Notes under the pieces: generated by a model
What the model was told of the DNA's origin: nothing
Databases searched by the model: none
What the model saw: the letters and a program-made list of their open reading frames with translations, nothing else
Program-made: the position numbers and the translations under genes
Shown here: piece after piece, positions 1 to 64,000 of the stretch
Layout of the letters: every line of letters begins with the position of its first letter
Numbering within the stretch: the first letter of the stretch is position 1
From: Synechococcus sp. BL107
GTDB taxonomy: Bacteria; Cyanobacteriota; Cyanobacteriia; PCC-6307; Cyanobiaceae
Direction: 5' to 3'
Assembly (NCBI RefSeq): GCF_000153805.1
Contig: NZ_DS022298.1
Span: 858,756-922,755 of the forward strand
DNA length: 64,000 bases

Positions 1-606
1 GGATTCCAGGGGGGTGGTTTTCCTGGTGGAGGATTTCCAAGGGGAGCTCAGGCATCGCGTTCACCCGTGAATCTTGATGCGGAAGCCTCCGTTGGGGTTT
101 CATTTACGGAGGCCTACCGGGGTGGCGAGCGAACCTTGTCCGTGAATAACGAGCGGGTTCAGGTCCGAATCCCCGCTGGGGTTAAGAACGGATCGCGTCT
201 TCGTTTGAAGGGAAAGGGAAATTTGCAGCCTGGAACGGGTCGCCGCGGTGATCTTTACCTGAATCTTTCGATCAAGCCCCATGCGATTTGGCGCCTTGAT
301 GGTGATCAACTGCGTGCCGACCTTCCGGTCAGTTTTGATGAGTTGGCCTTGGGCGGGATGGTCACCGTGATGACCCCTGACGGTGAAGCTCAGGTATCGA
401 TTCCTCCTGGTACTCCGCCAGGGCGCAGTCTCCGACTCAAAAATAAGGGATGGCCTTTGAAAGCTGGCCGCGGCGATCTTCTGCTAACGCTCACCCTTGA
501 GCTGCCTGCATCGTGGAGTTCAGAGGAGCAGCAGCTGCTTGAACAACTTCGTGTTCAGCGTTCTTCGAATCCCCGCCACGACTGGTTACGAAGCGCCGCG
601 CTTTGA
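1..606 (+). CDS. DnaJ/CbpA-type co-chaperone, C-terminal part (cut by left edge)
   Basis: The reading frame is open from base 1, so the gene begins outside the window and no start is called. The first 20 or so codons are rich in Gly, Phe and Pro (GFQGGGFPGGGFPRG), the G/F linker that follows a J domain. Then come two beta-sandwich substrate-binding repeats typical of DnaJ C-terminal domains, with the usual motifs VRIPAGVKNGSRLRLKGKG and VSIPPGTPPGRSLRLKNKGW. There is no Cys-rich zinc finger between them, so this is a type II (CbpA/DnaJB-like) J protein that would deliver unfolded clients to DnaK. hemB follows 39 bp downstream on the same strand. Confidence 0.88.
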   Translation, partial: GFQGGGFPGGGFPRGAQASRSPVNLDAEASVGVSFTEAYRGGERTLSVNNERVQVRIPAGVKNGSRLRLKGKGNLQPGTGRRGDLYLNLSIKPHAIWRLDGDQLRADLPVSFDELALGGMVTVMTPDGEAQVSIPPGTPPGRSLRLKNKGWPLKAGRGDLLLTLTLELPASWSSEEQQLLEQLRVQRSSNPRHDWLRSAAL

Positions 607-645
607 GCAGCGGACCGTACGATCGCTGGTACCTCCCCGGGTCTG

Positions 646-1647
646 ATGGAGCTCACCTACCGCCCCCGTCGTTTGCGTCGTACGCCAGCTTTACGCGCCA
701 TGGTGCGAGAGCACAGCCTTTCAGCTGCAGACTTTATTTACCCCCTCTTTGTGCATGAGGGTGATGGGGTAGAGCCCATTGCTGCCATGCCTGGAGCTAG
801 TCGGTGGAGTCTGTCTGCTCTGATGGGCGAGGTTCAGCGCGCCTGGGATCTGGGTGTTCGTTGCATCGTGTTGTTCCCCAAGGTGTCTGAGGAACTCAAA
901 ACGGAAGATGGGGCGGAGTGTTTTAACGAAAACGGGTTAATTCCCCGTGCGATTCGTCAAATCAAAGCGGCTATCCCTCAGATGGCGATCATGACGGATG
1001 TTGCTTTGGACCCCTATTCCTGTGATGGGCACGACGGGATTGTGAGTGAGCACGGAGTTGTTCTCAATGATGAGACGATTGAACAGCTTTGTAAGCAGGC
1101 GGTAGTTCAAGCCCGAGCTGGTGCAGATCTCATTGGTCCTAGCGACATGATGGATGGCCGTGTTGGGGCCATCCGCGAAGCCCTCGATGATGAGGGATTT
1201 GAACATGTCGGCATCATTAGCTACACCGCTAAATATTCTTCGGCTTATTACGGCCCGTTCCGAGAGGCTCTGGATTCGGCGCCGCGATCTGATGGGTCAA
1301 AACCGATTCCGAAAAATAAAGACACCTACCAAATGGACCCAGCGAATGCTCGGGAGGCGATTACTGAAGCTCAGCTGGATGAGCAAGAAGGCGCCGATAT
1401 CATGATGGTGAAACCTGGCTTGGCTTATCTGGATATCATTCACCGTCTCCGTGAGGAATCAGAACTTCCCATCGCTGCATACAATGTAAGCGGCGAATAT
1501 TCAATGGTGAAGGCGGCTGCAGAGCGCGGCTGGATTGACGAAAAAGCTGTTGTTTTAGAAACTCTGCTGAGCTTTAAAAGAGCTGGAGCTGATTTAATTC
1601 TCACCTATCATGCTTGTGATGCCGCTGGTTGGCTTCGGGAAAGTTAG
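646..1647 (+). CDS. hemB: Delta-aminolevulinic acid dehydratase (porphobilinogen synthase)
   Basis: Condenses two 5-aminolevulinate molecules to porphobilinogen, the first common step to heme and chlorophyll. The 333 residues match the family length. Seen in the sequence: the Schiff-base lysine motif MMVKPGLAYLD near residue 255, the second active-site lysine in YTAKYSSAYYGPFREA near 205, and the metal loop TDVALDPYSCDGHDG near 120. That loop has Asp and Ala where zinc enzymes have a Cys triplet, so this is the magnesium-type enzyme expected in cyanobacteria and plants. The start follows a 39-bp gap after the DnaJ gene. Confidence 0.95.
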   Translation: MELTYRPRRLRRTPALRAMVREHSLSAADFIYPLFVHEGDGVEPIAAMPGASRWSLSALMGEVQRAWDLGVRCIVLFPKVSEELKTEDGAECFNENGLIPRAIRQIKAAIPQMAIMTDVALDPYSCDGHDGIVSEHGVVLNDETIEQLCKQAVVQARAGADLIGPSDMMDGRVGAIREALDDEGFEHVGIISYTAKYSSAYYGPFREALDSAPRSDGSKPIPKNKDTYQMDPANAREAITEAQLDEQEGADIMMVKPGLAYLDIIHRLREESELPIAAYNVSGEYSMVKAAAERGWIDEKAVVLETLLSFKRAGADLILTYHACDAAGWLRES

Positions 1648-1911
1648 TCTCTGGACTAATTGATTGTTGACAAGATCTATTGTTAGTAAATTTTAGTTAT
1701 CCTTTAATCTCTTGTATCTATGTCTTAGGGCTGGTAAATGGTGGGCAGGGTTATTTTTTTTGATGCTCTTTGATGAGTGACCTGCCGAGCTGAATTGTTG
1801 AATTCAATATTGAAGGCATAAAGGTGAGGGTTGGACGAGTGGGTTGGCGCGAAACGCTCGCTGGTTTGAGGTGATCTGCTCCACAATGGTGTTCTTCAGT
1901 CGCTCTGACGA

Positions 1912-2292
1912 ATGCCAACGGTTGATCGGCTCGGCCACGTCGCTATCCGCGTTGATGATGTGGAACGTGCCGTGACCTTTTACAAAGGGCTGGGCATGCG
2001 TCTGGTTTGGCAGGCGGACGATTGGTGCTACCTCGAGGCAGGTGACACTCGGGATGGCTTGGCACTGCTCGGACCGGGCTACAAGGCGGCAGGCCCCCAT
2101 TTCGCCTTTCATTTTCGCGATCGGGCTGACGTGGATGCCATTCATCATCGACTCAAGGCGCAAGGAGTCCATGTGGGTGCCGTGCACGACCATCGCGACG
2201 GCACTGCCTCCTTTTATTTGAAAGATCCCGACGGCAATTGGCTCGAAATGCTTTATGAACCCCCCGGTGGCATCCCTTCCAACTGCGACTGA
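1912..2292 (+). CDS. VOC-fold (glyoxalase/dioxygenase superfamily) protein
   Basis: A 126-residue single-unit vicinal-oxygen-chelate protein. The N-terminal strand LGHVAIRVDDVERAVTFYKGLGMRLV is the first beta-alpha-beta-beta-beta module, and the C-terminal DPDGNWLEMLYEP carries the usual Glu metal ligand; His10 of GHVAI would be another. Such proteins are metalloenzymes such as glyoxalase I, fosfomycin-resistance enzymes or dioxygenases. The substrate cannot be read from the sequence, and the usual full set of glyoxalase I ligands is not obvious. The long mutS2 frame overlaps its 3' end, so the two genes may be co-transcribed. Confidence 0.75.
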   Translation: MPTVDRLGHVAIRVDDVERAVTFYKGLGMRLVWQADDWCYLEAGDTRDGLALLGPGYKAAGPHFAFHFRDRADVDAIHHRLKAQGVHVGAVHDHRDGTASFYLKDPDGNWLEMLYEPPGGIPSNCD

Positions 2293-4699
2293 GACCGTGA
2301 GTCCCCCTAGTCACCATCAGGCCTTAAGTGAAACGCTTGAGCTTTTGGAGTGGCCTGTGGTGTGCGAGCACCTGGCAACCTTTGCAAGCACGCGCATGGG
2401 CCTCGAAGCGGCCCGGGCGACCCAGTTGCCCCATTCGCTTGCGGAGACGCTTCAGCGACAGGCCGAAACCGTTGAAATGGCGGTTTTGGACGATCTCACG
2501 GAAGGAGGGCTGAGTTTCCGAAGTGTGAATGATCTTCGGCCAGTTCTGCTGCGATGCCTCAAAGGTGGTGTGGCCTCAGGAGAAGAGTTGCTGGCGGTGG
2601 CTGGAACCCTTGCTGCGGCAAGAAAATTGCGTCGTCAAATCGACGATCCGGAGCTGCGTCCCGTCTGTACAGCTCTGATCGAAACGATGGTCACCCTGCC
2701 TGATCTAGAGCAGCGCTTGAAGTTTTCCCTGGAAGAAGGCGGTCGTGTTGCGGATCGGGCGAGCCCACCCTTGGCGGGCCTTCGACAGCAATGGCATGGC
2801 TTGCGCCAGGAGCGACGCGACAAGCTCCAAGAGCTCACGCGTCGTTACGCGTCATTTCTCCAAGACTCAGTCATCGCGCAACGTCATGGACGCCCTGTCC
2901 TCGCCGTTAAGGCAGGCGCTGTAGGTCAAGTGTCGGGCCAAGTTCACGACAGTTCGGCGTCTGGGAACACCGTTTTTATCGAGCCTCGCTCGGTGCTCAC
3001 GATGGGCAACAAGCTGGTCGATATCGAGGCTCGAATTCGAAAAGAGGAACAGCGCGTTCTCGCTGAGTTGAGTGACTTGGTTGCCCAGGACGAGCCAGTG
3101 CTGAACTCACTCGTTGAGATTCTGTTAGCCCTGGATTTGGCTTTGGCCCGGGGGCGTTACGGCCGTTGGCTCGGGGCTGTTCCCCCCAATCTTTCGGAAG
3201 ATCCTGAGGCTCCCTTCTTGCTGAGGGACTTGCGACATCCATTGCTCATTTGGCAGCACAAACGGTCCAGCGGTTCGCCGGTGGTGCCGATCAGTGTGGA
3301 TGTGTCCGCACAACTCCGCGTGGTTGCGATCACAGGCCCCAACACCGGCGGAAAAACTGTGAGCCTGAAGAGCCTTGGGTTAGCCGCACTCATGGCTCGT
3401 GCCGGGATGCTGCTCCCTTGTTCTGGGCAGCCGTCCTTGCCCTGGTGTCCCCAAGTCTTGGCCGATATCGGCGATGAGCAGTCGCTTCAGCAGAGCTTGT
3501 CCACATTTAGCGGACATATCAAACGTATTGGCAGGATCCTGCACGCACTTGAATCTGGTCCAGCGCCAGCCTTGGTGCTGTTGGATGAAGTGGGAGCAGG
3601 GACAGATCCAAGCGAAGGCACGGCTTTGGCTACAGCTCTACTGAAGGCATTGGCGGATCGTGCTCGACTCACGATCGCGACAACGCACTTTGGCGAGCTC
3701 AAGGCGCTCAAATACTCCGACGACCGTTTTGAAAACGCTTCGGTGGCCTTTAACGCCGAAACCCTGTCTCCGACTTATGAACTTCTCTGGGGAATCCCTG
3801 GGCGTAGCAATGCCTTAGCGATTGCGACGCGTTTAGGTCTTGATGCAGGGGTGCTGGATCAAGCGCAAGCCCTCTTGGCTCCGGCGGCGGAGGGTGAGGT
3901 GAACACGGTGATTCAAGGCCTTGAGGCGCAACGCCAGCGACAGCAAGCAGCGGCGGAAGATGCTGCAGCTCTTTTGGCTCGTACAGAGCTGTTGCATGAA
4001 GAGTTGCTTTTGCGCTGGCAGAAGCAAAAGCAGCAGACGGCATTGCATCAAGAACAAGGACGTCAGCGACTGGAACAGTCCATCCGTGAAGGACAGAACG
4101 AGGTGCGTTCGTTGATTCGACGGTTGCGGGACGACCGCGCTGATGGTGAAACGGCGCGTAAGGCCGGACAACGCCTTCGCAAACTGGAAGACCATCACCG
4201 TCCAACGAAGGAAAAGCGAGCACCGAAACCCGGCTGGCGACCTGAGGTCGGAGAACGCGTTCGGTTGCTGGCCTTGGCAAAGGCTGCAGAAGTATTGGCT
4301 ATCTCAGACGACGGTCTGCAGCTCACGGTGCGTTGCGGCGTGATGCGCAGCACTGTGGAACTCAATGCTGTTGAAAGCTTGGATGGACGGAAGGCGGAAC
4401 CACCTCCGGTTCCCGTTGTGAAGGTGCAAGCGCGCTCTGGATTGGGAGCAGGCGCTCAAGTTCGCACGAGCCGCAACACTTTGGATATTCGTGGGATGCG
4501 TGTGCACGAAGCTGAATCCACCGTTGAAGAACAGCTCCGGAATGCCAATGGACCGCTGTGGGTGATCCATGGAATCGGCACAGGCAAGCTGAAGCGTGGC
4601 CTGCGGGCGTGGCTCGATACGGTGCCCTATGTGGAGCGGGTCGTTGATGCTGAGCAGGGTGATGGGGGGCCTGGTTGCAGCGTTGTTTGGGTGCGTTGA
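2255..4699 (+). CDS. mutS2: MutS2-family ATPase/endonuclease
   Basis: MutS2 proteins lack the mismatch-recognition domain of MutS; they act on branched DNA to limit recombination, or rescue collided ribosomes, depending on the species. Seen here: clamp and lever helices in residues 1-330, Walker A TGPNTGGKTVSLKSLG near 360, Walker B LVLLDEVGAGTDPSEG near 440, a long Gln/Arg-rich coiled coil (about 540-650), and a C-terminal Smr nuclease domain starting LDIRGMRVHEAE and ending in the IHGIGTGKL motif. The ATG at 2255 overlaps the VOC gene by 38 bp. An in-frame GTG at 2297, just after the VOC stop, is an alternative that loses only 14 residues. Confidence 0.92.
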   Translation: MNPPVASLPTATETVSPPSHHQALSETLELLEWPVVCEHLATFASTRMGLEAARATQLPHSLAETLQRQAETVEMAVLDDLTEGGLSFRSVNDLRPVLLRCLKGGVASGEELLAVAGTLAAARKLRRQIDDPELRPVCTALIETMVTLPDLEQRLKFSLEEGGRVADRASPPLAGLRQQWHGLRQERRDKLQELTRRYASFLQDSVIAQRHGRPVLAVKAGAVGQVSGQVHDSSASGNTVFIEPRSVLTMGNKLVDIEARIRKEEQRVLAELSDLVAQDEPVLNSLVEILLALDLALARGRYGRWLGAVPPNLSEDPEAPFLLRDLRHPLLIWQHKRSSGSPVVPISVDVSAQLRVVAITGPNTGGKTVSLKSLGLAALMARAGMLLPCSGQPSLPWCPQVLADIGDEQSLQQSLSTFSGHIKRIGRILHALESGPAPALVLLDEVGAGTDPSEGTALATALLKALADRARLTIATTHFGELKALKYSDDRFENASVAFNAETLSPTYELLWGIPGRSNALAIATRLGLDAGVLDQAQALLAPAAEGEVNTVIQGLEAQRQRQQAAAEDAAALLARTELLHEELLLRWQKQKQQTALHQEQGRQRLEQSIREGQNEVRSLIRRLRDDRADGETARKAGQRLRKLEDHHRPTKEKRAPKPGWRPEVGERVRLLALAKAAEVLAISDDGLQLTVRCGVMRSTVELNAVESLDGRKAEPPPVPVVKVQARSGLGAGAQVRTSRNTLDIRGMRVHEAESTVEEQLRNANGPLWVIHGIGTGKLKRGLRAWLDTVPYVERVVDAEQGDGGPGCSVVWVR

Positions 4700-4708
4700 T
4701 CCCCTGGA

Positions 4709-5902
4709 TTAGATCGTGTCTGGCATGGCAACTGCGTTGCCGAGTCCATCAAACAACCTCCAACCGCGTGGATCTGGTGAGAGATGCACCATTTGTGTTG
4801 GTTGATAGAGGGGCTTGGGCGGCGTGCGCACCTGGATTAAGTGATCTCCTTCCAGCAGACGACAGGTGATGACCTGCTCGTTGCCCAGCACTTCGCAGTG
4901 GCTGACTTCTGCGGTCAAATTCCGGTTTGTTGCCGGAGCCAAGATCCAGCCCTCTGGCCTCAGCCCTGCGGTGAGCTGCTGTCCTTCAAGGCTGGAAAGA
5001 GCCTGAACTAAAGGTCCTTCAACGGGAAGCCGTCGATCCCCGAGTAGCAGGGTTGCGTTCGGCCCAACGCAAACCGGTAGAAGTGCCATCGGCGGACTCC
5101 CGATGAACTGCGCCACGAATAAATTGGATGGCCAGTTGTAAAGCTCCATCGGTGTTCCCAGTTGTTGGAGCTTGCCTGCGTTCAACACGGCAATCCGGTG
5201 GCCCATCGTCATCGCTTCCACTTGATCGTGGGTGACGTACACCGTGGTGGTGCCCAGGGCTCGTTGCAGTTCAACGATGCGGGTGCGTGTGCTGTTGCGG
5301 AGCTTGGCGTCGAGGTTGCTGAGCGGTTCATCCATCAGGAACACCGCAGGTTTTCGCGCCATGGCACGTCCCAAGGCGACGCGTTGTTTTTGGCCGCCGG
5401 ACAATTCCTTCGGCAACCGATCCAAGAGTGGCTCCAACTCGAGAGCCTTGGTCACCGTTTGGACTTGCTCAGTGATTTGTTGTTCTCGGCTCGAACGGAC
5501 TCTGAGTGCTGGTGGCCAGCCTCGCGTGGCACGACTGAATTGGTCCTGCAGTTGCTGCCATGGTGAGCGTGATTGGCTTCGGCGCAGCCCAAAACTCAGG
5601 TTGTCTCGCACGCTGAGGTGGGGATAGAGCGCATAGCTCTGGAACACCATGGCCACGTCGCGTTGCGCTGGTCGAACGCGGCTGACCGGTCGATCACCAA
5701 TCAGGATTTCACCGGAGCTGGGGCGATCTAAGCCAGCCAGTAAGCGCAGCAGTGTGCTTTTGCCACAGCCTGATGGCCCAACAAGAACCAAAAATTCCCC
5801 ATCTTTGATTGTTAGATCTAGTTTTCGCAACACCTCCACTGGTGCTTCGCCGCGTCGTCCGGGGTAGGTCTTACTGAGAGCTTCGAAACGGACGCCTGAC
5901 AA
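4709..5902 (-). CDS. ABC transporter ATP-binding protein, MalK/UgpC/GgtA type
   Basis: ATPase subunit of an importer for sugars or compatible solutes. Visible motifs are Walker A GPSGCGKSTLLRL, Q-loop VFQSYALYPHLSV, signature LSGGQKQRVALGRAMA, Walker B VFLMDEPLSNLD and the switch His in YVTHDQVEAM, followed by a C-terminal TOBE-like region of about 120 residues. About 45 extra residues (SQSRSPWQQL onward) lie between the Q-loop and the signature motif. The open frame runs upstream into obgE on the other strand. I place the start near a TTG at 5902, just before GVRFEALSKTYPG, because anything longer would overlap obgE; the exact start is uncertain. No permease or binding protein lies nearby, so this is a solitary ATPase. 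It ends 9 bp from the convergent mutS2 stop. Confidence 0.85.
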   Translation of the reverse strand: MSGVRFEALSKTYPGRRGEAPVEVLRKLDLTIKDGEFLVLVGPSGCGKSTLLRLLAGLDRPSSGEILIGDRPVSRVRPAQRDVAMVFQSYALYPHLSVRDNLSFGLRRSQSRSPWQQLQDQFSRATRGWPPALRVRSSREQQITEQVQTVTKALELEPLLDRLPKELSGGQKQRVALGRAMARKPAVFLMDEPLSNLDAKLRNSTRTRIVELQRALGTTTVYVTHDQVEAMTMGHRIAVLNAGKLQQLGTPMELYNWPSNLFVAQFIGSPPMALLPVCVGPNATLLLGDRRLPVEGPLVQALSSLEGQQLTAGLRPEGWILAPATNRNLTAEVSHCEVLGNEQVITCRLLEGDHLIQVRTPPKPLYQPTQMVHLSPDPRGWRLFDGLGNAVAMPDTI

Positions 5903-5938
5903 TCGATTGCTGCATCGGTCTGATCCTAAGGTTGTGGA

Positions 5939-6949
5939 TTGGATCCAAACAACGCTGCCGTGCAGTTCATCGATCAGGCGCGGATCTCCACACGCGGTGG
6001 CCGCGGCGGTGACGGTATCGCTGCATTCCGCAGAGAAAAGTACGTGCCCGCCGGAGGTCCCTCTGGGGGGGATGGTGGCCATGGGGGGCATGTGGTGTTG
6101 GAAGCCGACAGCAATCTGCAAACGTTGTTGGATTTCAAATACAAACGGTTGTTTGCTGCAGACGATGGAAAACGCGGTGGGCCGAATAAACGCACTGGCG
6201 TTTCAGGGCGTGAACTAGTGATCAAAGTTCCCTGTGGGACTGAAGTTCGGCACCTCACTACAGGCATTCTTTTGGGCGATCTCATTGAGCCCGGAACAAG
6301 GCTGGTGGCGGCCTTTGGGGGGCGTGGGGGCTTGGGAAATGCCCATTATTTGAGCAACCGCAATCGTGCACCCGAGAAATTTACGGAAGGGCGTGATGGT
6401 GAGGAGTGGCCGTTGCAGTTGGAGTTGAAGCTGCTTGCGGAGGTGGGAATTATTGGTTTGCCCAATGCTGGTAAAAGCACCTTGATTGCCGTGCTTTCGG
6501 CAGCTCGTCCAAAGATTGCCGACTACCCGTTCACTACTCTGATTCCCAATCTGGGAGTGGTGCGGCGTCCGAGCGGGGATGGCACCGTTTTTGCCGATAT
6601 TCCTGGCCTGATTGCTGGTGCAGCCCAAGGGGCTGGTCTGGGCCATGATTTTTTACGCCATATCGAAAGAACGCGCCTCTTGATTCATCTGGTCGATGCC
6701 GGATCTGAGGACCCGGTTGAGGATTTGCGCGTGGTGGAGCAGGAGCTCAAAGCCTACGGGCATGGATTGGTCGACCGGCCAAGACTCTTGGTGCTGAACA
6801 AGAAAGAACTGGTGCAAGAGTCTGATTTGCCAGATGTGTTGGCCAACTTGGAAAACGCCAGCGGACGAAATGTTTCATGCATATCTGCCGCCATGGGAAC
6901 GAATCTCAACGAGCTGCTTGACAATGTATGGAAAGAGCTTGGGGTGTAG
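5939..6949 (+). CDS. obgE: Obg-family GTPase (ObgE/CgtA)
   Basis: Ribosome-associated GTPase involved in 50S assembly and stress responses. The N-terminal 155 residues form the glycine-rich Obg domain ([18 protein letters not shown]). The G domain follows with G1 [10 protein letters not shown]3 [10 protein letters not shown]4 LNKKE and a G5-like SCISAA. The 336-residue length fits cyanobacterial Obg without a C-terminal TGS extension. Most family members begin close to VQFIDQA, so the GTG at 5960 may be the real start rather than the ATG at 5939, a difference of 7 residues. It is divergent from the ABC ATPase. Confidence 0.94.
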
Positions 6950-7120
6950 GTGCGTCTAGTTCTATCAAGCAAATGCGATTAAACATTATTATTTAGCCTT
7001 GAATTTTGTTGCTTATCTGTCTGATTGATTAAAGAAAAATCTTTAGCAATAATTTGCAAATGGGCTGAATTTTTTAAATTGATTGGATCAGGGAATGATA
7101 TGAGCGGTTTAAATCCATAA

Positions 7121-7152
7121 AAAATGCTGGTCGGTTTCCTGACCAGCATTTT
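7121..7152. terminator. Bidirectional terminator between obgE and cp12
   Basis: A perfect inverted repeat with 12-base arms (aaaatgctggtc and gaccagcatttt) around an 8-base loop. A/T tracts lie on both sides, so it can stop transcription from obgE on the plus strand and from cp12 on the minus strand. Confidence 0.8.
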
Positions 7153-7191
7153 CGAAATACGTGCTTGTGGAGTTGAAACCCCTGTGAACGA

Positions 7192-7410
7192 TCAATCGTC
7201 GTAAACCCGGCATTCGTCTGCATCAGGATTGGCGTCGCAATACAACTCGAGAGAGGTGGGGTCGTGCTTGTCCTCTGGGTTGTGCTCTTTGTACTCCTCA
7301 AGAGACTTCAGCTCTTCAGTGAGGTGGCGCTCCTTGGCTTGGTCTCCAGTGGCTTTCGCTGCTTCGAGTTCAGATTGATCCTTCTGAATGTGCTCGTCGA
7401 TGGATTTCAT
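7192..7410 (-). CDS. cp12: CP12-family protein with C-terminal Cys pair only
   Basis: CP12 is a small disordered protein that, when oxidised in the dark, docks GAPDH and phosphoribulokinase and switches off the Calvin cycle. The 72 residues have a charged helical N-terminal half and end in YCDANPDADECRVYDD, the hallmark C-terminal Cys-x7-8-Cys loop and acidic tail that inserts in the GAPDH active site. The N-terminal half contains no Cys, so the first disulphide of canonical CP12 is missing. Such variants are known in cyanobacteria. They should bind GAPDH, but the grip on phosphoribulokinase may be weaker or not redox-controlled. Confidence 0.85.
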   Translation of the reverse strand: MKSIDEHIQKDQSELEAAKATGDQAKERHLTEELKSLEEYKEHNPEDKHDPTSLELYCDANPDADECRVYDD

Positions 7411-7534
7411 GATGCCAGCCTTCTCTCCAACAAGTTTAAACCGACTTTCCCAAAATTATTTCGGGCTTTCTTGAAGCCATGACCTTTTGCTAGAGGCAGG
7501 TTTGGCCCCGGGTTGCATCGATGGAGCCAACCTC

Positions 7535-9430
7535 TCAAATAGCAAGCTCGCTGAGCTCGAGCCAGCGTTCTTCCGCTTGTTCAATGGTGCTAATAAGCTC
7601 TGCAAGTTCGAGGCTTCGTGCGGTCATGTCGTCACAGTGGCCGGAGATTTGCGCTTCTAGCGCTGAGCGCTGCTTCTCGAGTTGAGGCAATCTTGAATCC
7701 AGCTGTTCTAGTTCCTTTGTTTCCTTGAAGCTGCGACGTCGTGGCCCCTCCGATGGGGGCTTGCGGGGCTGACGTTCCTTGGTGGGTGTTGGTGCAAGGG
7801 TTTGCGTCCGTTCCAGTTGTTTTTGTTGCTCAAGGAATTCGCTGTAATTGCCCTCAAAACGCTTTAGACGGCCGTTTTCGAAACAAAACAGACGATCCAC
7901 GGTTCGATCCAAAAAATAGCGATCGTGGGAAACGACGATGACGCAGCCACGGAAGTCTTCTAGAAAATCTTCCAAAACGCTGAGTGTTTGCACGTCAAGG
8001 TCATTGGTGGGCTCATCAAGCAGCAGCACGTTGGGGGCTTGAACCAGCATTCGGCACAGGGTGAGTCGACGACGCTCTCCTCCCGAAAGCTTGCTTAGTG
8101 GGCTGTGTTGTTGTGCAGGGGGGAAAAGAAAGCGTTCTAGAAGTTGCGAGGCGGTGACCTGTTCCCCGCCTAAATCGATCCGGCTGGCCGCCTCTTCGAC
8201 AAATTCGATCACTTTTCTTTCCAGGCCTTTGCCTTGGTCAAAGGCATCGGTGTGTTGATCCAAATAGCCGATATGGATGGTTTCGCCAAGCCGCAAAGTT
8301 CCTTCCGTGGCTTGACGCCGTCCTGCAATCAAATCCAGCAGGGTGGATTTCCCGCTGCCGTTGGGTCCCAAAATTCCCACACGGTCTTCAGGGCTGAAGC
8401 TGTAGCTGAAGTCGTCGAGCAGGCGTAGGCCATCAGGGTGTCCATTCGCCGTCACCCCAAGAGCCTCCGCTTCGATGACTTGTTTGCCAATGCGGCGACT
8501 CACGCTCGCCATTTCGAGCTTGCCCTTGGCTTGGCTTGGTTTGTCTTCGCGCATCGCCTCGATGCGTTGAAGTCGTGCTCTTTGCTTGGTACTGCGAGCT
8601 TTGGGGCCCTGTCGAAGCCAGGCCAGTTCGCGTCGAAGAACTCCACGAAACTTGGCAGCTGAAGCTGCTTCGGAAGCATCTTCTTCGGCTTTGTGCTGCA
8701 AAAAGGTGCTGTAGTTGCCTTGATACGTTCGAGCCCGGCCCTGATCGACTTCCACCATTCGTCGGGTGACACGATCGAGCACGTAACGGTCGTGGGTGAC
8801 TAAAACGAGGGCACCCGGGTAACGATCCAACCAGCTCTGAAGCCACTCAATTGCAGCAGCATCGAGATGGTTAGTGGGTTCGTCTAGAAGCAGTACATCT
8901 GGGCAGGCCACCAGTGCTGAGGCCAATCCAACCCGTTTGCGATAGCCGCCAGAGAGATCTTCTACGGGACGTTGTAAGTCGCCAATTCCCAGTTTTTGCA
9001 GTACTTCTCGGCATTGCTGTTCGAGGCTCCAGGCATCCTCTTCATCCATCGTTTGGCTGAGTTCTCCCAGCTCTGACAGCAATGCTGTGTTGTCTGGTGC
9101 CGCGGCAACCGCGTCGCTAAGGGCGTTAAAGCGCAACAGCAGATCGCGTTTGGCCCCGCACCCTTCCAAGACTTGTTCGAGAACGGTGAGCCCAGGGGTG
9201 ATTCGACTCTCTTGCCCAACGAGTTCAACCCGTAGACGCGGAGAGCAGCGTCGTTCACCGTTCCCGAGCGGTTCGCTTCCCGCGAGAACTTTGAGCAAGG
9301 TGGATTTTCCGGCGCCGTTCGGACCGATCAACCCAAGGCGCTCTTTATCGCCGATATGAAGATTCAGATCGGCAAAGAGAGTTCGGATGCCGAAGTCTTT
9401 CGACGCACCCACCAAGCTGATCAAACTCAC
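7535..9430 (-). CDS. ABC-F family ATPase (Uup-like)
   Basis: A soluble tandem ABC protein of the ABC-F class, which binds the ribosomal E site or branched DNA rather than transporting solutes. Two ATPase cores are visible. The first has GPNGAGKST near residue 38, signature LSGGYRKRVGLA and Walker B VLLLDEPTNHLD. The second has GPNGSGKST near 355, signature LSGGERRRLTL and VLLLDEPTNDLD. Between them is the Arg-rich linker with LRRELAWLRQGPKARSTKQ. The last 90 residues are a charged coiled coil, as in Uup. It overlaps the upstream DUF2301 gene by 4 bases, so the two are probably translationally coupled. Confidence 0.93.
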   Translation of the reverse strand: MSLISLVGASKDFGIRTLFADLNLHIGDKERLGLIGPNGAGKSTLLKVLAGSEPLGNGERRCSPRLRVELVGQESRITPGLTVLEQVLEGCGAKRDLLLRFNALSDAVAAAPDNTALLSELGELSQTMDEEDAWSLEQQCREVLQKLGIGDLQRPVEDLSGGYRKRVGLASALVACPDVLLLDEPTNHLDAAAIEWLQSWLDRYPGALVLVTHDRYVLDRVTRRMVEVDQGRARTYQGNYSTFLQHKAEEDASEAASAAKFRGVLRRELAWLRQGPKARSTKQRARLQRIEAMREDKPSQAKGKLEMASVSRRIGKQVIEAEALGVTANGHPDGLRLLDDFSYSFSPEDRVGILGPNGSGKSTLLDLIAGRRQATEGTLRLGETIHIGYLDQHTDAFDQGKGLERKVIEFVEEAASRIDLGGEQVTASQLLERFLFPPAQQHSPLSKLSGGERRRLTLCRMLVQAPNVLLLDEPTNDLDVQTLSVLEDFLEDFRGCVIVVSHDRYFLDRTVDRLFCFENGRLKRFEGNYSEFLEQQKQLERTQTLAPTPTKERQPRKPPSEGPRRRSFKETKELEQLDSRLPQLEKQRSALEAQISGHCDDMTARSLELAELISTIEQAEERWLELSELAI

Positions 9431-10065
9431 GGTGTGCTGACAGGGCGTTGGCTGTCTAGATATGCAAACACACTCTTATCGCCCACATCTGCAGCGGCCT
9501 CCATCCCGAACTTGCGGAGTGCGAGCACCACCATCAGCAGTGCTGCTGTCAGTAGAAGAGCAGCGCATAGGGTCGTATTCATAATGCCCACTAGACGCCC
9601 AAGGAGGGCGATGGGTAGAAGCAGGGTGAGCCCTATCGCTTCGGGTCGTCGGAAGCAGAAAAATTCCTTGAAGCCAATGCCTGCCAAGGCAGCAAACAGG
9701 GGACCGATCGCCAGGATCCATAACGGTTGTGCAACAAGCACGGCGAGGGCTTCATCGGGGCCAGCCCGCGTTAGGAGCAGCCCCCAGCCCAAGCAACCCA
9801 TCAACCAAAACAATTTCAGCGCGTTGTGGAGTGGTCTTACATAGATATGGATCCAGTGCAGTGCTAAGCCGAGCCCGGCCATCAGTGGTAGAAGCCAAAT
9901 CCAGGCCCAGCGATCCCCAAACTGCCACCAGTGCACGAGCGCCGCAGTCATCGCTAGCCCAGCGACAAGAAGTGAGATGCGATAGCGCTGCACCTCCAGC
10001 CGATCTGTTGATGTAATCGTGTAAGGGCCATAAACGCCTTCAAACTGCGGATCACCCGTTGTCAT
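9427..10065 (-). CDS. DUF2301 integral membrane protein
   Basis: A 212-residue membrane protein with about six hydrophobic segments, the first around residues 30-50 (ISLLVAGLAMTAALVHWW) and the last near 170-190 (AALLLTAALLMVVLALR). The N-terminal pattern GVYGPYTIT and the internal GIGFKEFFCF are typical of DUF2301 proteins of cyanobacteria and plastids, whose function is unknown. It is embedded in a minus-strand run and overlaps its neighbours on both sides by 4 bases (GST gene upstream, ABC-F gene downstream). Confidence 0.8.
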   Translation of the reverse strand: MTTGDPQFEGVYGPYTITSTDRLEVQRYRISLLVAGLAMTAALVHWWQFGDRWAWIWLLPLMAGLGLALHWIHIYVRPLHNALKLFWLMGCLGWGLLLTRAGPDEALAVLVAQPLWILAIGPLFAALAGIGFKEFFCFRRPEAIGLTLLLPIALLGRLVGIMNTTLCAALLLTAALLMVVLALRKFGMEAAADVGDKSVFAYLDSQRPVSTP

Positions 10066-11036
10066 GCGTTCGCGATATCACTGGATACAAGTGTGGTCAG
10101 GTCTGGACCAGTGGGGACAATTCCACCAGGATTCAGCGGAAATAACGCTCCGAAGTAGTCATGTCGCCAAGCCTCGGCGTCACAACTTGCTTGGACACCC
10201 GGCTGCCTATATAAACGTCGTCGCCAATCCCAAAGTTTCGGGAACTGCCAGAGAGGACGCTGACTACAACCAAACAAGGGTGCGTAGACCATCTCCCAAC
10301 GAATCAATGTGGGAAATAAACGCACGTCCGCCAAGGTGATTCGATCGCCACAAAGCCAGGGGCCCGATTGCCCCAGGCTTGACTCCACTTGATCGAGGGC
10401 TGCAAATAGTGCGGTTACGGCACGGTTGTATGCCGCTTGGTTGCGGGCAAAGCCGCAGCGGTAAACCCCATCATTCACATTGGGTTGAAGGAGTTCCTGC
10501 CAACGATGAATGCTGTTCTGCAGCTCTGGTGGTGCCAGGTCGGGGGCTTCCGCGTGGGCTGGCCAGCGGTTCAACACCTCTACGAGCTGGGCACTTTCGT
10601 TCCCCAAGATTTTGGGATGGATGGGGTCGATCAGCACTGGAACAGTGGCGCGATGGGAGGGAGGCGCGCCACAGCGTTGATACAGCGCAAGCAAGCTGTT
10701 ACATCCCAACCATGGAGGATTGAGTTGCCACCGTCCTGCCTTGTGATCTGCAGAGGCCGTCAGAAGATTGAGGCTCTGATCAAGCCCTCGCAATTGATGG
10801 ACCAGCCAGGTGCGATGGGCCCATGGACAGCTGCGTCCAACAAGTAAATGGGGGCGTTGGTCTGGTCGGCGGGACTGCAAGTCCAAAGGGTCGGGGACTT
10901 GCGCCTCAAGGTGATCACTTTTGGGTCTGCTGTAGTTCCCGGCGGCATCGGCGGGACCAAGGCCGCCCATGAGCCTTTGCCATTGCCAACGCCAACCTGC
11001 TTTGGCTGCCATCACAACGATGGGTGGAATCGACAT
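10062..11036 (-). CDS. Glutathionyl-hydroquinone reductase-like glutathione transferase
   Basis: Member of the xi-class/ECM4 glutathione transferases, which reduce glutathionyl-hydroquinones using a catalytic Cys. The motif GRSCPWAHRTWLV gives the active Cys in CPWAH. The C-terminal alpha-helical GST domain follows, with the conserved GFARNQAAYNRAVTALFAALD and ITLADVRLFPTLIRW. The frame stays open to 11081, but that would put the start inside an 11-base-arm palindrome. The ATG at 11036 (MSIPPIVV) is chosen as more plausible. First gene of the GST, DUF2301, ABC-F minus-strand run. Confidence 0.85.
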   Translation of the reverse strand: MSIPPIVVMAAKAGWRWQWQRLMGGLGPADAAGNYSRPKSDHLEAQVPDPLDLQSRRPDQRPHLLVGRSCPWAHRTWLVHQLRGLDQSLNLLTASADHKAGRWQLNPPWLGCNSLLALYQRCGAPPSHRATVPVLIDPIHPKILGNESAQLVEVLNRWPAHAEAPDLAPPELQNSIHRWQELLQPNVNDGVYRCGFARNQAAYNRAVTALFAALDQVESSLGQSGPWLCGDRITLADVRLFPTLIRWEMVYAPLFGCSQRPLWQFPKLWDWRRRLYRQPGVQASCDAEAWRHDYFGALFPLNPGGIVPTGPDLTTLVSSDIANA

Positions 11037-11052
11037 GGCTTTTGTCGTCGCA

Positions 11053-11081
11053 ATGGCTGAGGTCGCGGAGACCTCAGCCAT
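11053..11081. promoter_or_regulatory. Perfect palindrome between divergent GST and aspartoacylase genes
   Basis: The 11-base arms atggctgaggt and acctcagccat are exact reverse complements around a 7-base loop. It lies in the gap between two divergent genes and has no T tract on either strand, so an operator or leader hairpin is more likely than a terminator. It also overlaps the extreme upstream part of the open GST frame. Confidence 0.5.
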
Positions 11082-11123
11082 CTTGGCTCCATGCTTCAGT
11101 CAAACAAGATCTGTTTTGAGTTC

Positions 11124-12035
11124 ATGGCTGCCAGCGATGTTCTGGTTGTGGCAGGGACCCACGGCAATGAGCTCAACGCTCCGTGGTTGTTGGAGCAATG
11201 GAATCATCAGCCTGATCTGATCAATTCCGCGGGTCTTTCCATTCAACGGTTGGTGGGTAATCCCCAGGCCCAGGCTGCGATGCGTCGTTACGTCGACCGT
11301 GATCTCAACCGAAGTTTCAGAGCGGATCTGCTTGAGCAGTCGGGTGGAGACTTGGAAATGCGTCGCGCGCGTGAACTGGTTGGGAGGTTTGGGCCAAAGG
11401 GAGACGAGCCCTGCTCCGTCGTGCTCGATTTACACAGCACAACGGCTGCGATGGGGTGTTCTTTAGTGCTTTATGGACGAAGACCTGCTGATTTGGCCTT
11501 GGCAGCCCTTGTTCAATCTGCCTTAGGGCTACCGATTTATTTGCATGAATCAGATTCGGCCCAGACCGGGTTTTTGGTTGAGCGGTGGCCCTGTGGATTG
11601 GTCGTAGAAGTCGGACCTGTTCCCCAGGGAGTTCTTGAAGCACGGATTGTGCGTCAGACGCGCCTTGCAGTGGAGGCTTGTCTAGAGGCGCTTGCAGGTG
11701 TTCGATCAGGAGTGGTGCGTCTTCCCCGACAGGTGGTGTTGCACCGGCACCTTGGTAGCTGTGATGTGCCACGAGGGGAGGCCGATCAGCCCCAAGCCTT
11801 GGTTCACCAACGGCTCCAGGGAAGGGATTGGATTCCCTTAACGCCATCAGATGCGATTTTCGAGGCAGCCGACGGAACAACGCTGGAGTCTCCTCAAATG
11901 GAGCACCAACCCATTCCCGTTTTCATCAATGAAGCGGCCTATGCCGAAAAGCACATTGCTTTTTCTCTAACGCAGAGGGAGGTGTGGGAGATGGAGCCCC
12001 AATGGTTGGAACACCTTGCAAAACTTCTGGGCTGA
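11124..12035 (+). CDS. Aspartoacylase/succinylglutamate desuccinylase-family zinc hydrolase
   Basis: M14-type zinc carboxypeptidase-fold enzyme. Visible are the metal motif [10 protein letters not shown] (His and Glu ligands) near residue 11, substrate-binding VDRDLNRSF near 65, the third ligand in [13 protein letters not shown] near 105, and [12 protein letters not shown], which carries the catalytic Glu region. The pattern matches aspartoacylases, which deacylate N-acetylaspartate or other N-acyl amino acids. The true substrate in cyanobacteria is not settled. The frame opens at 11091, but the ATG at 11124 (MAASDVLVV) gives the usual N-terminus. Confidence 0.87.
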
Positions 12036-12049
12036 GACTGATCCCTGAT

Positions 12050-12379
12050 TTACCCGCAAGCCCAAGTTCCCTTGCCTTCCTGGCTGCAGGCCAGGTCACT
12101 GGTTTGTCCATCACCCCAGTACAACCGCAGTCGATCGTCATCGGTACCCAGCCTCAGCGTTAGGGAGCGAATCGGTCCAGCTGGCGTCTTGCTGTCTGCT
12201 GGAGGTGCCGTTCCTTGGAAGTCGTTGAGCTGTCGCTCGAGCTGGTTCAGCCGCAACTCCATGCGCTCAATGGCTGCTTTTGAATTTTGATCGCCTGCTG
12301 ATTTCAACGCTGATGACGAGCATCCCGCCAGAAGAATGGATGCAGCTAACAGCCAGTTGAGATGTGAGGGCCGACCCAT
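12050..12379 (-). CDS. Small lipoprotein with coiled-coil segment
   Basis: A 109-residue hypothetical protein. Residues 1-20 form a signal peptide with lipobox LLAGC, so it is predicted to be membrane-anchored. A short coiled coil follows (AAIERMELRLNQLERQLNDF) and then a small C-terminal beta-rich part with a Cys pair (LACSQEGKGTWACG). The ATG at 12379 gives the cleanest signal peptide. Convergent with the aspartoacylase gene; function unknown. Confidence 0.65.
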   Translation of the reverse strand: MGRPSHLNWLLAASILLAGCSSSALKSAGDQNSKAAIERMELRLNQLERQLNDFQGTAPPADSKTPAGPIRSLTLRLGTDDDRLRLYWGDGQTSDLACSQEGKGTWACG

Positions 12380-12549
12380 GGCAATGCTCAGTATTGGTCT
12401 TGGCTTTTCAGGGGAGGTCAGCAGTTGACCAGCCTTTCGCTCCAATACACAGTGGCTCCTTCTGCCTCAAGCTGATTCCGGCGATGACGCGCCGAGGACA
12501 GAGGAACAGTCTCTTCGAGGCGTTGTCCTGCAAGGAGCCAGCGGATTAA

Positions 12550-12735
12550 AACCAAAATGAAAGCTCGTTTCTGAAATCTTAAATCTTTCTGTGCACTCCA
12601 GGCATAGCAACAGGTCTCAACATTGGCTGGCGCAATGTCCGAACACAGAACTCAATATTGCTTTACATTGGGTGAAGGCAGGGATTCCTGTCCCTTCCAT
12701 AAACCGTCCCCTCGGGGGCATTTCTTTCCGTTCTC
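12550..12735 (+). promoter_or_regulatory. psbA copy 1 promoter and 5' leader
   Basis: The 290-bp gap upstream of psbA copy 1 contains a TTACAT box at 12663-12668, 73 bases before the ATG. The second psbA copy has the same box at 16102, 76 bases before its ATG, although the surrounding DNA differs; I take it as a candidate -10 element. A short C/G hairpin (cccctcgggg) lies at about 12708-12718 in the leader. No matching -35 is clear. Confidence 0.4.
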
Positions 12736-13815
12736 ATGACCACCACCATCCAGCAGCGCTCCGGCGCTTCTAGCTGGCAGTCCTTCTGCGAGTGGGTCAC
12801 CTCCACCAACAACCGTCTGTATGTCGGTTGGTTCGGTGTGCTGATGATCCCAACTCTGTTGGCTGCCACCATCTGCTTCGTCATCGCTTTCGTCGCCGCT
12901 CCTCCGGTTGACATCGATGGCATCCGCGAGCCTGTCGCTGGCTCCTTGATGTACGGCAACAACATCATCTCTGGTGCTGTTGTTCCTTCCAGCAACGCCA
13001 TCGGCCTGCACTTCTATCCCATCTGGGAAGCAGCTTCACTCGACGAGTGGCTGTACAACGGCGGTCCTTTCCAGCTCGTCGTTTTCCACTTCCTCATCGG
13101 CATCTACGCCTACATGGGTCGTGAGTGGGAACTCTCTTACCGCTTGGGCATGCGCCCTTGGATCTGTGTTGCCTACAGCGCACCTGTCGCTGCTGCATCT
13201 GCAGTCTTCCTCGTCTACCCCTTCGGTCAGGGTTCGTTCTCTGATGCAATGCCCCTGGGCATCTCTGGAACCTTCAACTACATGTTGGTGTTCCAGGCTG
13301 AGCACAACATCCTGATGCACCCCTTCCACATGCTGGGTGTTGCAGGCGTCTTCGGCGGCAGCTTGTTCTCCGCCATGCACGGCTCACTGGTGACCTCCTC
13401 CTTGGTGCGTGAAACCACCGAAAGCGAGTCCCAGAACTACGGCTACAAATTCGGCCAAGAAGAAGAGACGTACAACATCGTGGCTGCTCACGGCTACTTC
13501 GGTCGCCTGATCTTCCAATACGCCTCCTTCAACAACAGCCGTAGCCTCCACTTCTTCCTGGCTGCCTGGCCTGTTGTCGGCATCTGGTTCACCGCCCTTG
13601 GCGTGTCAACCATGGCCTTCAACCTCAACGGCTTCAACTTCAACCAGTCCATCCTTGATGGTCAGGGCCGCGTCCTGAACACCTGGGCCGACGTGTTGAA
13701 CCGTGCAGGCCTCGGCATGGAAGTCATGCACGAGCGCAACGCTCACAACTTCCCCCTCGACCTGGCAGCTGCTGAGTCCACTCCTGTGGCACTCCAAGCA
13801 CCTGCAATCGGTTGA
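12736..13815 (+). CDS. psbA: Photosystem II D1 protein, high-light (Glu130) form, copy 1
   Basis: D1 is the reaction-centre subunit that binds the special-pair chlorophylls, pheophytin, QB and the Mn4CaO5 cluster, and it is replaced continually under light. The 359 residues show Tyr161 (redox-active TyrZ), Asp170 (Mn ligand) and the C-terminal extension after DLA344, which CtpA removes. Residue 130 is Glu (YMGREWE), the form called D1:2 or high-light D1 in cyanobacteria, which accelerates charge separation and lowers photodamage. The codon choice is strongly biased, as in highly expressed genes. A strong terminator follows. Confidence 0.98.
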
Positions 13816-13874
13816 TCTGGAATCAACCTGTTCCTTCTGGAACAGACAAAACGATTCAGATCAACTGAATCGCA

Positions 13875-13905
13875 AAGCCCCCGCCTCACAGCGGGGGCTT
13901 TTTGT
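13875..13905 (+). terminator. psbA copy 1 terminator
   Basis: A 10-base perfect stem (aagcccccgc and gcgggggctt) with a 6-base loop, followed by a run of T. A strong Rho-independent terminator 60 bp after the psbA stop codon. Confidence 0.95.
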
Positions 13906-13969
13906 TGACGCTTACTTGATCTCAATCGACACTCACTTCAAGGTGACGTCGATCAGCTTGATCAATTAG

Positions 13970-14851
13970 TTAGCCAAGTTCTAGACACGCCAATCCATAA
14001 ACATCTTTCGTTAGGACTGCTTCATGGGACCCCTTGTACATCCGTGTTGTTGCTGAAATCTCACGAAAACCGAGGGAAGACAAAAGTGACTGTGCACTGC
14101 TATTGCGCTGAGGAGAATCAATCAAAATTACGCCTTCATGCTCAGCAAACAAATTCCTAATCAAAACCTCGGCCAACATTGGTGAGTCAGCCAGAATGGG
14201 GCCGATTCGCCAGCCTTCTCCTGCAGGCAGAAGACATGGTCGTATACGAGCAAAGCCATGGCAGCAATTGGATTTGTCGATTAAGGCAATCACTTTGCCT
14301 GTTTGATGCTCAAGCCATTGAGATAGAAAGTGTGGCCGTGCAATTAATTCACGCTCAGAATCATATTTTTTAATGGCTTCTAATGGGATTTTAGAGCCAG
14401 TTACAACGGTCAAGTTTTGCGGGTAGAGCTCATGCTGTGCTGGAACATCTTCGTCTGGGTTGAATAATTGCCAACGGATTGTTTTAGATGATGGCTTGAA
14501 GCCCCATTCTGCGTAATTAGTAATTAAATTGGGAGCTGCTTCTAAGCCAATACATTTCACGTCTTGAAGATGTAGTAAAGCTTGTTCCCAGAGCTTATGT
14601 CCATACCCATGTCCCCTGTATTCGGGCCTAACAATATACAAGCCTATGAATCCATAAATATTGTTGTATTTAATGCCAGCAATGCATCCAACCGGAGTCG
14701 AATCAAGCCAGCCCACCCAAACACCTTGTTTGTCTGTATTCCTATAGATATCAACATCACCAAATCCAGGTGCAAACTCTTCGCTTCTTGCCCAGCGAAC
14801 AATTGCTGGAATATCAGAAGCCCGAGCAGGTCGAATGATTAGTTCAGGCAT
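13970..14851 (-). CDS. GNAT acetyltransferase with a second C-terminal acetyltransferase-like domain
   Basis: 293 residues. The N-terminal GNAT domain starts IIRPARASDIPAIVRWAR and carries the acetyl-CoA loop VRPEYRGHGYGHKLWEQAL near residue 80. The C-terminal half (from about residue 150) resembles the second domain found in YitI-like proteins, with QSLLSSLGFREISATTRMYKG near the end. The acceptor is unknown. It starts 10 bp after the gap gene and is surely co-transcribed with it. The pair lies between the two psbA copies on the opposite strand and looks more A/T-rich than the genes outside, suggesting it arrived as a cassette. Confidence 0.8.
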   Translation of the reverse strand: MPELIIRPARASDIPAIVRWARSEEFAPGFGDVDIYRNTDKQGVWVGWLDSTPVGCIAGIKYNNIYGFIGLYIVRPEYRGHGYGHKLWEQALLHLQDVKCIGLEAAPNLITNYAEWGFKPSSKTIRWQLFNPDEDVPAQHELYPQNLTVVTGSKIPLEAIKKYDSERELIARPHFLSQWLEHQTGKVIALIDKSNCCHGFARIRPCLLPAGEGWRIGPILADSPMLAEVLIRNLFAEHEGVILIDSPQRNSSAQSLLSSLGFREISATTRMYKGSHEAVLTKDVYGLACLELG

Positions 14852-14861
14852 GCAATCGCCT

Positions 14862-15905
<1,044 letters not shown>

Positions 15906-16101
15906 TTATAGGGGGAATGCATTCATCCAACCCGGCCCTTTGGGCGTATGCACACTGTCGACACCGTGTTGATGGCCGTTACCTGCACCGAAACCTCCCC
16001 AGCAATAGCGATCTGCGAGGAACGGGGCGGTGATCAGCGGAGCTGATGGGAGCGATCAGAAAGGCTCAGCGGCCAATCGGTGACGGCTTCGCAAACTTCC
16101 G

Positions 16102-16177
16102 TTACATTTCGCAAGTCGGTTCTCCGACCTTTCTTATTCGCCGCCGGGTTTCGACCCACAGGCTGTTTTCCGTTCTC
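16102..16177 (+). promoter_or_regulatory. psbA copy 2 promoter box and 5' leader
   Basis: TTACAT at 16102-16107 lies 76 bases before the ATG, the same position as in copy 1. The rest of the leader differs completely until 11 bases before the start codon, so the two identical proteins are expected to be expressed from differently regulated transcripts. Inferred from position only. Confidence 0.4.
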
Positions 16178-17257
16178 ATGACCACCACCATCCAGCAGCG
16201 CTCCGGCGCTTCTAGCTGGCAGTCCTTCTGCGAGTGGGTCACCTCCACCAACAACCGTCTGTATGTCGGTTGGTTCGGTGTGCTGATGATCCCAACTCTG
16301 TTGGCTGCCACCATCTGCTTCGTCATCGCTTTCGTCGCCGCTCCTCCGGTTGACATCGATGGCATCCGCGAGCCTGTCGCTGGCTCCTTGATGTACGGCA
16401 ACAACATCATCTCTGGTGCTGTTGTTCCTTCCAGCAACGCCATCGGCCTGCACTTCTATCCCATCTGGGAAGCAGCTTCACTCGACGAGTGGCTGTACAA
16501 CGGCGGTCCTTTCCAGCTCGTCGTTTTCCACTTCCTCATCGGCATCTACGCCTACATGGGTCGTGAGTGGGAACTCTCTTACCGCTTGGGCATGCGCCCT
16601 TGGATCTGTGTTGCCTACAGCGCACCTGTCGCTGCTGCATCTGCAGTCTTCCTCGTCTACCCCTTCGGTCAGGGTTCGTTCTCTGATGCAATGCCCCTGG
16701 GCATCTCTGGAACCTTCAACTACATGTTGGTGTTCCAGGCTGAGCACAACATCCTGATGCACCCCTTCCACATGCTGGGTGTTGCAGGCGTCTTCGGCGG
16801 CAGCTTGTTCTCCGCCATGCACGGCTCACTGGTGACCTCCTCCTTGGTGCGTGAAACCACCGAAAGCGAGTCCCAGAACTACGGCTACAAATTCGGCCAA
16901 GAAGAAGAGACGTACAACATCGTGGCTGCTCACGGCTACTTCGGTCGCCTGATCTTCCAATACGCCTCCTTCAACAACAGCCGTAGCCTCCACTTCTTCC
17001 TGGCTGCCTGGCCTGTTGTCGGCATCTGGTTCACCGCCCTTGGCGTGTCAACCATGGCCTTCAACCTCAACGGCTTCAACTTCAACCAGTCCATCCTTGA
17101 TGGTCAGGGCCGCGTCCTGAACACCTGGGCCGACGTGTTGAACCGTGCAGGCCTCGGCATGGAAGTCATGCACGAGCGCAACGCTCACAACTTCCCCCTC
17201 GACCTGGCAGCTGCTGAGTCCACTCCTGTGGCACTCCAAGCACCTGCAATCGGTTGA
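16178..17257 (+). CDS. psbA: Photosystem II D1 protein, high-light (Glu130) form, copy 2
   Basis: Encodes the same 359 residues as copy 1, including Glu130, Tyr161, Asp170 and the cleavable tail after Ala344. The reading frame is open upstream to 16046, but the ATG at 16178 is the D1 start, as shown by identity with copy 1. Both copies therefore encode the high-light isoform, and no Gln130 (low-light D1:1) gene is present in this window. The duplication is probably for dosage or differential control under light stress. Confidence 0.98.
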
Positions 17258-17316
17258 TCTGGAATCAACCTGTTCCTTCTGGAACAGACAAAACGATTCA
17301 GATCAACTGAATCGCA

Positions 17317-17347
17317 AAGCCCCCGCCTCACAGCGGGGGCTTTTTGT
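17317..17347 (+). terminator. psbA copy 2 terminator
   Basis: Same hairpin and T run as after copy 1, as part of the duplicated unit. Confidence 0.95.
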
Positions 17348-17442
17348 TGACGCTTACTTGATCTCAATCGACAGCCTTTGGTCTCATCAAAACGGGCATT
17401 GGAGTTGGATACGAAGCTTGCCTGCACCTAGCTCCTGTTGTT

Positions 17443-18288
17443 TTGAATCAGCCTTTGGATCCTGAGTCGTCTTCGCAACTCCAACAGCTTTGTTTAGCCG
17501 TTGTTGGTCATATCGAATGGGTTGATTTTCTTGCCGTGGATCGATGGCCTCAACCGGGCTTGATTAGTCATGCCAAACAGCGGCTTGAGGAGCCGGCGGG
17601 TGCTGGGGCCGTGATTGCTGTCCAGTTGGCACAACTGGTGGATCGGCCTGTGCATTTTTTTACGGCCTTGGGCCGCGATTCCGTTGGAGAAGCCTGTGTT
17701 CAGCGTCTTCAGGATCGCGGTGTTGCGGTTCATGTGGCGTGGCGCGATGCCCCCACCCGTCGTGGCATCAGCCTGGTGGATGGCGGAGGAGATCGAGGGA
17801 TCACGGTGATTGGTGATCGTCTGACTCCAGTTTTGAGCGATCCCTTGCCTTGGGATGTTTTGCATCAATGTGACGGAGCTTTCATCACGGCAGCTGATGC
17901 TGCTTTAGTCCAGGCTGCCAGAGCTGTTCCCGTCTTGGCAGCAACGCCAAGGGTTGGCCTAGCGGTGTTGAATTCGGCCGCTGTCCAAATCGATGCCTTA
18001 ATTGGCAGCGGTCTTGATCCGGCAGAGATTGTTGCACCAGGAGCGCTTACACCTCTCCCAGGAGTTCAGATTTCTACGGAAGGTGCAGCGGGAGGGGTAA
18101 TCAGTACCGGTGACCGCTTTAGCGCCAGTGTGTTGCCGGCCCCATTGATCGAAACCTATGGGTGTGGAGATAGTTTTGCTGCGGGGGTCTTGGCTGGTCT
18201 CGCGGCCCAGTGGCCGTTGGAGAGGGCCATTCAGCTGGGATGTCAGCTTGGCGCAGCATGTGCAAGCCGTTTTGGACCCTATGAATGA
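17443..18288 (+). CDS. PfkB-family carbohydrate/nucleoside kinase
   Basis: Ribokinase-fold kinase of about 280 residues. The N-terminus CLAVVGHIEWVDFLAVDRW and the Gly-rich segment GAGAVIAVQLAQL are typical. The C-terminal PfkB signature ETYGCGDSFAAGVLAGLA carries the catalytic Asp and the anion hole. The substrate (sugar, nucleoside or other) cannot be assigned. The frame begins at a TTG at 17443, directly downstream of the psbA copy 2 terminator, and no better start is visible, so the first residues are uncertain. Confidence 0.8.
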   Translation: MNQPLDPESSSQLQQLCLAVVGHIEWVDFLAVDRWPQPGLISHAKQRLEEPAGAGAVIAVQLAQLVDRPVHFFTALGRDSVGEACVQRLQDRGVAVHVAWRDAPTRRGISLVDGGGDRGITVIGDRLTPVLSDPLPWDVLHQCDGAFITAADAALVQAARAVPVLAATPRVGLAVLNSAAVQIDALIGSGLDPAEIVAPGALTPLPGVQISTEGAAGGVISTGDRFSASVLPAPLIETYGCGDSFAAGVLAGLAAQWPLERAIQLGCQLGAACASRFGPYE

Positions 18289-18358
18289 AACTCAGACGTG
18301 TGTTGTCGTTTTGTTTGAAGTATTGCTATTAATCAAGCGAGCTCCTTAAACAAAACGA

Positions 18359-18565
18359 ATGACGTTCGGCGACATTTTTCGCGTCATTATTGCGCTATTT
18401 ATTCCGCCGCTGGGGGTTTTTACCCAAGTTGGGCTGGGGAGAGCCTTTTGGATCAATCTACTGATCTATTTATTTGCAGTCGGTGGGTTTGGCTTTCCTG
18501 TGTTATTCGGGATGTGGCCAGCAGCTATGATTCATGCTTTGTTCATTATTCTCACGCGTAAATAG
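18359..18565 (+). CDS. Pmp3/YqaE (UPF0057) small membrane protein
   Basis: A 68-residue protein with two hydrophobic helices (VIIALFIPPLGVFTQVGLG and INLLIYLFAVGGFGFPVLFG) matching the Pmp3/YqaE family, including the IPPLGVF motif after helix 1. These proteolipids affect membrane potential and salt tolerance. It lies 70 bp after the PfkB gene on the same strand. Confidence 0.85.
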   Translation: MTFGDIFRVIIALFIPPLGVFTQVGLGRAFWINLLIYLFAVGGFGFPVLFGMWPAAMIHALFIILTRK

Positions 18566-18723
18566 GTTTAAATATCTGTTATTTGTGCGGAGATGGGCTT
18601 GATTGGGGAGAGAGATACTTTATTGATTGAGCCTGATCGGGTTATCGTAGTCTTGATAATAGCTTTGTGGAGTGAAGTCAGGCTGAAATATTTTTTCGGT
18701 GTGCAGAAGATTTCTAGGTTAAA

Positions 18724-19944
18724 CTATTGATTACTAATGTTTAGGGATTCAGGTTCGATATCAGCATCAATTTCGATTTTGCCTTCTCCTTTTTTGTCTG
18801 GGTCTGGTGGCGATGGTTTTTGAATCATTTCTTGCCCCAAGATTCGCTCAAGATTAAATTTGGTTGGCTCTGAAGTAACGTCATTACCCGATACAACGGT
18901 CATGTTAATTCGTTGAACTTCCATCTGTAATTGAAGGCCAGGAAATTCCCTTTCCATTCTTTCATTAATGCGATCCTGGATGTATTGCACTTGCATGTAG
19001 CTCGGAGTTGTTGGGTCTGTGACCCGCACTACCACCTGCAGTTGAGGAGAGCGATGTCGTTCCCAATAATCTGGCCAGTCGAATGAAATACTGGCAACAT
19101 CTAATGATTTGTTGTTTCCAAAAGTGGTCGTTTGACGTTTTAGATAGGATCTGATTCCGCCTTCAATACGTTCTTTCGCATCTTCGATTTTCACTGCGTA
19201 TACGTGTCGTTTCAGGCGTCCGTAAAGCTTGTCGCCGACGGCAAAAGCTAAAATGAGTGCAATCAGTAGTGGTAAACGTGAACGATTTTGTGTTCGAAGT
19301 TTTTGCCTGAAGTAAGGCTCACGTGTTGCAAGAATAGTGATCCCGCCGATTAAAATTCCTAATAAGTTGGCGGAAAATAACAAACCTGCTCCCTGGGCAT
19401 CGTCCAATTCACCAGCGGCGAGCATGATTCCCATCACGCAAACTGGAGGTACGAGGGCTACCGCAATCGCTGTGCCGGCCATCGAACTCACTGCTCCAGG
19501 GTTCACCTTGGCGTAGGTAGCGATGGCTCCAGCGGCGAGGGCAATGCCGAGATCCAGAAGATTGGGTTGCAGGCGAGCTGTGATTTCGTCTGGAACAACC
19601 ATTAATAGATTCATGTTTCCGGCCACTAGGCCGAGTCCCATCGACAACAAAGTCGTAATTGTCACGCCGATAGAAAGGGTGAGCAATGCGCGTAACAACA
19701 GCTTTTTGTCGCCAATCAAGCTCCCGAACACCAGGGCTCGCAGGGGAAGAATCCACGGGGCCACAACCATCGCACCGATCACAACGGCAGCGTTGTTGGC
19801 GAGGAGTCCTAGGGTTGCGATCAGGCTGGCGCCAATCGTTAGTACTACATAGGACTCGTCAACAGCTTCATCTCCGTCGTAGCTGCGGCGCAACTTGTCG
19901 AGGCGTTCGCCTTCTTCAAGAAGCTGCTCTTGACTCGCTATCAA
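18724..19944 (-). CDS. DUF389 membrane protein
   Basis: A 406-residue integral membrane protein of the DUF389/TIGR00341 family, function unknown. The N-terminal segment YVVLTIGASLIATLGLL and the following NNAAVVIGAMVVAPWILPL are the family signature. About six membrane helices occupy residues 30-230, and a soluble C-terminal domain of about 170 residues follows, ending in an acidic tail. The downstream region to the prior gene is A/T-rich. It sits 12 bp after the SPFH gene on the same strand, so they are probably one transcript. Confidence 0.8.
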   Translation of the reverse strand: MIASQEQLLEEGERLDKLRRSYDGDEAVDESYVVLTIGASLIATLGLLANNAAVVIGAMVVAPWILPLRALVFGSLIGDKKLLLRALLTLSIGVTITTLLSMGLGLVAGNMNLLMVVPDEITARLQPNLLDLGIALAAGAIATYAKVNPGAVSSMAGTAIAVALVPPVCVMGIMLAAGELDDAQGAGLLFSANLLGILIGGITILATREPYFRQKLRTQNRSRLPLLIALILAFAVGDKLYGRLKRHVYAVKIEDAKERIEGGIRSYLKRQTTTFGNNKSLDVASISFDWPDYWERHRSPQLQVVVRVTDPTTPSYMQVQYIQDRINERMEREFPGLQLQMEVQRINMTVVSGNDVTSEPTKFNLERILGQEMIQKPSPPDPDKKGEGKIEIDADIEPESLNISNQ

Positions 19945-19956
19945 GGATTAAATGGC

Positions 19957-20757
19957 CTAACTACGTCGACCCACGATGACTGGAGGCATGCCACCAGCGC
20001 TACCGGGAAGAGACGGAACGACCTCTGTTCTGCCATCCCACTTGTCGATAAAAAGCTTGAACAACACCTGATCATCCAGGCTTCGATTGAGGGTGTCGTA
20101 ACGGATCGCCTCTTGCTCTGCGATCTTCACTTCTGTTTGGGCGCGAAGAAGCTGCTGTTCTGCAATCTGCTTCTGTTCGATCGCTGCACGATATTCTTTG
20201 GCGATTTGTAGTCCGGTTAAGTCGAGACTTCTAACCTCCACATAATCAAATTTGTTCAATTCTTCCGCGACAGTACGCTCCACGATTGCAGAGATGTCAT
20301 TCCACTCAGTTGCAATTGTGATCAGTTCATATTGAGAGAAAACTGATTTAAGAGCTTTTAGGAGTGAAGGTTGAATGATGCGTGGATAAATATCACGATC
20401 ATTGCTAGCAATGGTTCTGTAGATTCTGCCTGCTTCTTCCGAACGAACCGCGTATTTCACGGTTGCAGTGGCCTCAATCACCTGTAGATCTTTCGTAAGA
20501 GTAGAGAATTCTTCAGGTCGCACTTGGGTGCGTACGTCGAATGGATTGACGGACTGGATAAGTGGGATTTTGAGATTGAGTCCAGGGAGGCGAGACCCTC
20601 CGCTCACTTTTCCTAGGGTGGTCACTACGGCGACTTTGCCTGCCGGGACAATAAATAGAGCTTGCCCCACCAGTAAGAGAGCGCTGAGGGCGATGGCCAC
20701 GAGCACAATCACTGTGTTCGCTGGGTCGTTGACGGGTCTTGGGGTCTGCATTACCAC
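19957..20757 (-). CDS. SPFH/prohibitin-family membrane protein
   Basis: 266 residues with an N-terminal membrane anchor (VIVLVAIALSALLLVGQALF) followed by the SPFH/band 7 domain (VPAGKVAVVTTLGKVSGG onward) and a C-terminal helical region rich in Glu, Ala and Gln (AEQQLLRAQTEVKIAEQEAIRYD). Prohibitins assemble in rings that organise membrane proteases and quality control. The last residues GSAGGMPPVIVGR are typical of cyanobacterial prohibitins. It is followed 12 bp later by the DUF389 gene. Confidence 0.88.
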   Translation of the reverse strand: MVMQTPRPVNDPANTVIVLVAIALSALLLVGQALFIVPAGKVAVVTTLGKVSGGSRLPGLNLKIPLIQSVNPFDVRTQVRPEEFSTLTKDLQVIEATATVKYAVRSEEAGRIYRTIASNDRDIYPRIIQPSLLKALKSVFSQYELITIATEWNDISAIVERTVAEELNKFDYVEVRSLDLTGLQIAKEYRAAIEQKQIAEQQLLRAQTEVKIAEQEAIRYDTLNRSLDDQVLFKLFIDKWDGRTEVVPSLPGSAGGMPPVIVGRRS

Positions 20758-20854
20758 CGGTTCGTTACTTTAATGATGTCGGATTTGTTGTTGAGATTGT
20801 GTCGTTTCAGCGAACTCACATCGAAACCGACATCATTCTTTCCGATTTGTCGCG

Positions 20855-21112
20855 ATGGCCTTTTTTCGCAACGAGATCAAACTCGTTTTTTATATCACGG
20901 TTGGGGTTTGTTCAGTCTTGGTCGCGGTTATGGCGGTGCGGATGGATGTTCGTGATTCCCGTAACGATCGAATGCGCTCCCTGTGTGCCGTGTATTGGGG
21001 AGCCCCCGATGGAAGCTCTGAAGAGTCGAGGGCCCTGGTTCAGGCGGAGCGATCGACGGGAATTTCGAATCTAGAAATGCTGAGTTACTGCCGTTTCTAT
21101 GGTGATCAATAG
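20855..21112 (+). CDS. Small single-pass membrane protein, unknown
   Basis: 85 residues with one hydrophobic helix (LVFYITVGVCSVLVAVMAV, about residues 11-29) and a soluble tail with two Cys. Divergent from the SPFH gene. I do not recognise a family. Confidence 0.5.
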   Translation: MAFFRNEIKLVFYITVGVCSVLVAVMAVRMDVRDSRNDRMRSLCAVYWGAPDGSSEESRALVQAERSTGISNLEMLSYCRFYGDQ

Positions 21113-21317
21113 GTCTGTGATTTATGGCAATTTTTTTTATAGGTACATTTTTCAGCAAGGTTGAGGGAAAAAGTATTAGCCGATGCGCATCCATCCCATT
21201 TTGGTGCGTCACAGCTAAGAAGGTGGTTGAAACAACTGTTTCATGAATCGCCCCAGTTTTGGCCGATTTCACTATTTGAGCTTTTGAACCATCAGAATAG
21301 AAAAAACTGTCGTAGAA

Positions 21318-21548
21318 ATGGCTAAGCCAGTCGGATCCAAAGAAGAATCCAAACGAAAGCGTCAAAAGTCTCGATCGATTCCATTGGAGCAGGTTTCACC
21401 CGCGGTTCTTACAGCAACCCGTGATGTGGCTTATATGTTGGAACAACTATGTATTTGTCCTATCCCAGAAGATGTATTAAAAGCTGTTTTAGATAGAGCC
21501 GAGCATCTCGAAGAGCAGGCGAGTGGAATCACCTTATTTGAGGACTAA
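21318..21548 (+). CDS. Small soluble hypothetical protein
   Basis: 76 residues with a basic N-terminus (GSKEESKRKRQKSR) followed by an amphipathic helical part containing LEQLCICPIPEDVL. Composition and codon pattern look coding, but I recognise no family. Confidence 0.5.
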   Translation: MAKPVGSKEESKRKRQKSRSIPLEQVSPAVLTATRDVAYMLEQLCICPIPEDVLKAVLDRAEHLEEQASGITLFED

Positions 21549-21790
21549 TTGACGGGTTAGTGATACCCATGCAGACCATTCTAGGTTTGTGCCTTTATCA
21601 GATCTCAACCTTTAAGGATGCAATTCATAAGTTGCGGCTTTTTGTCGTCTGTGAGATGCATGGATGAAACAAATGCATTACAGCAACGATTCTCTGAGCA
21701 AATTCTGACCCAATAACCCGATTGATCTTGTGTTGGGATCACATCAAACGTGGTTTCTTTCATCCTTTGATGCCGATAAGGCCAGGGAAT

Positions 21791-22033
21791 ATGTCGATCA
21801 AAGGTGTGGTGATCGGTGCTGTCAAGTCCGTCGAATTGCTCAAAGCACTTTCCTATCGCAGCGGCCTAGGCTTTGATGGGACAGAACAAAACCTGTTTAT
21901 GACGCTCGGACGATTCTTAATCTTTTTCGTTGTGGGTCTTGTTCTGGCGTTTGCCTTCCCTCCACTTAATTGGCTGATCTGGCCTCTTGCGGCTTTGGCC
22001 GCTTTGGTAGTGGTGCGTTTGATTCGTGGTTAA
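21791..22033 (+). CDS. Small membrane protein, two hydrophobic segments
   Basis: 80 residues from the ATG at 21791 (MSIKGVVIGAV). Hydrophobic stretches FLIFFVVGLVLAFAFPP and WLIWPLAALAALVVVRLI suggest a two-helix membrane protein with very short loops. The frame extends to 21722, but the N-terminal extension has no obvious structure. Function unknown. Confidence 0.5.
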   Translation: MSIKGVVIGAVKSVELLKALSYRSGLGFDGTEQNLFMTLGRFLIFFVVGLVLAFAFPPLNWLIWPLAALAALVVVRLIRG

Positions 22034-22064
22034 TTGGCTTCAATTGGGACATTGCGGGGCATTC

Positions 22065-22214
22065 ATGCAGTTTTTCGGCTTCATGTTGGGTGAGTTGGAA
22101 ATTAGTAATTTCACAGCTGGTTTTCTTGCTGTCGTTGCTTTGGTTTTTGTCGTCAGTTTTGGTGTGGTTTCGCTGCAAACTGGTGAGTTAATTAAGCCAC
22201 CTCCTAAAAAATAG
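22065..22214 (+). CDS. Single-helix membrane peptide
   Basis: 49 residues from the ATG at 22065. One strongly hydrophobic helix (FLAVVALVFVVSFGVVSL) and a short basic tail ending IKPPPKK. The size and shape resemble small photosystem or respiratory subunits, but no family is recognised. Confidence 0.45.
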   Translation: MQFFGFMLGELEISNFTAGFLAVVALVFVVSFGVVSLQTGELIKPPPKK

Positions 22215-22380
22215 GCGCTGTTGTTTTCAGGATTTCCCCAGTCGATGAATGGAGCAGATAACTCTTTTGCCGAGAGGCTGTTTGCTCCATCAAGTTCCAT
22301 CCAGTTGGCGTCAGGAGTGTTGGCTGGCAGCCCGGGCTTCCTTTGAGCTGTGATTTCGACTAGGTTCCAGCATCTATTAA

Positions 22381-22650
22381 ATGAGTTTCATGCTGCGAAG
22401 CCTTTTCTCACTGGTTTTTGCGGCTGTCATGTGGGTTCAAGTACCCCAGTGGAAGGCCGATTGGTCGAAATGCGCAGTGGACGTGCCCGACGTCAGTTGC
22501 CATTGGTACGTCGTCGCTCCCGACAACACGTTTGGTGAGGGTTTTGATTGGGTTACAGCACCGTGGTTTGATGCCAATGGGCTGCAGGATGTGGCCAAAC
22601 TAGAAAATACGATGCAAGGAATCCATGCAGACGCGGTAGCTGCGAGCTAA
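22381..22650 (+). CDS. Small exported hypothetical protein
   Basis: 89 residues. An N-terminal hydrophobic segment (FMLRSLFSLVFAAVMWVQV) resembles a signal peptide or anchor. The mature part is acidic and Trp-rich with a Cys pair (CAVDVPDVSC). A hairpin and T run follow the stop. Unknown function. Confidence 0.5.
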   Translation: MSFMLRSLFSLVFAAVMWVQVPQWKADWSKCAVDVPDVSCHWYVVAPDNTFGEGFDWVTAPWFDANGLQDVAKLENTMQGIHADAVAAS

Positions 22651-22684
22651 ACAAACCCTTGCTCTCGGGTTGTTTGTCTTTTTT
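22651..22684 (+). terminator. Terminator after the 22.4-kb small gene
   Basis: Imperfect hairpin (acaaaccc and gggttgtttgt around ttgctctc) followed by ctttttta directly after the stop codon at 22650. Confidence 0.6.
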
Positions 22685-22988
22685 ATTGGAGTCCGCGTGT
22701 TTCTTCTGCTAAATAACTTAACCTATAAATTTTGCTGTTTAAATTCTAATTTTCTATTGCTATATTGATTGAATATTTGTTTTGATGAAAGCTGATGGTT
22801 CTATTGTTTGCCTTGAATCATTAGTTTTGTTTCGAAAGTTCACTAAAGATGAGTGTGATTTGCTTTGGGTTTGAAATGGTCTAATTCAATAGATTTGTCG
22901 CTTGTTTGGAGCCCTCGTCTGAGGAAGGCTGGATTCTGATTGTTCGGGACTCGTCATCAAGGCATCCAGGGCTTCGCTCTGACATGGT

Positions 22989-23387
22989 ATGGCCACCAGC
23001 AAATTGTTTGATTTGGTATTAATGGCATGCGGATCATCCGTCCATCGCCAGAGTGATTCAAGTAGATCCGTTGCCATGCAGGACCTCGACCATCAACTGA
23101 AGGATCTCGGATTCGACAAAGAAAAAAAGGAAGATGGTTCCTGTAAGTACTTCCTCTTTCCTGGAGATAGCAATAAGGTCTTCTGGACGCAGATTACTGT
23201 CACCCCTGTTGGTGATTCTTGGCAAGTTACTTATGCCAGGTCAGAAAATCAAGTAGGCCTTTGGAAAATGTACAGCGTTGTTACTAAAATTGAAGTTCAT
23301 GTTATCAATAAGGTCAATAATTTGATTGTGGAAATAACTGAGCAGAAGTCGAGGACTCCAGGTTTTCTTCGGCGTTTATGTAATTAA
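22989..23387 (+). CDS. Hypothetical soluble protein
   Basis: The frame gives 132 residues. The compact charged part begins at the ATG at 23076 (MQDLDHQLKDLGFDKEKKEDGS), which may be the true start. The rest alternates strands (VFWTQITVTPVGDSWQVTYA and KIEVHVINKVNNLIVEIT), like a small alpha/beta domain. No family recognised. The upstream part contains a Cys-Gly segment resembling a lipobox, but without a good signal peptide. Confidence 0.45.
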   Translation: MATSKLFDLVLMACGSSVHRQSDSSRSVAMQDLDHQLKDLGFDKEKKEDGSCKYFLFPGDSNKVFWTQITVTPVGDSWQVTYARSENQVGLWKMYSVVTKIEVHVINKVNNLIVEITEQKSRTPGFLRRLCN

Positions 23388-23527
23388 TAGATCTCTCGAT
23401 GTGGAGATATTTTTTTGTTGATGGAAAATTCTCTTCGATTCGCCTAAGTTTGCAAGCAATGGCTATGAATTTAAAGGCCACAATTACTTTTTTGTTCCTG
23501 ACCGAATAGGGGGGGTAGACAAGTCGC

Positions 23528-23830
23528 TTAGTGCTTGATTCTTCCGATGCCATAACCAATCAAAAGGCCAGCAGCCCCTCCGATTGTCCCTGCTCCGAGT
23601 TGTGTCTTCTGTCTAGTTGATAGTTTTTCTCCAACCCAAAAGGTCAGCCCAATACCCGCTAACAGGACAGCGCCAACAAGGACTGCATCGAGATGGCGAT
23701 GGTTCGGGCGTTTTCCAGCTTCATCGCCATTGCCGCTACTGCTCTTTGGTGGTTGGACGGGTGGAGCCCCTTTCGCGTCCAGTTCGCGCTCAATCCGATC
23801 AATCTCCTGCGCCGCTTTGTTGGTTTCCAT
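23528..23830 (-). CDS. Small membrane protein, paralogue of the island gene at 39.4 kb
   Basis: 100 residues from the ATG at 23830. The order is an acidic helical N-terminus (EIDRIERELDAK), a Pro/Gly linker, then two hydrophobic segments: AVLVGAVLLAGIGLTFWVGE, and a Gly-rich GAGTIGGAAGLLIGYGIG with a basic end. The same architecture and many identical residues occur in the gene at 39443-39742 inside the mobile island (ELSRIERELDAK, GIGATFLVGE, GLLVGYGVGK). Function unknown; probably a family spread by the island or its predecessors. Confidence 0.6.
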   Translation of the reverse strand: METNKAAQEIDRIERELDAKGAPPVQPPKSSSGNGDEAGKRPNHRHLDAVLVGAVLLAGIGLTFWVGEKLSTRQKTQLGAGTIGGAAGLLIGYGIGRIKH

Positions 23831-24151
23831 TGGCTCAAGTTGGCAAAACCTATGCAGATGAAAAGACTCGCTCAAATCAAGACCCAGAGCTGCCGTCCCC
23901 AGCTTGCTGATGTGGATAGCGGGGTGGTTCGCTGGATGAAAATGAATTCAGTCGCCCATCCTTTCCAGCCTTTGGCGAATATCGATGAGAATTTAATTCA
24001 AAATGGAGGTTTCGTGCCTCTTCCTACCAAAACGCTCTGCATGAGACATAGCAATCAGTTTGTCCTTGAGAGCGGGGACACTGCAATCCTGGGAAGGTCT
24101 GAGAGGGCCTCCCTTTTTCCTGCCACTCCTCAGTTTCAAGGGATTAACAAG

Positions 24152-24304
24152 TTAGGCCAGTAAGGCCAGGGTGATGTTGAGGATCGTCAGTCCTACCAGG
24201 AATACTGCCGCCATCAAAGATGCCTCAGGGAAGAACTTGGCAATCACATAACCAACCCCAAGAAATACCGATGAGATCAGTATGGCAGCAAGGTCCGTTC
24301 CCAT
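24152..24304 (-). CDS. Small two-helix membrane protein
   Basis: 50 residues from the ATG at 24304 (MGTDLAAILISSVFLGVGYV). Two hydrophobic helices separated by AKFFPEAS. No family recognised; the open frame extends further upstream without structure. Confidence 0.45.
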   Translation of the reverse strand: MGTDLAAILISSVFLGVGYVIAKFFPEASLMAAVFLVGLTILNITLALLA

Positions 24305-24385
24305 GAGCGGTGCGGGTTGGCTTAGGCATGATGACAAAACTACTAGTTCGTTGCTGAGTGGGAGTGCTCTCAAATGCCATCCCAC

Positions 24386-24885
24386 AAGGTTGAGGTGCTC
24401 TATTTCAGATCGCAGAGGGGTTCTTCAAGATCGAGAGCGATTCAACCTTTGAAGTTCCCCGCATCATTGGCTAACTGTCGTGGTCATTGCCAGTTGGCAA
24501 CTGCCAGAGGTATTCTTAGCTGCAATAAAAAATCCCTTTAGGCGAGGCAACTAAATAACTGTTGACTGCGGTTTTACATAGACAAATGCTGTGTTAATGG
24601 TCGATTAATCTATTAGGATTTGGCTATAAATAGAGTTGTGAATATGACATAAGGCTGTCAATGCAAGGATGCCTTTGTTCTGTTATTTGTGTATTTAGAC
24701 AGAATCATGGTCTGGCCACCAAAGGTGCAGGAATAGAGCTGACTATTTTAGTCAATATTTTTGTGTTGAAATTGGCGACGCATGCCCACAATGCTAATCG
24801 AGAAATGATTTTTTTTAATTTGATTGGCGGCTATTTCCTTGGGGAACTATCGTAAATATTCGTTCAAGCTGCTACGAAAAAATGT
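24386..24885. other. Gene-poor stretch
   Basis: About 500 bases with no convincing gene. A 64-codon plus-strand frame at 24661-24855 has a hydrophobic, Cys-containing N-terminus but no other support. The region from about 24540 is A/T-rich. Confidence 0.4.
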
Positions 24886-25062
24886 TCAATTTTGATTGTC
24901 TTTTAATTCAATTCCTACGTCCTTCAGCGATTTAACGGTGTCATCAACGGCTGGAACAAACGCGATCCGCCGTCTGAGTCGGTCAACAAGTTTGTTCCAC
25001 GTATTGAGGGTGATCGTCTTGGCTTTGTGAGCCTTGTTCTTTGGTGTTTGATCTGTATCCAT
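24886..25062 (-). CDS. Small basic hypothetical protein (58 aa)
   Basis: Read directly from the minus strand: 58 residues starting MDTDQTPKNKAHKAKTI and ending VGIELKDNQN. It is Lys/Arg-rich, with a central helix NTWNKLVDRLRRRIAFVPA. The pattern of charged and hydrophobic positions looks like a real short protein, perhaps nucleic-acid binding, but no family is recognised. Confidence 0.45.
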   Translation of the reverse strand: MDTDQTPKNKAHKAKTITLNTWNKLVDRLRRRIAFVPAVDDTVKSLKDVGIELKDNQN

Positions 25063-25127
25063 TAGTCTTGATGGATTAAAGTGGCCTGTGCATAGATGGT
25101 CTGGTTTGATATCTTACGTGTTTAAGA

Positions 25128-25241
25128 CTATTGCTCCATCGAGGCGATTAGTGGGGTAGGCCTCTCATGAGCCAGCTTTCGTAGACAAAGAATAAAATAA
25201 AGAAGATCATGATACCAACAACAAGCACTTTGCCGTTCATC
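25128..25241 (-). CDS. Possible 37-aa single-helix membrane peptide
   Basis: A minus-strand frame beginning MNGKVLVVGIMIFFYFIL is a hydrophobic helix with a basic tail. It resembles other tiny membrane peptides of picocyanobacteria, but this rests on size and hydrophobicity alone. Confidence 0.3.
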   Translation of the reverse strand, partial: DERQSACCWYHDLLYFILCLRKLAHERPTPLIASMEQ

Positions 25242-25426
25242 TATTGCTGTGTCATGGTGTCCCTTACGTTAGCGATTATCACCCAAGCTGCTCTGATGTG
25301 TTCTCAATCGCGATTGCAGCGATTTTTAAGTTAGAGCTCGGTTCATTGCTTCTTTTCCCTTGCTAGATAGTCAATACTTGATCCGAGATTTTGTTCCGTG
25401 CCTTGATTGGCCGAAGCTAGATAGCG

Positions 25427-25732
25427 CTAGGCAATCCACTGATCATTGTCCATAATCGTTTTGATCAAGAGTCCAAGCCGTTTGAATTCTGCGAAGTTCA
25501 GCTCTTGCACGGCTTGATCAAGACCGCTATCGATCCATTCATCACTTCGTTTCTCATAGATCGTGAAGTCTTGATCAAGAGATCCTCGCTTAATGCAATA
25601 GGTGACCCCATCCTCATGACGATAATCCGCAGAATGGAGTTTCAAGGCCATCATCTTTTCTCCCGTTGAGCCACGCTTTGCAAAGAGTACGTGCTGGCGC
25701 CATTCATGGCTGATTAACCCTTGCAATGCCAC
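25427..25732 (-). CDS. Conserved-looking hypothetical protein
   Basis: 101 residues, soluble. The strands YCIKRGSLDQDFTIYEKRSDE are followed by a helix DQAVQELNFAEFKRLGLLIKTI. Composition is that of a real globular protein, but I cannot name a family. Divergent from the DUF1651 gene. Confidence 0.55.
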   Translation of the reverse strand: MALQGLISHEWRQHVLFAKRGSTGEKMMALKLHSADYRHEDGVTYCIKRGSLDQDFTIYEKRSDEWIDSGLDQAVQELNFAEFKRLGLLIKTIMDNDQWIA

Positions 25733-25793
25733 GGCCTACCCAGGATCGCTTGACAGGGACGATCTGCTTTGCTAGTACAGATGTACTCGAGCA

Positions 25794-26048
25794 ATGGGTG
25801 TGGGCGAGGGCTGGCTGACGGATAGAAAGCGGTTTTGGACGTACCGCTTTCATCGTGATCACAGGTCTTGGGCGCAAGACCCTCGTGTTTTCGTCGACCG
25901 AGGCCGTGAGATGCCCAATGGCGAGCCAGCATTGTTGAAGTCGCGTCGATATTTGCGGGATGCAGAAGCAAGAAAGCTTTGGATGGAGCTGGTCCGTAAG
26001 GGATGGGCTCCAACATCACCGGTTTGGGGGGGCGATGTTGAGCCCTAA
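25794..26048 (+). CDS. DUF1651 protein
   Basis: 84 residues matching the DUF1651 pattern seen in marine Synechococcus and Prochlorococcus: N-terminal GWLTDRKRFWTYRFHRD, central GEPALLKSRRYLRDAEARKLW and C-terminal LVRKGWAPTSPVW. The family is small, common in picocyanobacterial genomic islands, and of unknown function. Confidence 0.7.
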   Translation: MGVGEGWLTDRKRFWTYRFHRDHRSWAQDPRVFVDRGREMPNGEPALLKSRRYLRDAEARKLWMELVRKGWAPTSPVWGGDVEP

Positions 26049-26297
26049 GCGGTTGGTTTAATCAACACTTTGTGGCCAGTTGGGATTTTATTTGTTTAAT
26101 CTCTTGATTCCAACTGTTAATTGTCTTCTAGCTGCGGATAATATTTACCGCTGGGTTCGGTTGTCAATTGTTTGAGCACTCACTCCCCCTGCGTGTGTTC
26201 ATGTCTTGTGTTGGCTGGTTTTGCGTATCAAGTTGAGAAACTGGTGGATCGTGGGCAATTGGGTGAGGTCTACAGTTGCTAAGGCGACATAAGGACA

Positions 26298-26498
26298 GTG
26301 GCAAAGCTCGGCGAGATCAAACTTAAGCAGGTTCAACAGCTCAACACAGCTGATAGTTCGTTTCTCGTGCGTAAGCACAAAGAGGTGCTGAATCTGATGA
26401 TGCGAATGCTTCAACTCGATACTTATGGACTCACTTGGGCTCAATTTTTTAAAGGTGTCGGTGTTGGTGCCCTTCTGGCTTGGCTCCTCATGCGTTGA
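26298..26498 (+). CDS. Small hypothetical protein with C-terminal hydrophobic helix
   Basis: 66 residues. A charged helical N-terminal part (EIKLKQVQQLNTADSSFLVRK) is followed by a hydrophobic C-terminus (FFKGVGVGALLAWLLMR), suggesting a tail-anchored peptide. Unknown. Confidence 0.45.
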   Translation: MAKLGEIKLKQVQQLNTADSSFLVRKHKEVLNLMMRMLQLDTYGLTWAQFFKGVGVGALLAWLLMR

Positions 26499-26530
26499 AT
26501 CAAATGGTTTGTTTGGGGCAATGAGTGCTG

Positions 26531-26677
26531 CTATGCCTTTTTTGAATCGGCAGCTACCTCGATCAGCTTTCGATCGTTGCAGGTTGAACAAAAGATCTGC
26601 CCTTTGTGTTTTTTGTAGGCCGTTAACGACCTCTCGATGAATTGGCCGCAACCTAGGCAGCGAAAAATTGGACTCAT
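26531..26677 (-). CDS. 48-aa zinc-ribbon peptide
   Basis: Read directly from the minus strand: 48 residues with two Cys pairs, CLGC at 7-10 and CSTC at 30-33, around a basic helix (IERSLTAYKKHKGQ). This is the layout of a treble-clef or zinc-ribbon knuckle. Likely a small nucleic-acid or protein-binding regulator; no named family recognised. Confidence 0.55.
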   Translation of the reverse strand: MSPIFRCLGCGQFIERSLTAYKKHKGQIFCSTCNDRKLIEVAADSKKA

Positions 26678-26827
26678 ATGAGCAATTTTGCATGTCTCTT
26701 AGCTGGCAGCTGTAAAAATTGCTGCAAAAAAAGGAAACTTGGCGAAGCTTCCAGCCGTGATCTTTTTCCCGGCGGTGACGACTGAGATCAATCGAAAGAC
26801 GCCTGGGGGGTTATCTTTCCGATGTCA

Positions 26828-27010
26828 TCACTCGGGTAAATCCTCCACAGCGACATGCATGAAGAGCTTCACCAATGGCATCGGCCAGCCTTCCCGTTGG
26901 AGACCTTCAGCAATGTTTTGAATCTGCAGGGAGATTTCTCCAGCAATGAGGCTTTCAAGAAGTTCAGATGAGTGATCTTGAGTCGTGGTTTGTGGGGCTG
27001 ATGAAGTCAA
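26828..27010 (-). CDS. Possible 60-aa helical protein
   Basis: 60 residues, acidic and helical (LLESLIAGEISLQIQNIAEGL), ending VAVEDLPE. Plausible codon use; no family recognised. Confidence 0.35.
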   Translation of the reverse strand: MTSSAPQTTTQDHSSELLESLIAGEISLQIQNIAEGLQREGWPMPLVKLFMHVAVEDLPE

Positions 27011-27448
27011 CTCGATTCTTCGTTACTGATCGATGTGAATGCTGGATTGATCGCGCAGTAAGTGTTAGCAATAACGACCATCAAGTTGGCAGAGCTTTTG
27101 ATTCGCAAACCATGCATTCCAGGTAGGCTGAGGTGCACGATAAATAAGTTTTAGGGGAAGTAAAATCAAATAAAGTAATACTTGAATTAAAAAATACTCG
27201 AGAAATGCAGATGTTTTGAGCGTAAGTGACCGCATTGTGATTCCTTCCACTAATTTCATTCTGCGTACTCAGCAATTGATGTGCATCCGTAGAAACTCAC
27301 GAGCTGTCTGCTGTGGCTACTTCAGGAGGCCTGCGTTTGGACTGCGTCTGCCCTGCATCGACGAACAGGACGTTAAAGGGCTGGGCGGTGTTTACACCGC
27401 GTAACAAATGGACTAGTATTCGTTACAGAAATTAACGAACGAGCTCTG

Positions 27449-27571
27449 ATGACGGATTACTCAGGTGCCATCTTCGCCCTAGTGGCCATCACTTCGGTGC
27501 TCACGGCCGCAGTTGTTTTCGTTCTGGCCCAACCAACCGACTTGCCTGTTATCAAAAAAATCCAAGGCTGA
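27449..27571 (+). CDS. 40-aa single-helix membrane peptide
   Basis: Read directly: MTDYSGAIFALVAITSV is followed by LTAAVVFVLAQPTDLP and a basic tail KKIQG. One hydrophobic helix with a short N-terminal head, like small photosystem subunits. A second tiny gene follows 36 bp downstream, so they are probably co-transcribed. Function unknown. Confidence 0.5.
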   Translation: MTDYSGAIFALVAITSVLTAAVVFVLAQPTDLPVIKKIQG

Positions 27572-27607
27572 ACAGCCCCTATCCCCCCCCAAAATTAAGG
27601 TTAAACA

Positions 27608-27703
27608 ATGGCCACACAAGACCTTCTCGTTCTTGCCATCAGCTTCGGAACCGCTTGCTTCGCTTTGAACATCTACAAGATGAATCGAGCAGCTCAGCAC
27701 TAG
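27608..27703 (+). CDS. 31-aa single-helix membrane peptide
   Basis: Read directly: MATQDLLVLAISFGTACF then ALNIYKMNRAAQH. A single hydrophobic helix with a basic end and a clean stop. It follows the 40-aa peptide gene on the same strand. Unknown function; possibly a minor subunit of a membrane complex. Confidence 0.45.
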   Translation: MATQDLLVLAISFGTACFALNIYKMNRAAQH

Positions 27704-28103
27704 ATCAATGGCCTTTTTGATATTCAATTTTTAAATTTGAGCGTCAGAATAGACTTGCCATCAATTTTGATTGACTTGAATTAATTTAAAAAGATATTTT
27801 AAATTTTAATCAAACTAACATATTTATTTCTCCTTGAATTTTGCGCTTGGTCGAACAACATCTCTAATGCTTTATTGCATCCTTTTTTATTTATCCTCTC
27901 CCTATATGGCCTGTGATGATCGATCTGAGGCTGATCGATTATTTGCATGGGGTTGCCTACATAGAGCAAAGATAGCTTTAGAGAACGATTTGCTGGTTTG
28001 ATATGGCCTGTTCGCCTTCGTTTGTGTTCAACGGCAGAGGTTTGATTGCAAGATCTGCCGCACTGCGTAATCATTGCGGTGTCGACGCCCGGGAGCCCCC
28101 GCC
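27704..28103. other. A/T-rich gap without a convincing gene
   Basis: 400 bases, strongly A/T-rich to about 27900. A long minus-strand frame crosses part of it, but its translation is low-quality and basic, so I do not call it a gene. Confidence 0.4.
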
Positions 28104-28241
28104 GTGATCGGATTAACCAGGATTTATTGCAATCAACAAGAAGAGTTCCTCCTCGTTGATGTTGCCTCAAAAGACGCCTCGCAGACTGCTAATGAACTGA
28201 TCGAGCAAGGCTGGGAAATCGAGGCAGAAATCCCTGTCTAA
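28104..28241 (+). CDS. 45-aa hypothetical protein
   Basis: Read directly from a GTG at 28104: VIGLTRIYCNQQEEFLLVDV, then a helix SQTANELIEQGWEIEAEIPV. It looks like a tiny beta-alpha-beta protein with a well-formed ending. No family recognised. Confidence 0.45.
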   Translation: MIGLTRIYCNQQEEFLLVDVASKDASQTANELIEQGWEIEAEIPV

Positions 28242-28353
28242 GCAGTCATTCGCGATCATGGCTTCGTGACCCGTTTGCATTGAGCTGAATTGATGCAACC
28301 GGCGCGATGCAGGCGCTTGCCTCTTGTCATCCCCGGTTGCATTGCTGAAGTAG

Positions 28354-28671
28354 TTAGCTCATTTTGGCGAACAGTTTTTTGTGATGGTCCACAACGTCTT
28401 GGCAACCGATGACGGGGGTGAAGTCCATTTCAATGCCGTATTGAGCCCGCCAAGGAGCGAAGTGCTCGAAGATTTGTGCATCACTTTCAGCTTTGAACAA
28501 ACACGTCACTCGACCAGCTCCTGGTGCATGGACGCGAAACAGCATTTCGAAACCAGGGAAGTTGTCAGCCTTCGCCATTTCGCCTGAATCCCACAACTCA
28601 CAAAAACTCTTGTACGCAGCGAGTTGTCCCTCGATATCTGGAAAAATGCAGTCGGCAAGATACATCTGCAT
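28354..28671 (-). CDS. DUF3303-like small protein
   Basis: 105 residues starting MQMYLADCIFPDIEGQLAAY, with a ferredoxin-like alternation of strands and helices (MLFRVHAPGAGRVTCLFKAES). This fits the DUF3303 family of single-domain proteins of unknown function found in cyanobacteria. Family assignment is by resemblance only. Confidence 0.6.
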   Translation of the reverse strand: MQMYLADCIFPDIEGQLAAYKSFCELWDSGEMAKADNFPGFEMLFRVHAPGAGRVTCLFKAESDAQIFEHFAPWRAQYGIEMDFTPVIGCQDVVDHHKKLFAKMS

Positions 28672-28743
28672 GGTTGGCTTAAATCAAAGACATTCTTGTT
28701 TTAGCCAGTAAACATTGCATCGAATGCTCAAGTCACCACTTAC

Positions 28744-28911
28744 TCACCGATGTTCACTCGCTTGCGTCTGTTTCGCGCTAATCCAATATTCACCATCTTC
28801 ATCGCGCTGCTGGGTTTCTGCTGGTGATGGTTTTACCACTTGAATGGGTGAGAGGAGAGTATGGATGGCTCCCAATTTGCTGACGCGGGTTGTTTTGCTG
28901 TTAAAGACCAT
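28744..28911 (-). CDS. Possible 55-aa hypothetical protein
   Basis: From the ATG at 28911 the minus strand encodes MVFNSKTTRVSKLGAIHTLL and ends in a hydrophilic part (SPAETQQRDEDGEYWISAKQ) of plausible composition. It starts 2 bp from a competing plus-strand frame (28914-29084, 56 aa, hydrophobic segment VLTFLVPVGGLSAPLPRAY). At most one of the two is likely to be real. Confidence 0.33.
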   Translation of the reverse strand: MVFNSKTTRVSKLGAIHTLLSPIQVVKPSPAETQQRDEDGEYWISAKQTQASEHR

Positions 28912-29084
28912 GAATGAGCTATGCAATACAACCAATATCTTTGAACATCACTCAATTCATTACTCCCATCATTGTCCTCACCTTTTTGGTTCCTGTTGGT
29001 GGTCTTTCTGCACCGTTGCCTCGTGCTTACTGGTTGAAGGATCAGTCAAAAGTCCCTCAAATTACTTTTACAAAGACAGTATGA

Positions 29085-29769
29085 AGAAAGTGAAATCCCT
29101 CTGTTATGAAAGCAAATATTCCGATCAATGCAGTAATAAGAGCATTGCATGGTGGTGATTATGGTTCCGCTGAGATGCGCCACTTTGTGGTTAGTCCTTT
29201 GATGAGACAACCGCGGCGACCGTCGCAATTTCTTTTCTTCCCTGATTTTTAATTCGTACCTTCAACGCGGTATCTAATTGACGTGGATGAGCCTCACTAC
29301 TGATTTGATTTTTGGGGTCTTATGCTTTTTACTTGTAAAATTTTTGAAAATTAAATAAAAGTACGAGGGGTTTTTTTTGAATGCTTTTTGTATTGGTTTC
29401 AATAAATACTCTCTATCTGATCCTCAACGGCGTTTGTCGATTTAAACGATGTTGTTTGGCCTTGTTTTTGGTTGCTGAATCAGCGAAAGAGGGTGATGCC
29501 CCTTTCCTGTCGGTCCAAGCAGGTATGACATGACTGTTACGCGCCTGCCAGAAAGCGGCCTTCCTTAGCGATTCGAGTCGTGATCGATGCCCGATGTGAA
29601 TTTCTGGGTGGTCCGTTAGATCGACGCTCATCTGGTGAATCACATCGTCTCAAGGGTTTGAGCCGCAGACTTTTCTTCCTCGGACTTTTCAAGTCGTGCA
29701 GCTCATCACCCACCAGGCCAATCGGCTCTGCTATCGGCGCTTGAGGAGTTTGGAAGGGTATGCGGTGGG
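29085..29769. other. Gene-poor stretch
   Basis: About 690 bases, A/T-rich between 29220 and 29410, without a frame I can support. The right part runs into the terminator of the capsid remnant. Confidence 0.4.
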
Positions 29770-29780
29770 AATAAAAAAGC

Positions 29781-29805
29781 CCCTGAGACATCACCCTCAG
29801 GGACA
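29781..29805 (-). terminator. Minus-strand terminator below the capsid remnant
   Basis: Inverted repeat ccctgag and ctcaggg, followed on the minus strand by gctttttta. It marks the end of a former minus-strand transcription unit covering the broken capsid gene. Confidence 0.65.
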
Positions 29806-29826
29806 CAACAACACCTCGTCACATGC

Positions 29827-30174
29827 TCACGACGAGGTCGACACAATGCTGCACTTGCGATGTGCTGCTGTTATGTGTCTATTGCTACCAAATTTGTCTT
29901 GCCTCGTGGGGCGCTGCAGTTCAGCCGAAAGCTGTCTGATGTTGGAAATATTCAACGAGAAATTTCCGTAGATGACAGCGGACAGGTCGGCCCCTGAACC
30001 CTTTGTGAGGTTTGAGGGGACATTGTTGCTGACCTCAAAACGCCGCCCTGCAATTTGGGAACGGCCAAGTTCAGCTCCATAAGGGCTGAGGAGGTACTGG
30101 CCTTGACTGTCCTTGAGCTTTCCAAGAACCGATTCGACTTTCGGTTGGTCAGGATCAAAGGTTGATGCGTGCAC
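29827..30174 (-). pseudogene. Remnant of a phage major capsid protein (HK97 fold)
   Basis: The N-terminal 75 codons resemble the C-terminal third of HK97-type capsid proteins: LGKLKDSQGQYLLSPYG matches the usual L-x-K-L-K-D-S-x-G-x-Y-L region. ELGRSQIAGRRFEVSNNVPSN is the 'G-x-P-v-v-v-s-n-x-m-P' segment, and LSAVIYGNFS is the GDFS-like strand near the end. The upstream two thirds of the protein are absent, and after GNFS the frame runs into unrelated sequence. The piece is therefore both 5'-truncated and broken at the 3' side. It points to past phage or satellite DNA next to the tRNA-Arg island. Resemblance judged from memory of the family. Confidence 0.6.
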
Positions 30175-30366
30175 CGATTAGTTACTCGCAAGGCTGGCGG
30201 CGCTTTGGGCCTATTGGTTGGGTAAGGCCTTGGAAAGGTGAGGCCATAAGCGACGATCATGCAGAGTGGCTCACACTCGTTGGATCTATATGATCAAAGA
30301 GTTCTAGGTTGATCTCTAAATAGTCGACAGAGTTTTCCATTTAATTCCTATAACTAAAATTAACTT

Positions 30367-32094
30367 TTACTCTGAAAAGAAGGGACTTTCTACCATATAA
30401 AGCTCATTATTACCACTACTTTCGGCGTCCGATGCTATCCCTTTACTTCTAGATGTAAACGTAATATATTTACCATCTGCGGTTATCCTTGGATCCCGAA
30501 GGTGATCGTCAAATCCATTCGCCTTGTCATCTAAAATTCTTTTATTTTTACCAGAAGAGACATCGTAAACAAAAATATCGTACTTCCCGTTGGTGTCATT
30601 GGAAGTGAGATTTGATGCAGACGACTCATACACAACATATTTATTATTTTCTGAGAATTGAAATCCGCCTCCACCCGAGTATCCATTACCTTCGGCTCCA
30701 CTGTTGCTCTTACTGATAACACTTAGCGCCCCAGATTCAAGGTCTTTCATCATCAACTGTGCTCCGCCAGCTGATCCTTGACTTGTAAAAACGACTTTTG
30801 AACCATCTGCCGAAATGCTTGATCCAGAACCAAAATTTCCGAAGCCTGACAATTGATTCCCTTGGGTGTCTGATGAAACCAATGAGACTTTATTGGCAAT
30901 AAAATCTTTAACATAGACATTTGTTCCGCTTACACCTGGCACAAGATCGTCACCTCTATAAATAAAGGTTACTTTCGATCCATCACTACTAACCCCATTC
31001 CCATATCCTCCTGAACTTGTCCATCCATCGCCTGGTGAACCATCTGGTTTTGTAACGACAGTAGAGAGTTCTCCTGTTTTTAGATCTTTTCTGTATGCCA
31101 GAGTTCTAGACCAATCATCAGATTCCCATTTAGCTTCTTCCAACCCTGCAAGCTGAACATCAGGAGTTTCAAAAATCGCAAATCTTCCATCGGAAGTCAT
31201 TGTTGCCTCGCGAATAGACCATTTATTGCGCATTTTAGTTCCGTCACTAAGTGTATCTACTCTTATCACTTCACCTGTCTCAAGATCTTTTCTATAAAGA
31301 GCACCTCTATCATTGGCAGGTAATCCTGTCCTGTCATCTATAGCGCCATCAGCACCTGGCAGTCCATCAATATCAACCGAGCCATATTCATCAAGCTCAA
31401 ACAATGCATACCTTCCATCACATGAAAGATCTTTTACAGTTTGACTATCTCCAGTTGAAGCAGTCCCATCCTTGGTAGCAGTAATCATGACTCTCTCACC
31501 CGTTTGACTATTCACTCGATATTGCTGATCTCGCAATCCCCAAGATTCATTTTGCGAACCTCTCTCTGTATAAAATTCACCATTACAACTGAAATTATTA
31601 CCAGAGGCATTTCCTGAAGTGAGCTGAATAATGCTTGGTTTAGGTTCGACGGTTTCTACTGTGTCTGCATTTTCGCTTATTAATGCTGCGGTAATTATGC
31701 ATGAAGGGTATTCGAGCTGGCTGGAGCCATAAAAACATTGAACAACTCCCTTTGCAGGATCATATATATACGTTGGATTATTACTGCCTGGCTCTGGAGT
31801 GTATGTAGCCGTTTCAAGGCAACTACCGGGTAGCGAACTTATATAGCCAGGAACAGAGTCAAGCCCTCCATAATTTGTAGAAAAATATCTCTGTCTTGCA
31901 CAACCCTTGGCATGATTAACCATAGAGTGACGAGCAACGGCACTTTGAGCCGCATAAATAAACTTTATGAACCTTGGAAGACCAACAGCTGTAAGAATTG
32001 CAAGTACAGCAAGCATTACGACAAGCTCAAGAAGAGAGAATCCCCGCTCCTCTCTTCTCTTTGGTAGCCGTCGAAGTAAACATTTGTTATCCAT
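30367..32094 (-). CDS. Type IV pilin-like protein with a large C-terminal beta-propeller
   Basis: 575 residues. The N-terminus has a basic leader and a prepilin peptidase site (REERG followed by FSLLELVVMLAVLAIL) with Glu5 of the mature protein, so it should enter the type IV pilus or a pseudopilus. Residues 55-160 look like a pilin head with paired Cys. From about residue 160 to the end come repeated blades such as LSCDGRYALFELDEYGSV, MTSDGRFAIFETP, VSSDGSKVTFIYRGDD, ISADGSKVVFTSQ and ITADGKYITFTS, i.e. TolB/PD40-type propeller repeats (I count at least five). Pilins are usually 130-200 residues, so this would be a minor, tip-located pilin carrying a binding domain. No other pilus genes are nearby. 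Confidence 0.8.
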   Translation of the reverse strand: MDNKCLLRRLPKRREERGFSLLELVVMLAVLAILTAVGLPRFIKFIYAAQSAVARHSMVNHAKGCARQRYFSTNYGGLDSVPGYISSLPGSCLETATYTPEPGSNNPTYIYDPAKGVVQCFYGSSQLEYPSCIITAALISENADTVETVEPKPSIIQLTSGNASGNNFSCNGEFYTERGSQNESWGLRDQQYRVNSQTGERVMITATKDGTASTGDSQTVKDLSCDGRYALFELDEYGSVDIDGLPGADGAIDDRTGLPANDRGALYRKDLETGEVIRVDTLSDGTKMRNKWSIREATMTSDGRFAIFETPDVQLAGLEEAKWESDDWSRTLAYRKDLKTGELSTVVTKPDGSPGDGWTSSGGYGNGVSSDGSKVTFIYRGDDLVPGVSGTNVYVKDFIANKVSLVSSDTQGNQLSGFGNFGSGSSISADGSKVVFTSQGSAGGAQLMMKDLESGALSVISKSNSGAEGNGYSGGGGFQFSENNKYVVYESSASNLTSNDTNGKYDIFVYDVSSGKNKRILDDKANGFDDHLRDPRITADGKYITFTSRSKGIASDAESSGNNELYMVESPFFSE

Positions 32095-32535
32095 GTTGTT
32101 TCTCTTCTGGCCTACCGAGTTGATAGGGTGTTTCAGAAGGACTTGAAATACAAGACCTTTATCGAGGAGCTTAAGCCACAGTTACGCCTTAGGGATAAAC
32201 ACTTATACGACACCCAAGACAACGAATAAGAATAAGGATTTGTATTAGCGAAGACCTCCGTATCCTTTTTGACCAGCTATTTAACCCTCTTTAGTCGGGC
32301 GCTAAAGAGGCAACGGGGTACGAAATAACCCATACGCCCCCTGACAGTAAGGACCCAGCCGATAACCAAGCTGATGCTCTGTACGGACACAACAGGCACG
32401 ACAGGACACAGCAATGTATCTAGATCAATCGATTCCAGTGCAATGGGTTTGAGAAAAACAGGCACATAGACACAGGAAGGTACGCGCATAAAAATCCCTG
32501 CCCGTTGAGCTTGCTAGCCAGTTGGCATAAGAGCC

Positions 32536-32563
32536 GATTCGGCAGACAACTGGTGACGACGGT
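32536..32563. repeat. 28-bp exact repeat, copy outside the island
   Basis: The 28 bases from gattcggcagac to gacgacggt recur exactly at 37151-37178, where they encode the last residues (DSADNW, stop) of the island ATPase plus a few bases beyond. Here they are not part of an intact gene. Confidence 0.85.
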
Positions 32564-32670
32564 TAAAGGCCTTTTTGGTGTGGGGGCGTCTTTCTGTACA
32601 GGTACCGGGTCTTGAAATCTGCGCGGGGAAATCGCAACCCCATCCCCTGTCCGGTTGAGCTTGGGTTAAA

Positions 32671-32692
32671 TCTGCGCACAATTCTGCGCACA
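32671..32692. repeat. Two TCTGCGCACA repeats, 12-base pitch
   Basis: TCTGCGCACA at 32671-32680 and again at 32683-32692. Same spacing and same position relative to the att core as the paired TTTGAGCACA sites at the island's right end. Proposed arm-type sites of a different, older integrase. Confidence 0.55.
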
Positions 32693-32755
32693 GAGGTTGA
32701 TTTACAAAAACAAAACGGTTCCCAGAAACTCTCTGAGAACCGCTTGCGTTACTAG

Positions 32756-32803
32756 TAACGCCCCCTGTGTGATTCGAACACACGACCGACTGCTTAGAAG
32801 GCA
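32756..32803. repeat. attL: left copy of the 48-bp core
   Basis: Starts taacgccccctgtgtg and ends cttagaaggca. It is identical to 49673-49720 and contains the 3' half of tRNA-Arg from the anticodon to the acceptor stem. Beyond 32803 the tRNA sequence breaks off, so this copy is not a working tRNA. Confidence 0.9.
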
Positions 32804-32883
32804 ATCGGTGAAATTGCCAGGAAATCGACTTTCGGTGCCAAATTCTCAGTCAGAGCCGTTGCAGTAACTAGCTTCGTAGAACG

Positions 32884-33030
32884 TTTGAGCACAGCCGCTT
32901 AGGCAAGGTTGTAGACACTTGTGCCCCTTTTGAGCACAATATTGAGCACAAGCGAGGCCAGTTGCCCTTTAGGCAGTCGGTCTGTAGCGACGCCACATTT
33001 CGTGCTCAAAATGCCCGCTGGTGCTCAAAA
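32884..33030. promoter_or_regulatory. Cluster of TTTGAGCACA sites at the integrase gene
   Basis: TTTGAGCACA occurs at 32884-32893 and 32929-32938, and as ATTGAGCACA at 32941-32950. The reverse form GTGCTCAAA(A) occurs at 33002-33010 and 33021-33030. The same word occurs twice at the right island end (49604, 49616). The clustering at both element ends suggests arm-type integrase binding sites that may also autoregulate int. Confidence 0.65.
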
Positions 33031-34375
33031 ACGTGCAAAGCAGCCTGCATGGGTCAAGAAGCTGCGGTCGGACATCAAGGCCGACAACGGCGCCGGTTTC
33101 CTGGTGAAGCTGCCTTCAGGGCGCTCAATGGTGCAGTTGACGGTGATCTTTGACGACGGCACCCGTCAGCAGAACTATCTTCCGAAGCACCTCACTTGGA
33201 CTGCTGAAGATGCGTTGACAATCCGGGAGTGGACTAGGGATATACGGAAAATACTTGTCGAAGACATCAGCAAGACCTTGAAGCAGGCCATCGTTGAGCG
33301 TCAAGGATGGTCTGGTGATAAGCGTGAAGATGGTGAGGGCGCCTTTAACGCTGAAGGTTGGGACAACGCTTCTGAACGGTTCTTGGCGTCGCTTAGACCA
33401 ATCCTCCGCTCAAACTCACTGAGGCTGATTGAGCAGCGTGTCGCCAAGGCGCTAAATACACTAAAAACAGCGCCAAAACCCCGCAACTACGAAGCGTTTA
33501 TTCGTGCTTATGCCGAACAGCACTTTTATAGGAAGGATAAAAACAGCAATCTGGTCGTAGTTACATCAGCTGGCGGTTCAGGGCGAAAGCGCGGCATTGA
33601 AGATGTCACCCGTTTCTTGAGTTTCGCTGTTGAAGAATGTGGCGCTAGCAGTCGCTACCGTCCCAAGCTTTCGGCTGCTCTCAAGAACCAGCTGATTGGC
33701 ACCCGTGACGTTGATAGCAAGGTTGGCCGCAAGACCATTCCGCTGAAGGACGAGCAGTTTTCAGACTTCCTTGATTGGCTGCAGGTCAACGGCAAAAACC
33801 AGTTGAGGCTTGCTGTTGGGCTCGTTGGATACTTTGGCCTGCGCGAGTGTGAGCTGGCATTGGTGATGCCGACAGAAACGGCAAATGGCTTGCAGCTGAA
33901 AGTTGGTATGCAGGCAAAGGCCAACTCCAAAACACGCTCTGCGCCAGCTAAAGAGCCACGAACGGCGATGTATGCAAAATGCAAAGGCAGACCTGAAAAT
34001 GAGGCCATGGATATGCTGGCTCAGTATCACTCAGGCTTTGTAACTTTTCCGAAGCGGCTGCGGAAACAGATTGATCAAGTTGGTAAGAAAGGCTTCTTCC
34101 GTGATGTCGGTGATGCTTTTAGTGAGCAGGTCAAGTCAACACAATTCTGGAAGGATCTGATCAAGACTGAGCCGGAAATGAAGCCAAATTCTCTGCGCCA
34201 TAGCTTCGCCTGGCGGGTGCATCAATCAACGGAAATGATTGTTCCAACCAGGGCAGTCGCCGCCGCGATGGGACACACGCACCAGACTCATATGCGTTAT
34301 TACGCCGAATTTATTGACCCCGATCAGGTCCGCAAAGTATTCGAGCAGTTCAACCAATCAGTGCATTCAGCTTGA
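33011..34375 (+). CDS. Tyrosine recombinase (integrase) of the island
   Basis: Site-specific recombinase expected to join attL and attR at the tRNA-Arg 3' end. Visible catalytic features are the first Arg in LVGYFGLRECELALV (about residue 277), the second Arg/His block NSLRHSFAWRVH, the third His in AAMGHTHQ and the nucleophile Tyr in HMRYYAEF about 25 residues from the end. A basic N-terminal arm-binding region (AQKRAKQPAWVKKLRSD) precedes a SAM-like core-binding domain. The frame opens at 32921, but those codons are made of the repeated TTGAGCACA sites. The ATG at 33011 (454 residues) gives a normal start. Confidence 0.88.
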   Translation: MPAGAQKRAKQPAWVKKLRSDIKADNGAGFLVKLPSGRSMVQLTVIFDDGTRQQNYLPKHLTWTAEDALTIREWTRDIRKILVEDISKTLKQAIVERQGWSGDKREDGEGAFNAEGWDNASERFLASLRPILRSNSLRLIEQRVAKALNTLKTAPKPRNYEAFIRAYAEQHFYRKDKNSNLVVVTSAGGSGRKRGIEDVTRFLSFAVEECGASSRYRPKLSAALKNQLIGTRDVDSKVGRKTIPLKDEQFSDFLDWLQVNGKNQLRLAVGLVGYFGLRECELALVMPTETANGLQLKVGMQAKANSKTRSAPAKEPRTAMYAKCKGRPENEAMDMLAQYHSGFVTFPKRLRKQIDQVGKKGFFRDVGDAFSEQVKSTQFWKDLIKTEPEMKPNSLRHSFAWRVHQSTEMIVPTRAVAAAMGHTHQTHMRYYAEFIDPDQVRKVFEQFNQSVHSA

Positions 34376-34520
34376 TCATGCTTATAGTTAATTGGTCATC
34401 GTTGGTTTCGCGCCACCTGCTTTGAGCTGGATATTTGGCTAGGGCAACTTCAGGAGAGCAATCCTGAAATCCTTGGGCCTATCTCTCAAAGCTTCACCCA
34501 AAGGTGGAATCGTTCCTTCC

Positions 34521-34614
34521 TAAATACGGGGACCGCTGTAACACCTTCCGGTTGCAGTAGGAAAGACCCGAACGGTGAATCACAGGAAGAACTCTAACCA
34601 GTTCTGTGGTTCAC
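34521..34614 (+). ncRNA. Structured leader in front of the excisionase-like gene
   Basis: The 240-bp gap after int ends with two successive stem-loops. The first uses ctgtaac and gttgcag. The second, ending one base before the ATG, pairs gtgaatcacag with ctgtggttcac around an inner aact and agtt. The second hairpin would bury the ribosome-binding region, so it may control translation of the downstream replication operon. Not matched to a known RNA family. Confidence 0.4.
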
Positions 34615-34615
34615 T

Positions 34616-34867
34616 ATGCCTGAGCTTTGGCTCAAAACGGCAGATGCCGCAAGGTATTTGGCCGTTAGCCGTTCTTATTTAAAACGCTGCCGTATTGATT
34701 ACGACGGTGGTTTTCTGCTGCCCCGTAAGCACTACATTCTCGGCGCTAGCCGAACAGCCAGCATCGTTTGGAATGTTGATGCTGTCCGTGAAGCCTTCCA
34801 CGAGCGTGGTCAACTAATTCGCCGCGCTGATGTGGTCGTTGCTGATCTGGTGAGGGCAAAAAAATGA
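34616..34867 (+). CDS. Excisionase-like / winged-helix DNA-binding protein
   Basis: 83 residues. The N-terminal LKTADAARYLAVSRSYLKRCR is an excisionase/MerR-like helix-turn-helix as in HTH_17 proteins, followed by RKHYILGASRTASIVWNVDAVREAF, which resembles the wing and last helix. Expected to act as recombination directionality factor or operon regulator. It overlaps the next gene by 4 bases. Confidence 0.65.
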   Translation: MPELWLKTADAARYLAVSRSYLKRCRIDYDGGFLLPRKHYILGASRTASIVWNVDAVREAFHERGQLIRRADVVVADLVRAKK

Positions 34868-35643
34868 CTCAAACCCAATCTGGGCTTGAGTCACTCCCTG
34901 CCAAGGATGCTTCAACTTTAAGTCCACAACTGCATAATCAGCAGTCGGTTTCATCGTCAAAACACAAGCCCAACACTTGTTTCCGCCCTGGATCCGGTGG
35001 TGCTGGTGCTTGTTCTGGTGCTCAACCGGGCAAGTTTGTTCGCGCTACAAAAACCGACCCTTGCATCATGTGTGGTCGGCCTGATGGCAAATGTGGAAGA
35101 ACTGGCGACAGCTATTACTGCTGGAACGGATCAACCTATTCGCCACCACAAACAGATTCAAAAGGACTCGTTCGAGTCAATGGAACTCTGTTCAAAAAAG
35201 TGGCGGAAGGCGTTGGCCTTGGAAACAACTGCACCGTCTTCAAACCTGCTCGCTACAGCCGTTCGGCTAGCAAGCCAACGGCTGGGCGCTTCCAAAATGC
35301 ACAACCCCATGAAGTTGTTCAAATAGTTCTCGCCTTCCTTGAGCTTGCAGACGAGGCGTTGGCGACAGAACTATTCACTGAGGCAGCACTGACGCGAGAA
35401 GAGCGTGATGCGGCCTTCGACCTTGTGCAAAGAGCAGACGAACGCGGCCAAGAATTACTGCCAAAAATTCGGCGTATTCACAGAGAAAGACCTAGGGCTC
35501 TGCATAGTTACGACACCTTCGAAAAGGCTGTCACAGCCTGCCATCACAAGCAAGAAGACGCTTTGAGCTTTAGACGCGAATACATCAACGACCCACTGAT
35601 TTTTAACCCTCTAGCCGACAGCACTAACGATGGCCAAAACTGA
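34864..35643 (+). CDS. Zinc-cluster protein of the replication module
   Basis: 259 residues. The N-terminal 55 residues are low-complexity with a Gly-rich stretch. A Cys cluster follows (CIMCGRPDGKC and, 12 residues on, YYCWNG), resembling the zinc-binding entry domain of phage and plasmid primases. The C-terminal half is helical and charged. It lies between the excisionase-like gene and the ATPase gene, overlapping both (4 and 14 bases), so it is translationally coupled and probably part of a primase/helicase loading set. No primase catalytic motif is visible; function inferred from the Cys cluster and context. Confidence 0.55.
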   Translation: MTQTQSGLESLPAKDASTLSPQLHNQQSVSSSKHKPNTCFRPGSGGAGACSGAQPGKFVRATKTDPCIMCGRPDGKCGRTGDSYYCWNGSTYSPPQTDSKGLVRVNGTLFKKVAEGVGLGNNCTVFKPARYSRSASKPTAGRFQNAQPHEVVQIVLAFLELADEALATELFTEAALTREERDAAFDLVQRADERGQELLPKIRRIHRERPRALHSYDTFEKAVTACHHKQEDALSFRREYINDPLIFNPLADSTNDGQN

Positions 35644-37171
35644 ATATCAGGAGGTTTTCGGCAGCCTTGCTGAGACCGCAAAGCTCCAAGAAGAACAGGC
35701 TCAAAAGGCTGCTCCACAGTCACCAGACACATTGCGTGAAGACGATGTGTTGGCGCAAGAGTCGTACAGCGACCTGCTGGAAGCAACGCTGGCAGCCATA
35801 ACAAGCGGCAACGACGACGAGGAAATGAATTGTCGGCGAGATCTCAAAACGATCTGGCGGCTTTCGGACGACAAAATCACCAGCGACCTCTTCAAAGCTT
35901 TCACCAAGTCAAAAGTCAAAAAGACTCAGCAAAAGCACGACAGCGTTGACCTAAGAGAAGTCGAGCAGCTGACTTATCTCAAAGATGGCTGGCTGCCCAA
36001 GGGTGATGTTGCTCTTTGGTTTTCACCCTTTGGTGTCGGCAAGACAACAACGGCACTGGCCGCCATGTGGTCCATTGCAACAGGGCAAAAATTTCTAGAT
36101 CGCAGTGATCCTGGTAAGCCAGGAAAGTGCTTATTCATTGCAACTGATAGCGGCGTTGCGCCACTAAAAAAATCACTCGATGACCTCCAAATTGATCCAA
36201 ATCATCCATACCTGACGCCTGGACACCCAGAGCAACGCATCTGGTTCTGGGGCAATGCATCAGATCAAGGGCATGAGTCTTGGCGTGCCGACATCAGAGA
36301 CGTTATTCGATTGGAACAATTCATTCGGGCGAAAAAAATCGACGCCAACTTCATCGACAGCGTTAAAAGCGTTAGCAGTGCAGCCGGTTGGTCACATGAA
36401 AATAATTTATCCAGCAGAGCAATGCTCACTTATTTGCGGGAAGGCATTTGCCAGCCAACTGGAAGCTCCATCGTTTTGTTAAATCACGATGGCACCAAAG
36501 AAGGAACATCTAGCGGTGCAAAAAGCTGGGCGGAAGACCCAAGCATGGTGGTGTCATTCAGCAAGGCGCTTGACCAAGACGGCAGGCAAATCGGTGTAAC
36601 AGCCAAATTCAAAAAAGACCGAGCGGCAGTTGTTGATCCATGCCGCAGCCTGACTTTCAACTTGAACCGTGAAACAGGAGTTTTGCAGTTAGCGAAAGAA
36701 GTAGAAGTCGTCGGTAATTGCCGCGAGGCAATCATCGATGTTCTTTGGCGAGCGCATCAAAATGGCAAACCTTCTTTGACGCGGGGAAGTCTGGTCGATG
36801 AAGTTTTTGCTCGGCACGGCAAACCAACAAAGACCGTCGACAACACGCTTGGATCCATGTTTGGCGAACGCCAAATAACCAGGCCACATCGTGGTTCTTA
36901 CGCTCTGGCGCCAAAGCTGCTTCAGCAGAAGGAAGCCTCCTATACGGGGTTTTATATAGAAGGAAGTAATAAAGAAGAAACACAGTCAGAGACTGCGATT
37001 AAGCAAGTTCCCGAGGCTGTTCCCACCGTAGAAATTGGGAACACTGTTGTTCCCAAGGGAAATATGCCGGGAAGTCATCAGATGCCTGTCATGCCAGTCA
37101 TTGTCACCGAATTACTTCCTAGACCGGCATCACTGCCTTACGAAATGGAAGATTCGGCAGACAACTGGTGA
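35630..37171 (+). CDS. RecA/RepA-like replication ATPase (AAA_25 type)
   Basis: 513 residues. Residues 1-115 are a charged, possibly DNA- or protein-binding lead. The RecA-like core starts at YLKDGWLPKGDVALWFSPFG with Walker A PFGVGKTTTALAA near residue 135. Then come a strand LFIATDSGV, ANFIDSVKS (Walker B-like) and SSIVLLNHDGTKEGTSSG. A winged-helix-like C-terminus (REAIIDVLWRAHQNGKPSLTRGSLVDEVFARHG) is followed by a disordered tail. The combination matches RepA-type hexameric helicases of plasmids, satellites and ICEs. The final codons (DSADNW) are part of the 28-bp repeat that also occurs left of attL. Confidence 0.75.
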   Translation: MAKTEYQEVFGSLAETAKLQEEQAQKAAPQSPDTLREDDVLAQESYSDLLEATLAAITSGNDDEEMNCRRDLKTIWRLSDDKITSDLFKAFTKSKVKKTQQKHDSVDLREVEQLTYLKDGWLPKGDVALWFSPFGVGKTTTALAAMWSIATGQKFLDRSDPGKPGKCLFIATDSGVAPLKKSLDDLQIDPNHPYLTPGHPEQRIWFWGNASDQGHESWRADIRDVIRLEQFIRAKKIDANFIDSVKSVSSAAGWSHENNLSSRAMLTYLREGICQPTGSSIVLLNHDGTKEGTSSGAKSWAEDPSMVVSFSKALDQDGRQIGVTAKFKKDRAAVVDPCRSLTFNLNRETGVLQLAKEVEVVGNCREAIIDVLWRAHQNGKPSLTRGSLVDEVFARHGKPTKTVDNTLGSMFGERQITRPHRGSYALAPKLLQQKEASYTGFYIEGSNKEETQSETAIKQVPEAVPTVEIGNTVVPKGNMPGSHQMPVMPVIVTELLPRPASLPYEMEDSADNW

Positions 37172-37178
37172 CGACGGT
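37151..37178. repeat. 28-bp exact repeat, copy at the ATPase 3' end
   Basis: Identical to 32536-32563 outside the island. It covers the last six codons, stop and seven bases downstream of the ATPase gene. Confidence 0.85.
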
Positions 37179-37213
37179 CTCAAGTTCGATTGCGTAAAAA
37201 CCTGACGGCATAA

Positions 37214-37272
37214 CTTCCAGTCGCAACAAGGTGGTTACGACTGGAAGCCGCCTTGAAGGCTGGCCTTTTATG
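37214..37272 (+). terminator. Tandem hairpins ending the replication operon
   Basis: A perfect 10-base-arm hairpin (cttccagtcg at 37214 and cgactggaag at 37238) is followed by a second one (gccgccttgaaggctggc) and a short T run. They separate the replication genes from barrel gene 1. Confidence 0.6.
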
Positions 37273-37323
37273 TAGCAAAAGCTACGCATCGCCGTCATCG
37301 TCAAGTCACACGTGATTCCTTTG

Positions 37324-38385
37324 ATGCTGCGTCGTCTTTCTGCAGGGTTGCTTGCCACTGCTGCTTTTGTTGCACCACTGGCTGCCACTGCACAAGAGGG
37401 TTCAGCAGAAGACCTTGGTGTGATGAGCATCAGCCTCGCTGATGTGGTCAAACCCACCATTGGTTTTCAAGGTGCACTCCAAGGTGCAGGCACACCAAAC
37501 CAAGCTGGTATTGGCGGGTTCCTTCCACTGTCTGTTGATGAGAACAGCGTTTGGTTCCTTGATGCCCTGGTCAACGCCCACTTCGGTGACCGCGATGGCT
37601 ACAGCAGCATCATCAATACCGATGTCGGTGGTGGTTACTCAACGTCTACGCGCTTGGGTTATCGCTGGCTGAACAGCGACCGCAGTTGGATGTTTGGTCT
37701 GAATGGTGGTTATGACAGCCGTTCATTGAAATCAGGTGATGCCGATACCAGCATTAACGTCACCCACAAGAAGACCGTCGGCTTCCAGCAGATCGCACTG
37801 AACGCAGAAGCAGTCTCAAGCAGCTGGACCTTGAACGGCTATGGACTGATCCCTGTGGGTGATGTCGAGCAGAAGCTCAATAGCGTTTATGAGGGCGGCG
37901 CGTTGAACACCTATGGCTTGGATGCTGGTTATTTCATCACTCCTGTTTTGAAAGCATCAGCAGGTTATTACTACCAACACCGCGATCAAGAAGATGTCGA
38001 TGGGTCTGGTGTGCGTGGACGCTTGGCTTATGAAATGACAAGTGGAGTCATAGCAGGGGTGAATATCTCCTACGACGAAGCATTTGATACCAGAGTTTCA
38101 GCAGACGTTAAAGTTCGCTTAGGTGGCGCATCTACAACAGCTCAGCGCAAAGAAGTTCAACAATTACCTGTAATCAATGCCTTAACATCAACACCAAGCA
38201 ACAGGGATGTAAGGGTGCACGATGGAGAGTTTGGCCTGGATGGCGGTGCATCTCGGTGCCAAATGACAAGGGGCGGGTCTACTAAGGTGGTGTGGTGCGA
38301 GGACCAATGGAAATACGATAAGAATGGGAATTGGGATGGGGGTTGCAGCGTTAATTCTTATTACTGTACTGGGAAGAGGAACTGA
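37324..38385 (+). CDS. Inverse-autotransporter-like beta-barrel with variable tail, paralogue 1
   Basis: 353 residues from the ATG at 37324. A signal peptide is cleaved near AATAQ, then a short linker (VVKPTIGFQGALQGAGTPNQ) leads to a beta-barrel of about 240 residues. The barrel has alternating strands and the IAT_beta-like signature STRLGYRWLNSDRSWMFGLNGGYDSR; the strand YDEAFDTRVSADVKVRLGG closes it. In intimin and invasin such barrels export the C-terminal passenger to the cell surface. Here the passenger is only about 55 residues after the junction NRDVRVHDG: Gly-rich with four Cys, ending YYCTGKRN. This plus-strand copy is separated from three minus-strand paralogues. Confidence 0.78.
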   Translation: MLRRLSAGLLATAAFVAPLAATAQEGSAEDLGVMSISLADVVKPTIGFQGALQGAGTPNQAGIGGFLPLSVDENSVWFLDALVNAHFGDRDGYSSIINTDVGGGYSTSTRLGYRWLNSDRSWMFGLNGGYDSRSLKSGDADTSINVTHKKTVGFQQIALNAEAVSSSWTLNGYGLIPVGDVEQKLNSVYEGGALNTYGLDAGYFITPVLKASAGYYYQHRDQEDVDGSGVRGRLAYEMTSGVIAGVNISYDEAFDTRVSADVKVRLGGASTTAQRKEVQQLPVINALTSTPSNRDVRVHDGEFGLDGGASRCQMTRGGSTKVVWCEDQWKYDKNGNWDGGCSVNSYYCTGKRN

Positions 38386-38488
38386 TAATCATCCGATACC
38401 CGGCACTAAATACGCAATAGACGCGAATCTCTATTGCGGTCTCAACAAGCCTTGCGTCAAAATGATTAAGCAGTAGCACTCTCCAGTC

Positions 38489-38860
38489 ATGGGAATGCGA
38501 CACAGGCGGGCTAGGCCGATGACTGGCCAGGAAGTCAGCTTGATTCTCGCGATGTTTATCGGTGGGCCAATGCTGTTGCTGCTGATCTTTGGGATCAGCT
38601 TCGAGCAATCTAAAATTGAAAGCAAGGCCAGGAGTGAACTAATAGCTAAGGGCGTTTACAAAGGCCCCTGGGGCTTTGAGTCGTGGCAAAAAGAGGCCAA
38701 CAGAACCTGCCGTAGCTGGCACTTAATTGAAGAGTCGGGGGGCGGTCCTGAACCTTGGTTCTGCGCTGATAAGTGCGATGTCCTCAAAAAGTGCGACATA
38801 ACCCGTGAGCAATCTCAACAGTGGGACAAAGTTATTTACGAACGTTGGCAAACCCAATAG
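38489..38860 (+). CDS. Single-pass membrane protein with Cys-rich outer part
   Basis: 123 residues. One hydrophobic helix (VSLILAMFIGGPMLLLLIFG, about residues 15-34) is followed by a soluble part with five Cys, including FCADKCDVLKKCD. No family recognised. It follows barrel gene 1 on the same strand, so co-expression is possible. Confidence 0.5.
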   Translation: MGMRHRRARPMTGQEVSLILAMFIGGPMLLLLIFGISFEQSKIESKARSELIAKGVYKGPWGFESWQKEANRTCRSWHLIEESGGGPEPWFCADKCDVLKKCDITREQSQQWDKVIYERWQTQ

Positions 38861-38888
38861 CAATCAGCAGCGGAAGCAGTAAGCCGAC

Positions 38889-39446
38889 TTACGACTGCCC
38901 AGGATCTTCCTGAGCGGCCTGCCGCATTTTTTCCCAGTGAAGGCGGTTGCGAAGCTTCTGATCCTCTCCTCTCTCTTCACGCTCACGCTGCAGCCTTGCT
39001 TCACGCTCGCGGGCGCGAATTTCACCTTGCTGTTTTCTCTGAAGAGACCACCAGTCATCGCCTTGATTGGGGTTCTGCGCAGGCTGAGGAGTATCCCAAA
39101 GCTTGGGATCAGTGGACGGAGGCTTCGGCTCAGGCAAAGGCTGAGACGGTCTTTTCCAGCCCGACAACTGTTGCGTAGGAGTACCTTCCGGCTTTATCCA
39201 TCCCAGCGCAAGCCGCGCTTGTTCGACCTGATAGTTATTTAAACGGAAGTATTCTGTCTGCGGGATACGCACATTTTGAAATAGCTTATGCAGCTCTTGC
39301 TCAAGATTTAAACTGCGATCTGTGACTAAAGACTGGACCAGAACACAGGGCTGAAGCTGTTTTAGACGCCTCTCAAGATTTGCGGTGTGTCCAATTTTAT
39401 ATAAATCTCCATTACGGATTAGGTATACATATCCAACATTCATCAT
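38889..39446 (-). CDS. GIY-YIG-superfamily (T5orf172/MUG113-type) nuclease-like protein
   Basis: 185 residues. The first 60 carry the GIY-YIG-related pattern GYVYLIRNGDLYKIGHTANLERRL followed by LEQELHKLFQNVRIPQTEYFRL, as in T5orf172/MUG113 domains, which occur in phages and mobile elements. The C-terminal 90 residues are low-complexity, Arg/Glu/Gln-rich and probably coiled coil. Possibly a homing or defence nuclease. It overlaps the upstream small membrane protein gene by 4 bases. Confidence 0.7.
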   Translation of the reverse strand: MMNVGYVYLIRNGDLYKIGHTANLERRLKQLQPCVLVQSLVTDRSLNLEQELHKLFQNVRIPQTEYFRLNNYQVEQARLALGWIKPEGTPTQQLSGWKRPSQPLPEPKPPSTDPKLWDTPQPAQNPNQGDDWWSLQRKQQGEIRAREREARLQREREERGEDQKLRNRLHWEKMRQAAQEDPGQS

Positions 39447-39742
39447 GGCCTCAACTTTCCAACGCCGTACCCCACCAGCAATCCAACAGCTGTACCAATG
39501 GCACCTGAGCTGAGCTGAGTCTTCTCGGTTTTGTTGAGGCTTTCACCTACAAGGAACGTCGCCCCAATGCCTAGAAGCAACAACGCCCCGACAACGACAG
39601 CATCAAGGGACTGATTTTTTGGCTTCTCGTCATTGTCACCGACCCAACCGCCTTGCTTTACAGGAGGCTTTCCAGGTGGTTGCTGCTTGGCGTCGAGTTC
39701 CCGCTCAATCCTGCTGAGTTCCTTTTCGGCGTCGCTTGTCAT
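39443..39742 (-). CDS. Small membrane protein, paralogue of the 23.5-kb gene
   Basis: 99 residues: acidic N-terminal helix (KELSRIERELDAK), Pro-rich linker, hydrophobic helix AVVVGALLLLGIGATFLVGE, and Gly-rich C-terminal segment GTAVGLLVGYGVGKLRP. Strongly similar along its length to the gene at 23528-23830 outside the island. Coupled by overlap to the GIY-YIG gene. Confidence 0.65.
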   Translation of the reverse strand: MTSDAEKELSRIERELDAKQQPPGKPPVKQGGWVGDNDEKPKNQSLDAVVVGALLLLGIGATFLVGESLNKTEKTQLSSGAIGTAVGLLVGYGVGKLRP

Positions 39743-39832
39743 GACCTGATTCTTGCAAGCACTCCTGCCGACGGCAAAGGTTGGTGGAGTCTTGTCTTAC
39801 CCAGTCTTGTGCGGTCAGCTTGCCAACCGCGC

Positions 39833-39997
39833 ATGATGTCCTTTGGCCGAGCACCTGCAGTGATCACCCTTCCGAGAGCACTGTTCAGCTGGAAGACCGC
39901 AGTAATCCTTACAGGCGTAAAGCTGGCGACACTTGCAGTGGTACTTGGCCTAGCCCGTGCAGGGCTTCTTCCAGTCTGGTTCCCGCATTGGGACTAA
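39833..39997 (+). CDS. 54-aa single-helix membrane peptide
   Basis: From ATG ATG at 39833: a basic N-terminal part (PRALFSWKT) and one hydrophobic helix (LATLAVVLGLARAGLLPVWF). Plausible but unsupported beyond composition. Confidence 0.35.
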   Translation: MMSFGRAPAVITLPRALFSWKTAVILTGVKLATLAVVLGLARAGLLPVWFPHWD

Positions 39998-40190
39998 TCC
40001 GCCTCAGGAACCCTGCTCAAAAGTGTTTTGGCGATTTTGGCGGCTTTGTTTATGGCGTTGACCAGCACTGCCGCACAGTCCTGGGCTGCAAGCTCCGCAG
40101 AGGTCAGCTGCAACAGGGACAACACCTCACCAAGCACTGCAAATACTAGTCCTCGGGGTCAAATATGGAAAACAGAGGCACAGTAGTTGC

Positions 40191-40940
40191 ATGAAACGAC
40201 TCTTGGTACTTGTTCCGCTTGCTTGCTTGAGCCTTTGCGCCTGCGAAAGCGAAACATGGCAAAAAGCAAACTATCTCCAAACAGCAGCATCAAACCTTTA
40301 TAAGAGTGGATTCGAGAAAGTAGTAATTGATTCTTCAACCAAGGTTTTGGAAATAGAAGATCATGCTGAGGCTTATTACATGAGGGGCGCTGCTAGAGAC
40401 GATCTAGGCCAATACTCATTAGCGAAACAAGATCTGCTTAAAGCTATAGACATGAATAATGGAATCGCAAAATACCATTATGTACTAGGCAATGCATACG
40501 TTGATACAAACGAGCAAGAGCTTGCAATTGCCTCATTCACAAAGGCAATTGAGTTATCTCCTAAGCATATAAATGCGATCGGAAATCGAGCCAATGCGCG
40601 GAGGAAATCCGGCGATTACCAGGGGGCGTTAGATGATTTCACGAAGGCAATTGCCATTGAACCCAATCACGCCAACAACATAAGAATGAGAGGTAATGTC
40701 AAATATGAAATTGGTGATTACAGCGGAGCACTTCAGGACTTCAATAAGGCAGTAGCCATTGATCCAAAAATCGCAGACAACACATCCTGGTCAACTGGCG
40801 TACATGCAGACATCTACTACGACAGAGCGTATGCATTTTCAAAGCTAGGAGAACCCGAAAGTGCATGTTCTGACTTCGAGAAAGCATCATCCCTTGGAAA
40901 CACTTCTGCTTTAGAAGTTTTTAACGATTTCTGCAAATAA
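40191..40940 (+). CDS. TPR-repeat lipoprotein
   Basis: 249 residues. An N-terminal signal with lipobox LCAC (about residues 16-19) predicts membrane anchoring. At least four tetratricopeptide repeats follow, e.g. AEAYYMRGAARDDLGQYSLA, HINAIGNRANARRKSGDYQG, GDYSGALQDFNKAVAIDP and DIYYDRAYAFSKLGEPESA. TPRs bind proteins; an outer-membrane assembly or scaffold role is possible given the neighbouring barrel genes, but that is speculation. The next gene starts immediately after the stop. Confidence 0.75.
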   Translation: MKRLLVLVPLACLSLCACESETWQKANYLQTAASNLYKSGFEKVVIDSSTKVLEIEDHAEAYYMRGAARDDLGQYSLAKQDLLKAIDMNNGIAKYHYVLGNAYVDTNEQELAIASFTKAIELSPKHINAIGNRANARRKSGDYQGALDDFTKAIAIEPNHANNIRMRGNVKYEIGDYSGALQDFNKAVAIDPKIADNTSWSTGVHADIYYDRAYAFSKLGEPESACSDFEKASSLGNTSALEVFNDFCK

Positions 40941-41183
40941 ATGCCAAAATACATGACCCGAGGAGAAACATTCCTCTTCTGGATTTGGTTTTTTTCAATA
41001 CCGCTGGCGTTCTGGAAAATTGGAAATATACTTATTTGCAATAGCTGCAAAGGGCCAGAAAATCTTTTCATATTGCTAATTACTTTAGGTGCATATTTTT
41101 TATATTTAAAATTTAGCTTTAAGCTCTTCTTTGAAACGATACCAGCATTGGTTCGTTTTTTTGAAAGCAAGCGAGGAAAATGA
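40941..41183 (+). CDS. Small membrane protein downstream of the TPR lipoprotein
   Basis: 80 residues, starting directly after the TPR stop codon. Two hydrophobic helices (LFWIWFFSIPLAFWKIG and LFILLITLGAYFLYLKF) with a Cys pair in the loop (CNSCKG). Unknown family; same operon. Confidence 0.5.
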   Translation: MPKYMTRGETFLFWIWFFSIPLAFWKIGNILICNSCKGPENLFILLITLGAYFLYLKFSFKLFFETIPALVRFFESKRGK

Positions 41184-41215
41184 TTATCTTGTTTCTACAA
41201 TTGCGGTAAGACCAG

Positions 41216-41428
41216 TTACGCCTCACGTCCAGGTCGGCTACCAGCACGCTCATCATCAGTGAGGTAATCCGCGATGAGGGGTGAGTTATCACCTCTCTCA
41301 ATGGCAACGATCTCACGCTCGATGTTTTCGATAAAGAGTTGATTCCCGTTTCGCTTTGCAACCTCCAGAACTTTGTTGAGTCTTTGAAGTTCAGCCTCTG
41401 CTTCGGTGTTTTTGTCCTCGGTAGTCAT
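41216..41428 (-). CDS. Small acidic hypothetical protein
   Basis: 70 residues, helical and charged (AEAELQRLNKVLEVAKRNG), ending SRPGREA. Unknown family. Confidence 0.45.
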   Translation of the reverse strand: MTTEDKNTEAEAELQRLNKVLEVAKRNGNQLFIENIEREIVAIERGDNSPLIADYLTDDERAGSRPGREA

Positions 41429-41645
41429 TGGGCTGTTTAGGTGGCTCCTGATGTTGTAGCTATTTGCCGAAACCTTTTAAATGACAGCGATTGGATCAGT
41501 TCATAGCCGCGACCGATGGACTCGGTGCCCGCTGGTTGAGTTGATGCCCAGTCCGCATATCCAATCGAGCTGGCGCATCGACATCACCCCACCTCCTGTT
41601 TGTAGGTGAGTAGTCCATATCAGAATTAGGTATGAACGATCCTGC

Positions 41646-41789
41646 TCAGAGACCTATTTGACTGAGGATTCCCTGGCCCGTCAGTAGTTCGGTGCCTAAT
41701 CCGATTACAAAGCCCAGCATTGCGAGGCGACCGTTCCAAGTCTCAGCAAAGTTGCTGAAGCCGAATCGGGAGTGGGTTGAATTAGTCAT
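41646..41789 (-). CDS. hli: High-light-inducible protein (HLIP/Scp, one-helix CAB-like)
   Basis: Read directly from the minus strand: 47 residues with the diagnostic chlorophyll-binding helix FAETWNGRLAMLGFVIGLGTE and the tail LLTGQGILSQIG. The ExxNxR-type motif (E16 to R21) is the chlorophyll ligand region. HLIPs protect photosystem assembly intermediates under high light or stress and are frequent cargo of cyanophages and islands in marine cyanobacteria. Located in the island between hypothetical genes. Confidence 0.9.
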   Translation of the reverse strand: MTNSTHSRFGFSNFAETWNGRLAMLGFVIGLGTELLTGQGILSQIGL

Positions 41790-41841
41790 GTCATTGGTTA
41801 AGTAGTGAAGCCCCACAAGGTGAGGCTTTGATTTGCTGCGA

Positions 41842-42012
41842 TCAGCCAGCTACAGCAGAAATGCTGTAGGGCGCTTCTGGAGAGCTAGTGGGCATTGGGT
41901 CGAGCTTCCCTTGAGCTAGGGCTGCTGCACGGATGTACATCTCGCTGGAGGTATTCCCAGCAGCTTCTAATGCTTTGGCAACGACATCCCAGTTGCGGAC
42001 TTCAGTAGACAT
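41842..42012 (-). CDS. 56-aa hypothetical peptide beside the modification genes
   Basis: From the ATG at 42012: helical N-terminal part (VRNWDVVAKALEAAGNTSSE) and a short Pro/Ser-rich tail ending APYSISAVAG. It lies 5' of the HprK-like gene and 52 bp upstream of the HLIP gene on the same strand. The helical leader plus short tail could suit a modified-peptide precursor, but it has no Cys and no known leader family is recognised. Confidence 0.45.
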   Translation of the reverse strand: MSTEVRNWDVVAKALEAAGNTSSEMYIRAAALAQGKLDPMPTSSPEAPYSISAVAG

Positions 42013-42195
42013 TTGAGATTGTTTGAACGATGCAACAACCATCGCCAGCCAACTGATTTGGTCGTGACGGTGAAAACCGCCAAGGAACCGAACACGCAAA
42101 AACAATTGGCTACTGATAAGTGGGGATTGGCATTCAGCAGACACTCTCCCTATTTGGCGGCATGCTCCACGACACCAGGATGAAAGAGCAATCAT

Positions 42196-42384
42196 TCACC
42201 GATCCCCCTCACAGAGGAACTCTCCACCACCTTTTCGGCGGAGAAACTCTTTTGCCATCAATCTCGATAACGCTTCCGATGGTGTCTTCTTTAGTTCCAC
42301 AGCCATTTGGGTAAGCGGGATGAGAGCAAACTCTTCTCCTTGATCAAGTGGCATTTCAGTGAGTTCTTGCAAGCTCAGACCCAA
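42196..42384 (-). CDS. 62-aa hypothetical protein
   Basis: A helical small protein starting MGLSLQELTEMPLDQGEEF with a basic C-terminal part (RLMAKEFLRRKGGGEFL). Divergent from the HprK-like gene. Unknown. Confidence 0.4.
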   Translation of the reverse strand: MGLSLQELTEMPLDQGEEFALIPLTQMAVELKKTPSEALSRLMAKEFLRRKGGGEFLCEGDR

Positions 42385-42417
42385 TCACGAGAGACTCCAT
42401 GAAACCTCACTAATTCG

Positions 42418-43428
42418 TTGATCAAACCTCATCGCTATTGCGCCCTGGGAGCAGAGATCAGCAGCGATTTGGTTTTGCCAGAACTGCAAACTTCCGATTC
42501 AGCCAGTGATGCGCTGGTGCAAATCCAACAGGGTGATCATCGGCAATGGCCCAGCCTTGAGCCAAGCCCTCACAGCACGCCAACACTGCAGTTAGCACCT
42601 CAAGATTGGCGTCTGGAACTGGAAGGCATTGGCTGGTTTCGTGCCACTGGTGGTGAGCGTTTGGAATGGCAGCGCTGGGATGACAGCGTCAGTGACCGCG
42701 ACATCCGCACTTTTGCTGTCACCAGTGGACTTGGAGCCTTAGCGATCCAGCGCGGTGCATTGGTTTTGCATGGAACAGCGCTGGAGCGCGATGGTGAGGC
42801 CATCCTCCTGTTGGGCCATCCAGCTGCAGGAAAGTCCACCCTGGCCTGGTGTTTAATCCAAGAAGGGTGGCGCTTATTGAGTAGTGAGCTGGTAGCCGTT
42901 GGTAGTGATGGGATAGTGCAGCCAGGGATGCGTCAACTCAAGCTTTGGTACGACGCTGTTGTGGCTTTGGAATTGAATTGGGCGCAGCTACCACCTGTAC
43001 GTAAGGGACTTAAGCGATATGCATTGCTAGCTGAAGAGTTAACTTGCATGCCACAGCCAACACCATTACGGCTGATCTATGCCTTAAATCGCGCCAAAGA
43101 AGAATCGGGCAAAGAGGAGGATGCCGATGAGGCAGAAGATGAAATGGAAAAAGTATCTATTAAGGCTTCACGCAATTTCTCACAAACAAATGCCTTAATG
43201 CGCCTGCGCAACCAAGCCTTTCACGCCAGGATGTATCGAGGCATGGATGCAGAAGCTCAACTGTTTATGCAGGCAGCTGCACTAGCTCGAATGGTGCCGT
43301 TGCATGCCTTGGTTGTTCCAGATGGAATCAAAGCAATGGCCGAAAGCCTGAAGAAGGTGGAACTGATGCAACCAGAATCGATGCAACAGCGCAGAGCAGC
43401 CACAGAAGAGGACGCAAGCAATGACTGA
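42418..43428 (+). CDS. HPr kinase-like protein (HprK-related, non-PTS)
   Basis: 336 residues. The N-terminal 110 residues are a beta-rich domain starting YCALGAEISSDLVLPEL, as in HprK-related proteins linked to PqqD systems. The P-loop GHPAAGKSTLAWCL sits near residue 132, preceded by RGALVLHGTAL, and LLSSELVAV holds the HprK-type acidic motif after the loop. Genuine HPr kinase phosphorylates Ser46 of HPr; related kinases in lasso-peptide and HPr-rel-A loci act on other substrates, including peptide tails. An acidic insertion (EEDADEAEDEMEK) lies near residue 240. The stop overlaps the sulfotransferase start by 8 bases. Confidence 0.75.
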   Translation: MIKPHRYCALGAEISSDLVLPELQTSDSASDALVQIQQGDHRQWPSLEPSPHSTPTLQLAPQDWRLELEGIGWFRATGGERLEWQRWDDSVSDRDIRTFAVTSGLGALAIQRGALVLHGTALERDGEAILLLGHPAAGKSTLAWCLIQEGWRLLSSELVAVGSDGIVQPGMRQLKLWYDAVVALELNWAQLPPVRKGLKRYALLAEELTCMPQPTPLRLIYALNRAKEESGKEEDADEAEDEMEKVSIKASRNFSQTNALMRLRNQAFHARMYRGMDAEAQLFMQAAALARMVPLHALVVPDGIKAMAESLKKVELMQPESMQQRRAATEEDASND

Positions 43429-44302
43429 CGATCACAGCTACTGGTATCTGGCTTCTTATCCAAAATCAGGCAACACCTGGTGCAGGGTTTTTATTACTGA
43501 ATTGATGAGGCTGTCAGGAGACAATCCTGGAGAACAACTAAATCTTAATCAAGATATTGAAACTGGAGCGATTGCCTCATCCAGGCTTTGGCTGGACGAT
43601 CAATTAGGGATCAATAGTTGCGATCTAAGTTTTAGTGAACTTGATCCATTACGCGGACGTGCTGGTGCCAGTGCGTGGCTATTCGCAGAAGGAGAGCGCT
43701 TTCACAAAGTGCATGATGCATTTAAATCTCCTGATTCCCGTGGGCGCCCAGTGGTGAGTACAACAGGCTGCTCTGGAGTGGTTTATATCCTGCGCCACCC
43801 GGAAGATGTGGCCGTGTCACTGAGTCACTTCTTCTCATGGCCGCTGGATCGATGCGTTGACTCCCTGCTTGATCCCAATGCAGCGCTGGTGCCAGGGGAA
43901 CGCTTTGGCGGCCACCAGGTGCGGCAATACATGGGCCGCTGGGATCAACATGTGCGCTCATGGGCTGATCAAACTCAGCTACCGGTGTTGATCATGCGTT
44001 ATGAAGACATGCTAGCAAAAGGATCAGAAACATTCACTGAATTAGCAACCTTTTTAGGGCTTACTACTGACTCAAAACTCATTAATCAGGCTTTAGAAAA
44101 TACATCCATCGATCGACTAAAGAAATTGGAGGAAGATGTTGATGGCTTTGCAGAAAAACCTGCCGGTTGTGAGCGGTTCTTTCGCTCAGGTCGTACCGGA
44201 GAAGGAGCGGAACAACTTTCAATTGAGCAGCGAAAGCGTCTAGCAAATGGATTGTCTGAAGCGATGAATCGCTTTGAATACGAAGGGCCAGAAGTTGACT
44301 GA
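43421..44302 (+). CDS. PAPS-dependent sulfotransferase
   Basis: 293 residues of the sulfotransferase domain family. The 5'-phosphosulfate loop YPKSGNTWCRVFI is near residue 13, and the 3'-phosphate motif YILRHPEDVAVSLSHFF near 125. A C-terminal FFRSGRTGEGAEQLS corresponds to the PAPS-binding 'RKGxxGxW' loop. It transfers sulfate from PAPS to a hydroxyl of a protein, sugar or small molecule. It is translationally coupled to the HprK-like gene and overlaps the acetyltransferase-like gene by 29 bases, so the three products likely work on the same substrate. Confidence 0.85.
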   Translation: MTDDHSYWYLASYPKSGNTWCRVFITELMRLSGDNPGEQLNLNQDIETGAIASSRLWLDDQLGINSCDLSFSELDPLRGRAGASAWLFAEGERFHKVHDAFKSPDSRGRPVVSTTGCSGVVYILRHPEDVAVSLSHFFSWPLDRCVDSLLDPNAALVPGERFGGHQVRQYMGRWDQHVRSWADQTQLPVLIMRYEDMLAKGSETFTELATFLGLTTDSKLINQALENTSIDRLKKLEEDVDGFAEKPAGCERFFRSGRTGEGAEQLSIEQRKRLANGLSEAMNRFEYEGPEVD

Positions 44303-44840
44303 TCCTCGAATTGAATTTGTATTTGGAGAGGTGAATGATCAGCTAAATCGTGAGTTGAGAGCTTTCTGGAGCCAGCATGGAAATGCATATCAAGAAGAAT
44401 TGAAGTCGTTTCAAGCAACACTAAGCAATAGCCAGAAGCGCATGGGTCTACTTAAGAAGCCTATATCAAGACAGCCAGCCGCAGTCTCACGTGATCGATT
44501 AGGCGCAATTAATGGCATTGTATTTGTTGTACTTAGAGAACTAGAAACTTCACTAGATCTCGGAAGCCATGCCTACTTTCAACGCATGTATATAGTCCCA
44601 GAATCCAGGCGGCCACGTTTGGCGAATCAACTATTTAGAGCATTTCTTCACGGGTTTGATCATGATGCAGAGAAACGTGATCATCGAGCAAAGGTCTTAC
44701 TAGCTGAAAACATTAATCCTGGCTTGCAGAAGACATTCATGCGGCGTTATTTTGCACGCCTTGGTTTCCAAATGCTTGGAGGGAATCAACTTGGCGGTGA
44801 AATTTGGGTAAGAAGGCTCAAAACACACTTTTCATTTTAA
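44274..44840 (+). CDS. GNAT-like acetyltransferase, third gene of the modification operon
   Basis: 188 residues from a TTG at 44274, overlapping the sulfotransferase 3' end. The central part GAINGIVFVVLRELETSLDL and the loop FQRMYIVPESRRPRLANQLFRAFL look like the beta4-loop-alpha3 acetyl-CoA region of GNAT enzymes. The C-terminal FMRRYFARLGFQMLGG matches the usual final helix and strand. The acceptor is unknown. It converges with the PqqD gene, overlapping by 4 bases. Confidence 0.6.
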   Translation: MNTKGQKLTDPRIEFVFGEVNDQLNRELRAFWSQHGNAYQEELKSFQATLSNSQKRMGLLKKPISRQPAAVSRDRLGAINGIVFVVLRELETSLDLGSHAYFQRMYIVPESRRPRLANQLFRAFLHGFDHDAEKRDHRAKVLLAENINPGLQKTFMRRYFARLGFQMLGGNQLGGEIWVRRLKTHFSF

Positions 44841-45136
44841 TCGTCAACCACGACAATCACATTCTTTTCCAAGGCAGCCTCCAGCCAAGCTTCAACAGAC
44901 AACTTGCATTCATCTGGGGCGACTTCATATTCGTCCTGTAAATGCTTGCAGATTTCAGGCAACGTTGGCTGAGCTTTCAATACCTTCCAAATGGCTGAGC
45001 CTGTCTCATTAAGAACAAGATAGTCGCAGGTTTTACTTTGAAATAATGCGACTTCGCCATCGAGTTCTGTGCAGACAGCGTGGTGGTGCTGTTTGAATCG
45101 TTTGGTGCTGCTTGTCATCAAGCGTTGAAAGCTCAT
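44837..45136 (-). CDS. PqqD-family protein (RRE-type peptide-binding domain)
   Basis: 99 residues with the PqqD/RRE winged-helix fold: strands VCTELDGEVALFQSKTCDYLVLNETGSA are followed by helices IWKVLKAQPTLPEICKHL and CKLSVEAWLEAALEKNVI. In RiPP pathways this domain binds precursor leaders and presents them to modifying enzymes; a PqqD homologue with an HprK-like kinase is the pairing seen in HPr-rel-A type loci. It is transcribed in the same direction as the three barrel genes just upstream and converges with the modification operon, which ties the two groups together. Confidence 0.75.
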   Translation of the reverse strand: MSFQRLMTSSTKRFKQHHHAVCTELDGEVALFQSKTCDYLVLNETGSAIWKVLKAQPTLPEICKHLQDEYEVAPDECKLSVEAWLEAALEKNVIVVVDD

Positions 45137-45273
45137 GATCTGTATCTAGCCAAATCATGGCATGGATCAATTTTGAGGGGATGCAACACAAAGAGCGGGC
45201 TGCAACAGCAGGACGGGCAGGGATATAGCGGCATCGACCGGTGAAACGCAGCTGCTGGCAGTTTATTGCGAAG

Positions 45274-46362
45274 TTAGCGTGTAGATGTTTTATTCCAATA
45301 AAAACCACCTTTTACAGTATTTTGATATGTTGGAAAGCAGCCATATCTATTCCCATTAGTTGATTTATACTTTTGTGCTCCAGAGTCCCCAAGGTCAGTT
45401 TTTCTGCCACAGGGTTGGTTTTTTATTTTGTTTCCATCATGAACTCTCACATCACGATGTTTGACTGATTCCGTGAGTGATTGAAGCACTGGTGTCTGCC
45501 ATTTTTTCTTCTCAACTTGTGTTGCACTACCGCTGCCAAAGCGATATTCAATGTTTCCTAAAACGCGGGTCTCAAATGCTTCGTCATAGGAAACCTTGAC
45601 GCCAAGCGTTAAACCATCCGTGATTTCATACGCCAGCTGAGCGAGCACACCAGAGCCATCATCTGCTGTGAGGTCATCGCCATGCTGGTAGTAATAACCA
45701 ATCGAGGCATCCCACTCAGGGGTGATTGCATAACCAACATCTAAGCCGTAGGTACTTAACGCACCACCGCGGTAACGGTCATTCAGGACCTGCTCAGTAT
45801 CTCCAATGGGGAAGAGCCCATAGGCATTGAAGTTCCAGGTCTCCGATACCGCTTCTAAACTCGCAGCAACCTGCTGAAAGAAGACATCCCGCTTACCTGT
45901 GACATCCACACCGGTATCAGCATTACCGGTATTCATCGGGCGGCTGTCATAACCAGCATTCACCCCAAACATCCAGGAGCGATCGTTATTCAGCCAGCGA
46001 TAACCAAGCCTTGATGAGGTGCTGATCGTTGTGCCAGCAACCTCTGTATTGACGATGCTGCTGTTGCCGCCGTAATCAGCAAAGTTGGCATTGAGCAGCA
46101 CATCAGCAAAGAAGACGCTGTTATCACCAACGAATAGAGGTAGGAACCCACCAATACCAGCTTGGTTTGGTGTACCTGCACCTTGCAGTGCACCCTGAAA
46201 CCCAATGGTTGGCTTGACCACATCCTTAAGACTGATGCTCATCACGCCACCGAGATCCTCTGCTGAGCTCTCTTGTGCAGTGGCAGGCAGCAGATCGAAG
46301 TTAGAGAGTGCCAGTGCAGCGATACCGCTCAGCGATAACGACAGGCGCAGGGAGCGCTGCAT
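45274..46362 (-). CDS. Inverse-autotransporter-like beta-barrel with variable tail, paralogue 2
   Basis: About 362 residues from the ATG at 46362 (MQRSLRLSLSLSG). Signal peptide ends near PATAQ; barrel signature SSRLGYRWLNNDRSWMFGVNAGYDSR; the closing strand YDEAFETRVLGNIEYRFG precedes the linker QSLTESVKHRDVRVHD. The tail after the junction is about 52 residues (two Cys, many Lys/Asn/Gly, ending NKTSTR) and unlike the other three. The barrel is close to paralogues 3 and 4. Last of three tandem minus-strand barrels and 137 bp upstream of the PqqD gene. Confidence 0.78.
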   Translation of the reverse strand: MQRSLRLSLSLSGIAALALSNFDLLPATAQESSAEDLGGVMSISLKDVVKPTIGFQGALQGAGTPNQAGIGGFLPLFVGDNSVFFADVLLNANFADYGGNSSIVNTEVAGTTISTSSRLGYRWLNNDRSWMFGVNAGYDSRPMNTGNADTGVDVTGKRDVFFQQVAASLEAVSETWNFNAYGLFPIGDTEQVLNDRYRGGALSTYGLDVGYAITPEWDASIGYYYQHGDDLTADDGSGVLAQLAYEITDGLTLGVKVSYDEAFETRVLGNIEYRFGSGSATQVEKKKWQTPVLQSLTESVKHRDVRVHDGNKIKNQPCGRKTDLGDSGAQKYKSTNGNRYGCFPTYQNTVKGGFYWNKTSTR

Positions 46363-46466
46363 TGGATACAACAACCAAGTATTCAGTACTTTTGTCTGAT
46401 TTTAGTGCTGATGCGAACTGCAGTAGTCAGTTTTAGCTTTGCTTCTTGGCGGTAACTAATAAAAAG

Positions 46467-46484
46467 CCCCGCCTTGCGACGGGG
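46467..46484 (-). terminator. Minus-strand terminator between barrels 3 and 2
   Basis: On the minus strand a C/G hairpin (ccccg and cgggg around tcgcaagg) is followed by ctttttatt. A similar hairpin lies upstream of each of the three minus-strand barrels (about 46467, 47740 and 49107), as part of a shared upstream block. Confidence 0.65.
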
Positions 46485-46547
46485 TGATATTTATTTAGTG
46501 CCAGATATTGGATTGCACTTAGGCATGATTAAGCAGTGATTAAAGAA

Positions 46548-46576
46548 ATAAAAAGCCCCTGCAATTGCAAGGGTTT
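46548..46576 (-). terminator. Weak terminator after the orphan tail
   Basis: On the minus strand cccttgcaattgcagggg is followed by ctttttattt, about 13 bases after the stop of the displaced tail. It is consistent with the original 3' end of this barrel gene. Confidence 0.4.
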
Positions 46577-46588
46577 TGGGAGTTATGG

Positions 46589-46645
46589 TCAGAGTTGAAG
46601 CACGCACCACGCACACGTGGTCCCACGCATCGATTTGTCGTGCAC
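46589..46645 (-). pseudogene. Displaced (orphan) C-terminal tail of barrel 3
   Basis: Downstream of the barrel 3 stop, the junction sequence gtgcacgac recurs twice more (minus strand; plus coordinates 46687-46695 and 46637-46645). From the second one an open frame reads VHDKSMRGTTCAWCVLQL and stop, a short Cys-containing tail like the others. It shares 13 bases with the active junction. It looks like a former tail pushed out of use when a new tail was acquired. Confidence 0.5.
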
Positions 46646-46655
46646 TCACGCTTAA

Positions 46656-47642
46656 TTAGCACACTAAAGAACACTTAGCTGTATGTGTCGTGCACTGACA
46701 TTCTTGTTCGTGTTTGTCGTGCACTCTCACATCTCTGTTCTTGGGTGATGCTGTTAACGCATTAATTGTTGGATTCTCCCACTTTTTCTTCTTAGCTGTT
46801 GCTGTACTTGGACCACCAAAGCGCACTTTAATATCAGCTGAAACTCTTGTATCAAATGCCTCGTCGTAGGAGATATTCACTCCTGCTGTGACGCCACTGG
46901 TCATTTCATAAGCCAAGCGTCCGAGTACGCCGGAACCATCTGCTTCTCCTAGGTCACCGCTTTGGTAGTAATAACCAACAGAAGCATTAACGGCTGGAGT
47001 GATGAAATAACCAATATCAAGCCCGTAGGTATCAAGCGAGCCGCCTTGATAAACGCTATTCAGCTGTTGCTCTGTATCACCAACAGGAACTAAGGCATAG
47101 GCATTGAAGTTCCAGCTATCAGAGACTGCTTCTGCATTAACTGCCACCTGCTGGAAGAAAGCACTCTTCTCTGTGCCGCTGACATTCACGCCTGTATCAG
47201 TTCCACCTGTATTCATCGGGCGGCTGTCATAGCCACCGTTAACGCCATACATCCAGCTGCGGTCGCTATTCAGCCAGCGATAACCAAGGCGCGTTGAGGT
47301 GCTGATCGTTGTGCCAGCAACTTCGGTATTGATGATGCTGCTGTAGCCGCCGTAATCAGCAAAGTTGGCATTGAGCAGCACATCAGCAAAGAACACGCTG
47401 TTCTCACCAACAGCAATTGGAAGGAATCCGCCAATACCGGCTTGATTCGGTGTTCCTGCTCCTTGCAATGCGCCTTGGAAACCCCAATTGAACTGAACAG
47501 CATCCTTGAGGTTGATCTCCATCACCCCCAGATCTTCTGCGCCACCTGCCTCTTGAGCAATGGCAGGCAGCAGAGCACTGTTAGAGAGTGCGACTGCGGC
47601 AGCTCCGCTCAGCGATAACGACAGGCGCAGAGAACGTTGCAT
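46656..47642 (-). CDS. Inverse-autotransporter-like beta-barrel with very short Cys-rich tail, paralogue 3
   Basis: About 328 residues from the ATG at 47642. Signal peptide cleaved near PAIAQ; barrel signature STRLGYRWLNSDRSWMYGVNGGYDSR; closing strand TRVSADIKVRFGG; linker NALTASPKNRDVRVHD. The tail is only 19 residues with five Cys (CQC, KC and the final VC). The barrel region resembles paralogue 1 (SADIKVRFGG) in the last strands and paralogues 2 and 4 in the first half, so it may be a mosaic. Confidence 0.78.
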   Translation of the reverse strand: MQRSLRLSLSLSGAAAVALSNSALLPAIAQEAGGAEDLGVMEINLKDAVQFNWGFQGALQGAGTPNQAGIGGFLPIAVGENSVFFADVLLNANFADYGGYSSIINTEVAGTTISTSTRLGYRWLNSDRSWMYGVNGGYDSRPMNTGGTDTGVNVSGTEKSAFFQQVAVNAEAVSDSWNFNAYALVPVGDTEQQLNSVYQGGSLDTYGLDIGYFITPAVNASVGYYYQSGDLGEADGSGVLGRLAYEMTSGVTAGVNISYDEAFDTRVSADIKVRFGGPSTATAKKKKWENPTINALTASPKNRDVRVHDKHEQECQCTTHTAKCSLVC

Positions 47643-47856
47643 TGATAAGGATGGATCTATTGAACGCACAATGCCTTGCTTTTACTGTTACTGCCCGCTG
47701 CAGTAGGCAGTAACAGCTTTGCTGCTATTCAGCAGGTAATAAAAAACCCCGCTCGTGGCGTAGCTAAATATTGATTAGTGCCAGGTATTGAACCGCCAAT
47801 GAGCTGCTTTTATGAGAGCTTTGATTAGATATTAGATCCCAGATGGGCCAGTACTT

Positions 47857-47925
47857 AAATGTCTACCCAGCCGTTAGCAACGATGATGGTATGTGTTGAT
47901 GCAAATGTCTACCCAGCCGTTAGCA
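47857..47925. repeat. Two 23-bp direct repeats at the end of barrel 4
   Basis: aaatgtctacccag...gttagca occurs at 47857-47879 and 47903-47925 (46-base pitch). The right copy encodes ANGWVDI near the C-terminus of the barrel 4 tail; the left copy begins at the stop codon and continues outside the gene. A local duplication created the present stop. Confidence 0.9.
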
Positions 47926-49007
47926 GTTGCATCAGGCGCGCCAGGGTCACAATGTATCGTGCTCGCCAAGGTTACTCCTCGGTCGTGGAAACGGGACAAA
48001 AAGCTCGATGGATTCCTGGAAGCGATTTGTTTACCATTGCGCAGACTAAACAATTTGCACTTCGCATCTGGATCTGCTGCATCATGAACGCGGATATTCC
48101 TGTTTTTAACGCTTTCAGATAACGCTTGAATGGTTGGCTTTTGCCATGCTTTTTTCTTGGTTTCTGCAGCTGAACTATTGCTACCAAAACGATACTCAAT
48201 GTTGCCTGAAACTCTAGTTTCAAAGGCTTCGTCATAGGAAACATTGATCCCAGCAGTTAAACCATCAGCGATCTGATAATCCAGCTCTACCTGCACGCCC
48301 GAACCATCTGCTTCTCCTAGATCACCGCTTTGGTAGTAGTAACCAATTGAGGCATTGAGATCTGGAGTGATTGCATAACCAACATCAAGACCATAGGTAT
48401 CAAGCGCCCCGCCGAAATAACGCGCATTGAGGCGCTGCTCTACATCACCAACAGGAACTAAGGCATAGGCATTGAAGTTCCAGGTATCAGAGACTGCTTC
48501 TAGACCTGCAGCGATCTGCTGAAAGAAAGCACTTTCCTTGTCGTAGAGCGTGACACCTGTTTCAGCATTACCTGTATTCATCGGGCGGGTGTCATAGCCG
48601 CCGTTCACGCCATACATCCAGGATCGGTCGCTATTCAGCCAGCGATAACCAAGCCTTGATGAGGTGCTGATCGTTGTGCCAGCAACCTCTGTATTGACGA
48701 TGCTGCTGTTGCCGCCGTAATCAGCAAAGTTGGCATTGAGCAGCACATCAGCAAAGAAGACACTGTTCTCACTTACAGCGATTGGCAGGAACCCGCCAAT
48801 GCCTGCTTGGTTTGGTGTTCCTGCTCCCTGCAGTGCGCCTTGAAAACCAATGGTGGGTTTGACGACATCAGCGAGGCTGATGCTCATCACCCCAAGATCA
48901 TCGGCGCTACCTACCTCTTGAGCAGTGGCAGGCAGCAGAGCGCCGTTAGAGAGTGCCAGTGCAGCAACACCGCTCAGCGATAACGACAGGCGGATGGAAC
49001 GCTGCAT
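47874..49007 (-). CDS. Inverse-autotransporter-like beta-barrel with variable tail, paralogue 4
   Basis: About 377 residues from the ATG at 49007 (MQRSIRLSLSLSG). Signal peptide cleaved near PATAQ; barrel signature SSRLGYRWLNSDRSWMYGVNGGYDTR; closing strand TRVSGNIEYRFGS; linker QALSESVKNRNIRVHD. It has the longest tail in the set, 67 residues with four Cys, ending THHRC-like (TYHHRC). First of the three minus-strand barrels. Inverse autotransporters hold a single passenger outside the barrel, so the tail is predicted to be surface-exposed. Confidence 0.78.
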   Translation of the reverse strand: MQRSIRLSLSLSGVAALALSNGALLPATAQEVGSADDLGVMSISLADVVKPTIGFQGALQGAGTPNQAGIGGFLPIAVSENSVFFADVLLNANFADYGGNSSIVNTEVAGTTISTSSRLGYRWLNSDRSWMYGVNGGYDTRPMNTGNAETGVTLYDKESAFFQQIAAGLEAVSDTWNFNAYALVPVGDVEQRLNARYFGGALDTYGLDVGYAITPDLNASIGYYYQSGDLGEADGSGVQVELDYQIADGLTAGINVSYDEAFETRVSGNIEYRFGSNSSAAETKKKAWQKPTIQALSESVKNRNIRVHDAADPDAKCKLFSLRNGKQIASRNPSSFLSRFHDRGVTLASTIHCDPGAPDATANGWVDICINTYHHRC

Positions 49008-49167
49008 TGAACACAACATTTAGAAGACAGCACTTTCATCTGCTTTTGCTGCTGATGCGGGCTGCAATAGGCAGTTTCAAATTTGCTTCTGAGCGATAAC
49101 TAATAAAAAAACCCGCCTTGCGACGGTACTGATGGATATTTAATCCTTTCCTTGAGGAGATAGTTCG

Positions 49168-49533
49168 CTATCTCCGCCCTCGTGGGCCTCGTTGCCCAGC
49201 AGTTGAGTTGATACCCAACCCCGTCATCCAGTCGAGCTGCTTAATGCATGCAACAACAGCTCCAGGATTCTTTTGTTGCTTCGCTTGACCAGCTGCGGAC
49301 ATCAGCGTCTGTATTGACCAAGCCAGCAGTTCAAGTCGATCAATCCCTGTTTCATCGACATCGTCCTTGATCTGACTCCAGGCACGCTTCATTAGCTCGT
49401 AACCCCGAGCCCTGCTGATCCCCCACTCCTTTCTGGCAAAAGCAAGACACTCGCTATTTGGAGTGCCGGCCAGGATCATTCCCTGGAGGGCATCGATGCG
49501 ATCAGAGGTCTCTGCTGCTGTTGCTCGTGCCAT
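49168..49533 (-). CDS. Small terminase-like / HTH protein at the island's right end
   Basis: 121 residues from the ATG at 49533. An N-terminal DNA-binding part (DRIDALQGMILAGTPNSECL followed by WGISRARGYELMKRAWSQI) resembles the helix-turn-helix of phage small terminase subunits. The C-terminal half is helical, suitable for oligomerisation. Satellites often carry a small terminase to redirect packaging by a helper phage. The assignment rests on shape only; a plain transcription factor is possible. Confidence 0.5.
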   Translation of the reverse strand: MARATAAETSDRIDALQGMILAGTPNSECLAFARKEWGISRARGYELMKRAWSQIKDDVDETGIDRLELLAWSIQTLMSAAGQAKQQKNPGAVVACIKQLDWMTGLGINSTAGQRGPRGRR

Positions 49534-49603
49534 GACCTCTCTCGTCGGAGAAAACCGCAAACCTGTTGGCGTGGCGGGCTTCTGAGACCCAACTCTAGGA
49601 CTA

Positions 49604-49625
49604 TTTGAGCACAGATTTGAGCACA
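49604..49625. promoter_or_regulatory. Paired TTTGAGCACA sites next to attR
   Basis: TTTGAGCACA at 49604-49613 and 49616-49625, 12-base pitch, 48 bases inside the att core. The same word with the same pitch lies near int (32929 and 32941). Proposed integrase arm sites. Confidence 0.65.
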
Positions 49626-49672
49626 AAAAATAAAAACGGATCTCAGCTGCTGCTAAGAACCCTTGCTGTAAC

Positions 49673-49720
49673 TAACGCCCCCTGTGTGATTCGAACACAC
49701 GACCGACTGCTTAGAAGGCA
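49673..49720. repeat. attR: right copy of the 48-bp core
   Basis: Identical to 32756-32803. It forms the 3' part (anticodon loop to acceptor) of the intact tRNA-Arg gene, whose 5' part continues to 49749 on the chromosome side. Confidence 0.9.
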
Positions 49721-49749
49721 GTTGCTCTATCCAGCTGAGCTAAGGGAGC
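49676..49749 (-). tRNA. tRNA-Arg (anticodon UCU)
   Basis: The minus-strand sequence begins GCTCCCTTAGCTCAGCTGGA and folds into a complete cloverleaf. The acceptor stem is GCTCCCT with AGGGGGC (one G-U pair), the anticodon loop is CTTCTAA with anticodon TCT, and the T loop is GTTCGAATC. The CCA end is not encoded. Its 3' half is the integration target of the island. Confidence 0.95.
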
Positions 49750-49837
49750 ATCCCGTTATTTTGGCAGTCCGGGCTGGAAGGCATGGGTGGATATCGGCCA
49801 TTGGCTTCTAAACTTGGTCACTGTGTAACAGCATTGG

Positions 49838-50608
49838 ATGGCAGCGCGTCGTCTTAGCGACAGCGAGAAGCAAGACCTTGTTGGCCGTTACAAGGCGGGG
49901 GAATCCACCGCAGCATTGGCTGAGTCATTTGGTTGTAGCCCAAATACGGTGAGCCGTACGGTGAAAGCTCTGTTGCCGCCTGAGGCTTACGCCGCATTGA
50001 AGGCCAGCCGTCAGAAGGGTGGAACAGCCGTCGCTGCGTCGCAACCCTTGCTTGAGATTCCACCGTTGGATGGTCCCTCAACTGTCGATCTCCCATCGGT
50101 TCAGATCGATACACCAGAGGCTTCTGCTGGAGAGTTCTCTGCGGAGGAGGCGAGCAACTTGGCGCTGGATGATGCCGCTGATTTTGCGGAGGTTTCGGAC
50201 GATTCGGGCACAGCGCTTGAGGAGCCCGCCCCCATGGACGTGTTCACAGAATTAGTGCCCTTGATCGGGGTTGCGGGATTAAGTGGATCGGCACCCATGG
50301 AAACGCAGCCGCTTAGCCCCGGTGTTCTCCCCGATAGTGTTTATATGTTGGTCGACAAGGTTGTTGAGTTAGATGCTCGCCCTTTGAGGGATTTTCCTGA
50401 ATTGGGTCCATTGGATACCGCTGATCAGGACCGTCAGGGTCTATTTCTCTTTGCCAATCCTCGGGCCGCGAAACGTCAGTGTGGTCGCAGCCAGCGTGTG
50501 ATCAAGGTGCCCGACACCACGGTGTTTGAGCGAACGAGTTCCTATTTGTTGAAACGAGGAATTACACGGCTTGTGATGGAGGGCACGGTGGTTGCCCTCG
50601 ATGCCTGA
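49838..50608 (+). CDS. HTH-domain protein of cyanobacteria
   Basis: 256 residues. Residues 5-45 are a helix-turn-helix of the transposase/resolvase type (KQDLVGRYKAGESTAALAESFG and SPNTVSRTVKALL). A long acidic, low-complexity middle follows, then a conserved-looking C-terminal domain with PRAAKRQCGRSQRVIKVPDTTVFERT. The whole is a cyanobacterial conserved hypothetical, possibly a regulator. It ends at 50608, abutting the convergent gene. Confidence 0.65.
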   Translation: MAARRLSDSEKQDLVGRYKAGESTAALAESFGCSPNTVSRTVKALLPPEAYAALKASRQKGGTAVAASQPLLEIPPLDGPSTVDLPSVQIDTPEASAGEFSAEEASNLALDDAADFAEVSDDSGTALEEPAPMDVFTELVPLIGVAGLSGSAPMETQPLSPGVLPDSVYMLVDKVVELDARPLRDFPELGPLDTADQDRQGLFLFANPRAAKRQCGRSQRVIKVPDTTVFERTSSYLLKRGITRLVMEGTVVALDA

Positions 50609-50851
50609 TTAAGGGTCGAGGTCGGTTTCTTGTTGCGCCGGCATCAGTACCGCGGCCACGCTTCCTCCACTGATGACGCCTAACACCAGCGAGATGCCAA
50701 CGAGAAATCCCGTTGGCAGTGGCACAAGTCGAACTTTTCCGATTTGAAGTTGATGACGCTGTTGCAGGTTTTGTGCGCCAAGGCAGAGCAGAAGCAGCAG
50801 CAGGGCGCTCCCTCCAAAACTCCAGATCAGTAGTCGTAAACGAGGCAGCAA
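50609..50851 (-). CDS. Small LapA-like two-helix membrane protein
   Basis: 80 residues with two hydrophobic helices (LLIWSFGGSALLLLLLCLG and LPTGFLVGISLVLGVISGG) joined by a basic beta-like stretch, and an acidic tail. It resembles LapA-domain proteins. It lies just after rsmI on the same strand. Confidence 0.5.
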   Translation of the reverse strand: MLPRLRLLIWSFGGSALLLLLLCLGAQNLQQRHQLQIGKVRLVPLPTGFLVGISLVLGVISGGSVAAVLMPAQQETDLDP

Positions 50852-50868
50852 AGAACCAAGGATTTTTT

Positions 50869-51729
50869 TTAGTCTGACGCGTCTTGGTGCAGCAATGCAT
50901 AAAGCCGGCGCCGTGAGAGCCCGGTCGTTGCGGCGAGTTGTCGTGCAGCATCGCTAGCACTCACTCCCTGCGCCATGAGCTGTTGCAGTTGTTCTATGAG
51001 CTCAGCGTCATTGAGGGCTGGTTTTGCGGTGGGTGGCGCACCTCCTAAGACCAAAGTGAATTCGCCCTGGGGGCGGGTTTGCTCGAAATGACTGAGAGCT
51101 GCTTCCACCGTGGGCCCCACTTGTTCTTCATGGCGTTTGGTGAGTTCTCGCGCCACTTGGATCGGACGATCGGAGCCGCAATAACTGGCGAGCTCGCCAA
51201 GCAACGTGATTAATCGATGCGGTGCTTCATAAAGCACGGTGGTGCGGTGTTCGCTTGAGAGCTGTTCCAGGCGCTGTCGTCGTTCTTTCCCCTTCGTGGG
51301 TAGAAAACCTTCAAAACAAAAGCGTCCACTGGGAAGTCCGCTGCTTACGAGAGCTGTTGTGGCCGCGCAAGGACCAGGAATACACAGCACGGGATGCCCC
51401 GCCTGTCGAGCAGCACTGGCCAGCTCTTCGCCGGGGTCGCTGATGCCTGGCAATCCCGCATCGCTGATCACCGCAAGACTTTGGCCTTCTGCCAATAGCT
51501 CCAGAAGTTGGGGCAATCGCGTACGAATGTTGTGCTGATGAAAGGAGAGTTTGCGTCCGCGGGCCTGGAGATTGCTCAGCAACTGTCCGCTATGGCGTGT
51601 GTCTTCACATGCGATGACATCTACCGTTGTTAAAAGGTGACTGGCCCGAGGGGAGAGGTCACCCAGATGACCGATCGGAGTACCGACGAGGTACAGGCTT
51701 CCGGCGGCTGGTTCATCCCGCTGCATCAC
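50869..51729 (-). CDS. rsmI: 16S rRNA (cytidine-1402 2'-O) methyltransferase RsmI
   Basis: 286 residues of the SAM-dependent tetrapyrrole-methylase-like fold: GSLYLVGTPIGHLGDLSPRA at the start, VIACEDTRHSGQLL, LAVISDAGLPGISDPGEEL and the block GLPSGRFCFEGFLP are diagnostic for RsmI. It methylates the ribose of C1402 in 16S rRNA to tune decoding. Divergent from the cysQ-like gene. Confidence 0.93.
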   Translation of the reverse strand: MMQRDEPAAGSLYLVGTPIGHLGDLSPRASHLLTTVDVIACEDTRHSGQLLSNLQARGRKLSFHQHNIRTRLPQLLELLAEGQSLAVISDAGLPGISDPGEELASAARQAGHPVLCIPGPCAATTALVSSGLPSGRFCFEGFLPTKGKERRQRLEQLSSEHRTTVLYEAPHRLITLLGELASYCGSDRPIQVARELTKRHEEQVGPTVEAALSHFEQTRPQGEFTLVLGGAPPTAKPALNDAELIEQLQQLMAQGVSASDAARQLAATTGLSRRRLYALLHQDASD

Positions 51730-51752
51730 AATGGCCTGCGCCCCTCTTAATC

Positions 51753-52670
51753 ATGATGTCCAACTCCGCCATTCTCCCTGCTGGGGTCAGCAAGGAAGCT
51801 TTGTTGACCGAGTTGAGACGCTTGAGCTGGGGTGCAGCCGACATTCTTCGTGCATACGCCCGTGGCGAACAGCCTCCCCATGGTTTTCCGAAAGCCTTAA
51901 GTGTCGATAACGGGGGCGAGGGGCCTGTTTCGGCGGCTGATCTGGCCGTGAACGAATGGCTCCTGGCGGGGTTGTCGGGGGCTTTTCCCGATGCTGGTTG
52001 GACTCTGCTAAGCGAGGAAACCGCCAAAGAGCAGCTCACCGAGGGAGAGCCTCTGCCCGCGGAATGGTTGTGGATCCTTGATCCGCTTGATGGCACCAAG
52101 GACTTTCTCCAAGGAACTGGGGAGTATGCGGTGCACCTCGCCTTGGTGCGGAGGAATCGGCCTGTTTTAGGCGTGGTGCTGTTACCCGAAGCCGATGAAC
52201 TCTGGCTTGGTCTTGTGGGCGACGATGCCTGGTGTGAAGACCGAGGGGGAACGCGTTCGCCTGTGCGCTTCAGCGAGCGCTCGGAGTTGTCCGACTTGCT
52301 TCTGGTGGCGAGCCGTAGTCATCGCGATGACCGGCTAGAGAAATTAATCGGTGAACTTCAACTCGGTGGCTCGAAGGCGGTTGGCAGTGTGGGCTGCAAG
52401 GTCGCCACGATTCTTCGTGGAGAAACCGATCTCTACATCTCCCTATCCGGGCGCAGTGCTCCAAAGGATTGGGATATGGCTGCACCGGAGGCTGTTTTGT
52501 TGGCGGCTGGTGGACGATTTACCCACGCTGACCTCGGCGACCTTACATACAACACAGGCGATGTTCGTCAGGCGGGCTGTTTGATCGCCAGCCATGGAAA
52601 AGCCCACGTCGCGCTTGGAGAGCGTGCGACGCGGGCGATGGCCGAGATTGATCCCGGCTTTCAGGTGTGA
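51753..52670 (+). CDS. cysQ: 3'(2'),5'-bisphosphate nucleotidase / inositol monophosphatase family
   Basis: About 305 residues from MMSNSAILP. Lithium-sensitive phosphatase motifs: metal site LLSEETAKE near residue 90, LWILDPLDGTKDFLQGTGEYAVHLALV, and the C-terminal KDWDMAAPEAVLLAAGG. CysQ-type enzymes clear 3'-phosphoadenosine 5'-phosphate left by PAPS-using reactions. The gene name is by family resemblance; an inositol or fructose-bisphosphatase role cannot be excluded. The frame opens upstream at 51627, but that would overlap rsmI. It converges exactly with pnp. Confidence 0.85.
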   Translation: MMSNSAILPAGVSKEALLTELRRLSWGAADILRAYARGEQPPHGFPKALSVDNGGEGPVSAADLAVNEWLLAGLSGAFPDAGWTLLSEETAKEQLTEGEPLPAEWLWILDPLDGTKDFLQGTGEYAVHLALVRRNRPVLGVVLLPEADELWLGLVGDDAWCEDRGGTRSPVRFSERSELSDLLLVASRSHRDDRLEKLIGELQLGGSKAVGSVGCKVATILRGETDLYISLSGRSAPKDWDMAAPEAVLLAAGGRFTHADLGDLTYNTGDVRQAGCLIASHGKAHVALGERATRAMAEIDPGFQV

Positions 52671-54836
52671 TCAGCTGAGGGGAGCAACTGGGGTGGGCTG
52701 CGGTTCCACCTCGGTTGATTCGCCACTTTGCGGAACGCCACGCAGGGTGAGGTTGATCCGACCGCGGTTGTCGATTTCGCGAACGCGCACGGTGACTTCA
52801 TCGCCGACTTTGACGACATCTTCAACCTTTTCAACCCGAGCTTCGGAGAGCTGAGAAATGTGGATCATTCCTTCCTTTCCAGGAAGGATCTCCACGAAGG
52901 CACCGATTGGAATGATGCGTGTGATCGAGCCGGAGAACATTTCGCCCTCATTCACCTTGCGGGTGAGGCCTTCAATGATCTTTTGGGCTTCCTCTGCTGC
53001 AGCACCGTCGTGGGAGGCAATGGTGACAATTCCACTGTCTTCGATATCGATCTTGGTGTTGGTGCGTTCGGTAATGCCCTTGATGGTGCGACCACCTGGA
53101 CCGATCACTGTCCCGATCAATTCTGGATCGATGCGGAAGCTCAGCAGGCGTGGTGCATGGGGCGACAGAGTCTCACGCGGAGTGTCAATCGCCTCGAGCA
53201 TCTTCTCGAGGATGTGTAGGCGAGCGGGACGGGCTTGGTTCACAGCATCGGCAACGACCTTCACGGGTAAACCAGTGATTTTCATGTCCATTTGAAGGGC
53301 TGTGATCCCTTTCTCACTGCCAGCCACCTTGAAATCCATGTCGCCAAGGAAGTCTTCAATACCTTGAATATCGGTGAGGATTTTGATGTCCTTGCCCTCT
53401 TTAATCAGACCCATCGCGGCACCACTCACTGGGGCTTTCAAGGGCACACCGGCATCCATGAGCGACAAGGTGCTGCCGCAAACGGAGCCCATCGACGTCG
53501 AGCCATTGGAGCTCAGCACTTCACTCACCACCCGTACGACGTAGGGGAAGGTGTCTTTTTCAGGCAAGACGGGAAGGATGGCTCGCTCCGCCAAAGCGCC
53601 ATGGCCAATTTCCCGACGGCCGGGGGATCGCATTGGACGGGTTTCGCCAACGGAGTAGGGGGGGAAGTTGTAGTGATGGAGGTACAGCTTCTCGGTGTTG
53701 GGATGGAGGTCATCCATTTCTTGGGCATCACTGGGGGTTCCCAAGGTCGCGGTGGACAGAACCTGCGTTAAACCACGCTGGAAGAGGCCTGAACCATGGA
53801 CGCGACGGGGAAGAACTCCTGCCATTGCGCTGATTTGACGGACTTCATCCAAGCCACGTCCATCGACGCGCTTGCCATCCTTCAAGATCTGCTGACGCAT
53901 CAGTTTCTTGGTCAGAGCCTTAAAGCTGTTGCCAAGCAATTTCGAACTGCTGGAGACGGCCTGACGCACAGCGTCGTCTTCCTTCAGGGCTGCAATGGCT
54001 TCTGCTGCACTCACTTTCACGGCTTCAAGACCGTTATCGCGCTCTTCTTTGCTTTGCTCAAATTTGCTGAGCACAGCGCTGATCGCTTTTGTGCACTGCT
54101 TTTCAAGGTAAGCAGGAACTGTGGTGTCTTCCTTGGGCGCTTCAGGCTTGACTTGCTTAATGCCAAGGTCCTTCAGCAGCGTTTCCTGGGCTTTGATCAG
54201 CTCCTGGATCGCCTCATAGCCGAAATCAATCGCTTCAATGACGTCTTGTTCGGGAAGTTGGTTGGCGCCTGCTTCAACCATCACCACACCATCAGCCGTG
54301 CCAGCAACGACGAGGTCTAAATCTCCGCGCTCAATTTCCCGGTAGCTGGGGTTCAGAACGAAGTCGTCGCCAAGGAGTCCGACCCGCACAGCCGCCATCG
54401 GTCCGTTGAAGGGAATGCCTGCCAGAAGTGTTGCGATGGACGCGCCTGTTACTGCCAGCACATCCGCAGGAACCCGTTCATCCAGCGATAGGCATGTGGC
54501 AACAACTTGCAAGTCGTCGCGCATCCAACTGGGGAATAGCGGCCGCATGGGCCTGTCGATCAAGCGACAGGTGAGTGTTGCGCGTTCGGGTGGGCGGGCT
54601 TCACGACGCATGTAGCTGCCTGGAATCCGTCCGGCGGCATACAGGCGTTCTTCATAGTCACAAATCAGTGGAAGGAAATCGATTCCATCGCGTCCACTCG
54701 ATCGTGTCGCTGTGACGAGCACGGCTGTGTCGCCGCATTCAACCAAGACGGAACCACCCGCTTGGGGAGCAAAACGCCCGGTGGTCAGTCTTATCTCGCG
54801 TCCGTCAAACGAGATCGACTGTGTTTTTCCTTGCAC
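52671..54836 (-). CDS. pnp: Polyribonucleotide nucleotidyltransferase (PNPase)
   Basis: 721 residues. Two RNase PH cores (first with [21 protein letters not shown], second with [19 protein letters not shown] and [20 protein letters not shown]-like active-site strand), then KH ([20 protein letters not shown]) and S1 ([22 protein letters not shown]). A phosphorolytic 3'-5' exoribonuclease and polymerase; in cyanobacteria it also makes heteropolymeric tails. It is downstream of rpsN, with a strong hairpin between. Confidence 0.96.
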
Positions 54837-54888
54837 GACGGCTTATGTCCTTTTGTCAACTCTTATTTTGACATTTCATGGCTTCCAT

Positions 54889-54928
54889 CCACAAGAAAGG
54901 GGAGGCTTTCACCTCCCCTTTCTTGTGG
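54889..54928. terminator. Perfect 17-bp hairpin between rpsN and pnp
   Basis: Arms ccacaagaaaggggagg and cctcccctttcttgtgg are exact complements around a 6-base loop. T-rich and A-rich segments lie within the arms rather than after them. It may terminate rpsN transcripts, or, because it precedes pnp, act as an RNase III or PNPase autoregulation hairpin. Confidence 0.65.
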
Positions 54929-54952
54929 ATCAACCGAAAAGTCTGCAGTGGT

Positions 54953-55255
54953 CTACCAGCTGGACTTCACAACACCTGGCAGTTCACCCTTGTGGGCCCG
55001 TTCACGAAGTTGATTACGGCAAAGGCCAAAATCGCGGTAGACACCACGGGGTTTGCCAGTGGCCCAGCAACGGTTACGGATCCGAGTGGGGGCACTGTTG
55101 CGGGGAAGGGCCTGAATTTTGCGATGTATCTCGAGACGAGACATTGGATCAGCCGCTGCATTGAAGGCTGCCATCAGTGCCGAGCGCTTGGCTGCATAGC
55201 GCTCGGTCATTTTTTTGCGCTTCACATCGCGCGCAATCATCGACTTTTTAGCCAT
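54953..55255 (-). CDS. rpsN: 30S ribosomal protein S14
   Basis: 100 residues, the zinc-free long form: [15 protein letters not shown] at the start and the conserved [19 protein letters not shown] and [18 protein letters not shown] at the end. A primary component of the small-subunit head near the decoding site. Confidence 0.97.
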
Positions 55256-55314
55256 GCAGCTGGGGGCAGCGTTTCAACAGGTTGTTGAGTCTACATTCCG
55301 AGGAGCAAGAACCA

Positions 55315-56397
55315 CTACCGCCCAAGCAACTGCTGAACGAAGGTCAATTGACTGGTGTCGCGGACGACGAGGACGACTGTGAGTCCGACCAGAAGAAGAA
55401 ATCCGGATTGGGCGAACGCCAGTTGAAGCCGTTCAGGGACGGGTTTGCCTCGGACCCCTTCAATAAGAAGAAGCGCCATTTGGCCGCCATCCAGCAAAGG
55501 CAATGGCAACGCGTTGAGGACGGCCAAGTTGATCGAGATCAAGGCCATGAACAACACCAAACCACTACCGCCCTGCCGGCTCAGCTGGGCACCCATCTCC
55601 ACAATTTTGACCGGACCGCTCACCTGTCCTGCTGTGGCTTTGAAGTTGGTAATCAGCCCGGCATAGCCACTCGCGGTTTGTCCCACCAGGCGGACGAACT
55701 GGCCCCCGGTGTGTTGGACCAGTTCCCCTAGTCCATTGACGGGTCGGATAGCGCCACTGAGGTTGGCTTGGAGCTGCGCCCCGATTCTTCCCTGTCCATC
55801 GACATTCGATGGCTTGAGTTCAATTTGTTCAAGTTGGCTCTGGCGAACCCGCTCAACCGCAAGGGACATGCTGGGAGCTGCTTTTACCAGCTTCACCATC
55901 GTCTCGACGCCGGCTTGCCCGGCTCCAAGTTTGTTGGAGTTAATCGAGAGGATTTGATCTCCAGGCCTGAAGCCAGCGCGAGCAGCTGCGCCATCAGGCT
56001 GCACATTCACCACCAGAACGCCTGGATCTGGATCGGCTGGAAGTCCCACAATCGCGGCCTGGCCGATCAGAATGACCAACGCCAATGCAAGGTTGGCAAG
56101 AATGCCGGCGGCGATCACCAGAGCGCGCTGCGGAATCGGACGATTGCGCAGCAGGTCGGGATCATCTAAGGGGATGGTGCTGTCTTCGTCGTCATCAGGG
56201 AAAGCCACAAAACCACCCAGGGGTAGGAGCCTTAGGGCGTAAGTGACGCCTTTCCGTTGACGTTTAATCAACGCGGGTCCGAAGCCAATGGAGAAGCCAC
56301 TAACGCGAATGCCTTGAAGCGTGGCGGCAAGAAAATGTCCTGCTTCATGCACCACGATTAAGAGAGCAAGCACCAACAGGGCCGCAAATACGTTCAT
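55315..56397 (-). CDS. rseP: Site-2 protease RseP (M50 zinc metalloprotease)
   Basis: 360 residues. The first membrane helix carries VHEAGHFLAA (HExxH zinc site). A PDZ domain spans about 130-210 (VQPDGAAARAGFRPGDQILS), and the last part has NLAVLNALPLPLLDGGQMA with the third zinc ligand Asp. It cleaves transmembrane anchors of anti-sigma factors and signal peptides. Downstream of serS in the minus-strand run. Confidence 0.93.
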   Translation of the reverse strand: MNVFAALLVLALLIVVHEAGHFLAATLQGIRVSGFSIGFGPALIKRQRKGVTYALRLLPLGGFVAFPDDDEDSTIPLDDPDLLRNRPIPQRALVIAAGILANLALALVILIGQAAIVGLPADPDPGVLVVNVQPDGAAARAGFRPGDQILSINSNKLGAGQAGVETMVKLVKAAPSMSLAVERVRQSQLEQIELKPSNVDGQGRIGAQLQANLSGAIRPVNGLGELVQHTGGQFVRLVGQTASGYAGLITNFKATAGQVSGPVKIVEMGAQLSRQGGSGLVLFMALISINLAVLNALPLPLLDGGQMALLLIEGVRGKPVPERLQLAFAQSGFLLLVGLTVVLVVRDTSQLTFVQQLLGR

Positions 56398-56421
56398 CCA
56401 GCCGATTGATGCTCAGTCAGT

Positions 56422-57699
56422 TCATTCTGGCTGGAGCCGCTCAAACCCGACGTATGGCACCAATGGTTTGGGAAGGAGAATGCTTCCATCTGGTTGCTGC
56501 CCCGTCTCCAACAGTGCAGCCATGGTGCGCCCTACAGCTAGGCCCGACCCATTCAGGGTGTGAACGAGCTTCGTTTGTTTGCCGTCTTTGGTTCTGATGG
56601 CAGATCGGCGGGCTTGAAAATCGCCGCAAACGCTGCAGCTGGAGATTTCTCGGAAAGCCCCAGCCCCTGGTAACCACACTTCTAGGTCGTAGGTGCGTTG
56701 TGCCGAGAAGCCCAAATCACCCGTGCATAGATCCAAAACCCGGTATGGCAAGTCGAGAGCCTGCAACACCGCTTCGGCATCGGCGGTGATCTGTTGGTGT
56801 GCCTCTTCGGATTGGTCGGGATGGACGAACCAATACAACTCAACTTTGTTGAATTGGTGAAGACGGATGAGGCCGCGCGTATCCCGTCCGTAACTCCCCG
56901 CTTCTCGTCGGAAGCAAGGGCTGTAGGCCGAATAGCGAAGAGGAAGTTGATCGGCTGGAATGATTTCGTCGCGATGCAGCGATGTCACGGGAACCTCTGC
57001 CGTCGGCGTGAGCCAGAGGTCGTCTTCTGCGCAGCGGAAGCTTTCTTCGGCGAATTTCGGTAACTGGCCTGAGCCAGTGAGGCTGGCGGTGTTCACCAAA
57101 ACCGGTGGCATCACCTCCCTGTAACCCTTGCTGGTGTGGAGATCCAGCATGAAATTAATCAGTGCTCGCTCTAGGCGGGCTCCCTGGCCGATCAGGGTGA
57201 CAAAGCGGCTCTGGGCAATGCGAACCGACCGTTCGGTGTCGAATAGGTTCAGCCGCTGAGCGATTTGCCAGTGCTCCTCCAATCCCTCCTCGATGCGAGG
57301 CGTTCCCCAGCGACGCACTTCGACGTTGTCGTCCTCGTTCTTCCCATCTGGGCAAAGTGGCGAAGGCAGATTCGGGAGACTGAGGAGTTGGTCGCGCAAT
57401 TGACCAGAGAGCGTCTTTTCCTCCTCTTCAAAAACAGCCACCTTTTGTTTGATGGCATTGCCCTGTTGTCGAAGAGCGGCAACCTCATCTCCCTTCGGAT
57501 CTGCACCGCCCTTAATCTTTAAGCCCACTTCTTTGCCGATCCGGTTGCCATCGGCTTGCAGGGTGCTGCGCTCTTCTTCTAAGCCCCGTTGTTGCCTCGC
57601 AATCAGCTGAAGGCCAGTGAGATCAATGGATTTACCCCGCCGCTTCAATTGTTGAGCGATAACTTCGGGGTTATCACGCACAAGGCGCTGGTCGATCAC
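56422..57699 (-). CDS. serS: Seryl-tRNA synthetase
   Basis: 425 residues. The N-terminal tRNA-binding coiled coil runs from about 30 to 110. The class II core follows: [14 protein letters not shown], motif 2 [22 protein letters not shown] and motif 3 [17 protein letters not shown]. Charges tRNA-Ser. The gene is 24 bp upstream of rseP. Confidence 0.97.
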
Positions 57700-57740
57700 G
57701 GTGCGTGAAACAGCAACGCCGGCAGCCTATGGCAGCCCGT

Positions 57741-57902
57741 TCAGAGCACCTGGCCAACCATCACGGCAGCAATGGCTGAGAACAGCGTGATGCCAAGAGC
57801 TGTCAAGGGATTTTGGCCTTGGGCAACGGCCACTGTGGTAATCACACCGGCGCCAAGGCAAGCCACACAAAGCTGCATGACGATGTCGTTTTGACGCTGC
57901 AT
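57741..57902 (-). CDS. 53-aa two-helix membrane protein
   Basis: Read directly from the minus strand (start ATG at 57902): MQRQNDIVMQLCVACLG then AGVITTVAVAQGQNPLTALG and a second hydrophobic stretch ITLFSAIAAVMVGQVL. Two short helices, in an otherwise compact gene run between the Ycf46-like gene and serS. The Gly/Ala-rich helices suggest a conserved small membrane protein; function unknown. Confidence 0.6.
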   Translation of the reverse strand: MQRQNDIVMQLCVACLGAGVITTVAVAQGQNPLTALGITLFSAIAAVMVGQVL

Positions 57903-57981
57903 GGAGTATTTGACAGATGGTCGGACCGTAGGGAGTGCAGTACAGGGATGCTCGTTCCGTGAACCGCATCTTTACGCCCCG

Positions 57982-59472
57982 TCAGGCTTCGTTACGTCCA
58001 GCAATAGAAGCCTGTCGTGCTCGACCTCCAGCCGCCCATTCTTTGAGCTGCGCAAGGGATTCGCTGGCGGTGCGGGAGAGGGGGATGAGTTGGGACGCGG
58101 CTCGAATTAAATCCGTCTCGCTGAGTTCACGGTGTTCGGCGAAGGCCAAATGCATGGCTTCAATCACCGTCTGCTCCAGTTCGGCCCCAGAAAATCCTTC
58201 ACAGCGGCTCACAACGGTCTCCAGCGGAAGAGTCACGCCTGGACGACGTTGTTTTAAATGGAGCTCAAGGATGCTTTGTCGTTCGCTTTCGCTTGGTAAA
58301 TCCAGCAGAAAGATTTCATCGAAACGCCCTTTGCGCAGAAGTTCCGGTGGCAGCTGATCCACCCCGTTAGCGGTGGCAACAACGAAGACAGGAGAGCTTT
58401 TTTCAGCCATCCAAGTGAGCACATTCGCCAGCACCCGTTGACTTGTGCCGCCGTCGCTTCGGCCATCGCCGCCAAACCCCTTTTCAATTTCATCGATCCA
58501 CAACACACAAGGCGCCATGGCCTCCGCGAGCTGGATCATGTCTCGGGTGCGCGCTTCACTCGCTCCCACTAATCCAGCAAAGAGCCGACCCACGTCGAGA
58601 CGTAGTAAGGGCATTGACCAGCTCCGTGCGATGGCCTTTGCGGTCAGGGATTTTCCTGTCCCCTGAGGCCCAACGAGGAGGACGCCCCTGGGGAGAGGAA
58701 GCCCAAAGCGACGTGCTTCTTCAGAGAAGGCGCGATGTCGCTGTTGAAGCCAGCTCTTCAGAGAATCGTGGCCGCCGATGGCTTCGGTGCCTGAATCGCT
58801 GCGGCAAAACTCCAACACCTCGCTTCGGGCGATGGCCTGACGTTTTTCCTCAAGAACCTCAGCCAGATCCTCTGCGCCGATGCTGCCGCGTCGAGCCAGG
58901 GCCCGCGCTGCAACCTGACGAACACGCATCTCACTCAGACCACTACAGGCCTGTGTGAGCTCATCAAGCACAGCAGGGTCGAGGGCGCTTCCGCTGTTTA
59001 ATCCGATGCTGCTGATGAGCTGACGGAGATCATCGGCATCCGGTAACGGAAGGTCCAGCAGCGTTAATGATTCATCGAGATCTGCTGGGGGTGTCCACTG
59101 CCCAGAGCAGAGAATCAAGCTGTGGGGTGTGCTGCGAAGAGACGTCTCGAGGTTGCGCAACATCCTCGCCACGCCAGGGTCATCACAGAATCGGTGAAAG
59201 TCTTTCGCGAGAACCAGGGTTGGACGACTGGGGTCGAGATTCTGCAACCACTGCAACATGGCCATCGGCTGTCGGCTCCCGACTCCTTCGTCGTTCAATG
59301 TGCCGCTCAGGCCATCAATGAAGTTCCAACTGGTCAGCTGACTTTGGAGGCGTATCGCGGCCTGGCTCAACAGGGTTTCAACTCGAACCTCTTCGCTACT
59401 TCGAATCCAGATCAGCGGTGTTCGCGCTCGAATCAGAAGATCAAGTTGATGACTCCAGGCCGTACTGCTCAT
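57982..59472 (-). CDS. AAA ATPase related to Ycf46
   Basis: 496 residues. The N-terminal 200 residues carry a degenerate AAA-like region (LDLLIRARTPLIWIRSSEE), as in Ycf46. The C-terminal AAA module has Walker A GPQGTGKSLTAKAIARS near residue 270, Walker B APCVLWIDEIEKGFGG, and sensor/arginine-finger region ELLRKGRFDEIFLLDLPSESER. In cyanobacteria such proteins are linked to inorganic carbon or photosynthesis regulation. It overlaps the DUF177 gene by 4 bases. Confidence 0.88.
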   Translation of the reverse strand: MSSTAWSHQLDLLIRARTPLIWIRSSEEVRVETLLSQAAIRLQSQLTSWNFIDGLSGTLNDEGVGSRQPMAMLQWLQNLDPSRPTLVLAKDFHRFCDDPGVARMLRNLETSLRSTPHSLILCSGQWTPPADLDESLTLLDLPLPDADDLRQLISSIGLNSGSALDPAVLDELTQACSGLSEMRVRQVAARALARRGSIGAEDLAEVLEEKRQAIARSEVLEFCRSDSGTEAIGGHDSLKSWLQQRHRAFSEEARRFGLPLPRGVLLVGPQGTGKSLTAKAIARSWSMPLLRLDVGRLFAGLVGASEARTRDMIQLAEAMAPCVLWIDEIEKGFGGDGRSDGGTSQRVLANVLTWMAEKSSPVFVVATANGVDQLPPELLRKGRFDEIFLLDLPSESERQSILELHLKQRRPGVTLPLETVVSRCEGFSGAELEQTVIEAMHLAFAEHRELSETDLIRAASQLIPLSRTASESLAQLKEWAAGGRARQASIAGRNEA

Positions 59473-59987
59473 GGGTCACTTAAGCGCCGCAGCGCCTCCC
59501 AACGTGGATCTGTCGCTGGTTCATCGTTGGCGACAACGTCCTGATTGAACGTTGGCGCTCCAGGGCAGGTTTCACCGCAATCGTTCACAACGGGCAGTTG
59601 CAAATTCAGTTGCTCGAAGGCCCATTGCTGTGGATCGAAATTACCGCGTGGGTCGAGGGTCTCGACCAGTCCTTCCAGGTCCGAGATCTCCGCGGACAAC
59701 TGCAGTTGGTCTTCCGTAGGTGGTTGGTCACCTAACCAGATCAGCTCAGAAGGACTGGCCGAAAGCTGCTGGTTGAACTGTCCAAGGCAACGGTCACAGC
59801 TGAGCGTCACGATTGTGTTGAGCTCTGCTTCCACAGCAAGAACATTGCCGCGATGTTCAGCCTGGATCTCACCCCGCACGGGTGTTAACGATGTAAGGGC
59901 ATCGAGATACCCCTCAAACACCCAGGTTTTTGGACTGCCAAGGGCCCGGAGCTCTTGAAGAGCAACTGGCTCCAGCTCTGGAATCAT
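59469..59987 (-). CDS. DUF177/YceD family protein
   Basis: 172 residues. The N-terminal half has [20 protein letters not shown] followed by the Cys motif [13 protein letters not shown]; the C-terminal half has [18 protein letters not shown], giving four Cys. This is the DUF177 pattern (large rRNA accumulation protein YceD/Duf177), required for 23S rRNA maturation in bacteria and plastids. It overlaps yidC by 4 bases upstream and the Ycf46-like gene by 4 bases downstream. Confidence 0.88.
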
Positions 59988-61126
59988 TTTCCGCCTTTAG
60001 GTTCGAAGGGCAGTCGTGAATCGCTGGAGCCACCCGCTGTTGCCGTTGCCGTCACTGTTTGTTGTGACGCCTGTTGGTCAAGAATCTTTTGCAAGTTCTC
60101 AGGCAGGGCTTCTTTCGTGAGGATGAACGTTTGGAGGGCTTGGAAAATATTGGCGATCACCATGTAAAGCAACACGCCAGCTGGCAGGGGAAAAAACAGG
60201 AACATCCCTGTGATCATCACTGGGGTGATTTTGTTGGCGGTGGCCTGTTGGGGGTTGGCAGGCATTCCCATGCCCGACAACAGCTGAGAGAGGAAAAGGG
60301 TTAAACCGAATCCACCCACCAGAATCGCAATATCCCAGTTGATTGCTCCGTCGGCGTAAAAGCCCACCTGTCCGAGGGCTTTGATGAATAAAAAGCCACT
60401 GCGGGCGGCTAACCCAGGAATTTTGGCTTCGACAGTGGCGTCACCGGCAGCGATAGCGGTGATGGTTCCGTCTTCCGTGACACGGACGATGTCATCACCC
60501 TTGGTGACGGACCAGGCTGGTGAGAATTTCCCAGGGTTCTCAAGTTCGGTGAGAACGTCGGAAAAGGATCGCCCGTCTTTGGTATGCAAATTGACGCTGG
60601 CTGAATCGCCGACGCCCATCTTGGTGCCCCGGGGAAGGCTTGCAATCACTGGGACGTGATCGGTTTCACCGATAAAAATTGAGTGGCTGGCGCTGTTGAA
60701 GGGTTTGAGTTCAACGGCTGCGATTTGATCAGCCGGCAACACCTTCATGTTCAACGTGTAGGGCACATCCGCAAAGGGTGATCCCCGAAGGGTTGCAAAC
60801 AGTGCGAAGAGGATCGGCATTTGAACCAGCAGAGGCAAGCAACCTGCAAGAGGGCTGCCGAACTCCTTCATGACTTTGCCGAGTTCCTCCTGTTGCTTTT
60901 GGGGATTGCTCGCATAACGGGCTTTGATATCGGCTTGCCGCTTTTGCATCACGGGTTGCGCGATCCGCATCCGTCGAGCGCTACGAATGGACCCAGCACT
61001 GAGGGGATAAAGAGCAACTCTTATCACCAGCGTCAAAGCCACGATGGCCAAGCCGTAGCTGGGAACCAATCCGTAGAAAAAATCCAGGATTGGAATGAGA
61101 AGGTTGTCGGAGATGTATCCGATCAC
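59984..61126 (-). CDS. yidC: Membrane protein insertase YidC, with Ig-like insert
   Basis: 380 residues. The core helices [26 protein letters not shown]-type start, [20 protein letters not shown] and [24 protein letters not shown] mark the Oxa1/YidC family, which inserts thylakoid and plasma-membrane proteins. Between the second and third conserved helices is a periplasmic insert of about 100 residues containing [20 protein letters not shown] and [16 protein letters not shown], a bacterial Ig-like (BIG2) domain pattern. Such a domain is unusual for YidC. It lies 55 bp after the PH-domain gene. Confidence 0.93.
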
Positions 61127-61180
61127 GTTGAGAAACCCGGGGTTAGTGACGTTCTGACGCCAGTGTGCATGAGCAGGGGC

Positions 61181-61588
61181 TTAGACGGCGAAGCCTTCGA
61201 CCGACTTGTCAGTTGATGTGGATGAACGCTTGTTGATCCGTTCAAGGATGTAGGCCTCAACTTCCCTAAAGCGGGGCAAGGAGCGCATTTCAAGTCGCGC
61301 ACCGTCGTTCAAAACAAGCACCATGTCGCCCCAGGCACCAAAGCCCCTTGGAACCGTCCTGACTTCGCTGATTTGGGAATACACCACTTGGGTTTTGTCG
61401 TTCCCCATCCATCCACCACAGACGGAGATGCGTCGGCTCGTAATTCGAAAGCGAAGCCAAACAGCTCGAACAATGGCTCCAATCGTGAACGGCAAACCAA
61501 TCAACGTGAAGCCCAGCAGCACATTGAGGATGAGATCTCCCTTGGCTGGACCGCCCTCGTAATGGACGTCTTCCTGAATCGTGGTCAT
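61181..61588 (-). CDS. PH-domain (bPH2-like) membrane protein
   Basis: 135 residues from the ATG at 61588. Two hydrophobic segments (LILNVLLGFTLIGLPFTIGAI) precede a PH-like beta domain (RITSRRISVCGGWMGNDKTQ, VVYSQISEVRTVPRG, and DMVLVLNDGARLEMRSL). Such proteins sit between rnpA and yidC in cyanobacteria. The stop codon of rnpA overlaps the ATG (ATGA). Confidence 0.8.
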   Translation of the reverse strand: MTTIQEDVHYEGGPAKGDLILNVLLGFTLIGLPFTIGAIVRAVWLRFRITSRRISVCGGWMGNDKTQVVYSQISEVRTVPRGFGAWGDMVLVLNDGARLEMRSLPRFREVEAYILERINKRSSTSTDKSVEGFAV

Positions 61589-61974
61589 CGTTCCAGACCT
61601 GCAATTTTCAAGAGACTGTCGCATTCTTCGAGCAATTGCGCGGGTTCGGCTTCCGCGGCATTGGGTCGGAGGCTGAATAGCAACCACCATCCAGCTAAAT
61701 CGGTTCGCTGTTCGAGGCGTTGTCGGAGATGGTTATGGAGCAATCGTCGTAGGCGGTTGCGACGCACAGCGCGTTTGCTCACCTTGTTGCTGATCACCAG
61801 GGCACAGCGGCAGGTTGTATCGCTTTGGCTGCGAAGCTCCGATCGAAGCAATGTTCGATCACTTTGGATTTGGCGAAGCACCATCCATGTCCCGTGGTGA
61901 CGGCGTTGAGAACGGTGTAAGCGGCTGAAACAACGATGTCCACGCAAGCGCATGGAAGCTGGGAGCACCATCAA
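61585..61974 (-). CDS. rnpA: Ribonuclease P protein component
   Basis: 129 residues with the RnpA fold. N-terminal LPASMRLRGHRCFSRLHRSQ (binding to the precursor leader) and the RNR signature SNKVSKRAVRRNRLRRLLHNHLR. It assists the RNase P RNA in maturing tRNA 5' ends. It is followed at once by the PH-domain gene and preceded by rpmH. An alternative start is MRLRG, a few codons further in. Confidence 0.9.
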   Translation of the reverse strand: MMVLPASMRLRGHRCFSRLHRSQRRHHGTWMVLRQIQSDRTLLRSELRSQSDTTCRCALVISNKVSKRAVRRNRLRRLLHNHLRQRLEQRTDLAGWWLLFSLRPNAAEAEPAQLLEECDSLLKIAGLER

Positions 61975-62046
61975 CCAACATTGGATACGGTTTGTTCAAA
62001 TGAGGCGAAGCCATTCACCTCATCAACGTTGCAACAGTCGCCGGAT

Positions 62047-62184
62047 TTAAACGGCTAGACGAGTCCGTCCCCGTTTCCGTCGGGTGCGAATCACCCGACG
62101 TCCCGTATGGGATCGCATGCGAACGCGAAATCCTGAAACACGTTTTCTTTTGCGGCTTGTTCCACCGAGAGTGCGCTTCGTCAT
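62047..62184 (-). CDS. rpmH: 50S ribosomal protein L34
   Basis: 45 residues read directly from the minus strand: [20 protein letters not shown] and the conserved [17 protein letters not shown]. First gene of the rpmH, rnpA, PH, yidC run typical of bacteria. Confidence 0.97.
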
Positions 62185-62230
62185 ATGAGTTGTTTGGCGT
62201 CCGGCCGATCTGAGCTAATGATTTTATCAG

Positions 62231-62806
62231 TCAGTCCATGTCGATCAGCCAACTGCCGACGTAACCAGACATCGGCACGTCGCCCGGGGCTTGGATCAAC
62301 GCGTTGAGTTGGTACATCCGCTTCCCCTTGGGGTTAAAAAGTTTGATGCGGAGTGAATAGTCACCCTCCATGGGTACGGGTTCATCCGGATAAACTTCAA
62401 TCGCCGTTTGGTCTTCGTTCACCTCGATGGTGGCGGGAACCTCTTCAAGACACTTTGAGCGGCTCATCATGCTGCCCCGAGATGTGCGGCAGAGGGATAT
62501 GCGTTCTGGTTTGAGTTTGGCGTCAAAAAAGTCAGGCACTTCAACGGTCAACTTGAGAATGGCCGTCTTGCGATCTTTTTCGCGGAGAGTCAGATACCAG
62601 TCGGCGCGATCGTCCTGGATCGCAGAGGTTTGGTAGTAATACAGCTTCTTGTAACCATCGTTGTTGTCCCAGCGAAACTCCATAAGTCCCGATGTGCCTT
62701 GAGCTATTGACGGAGTTGGTGCAGTACTGCTTAGGCATGCTCCAACCAGCAATGCACTCGCGGTCGCTGCGCATGGCATGAGGCGTTGCAGAAGCGAACG
62801 GGGCAT
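62231..62806 (-). CDS. DUF2808 exported protein
   Basis: 191 residues with a signal peptide containing VGACL, which may act as a lipobox. The mature part has the DUF2808 features KKLYYYQTSAIQDDRADWYL, FDAKLKPERISLC and the ending YVGSWLIDMD. A cyanobacterial family of periplasmic proteins of unknown function, predicted mostly beta. Confidence 0.8.
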   Translation of the reverse strand: MPRSLLQRLMPCAATASALLVGACLSSTAPTPSIAQGTSGLMEFRWDNNDGYKKLYYYQTSAIQDDRADWYLTLREKDRKTAILKLTVEVPDFFDAKLKPERISLCRTSRGSMMSRSKCLEEVPATIEVNEDQTAIEVYPDEPVPMEGDYSLRIKLFNPKGKRMYQLNALIQAPGDVPMSGYVGSWLIDMD

Positions 62807-62885
62807 GGGATTAACGCTTGATAATTTTCTAATTCTCCTGAGTCCTGCGACAGAGCGATGCCTCGAGGGGTCGGCGGCTCATCTG

Positions 62886-63269
62886 TCAGTTGTGACGAGA
62901 TCTATCCGGCCGTAATCGTTGAGCCTCGCTGCGATAGGGGTGTCTTGGCTCTCGTGTAGGTGGCATCCAGGCGTGTGCCAGCACTCGAATGCAGCGCTCA
63001 AGGTCTCCTTGAACGGCCATTTGCTGGCAATCCAACAGCGCAACACCGTCCCATCCAGGCCGTTGTCGGGCCATGGCCGCAGGAAAACAGACGTCAAGAT
63101 CGGCTGTCACTGAAAAAGTCACTGAAACGATCCGTTCAGGGGATAAGTCGTTCTCTTTGACAAGGGCATCAATGAGGTCGCAAACGGCGTCTCGAATGGC
63201 CGCTGTGGTGTTGGCAGCGCTTGTTGTCGCTCCCCGAAGGCCGACCAATTTCAGTTCGGTGTCGCTCAT
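62886..63269 (-). CDS. aroH: Chorismate mutase (AroH type)
   Basis: 127 residues of the trimeric AroH fold: LVGLRGATTSAANTTAAIRDAV at the start, PERIVSVTFSVTADLDVCFPA and VAHAW-like VLAHAWMPPTREPRHPYRSEA near the end. Converts chorismate to prephenate. The start ATG at 63269 overlaps the sppA stop (ATGA). Confidence 0.92.
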   Translation of the reverse strand: MSDTELKLVGLRGATTSAANTTAAIRDAVCDLIDALVKENDLSPERIVSVTFSVTADLDVCFPAAMARQRPGWDGVALLDCQQMAVQGDLERCIRVLAHAWMPPTREPRHPYRSEAQRLRPDRSRHN

Positions 63270-64000
63270 GGGCGATACAGCCAAAGCACCTGACCACTGC
63301 CCATGAGCTCCATCGTCAGCCATTTCTGAAGTTGGCTGACGATCTGAGAGCCCGGCAGCAAGTTGCTCACTTTCCGGCGGGGTCTACCAAGGGTGACCGG
63401 TCGAATGTCGTCTTGATCTAGATCTGCCAGCTGGGCGGCTAAGCGGAGGGCGTGGTCTTCGTCACCTAGTTCATCCACGAGCCCTAGCGATAACGCCTGT
63501 TCTCCACTGAAGACTCGCCCATCTGCAAAGGTTTTTACAGTTTCCTCGGTGAGGTTTCGCCCTTTCGCTACAACGCCCACAAATTGGCTGTAACTACTGT
63601 CGATTAAGTCCTGAAGGAGAGCGCGTTCCTCAGGATTCAGTGCTCGATCGGGGGACAAGATGTCTTTGAATTTCCCGCTCTTCACGGTGTCGAAGCGAAT
63701 GCCGATGCGTTCAAACACGCGGGACAGATCATTGCCCCGCAGGATCACGCCAATCGAGCCGGTGATCGTGCCTGGGTTCGACACGATTTTTTCTGCGCCT
63801 ACACCGATGTAGACCCCGCCAGAAGCGGAAATATTGCCGAAGCTGGCCACCACGCGGCAGCCGTTTTCTCTCAGTCTCAGCAGCGCTGCATGGATTTCTT
63901 GACTGTCGCCAACAGTCCCACCAGGACTGTCAATTCGTAGAAGAAGTGCGGGGAATTCACGCCGCTTCACTTCCAGCAAAGCCTTCAGCACGCGTTGTCG
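63266..64000 (-). CDS. sppA: Signal peptide peptidase SppA (5' end outside the window)
   Basis: About 245 residues visible; the frame continues through the right edge, so the start is not seen. Ser-Lys peptidase signature: ALLLRIDSPGGTVGDSQEIH, then nucleophile Ser in ISASGGVYIGVGAEKIVSNP and GSIGVIL. These are followed by the SppA C-terminal FADGRVFSGEQALSLGLVDELG. Degrades cleaved signal peptides in the membrane. aroH follows with a 4-base overlap. Confidence 0.93.
   Translation of the reverse strand, partial: RQRVLKALLEVKRREFPALLLRIDSPGGTVGDSQEIHAALLRLRENGCRVVASFGNISASGGVYIGVGAEKIVSNPGTITGSIGVILRGNDLSRVFERIGIRFDTVKSGKFKDILSPDRALNPEERALLQDLIDSSYSQFVGVVAKGRNLTEETVKTFADGRVFSGEQALSLGLVDELGDEDHALRLAAQLADLDQDDIRPVTLGRPRRKVSNLLPGSQIVSQLQKWLTMELMGSGQVLWLYRP

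Follow-up and report, generated by a model that had tools for sequence, protein, structure and literature searches.

A lasso-derived tailoring module linked to predicted outer-membrane barrels with hypervariable tails in Synechococcus sp. BL107

Tailoring guided by RiPP recognition elements (RREs) is known for free peptides. The stretch of the Synechococcus sp. BL107 genome analysed here (64,000 nucleotides; the window) encodes a PqqD-type RRE and three enzyme-like proteins beside a row of barrel genes with hypervariable C-terminal tails. What do the four genes act on, and by what chemistry?

The four-gene module and its barrel neighbours

Three overlapping genes on the plus strand encode an HprK-related kinase homologue (42418–43428), a PAPS-type sulfotransferase (43421–44302) and a GNAT-fold protein (44274–44840). 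The kinase and sulfotransferase ORFs share 8 bp, the sulfotransferase and GNAT ORFs share 29 bp, and all three converge with the minus strand gene for a discrete RRE of the PqqD type (99 amino acids, 44837–45136). Three barrel genes follow on the minus strand, b1 (45274–46374), b2 (46656–47669, with a likely ATG start at 47642) and b3 (47874–49019). These ORF coordinates confirm the arrangement described in the original prediction. Another barrel gene, b0, lies on the plus strand at 37312–38385.

The PqqD protein passed the Pfam cut-off for PF05402 (53.5 bits, cut-off 23.4). Its nearest NCBIfam model was lasso_PqqD_Bac, with a score under the cut-off. The barrels scored 12.4–15 bits with Pfam IAT_beta, under the cut-off of 22.3. 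The top PDB matches of a barrel structure model (pLDDT 71) were 4e1s (intimin), 4e1t (invasin) and 5g26 (E ~1e-10, TM by target 0.70–0.71), which predicts an intimin/invasin-type fold. Sequence searches of solved structures with the barrel and with the GNAT-fold protein returned nothing useful.

The four-gene module was found in 18/400 Cyanobiaceae genomes, normally adjoining barrel genes. Since the order kinase, sulfotransferase, GNAT and convergent PqqD recurs at about 18 other loci, as a rule with an adjacent barrel, the association of the four genes with the barrel is not due to chance. The original prediction did not include four features described below: the WxxP leader on the barrels, the even numbers of cysteines in their tails, the lasso origin of the module and the mobile element.

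A WxxP leader between barrel and tail

Discrete lasso RREs recognise the motif [Y/W]xxPx[L/V/I/F/A], in which W is nearly invariant in paeninodin-like leaders (PMC13381572). Barrels of module genomes carry a fitting sequence, KKxWxxPx[I/L]xxL, just past the last strand, followed by R[D/N]VRVHD and then by the hypervariable tail of 9–90 residues. One leader peptide of this W-class is KKKWENPTINALTASPKNRDVRVHD. In the window the motif reads WQTPVLQSL in b1 (45475–45501), WENPTINAL in b2 (46755–46781) and WQKPTIQAL in b3 (48120–48146), all on the minus strand, and the tails behind it comprise 53 residues with 2 Cys (45277–45435), 19 residues with 4 Cys (46659–46715) and 68 residues with 4 Cys (47877–48080), respectively. 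The non-W barrel b0 has RKEVQQLPVINALTSTPSNRDVRVHD at the corresponding place, with QQLPVINAL at 38158–38184 and a tail at 38224–38382, and is probably no substrate of the module. W-class barrels thus combine a constant leader with a variable core, as in a RiPP.

To what extent does the leader follow the module? With at most five barrels sampled per genome, the W motif was present in 45/59 tails from genomes with a PqqD ortholog vs 2/49 elsewhere (Fisher p 1.6e-15). Counted by genome it was present in 17/17 module genomes with a readable tail vs 2/27 others, and 26/26 intact barrels within module loci are W-class. Correction for barrel phylogeny left few independent contrasts, of which about 5.3 agree and 0.4 disagree (median p 0.0625). 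Strong matches to the leader profile were confined to barrel ORFs or barrel fragments in 20 genomes. Two W-class barrels come from genomes with neither a PqqD nor a sulfotransferase match (G293, G324), and one module genome, G099, whose contig ends beside the module, yielded no W leader. Barrels as a whole are commoner than the module (75/400 vs 18/400 genomes) and are also present where it is absent, but WxxP barrels and the module go together. The proposed tie between gene set and barrels therefore holds for the WxxP class and not for the barrel family at large. Since the leader is nearly always missing outside module genomes, and is shared by short peptides of related clusters (see below), the tails are the likely target, as originally suggested.

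Tail lengths overall lie between 3 and 90 residues. Cysteine counts are even in 87/90 Cys-containing tails of related barrels, implying disulfides, and this even number gives indirect support for export of the tail to the surface. W-tails differ from non-W tails in net charge (+1.95 vs −0.83), Asp/Glu (6.5% vs 11.9%) and Thr (9.3% vs 5.5%). These differences persist without the largest subfamily and may reflect ancestry. All 44 W-tails contain Ser or Thr.

The module and barrels of BL107 probably ride on an element integrated at a tRNA-Arg (TCT) gene (49675–49750, minus strand; matching repeat copy at 49653–49720), the probable integration target. A 71-bp, 90% copy of the tRNA-Arg 3′ part and flank, a probable att half-site, lies at 32733–32803 on the plus strand, and a phage-integrase-like tyrosine recombinase is encoded on the same strand at 32921–34375 (PF00589, E 8.7e-5, below cut-off). 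In several relatives the islands with module and barrels adjoin tmRNA. The Rfam search of the window returned tRNA and PhotoRC-I only. Plasmid searches gave only distant PqqD matches. A phage origin of the set was considered and is unsupported, because no relatives turned up in viral contigs when the alignments of PqqD and of the barrel served as queries. A short 3′ element is found downstream of b2 (CAATATCTGGCACTA, 46496–46510, minus strand), b3 (CAATACCTGGCACTA, 47776–47790, minus strand) and b0 (CGATACCCGGCACTA, 38394–38408, plus strand), and also follows some Nif11 genes. The tails behave as if they were exchangeable cassettes.

This mobility, together with the barrels found without the set, could mean that the four genes modify something else, such as a free peptide, a polysaccharide or a metabolite, and that the barrels are fellow cargo of the islands. 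We regard this as improbable, because the WxxP leader covaries with the set and is also carried, in these genomes, by barrels distant from the module, and because a search of the module loci revealed no stand-alone short peptide with WxxP that looks like a precursor. The Nif11 precursors that adjoin some barrels (L103, L111, L228) were rejected as substrates; they have no WxxP and are not constant in the loci.

Lasso origin and chemistry of the module

Sister clusters in Cyanobiaceae encode the kinase, sulfotransferase and PqqD protein together with Asn_synthase, Transglut_core3, an ABC transporter and NTP_transf_5, and hold short WxxP peptides ending in Ser. They are true lasso clusters whose precursors share the WxxP leader with the barrels, and the barrel module is of lasso origin. 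As far as the literature searched shows, their pairing of an HprK-like kinase with a sulfotransferase would be a new tailoring combination. The macrolactam synthetase (Asn_synthase) of the sister clusters is not among the module genes. Transglut_core3, the lasso leader peptidase, was present in all five sister-cluster genomes tested and absent from 17/18 module genomes, the eighteenth having a separate lasso locus. Because the lasso protease and cyclase are missing from the barrel module, the tail probably stays attached to the barrel.

The original prediction listed phosphorylation among the possible modifications. The kinase homologue gave only partial family matches (HprK_rel_A 52.8 bits, cut-off 200; Pfam Hpr_kinase_C 21.3 bits, cut-off 33.3) and only weak HprK matches in a sequence search of solved structures. 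Lasso kinases need a His-Lys-Asp-Asp motif (PMC9266682). Among the barrel-linked kinases compared, 11/11 have Ser-Glu in place of its Asp-Asp and 3 also lack the His, whereas 11/11 kinases from sister clusters in the same alignment retain Asp-Asp. The homologue has probably lost kinase activity, although the P-loop (GHPAAGKST) is kept, and phosphorylation was set aside as the main chemistry. It is unlikely that an active homologue phosphorylates or polyphosphorylates tail Ser/Thr under the same RRE-guided targeting, with sulfation as a second step. Most of the fold is retained along with the P-loop, Asp to Glu is a conservative change at the second position, and HprK-like lasso kinases do act on core serines (PMC9266682, PMC13381572), but beside the loss of essential residues, a C-terminal Ser, the lasso kinase site, ends just 1/44 W-tails.

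Sulfation is better supported. The sulfotransferase passed the cut-off for PF00685 (Sulfotransfer_1; 59.6 bits, cut-off 22) and carries the motifs PKSGNTW, KVHDAF, RHPEDVAVS and GRTGEG. The 5′ and 3′ phosphate-binding motifs and the catalytic His are invariant. It is the best conserved of the module enzymes, with 88–95% identity among near relatives. The GNAT-fold protein has no Pfam match; its assignment comes from a predicted model (pLDDT 81) whose best PDB matches are GNATs (E 2.6e-5). RRPRLA stands where the canonical CoA loop (Q/R)xxGx(G/A) is expected and, judged by eye, looks degenerate. Inspection of sister lasso clusters revealed no counterpart of this protein.

Could the set work without covalent chemistry? 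PqqD might bind the tails while the main task of the set is that of an export chaperone or a quality control that keeps the C terminus unfolded. The inactive look of the kinase homologue and the degenerate CoA loop would suit such a role. Against it stand the conservation and intact PAPS and catalytic motifs of the sulfotransferase. That non-W barrels manage without the set is in its favour, yet we give this explanation a low probability. The best reading of the sequences is RRE-guided sulfation of displayed tails, perhaps plus acylation. Of the modifications first proposed for the tails, sulfation is thus favoured and phosphorylation is not.

Proposed mechanism and comparison with known systems

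We consider it probable, with considerable room for doubt, that in Synechococcus-type cyanobacteria a lasso tailoring set without its protease and cyclase has been re-aimed at the rapidly changing C-terminal tails of inverse-autotransporter-type barrels, leading to the display of sulfated variable peptides. PqqD would bind KKxWxxPx[I/L]xxL while the protein is still cytoplasmic and bring the sulfotransferase to the hypervariable stretch that follows RVHD; the hydroxyls of Thr and Ser in this stretch would be sulfated. The kinase homologue may be an ATP-binding partner and the GNAT-fold protein a possible acyl donor. After export and insertion of the barrel, its tail would pass outwards in the manner of an intimin passenger and disulfides would close it, so that the cell surface would display a variable peptide bearing a chemical modification. 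We know of no precedent for an outer-membrane protein that is modified in the cytoplasm while still unfolded. A broader version has somewhat less than an even chance of being right: the RRE-guided module would act in trans on up to about 20 barrels genome-wide, whose disulfide-bonded tails are exchanged as cassettes with a fixed DNA boundary on either side; islands integrated at tRNA and tmRNA would have spread the system, and the cell would in effect display a natural library of sulfated cyclic peptides. The most likely role, to which the evidence points weakly, is variable recognition at the cell surface or escape from phage or grazers.

If true, the broader version would be an unprecedented RiPP system for surface display. 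A large membrane protein has apparently acquired a recognition motif by fusion, with cleavage and cyclisation dropped, and the modification would be displayed rather than secreted. The system offers an entry to the question of why picocyanobacteria maintain hypervariable peptide repertoires and whether the driving force is phage or grazers. The 3′ element shared by barrels and some Nif11 precursors offers another, to how the repertoires diversify. The literature searched contained no paper that links Synechococcus with inverse autotransporters, and none on surface barrels modified in the manner of RiPPs.

Several known systems share parts of this one. The HPr-rel-A system likewise pairs an HprK-related kinase with a PqqD-family protein, but its curated cut-offs were missed (TIGR04352, 52.8 vs 200 bits; TIGR04353, 28.7 vs 35 bits). 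TEG12, Teg14 and StaL, among the solved structures nearest to the sulfotransferase in a sequence search, are distant relatives in the same fold family; their substrates are completed glycopeptide antibiotics, and no RRE is involved. Paeninodin-type lasso clusters (PadeA/B1/K, PsmN) and linear polyphosphorylated peptides (LPP) likewise have a discrete PqqD-type RRE, an HprK-like kinase and a variable core, with a WxxP leader in paeninodin, as in W-class barrels, and YxxP in LPP (PMC13381572). The sister Cyanobiaceae clusters further share the kinase/sulfotransferase pair with the barrel module. Unlike paeninodin and LPP, the substrate here would be an outer-membrane barrel of about 300 residues with the leader positioned behind it; neither a leader protease or cyclase nor NTP_transf_5 or an ABC transporter was seen with the module, its kinase is without Asp-Asp, and the GNAT-fold protein is extra. 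Inverse autotransporters (type Ve; intimin, invasin) share the predicted barrel fold and a C-terminal segment past the last strand. Their passengers are Ig-like domains, whereas here the passenger would be a hypervariable even-Cys tail, separated from the barrel in the W-class by an RRE leader. Prochlorosins and Nif11-class RiPPs of picocyanobacteria also combine a constant leader with a hypervariable core in many copies per genome, in the same organisms (PMC10783134). ProcM makes prochlorosins as free lanthipeptides, whereas the variable part here forms one protein with a membrane barrel and has cysteines that look disulfide-bonded.

A tRNA-integrated element carrying barrels and module

The 3' part of tRNA-Arg (49675-49750) recurs at 32733-32803 as a 71-bp att-like repeat (90% copy), directly followed by a phage-integrase-like gene (32921-34375). 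G+C is mostly 45-51% inside these bounds versus 54-57% outside, to the right. The barrels and the module are therefore within an approximately 17-kb tRNA-Arg-integrated element (32733-49750). Six related loci adjoin tmRNA. The element also contains a T5orf172/MUG113 (GIY-YIG-like) gene (38889-39446). Elsewhere in the window, at 12676-12719, lies a PhotoRC-I RNA element (Rfam RF01716), ordinary among marine picocyanobacteria.

The four module genes are present and arranged beside the barrels as first described. On the plus strand, genes for an HprK-related kinase (42418-43428; partial HprK_rel_A match only), a PAPS-type sulfotransferase (43421-44302; above the Pfam cut-off) and a third protein (44274-44840) mutually overlap. 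They converge with a minus-strand PqqD-type gene (44837-45136; above the Pfam cut-off), which follows three minus-strand barrel genes (b1-b3). A fourth barrel gene, b0, lies at 37312-38385. Family searches gave no match for the third module gene; its AlphaFold2 model (pLDDT 81) matches GNAT structures, and by eye the stretch corresponding to the CoA loop appears degenerate. The label "inverse autotransporter" is right by fold despite a sub-cut-off Pfam IAT_beta match, since intimin and invasin beta-domains are the best solved matches of the barrel model (pLDDT 71; tail part low-confidence).

The module is conserved as a set. Its gene order is kept in six named Synechococcus/Prochlorococcus contigs and in about twenty fetched loci. 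Most related loci (L100, L105, L106, L110, L111, L112 and others) have PqqD and barrel separated by a gene for a RAYT-like protein (REP-associated tyrosine transposase), which is absent from the window. Genome G129 (L105, L106, L244, L245) has three module copies, duplicated barrel arrays and roughly twenty leader-bearing barrels; one barrel, tail included, is identical in two of the arrays. Nif11-type RiPP precursor genes adjoin module barrels or barrel fragments in L103 (10209-10451), L111 (14356-14553) and L228.

A lasso-type leader goes with the module

In b1-b3 the last strand is followed by a leader stretch (KKKWQTPVLQSL, KKKWENPTINAL and KKAWQKPTIQAL), then R[D/N][V/I]RVHD, then tails unrelated to one another. 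b0 has QQLPVINAL at the leader position. A survey scoring at most five barrels per genome gave 108 whose tail could be read; W..P.[LIVM] occurs in 45/59 of those from PqqD-ortholog genomes versus 2/49 elsewhere (Fisher p 1.6e-15, to be read with caution because barrels are related to one another). All 26 readable-tail barrels inside module loci carry this WxxP leader (W-class). The predicted co-occurrence did not stand for the whole barrel family, found in 75/400 Cyanobiaceae genomes with PqqD orthologs (E < 1e-30) in 18; it held for the leader, present in 17/17 PqqD-ortholog genomes with a readable tail versus 2/27 others. The W label changes 11 times on the barrel tree, at least 7 of them on supported branches. 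Phylogenetically independent pairs average 5.3 in which it agrees with PqqD and 0.4 in which it disagrees (median p 0.0625). Three genomes are exceptions. W-class barrels occur in G293 and G324, which lack PqqD and sulfotransferase matches; in G099 the module lies at a contig end, and a leader search there found none. The tails are quite likely the module's target.

Tail variation and candidate chemistry

Cysteines were counted in 106 distinct tails: 16 have none, and the count is even in 87 and odd in 3, against about 49 odd expected by chance (binomial p 2e-22). Given this even excess, disulfides very probably form in RVHD-adjacent tails, as would suit a location in the periplasm or at the cell surface. 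Same-genome paralogs often share 91-100% DNA identity across the 150 bp leading to the RVHD codons. In the tail identity is 13-40%, and past the stop similarity returns, in G129 reaching 99-100% across about 270 bp. Two different barrel backbones (G324, G145) share the tail GEWLAPNFFACWD. The 15-bp element TTCAATACCTGGCAC or close variants occur within 400 bp past the stop in 65/108 barrels, mostly at 60-155 bp; the reversed control sequence occurs at 0/108. It was found in 4/8 genomes searched and was absent from the four without barrels. In the window it (YCRATACCTGGCAC) lies at 38394-38408, 46496-46510 and 47776-47790, and it recurs in L247-L251, downstream of barrel stops and some Nif11 precursor genes. 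Tails thus look like exchangeable cassettes, bounded by a constant 5' edge and a block on the 3' side. They may be displayed at the surface and serve variable recognition or evasion, but we place little confidence in any particular biological role.

Lasso kinases require His-Lys-Asp-Asp (PMC9266682). In alignment the Asp pair reads ADD or TDD in 11/11 sister kinases and SSE in 11/11 barrel-linked kinases, 3 of which also lack the His. The kinase is thus altered, making phosphorylation doubtful. Sulfotransferase PAPS-binding and catalytic motifs are intact in every copy, barrel-linked and sister, and the nearest solved relatives include glycopeptide sulfotransferases. Of the original suggestion that the module may phosphorylate, sulfate or acylate tails or another peptide, sulfation is the part favoured, and it is somewhat probable as the main chemistry. 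Given the degenerate-looking CoA loop of the GNAT-fold protein, acylation is at most possible. W-class tails have a mean net charge of +1.95 versus -0.83 for non-W tails (p 1.4e-6), less Asp/Glu (6.5% versus 11.9%) and more Thr (9.3% versus 5.5%), differences that persist after leaving out the largest subfamily; Ser or Thr is present in 44/44. This composition is expected if hydroxyls later receive negative groups; common descent of the tails is another possible cause. Sulfation would occur in the cytoplasm, ahead of export.

Lasso origin of the module

A kinase search recovers the PqqD-ortholog genomes plus a second, sister group. The sister kinases sit in clusters of the ordinary lasso type (Asn_synthase cyclase, Transglut_core3 protease, ABC transporter, NTP_transf_5, PqqD), most including a sulfotransferase; no GNAT-fold protein was found in those examined. 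These clusters also encode short peptides that stand free (an example is ...QEKLEWITPKISPMAAGNTAGSKAPFGDEITDP...LGS), with the same WxxP leader and a C-terminal Ser. The module is of lasso origin. Cyanobacterial lasso clusters L230, L231, L232, L240 and L241 pair an HprK-like kinase and a sulfotransferase with short WxxP precursors ending in Ser. Among 23 genomes searched, Transglut_core3 is present in 5/5 with sister clusters and in 1/18 with the module, G129, which owns a separate lasso locus. Module loci showed no precursor-like short free peptide with WxxP, and strong matches to a leader profile in 20 genomes were confined to barrel ORFs or fragments of them. Most simply read, a lasso leader and its tailoring enzymes were taken over by the barrel, with loss of the cleavage and cyclisation steps.

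In leaders of the paeninodin-like type, W is nearly invariant (PMC13381572). The PqqD protein, as RiPP recognition element (RRE), would bind the barrel leader, whose motif is the same [Y/W]xxPx[L/V/I/F/A] that discrete RREs of lasso systems bind (PMC13381572).
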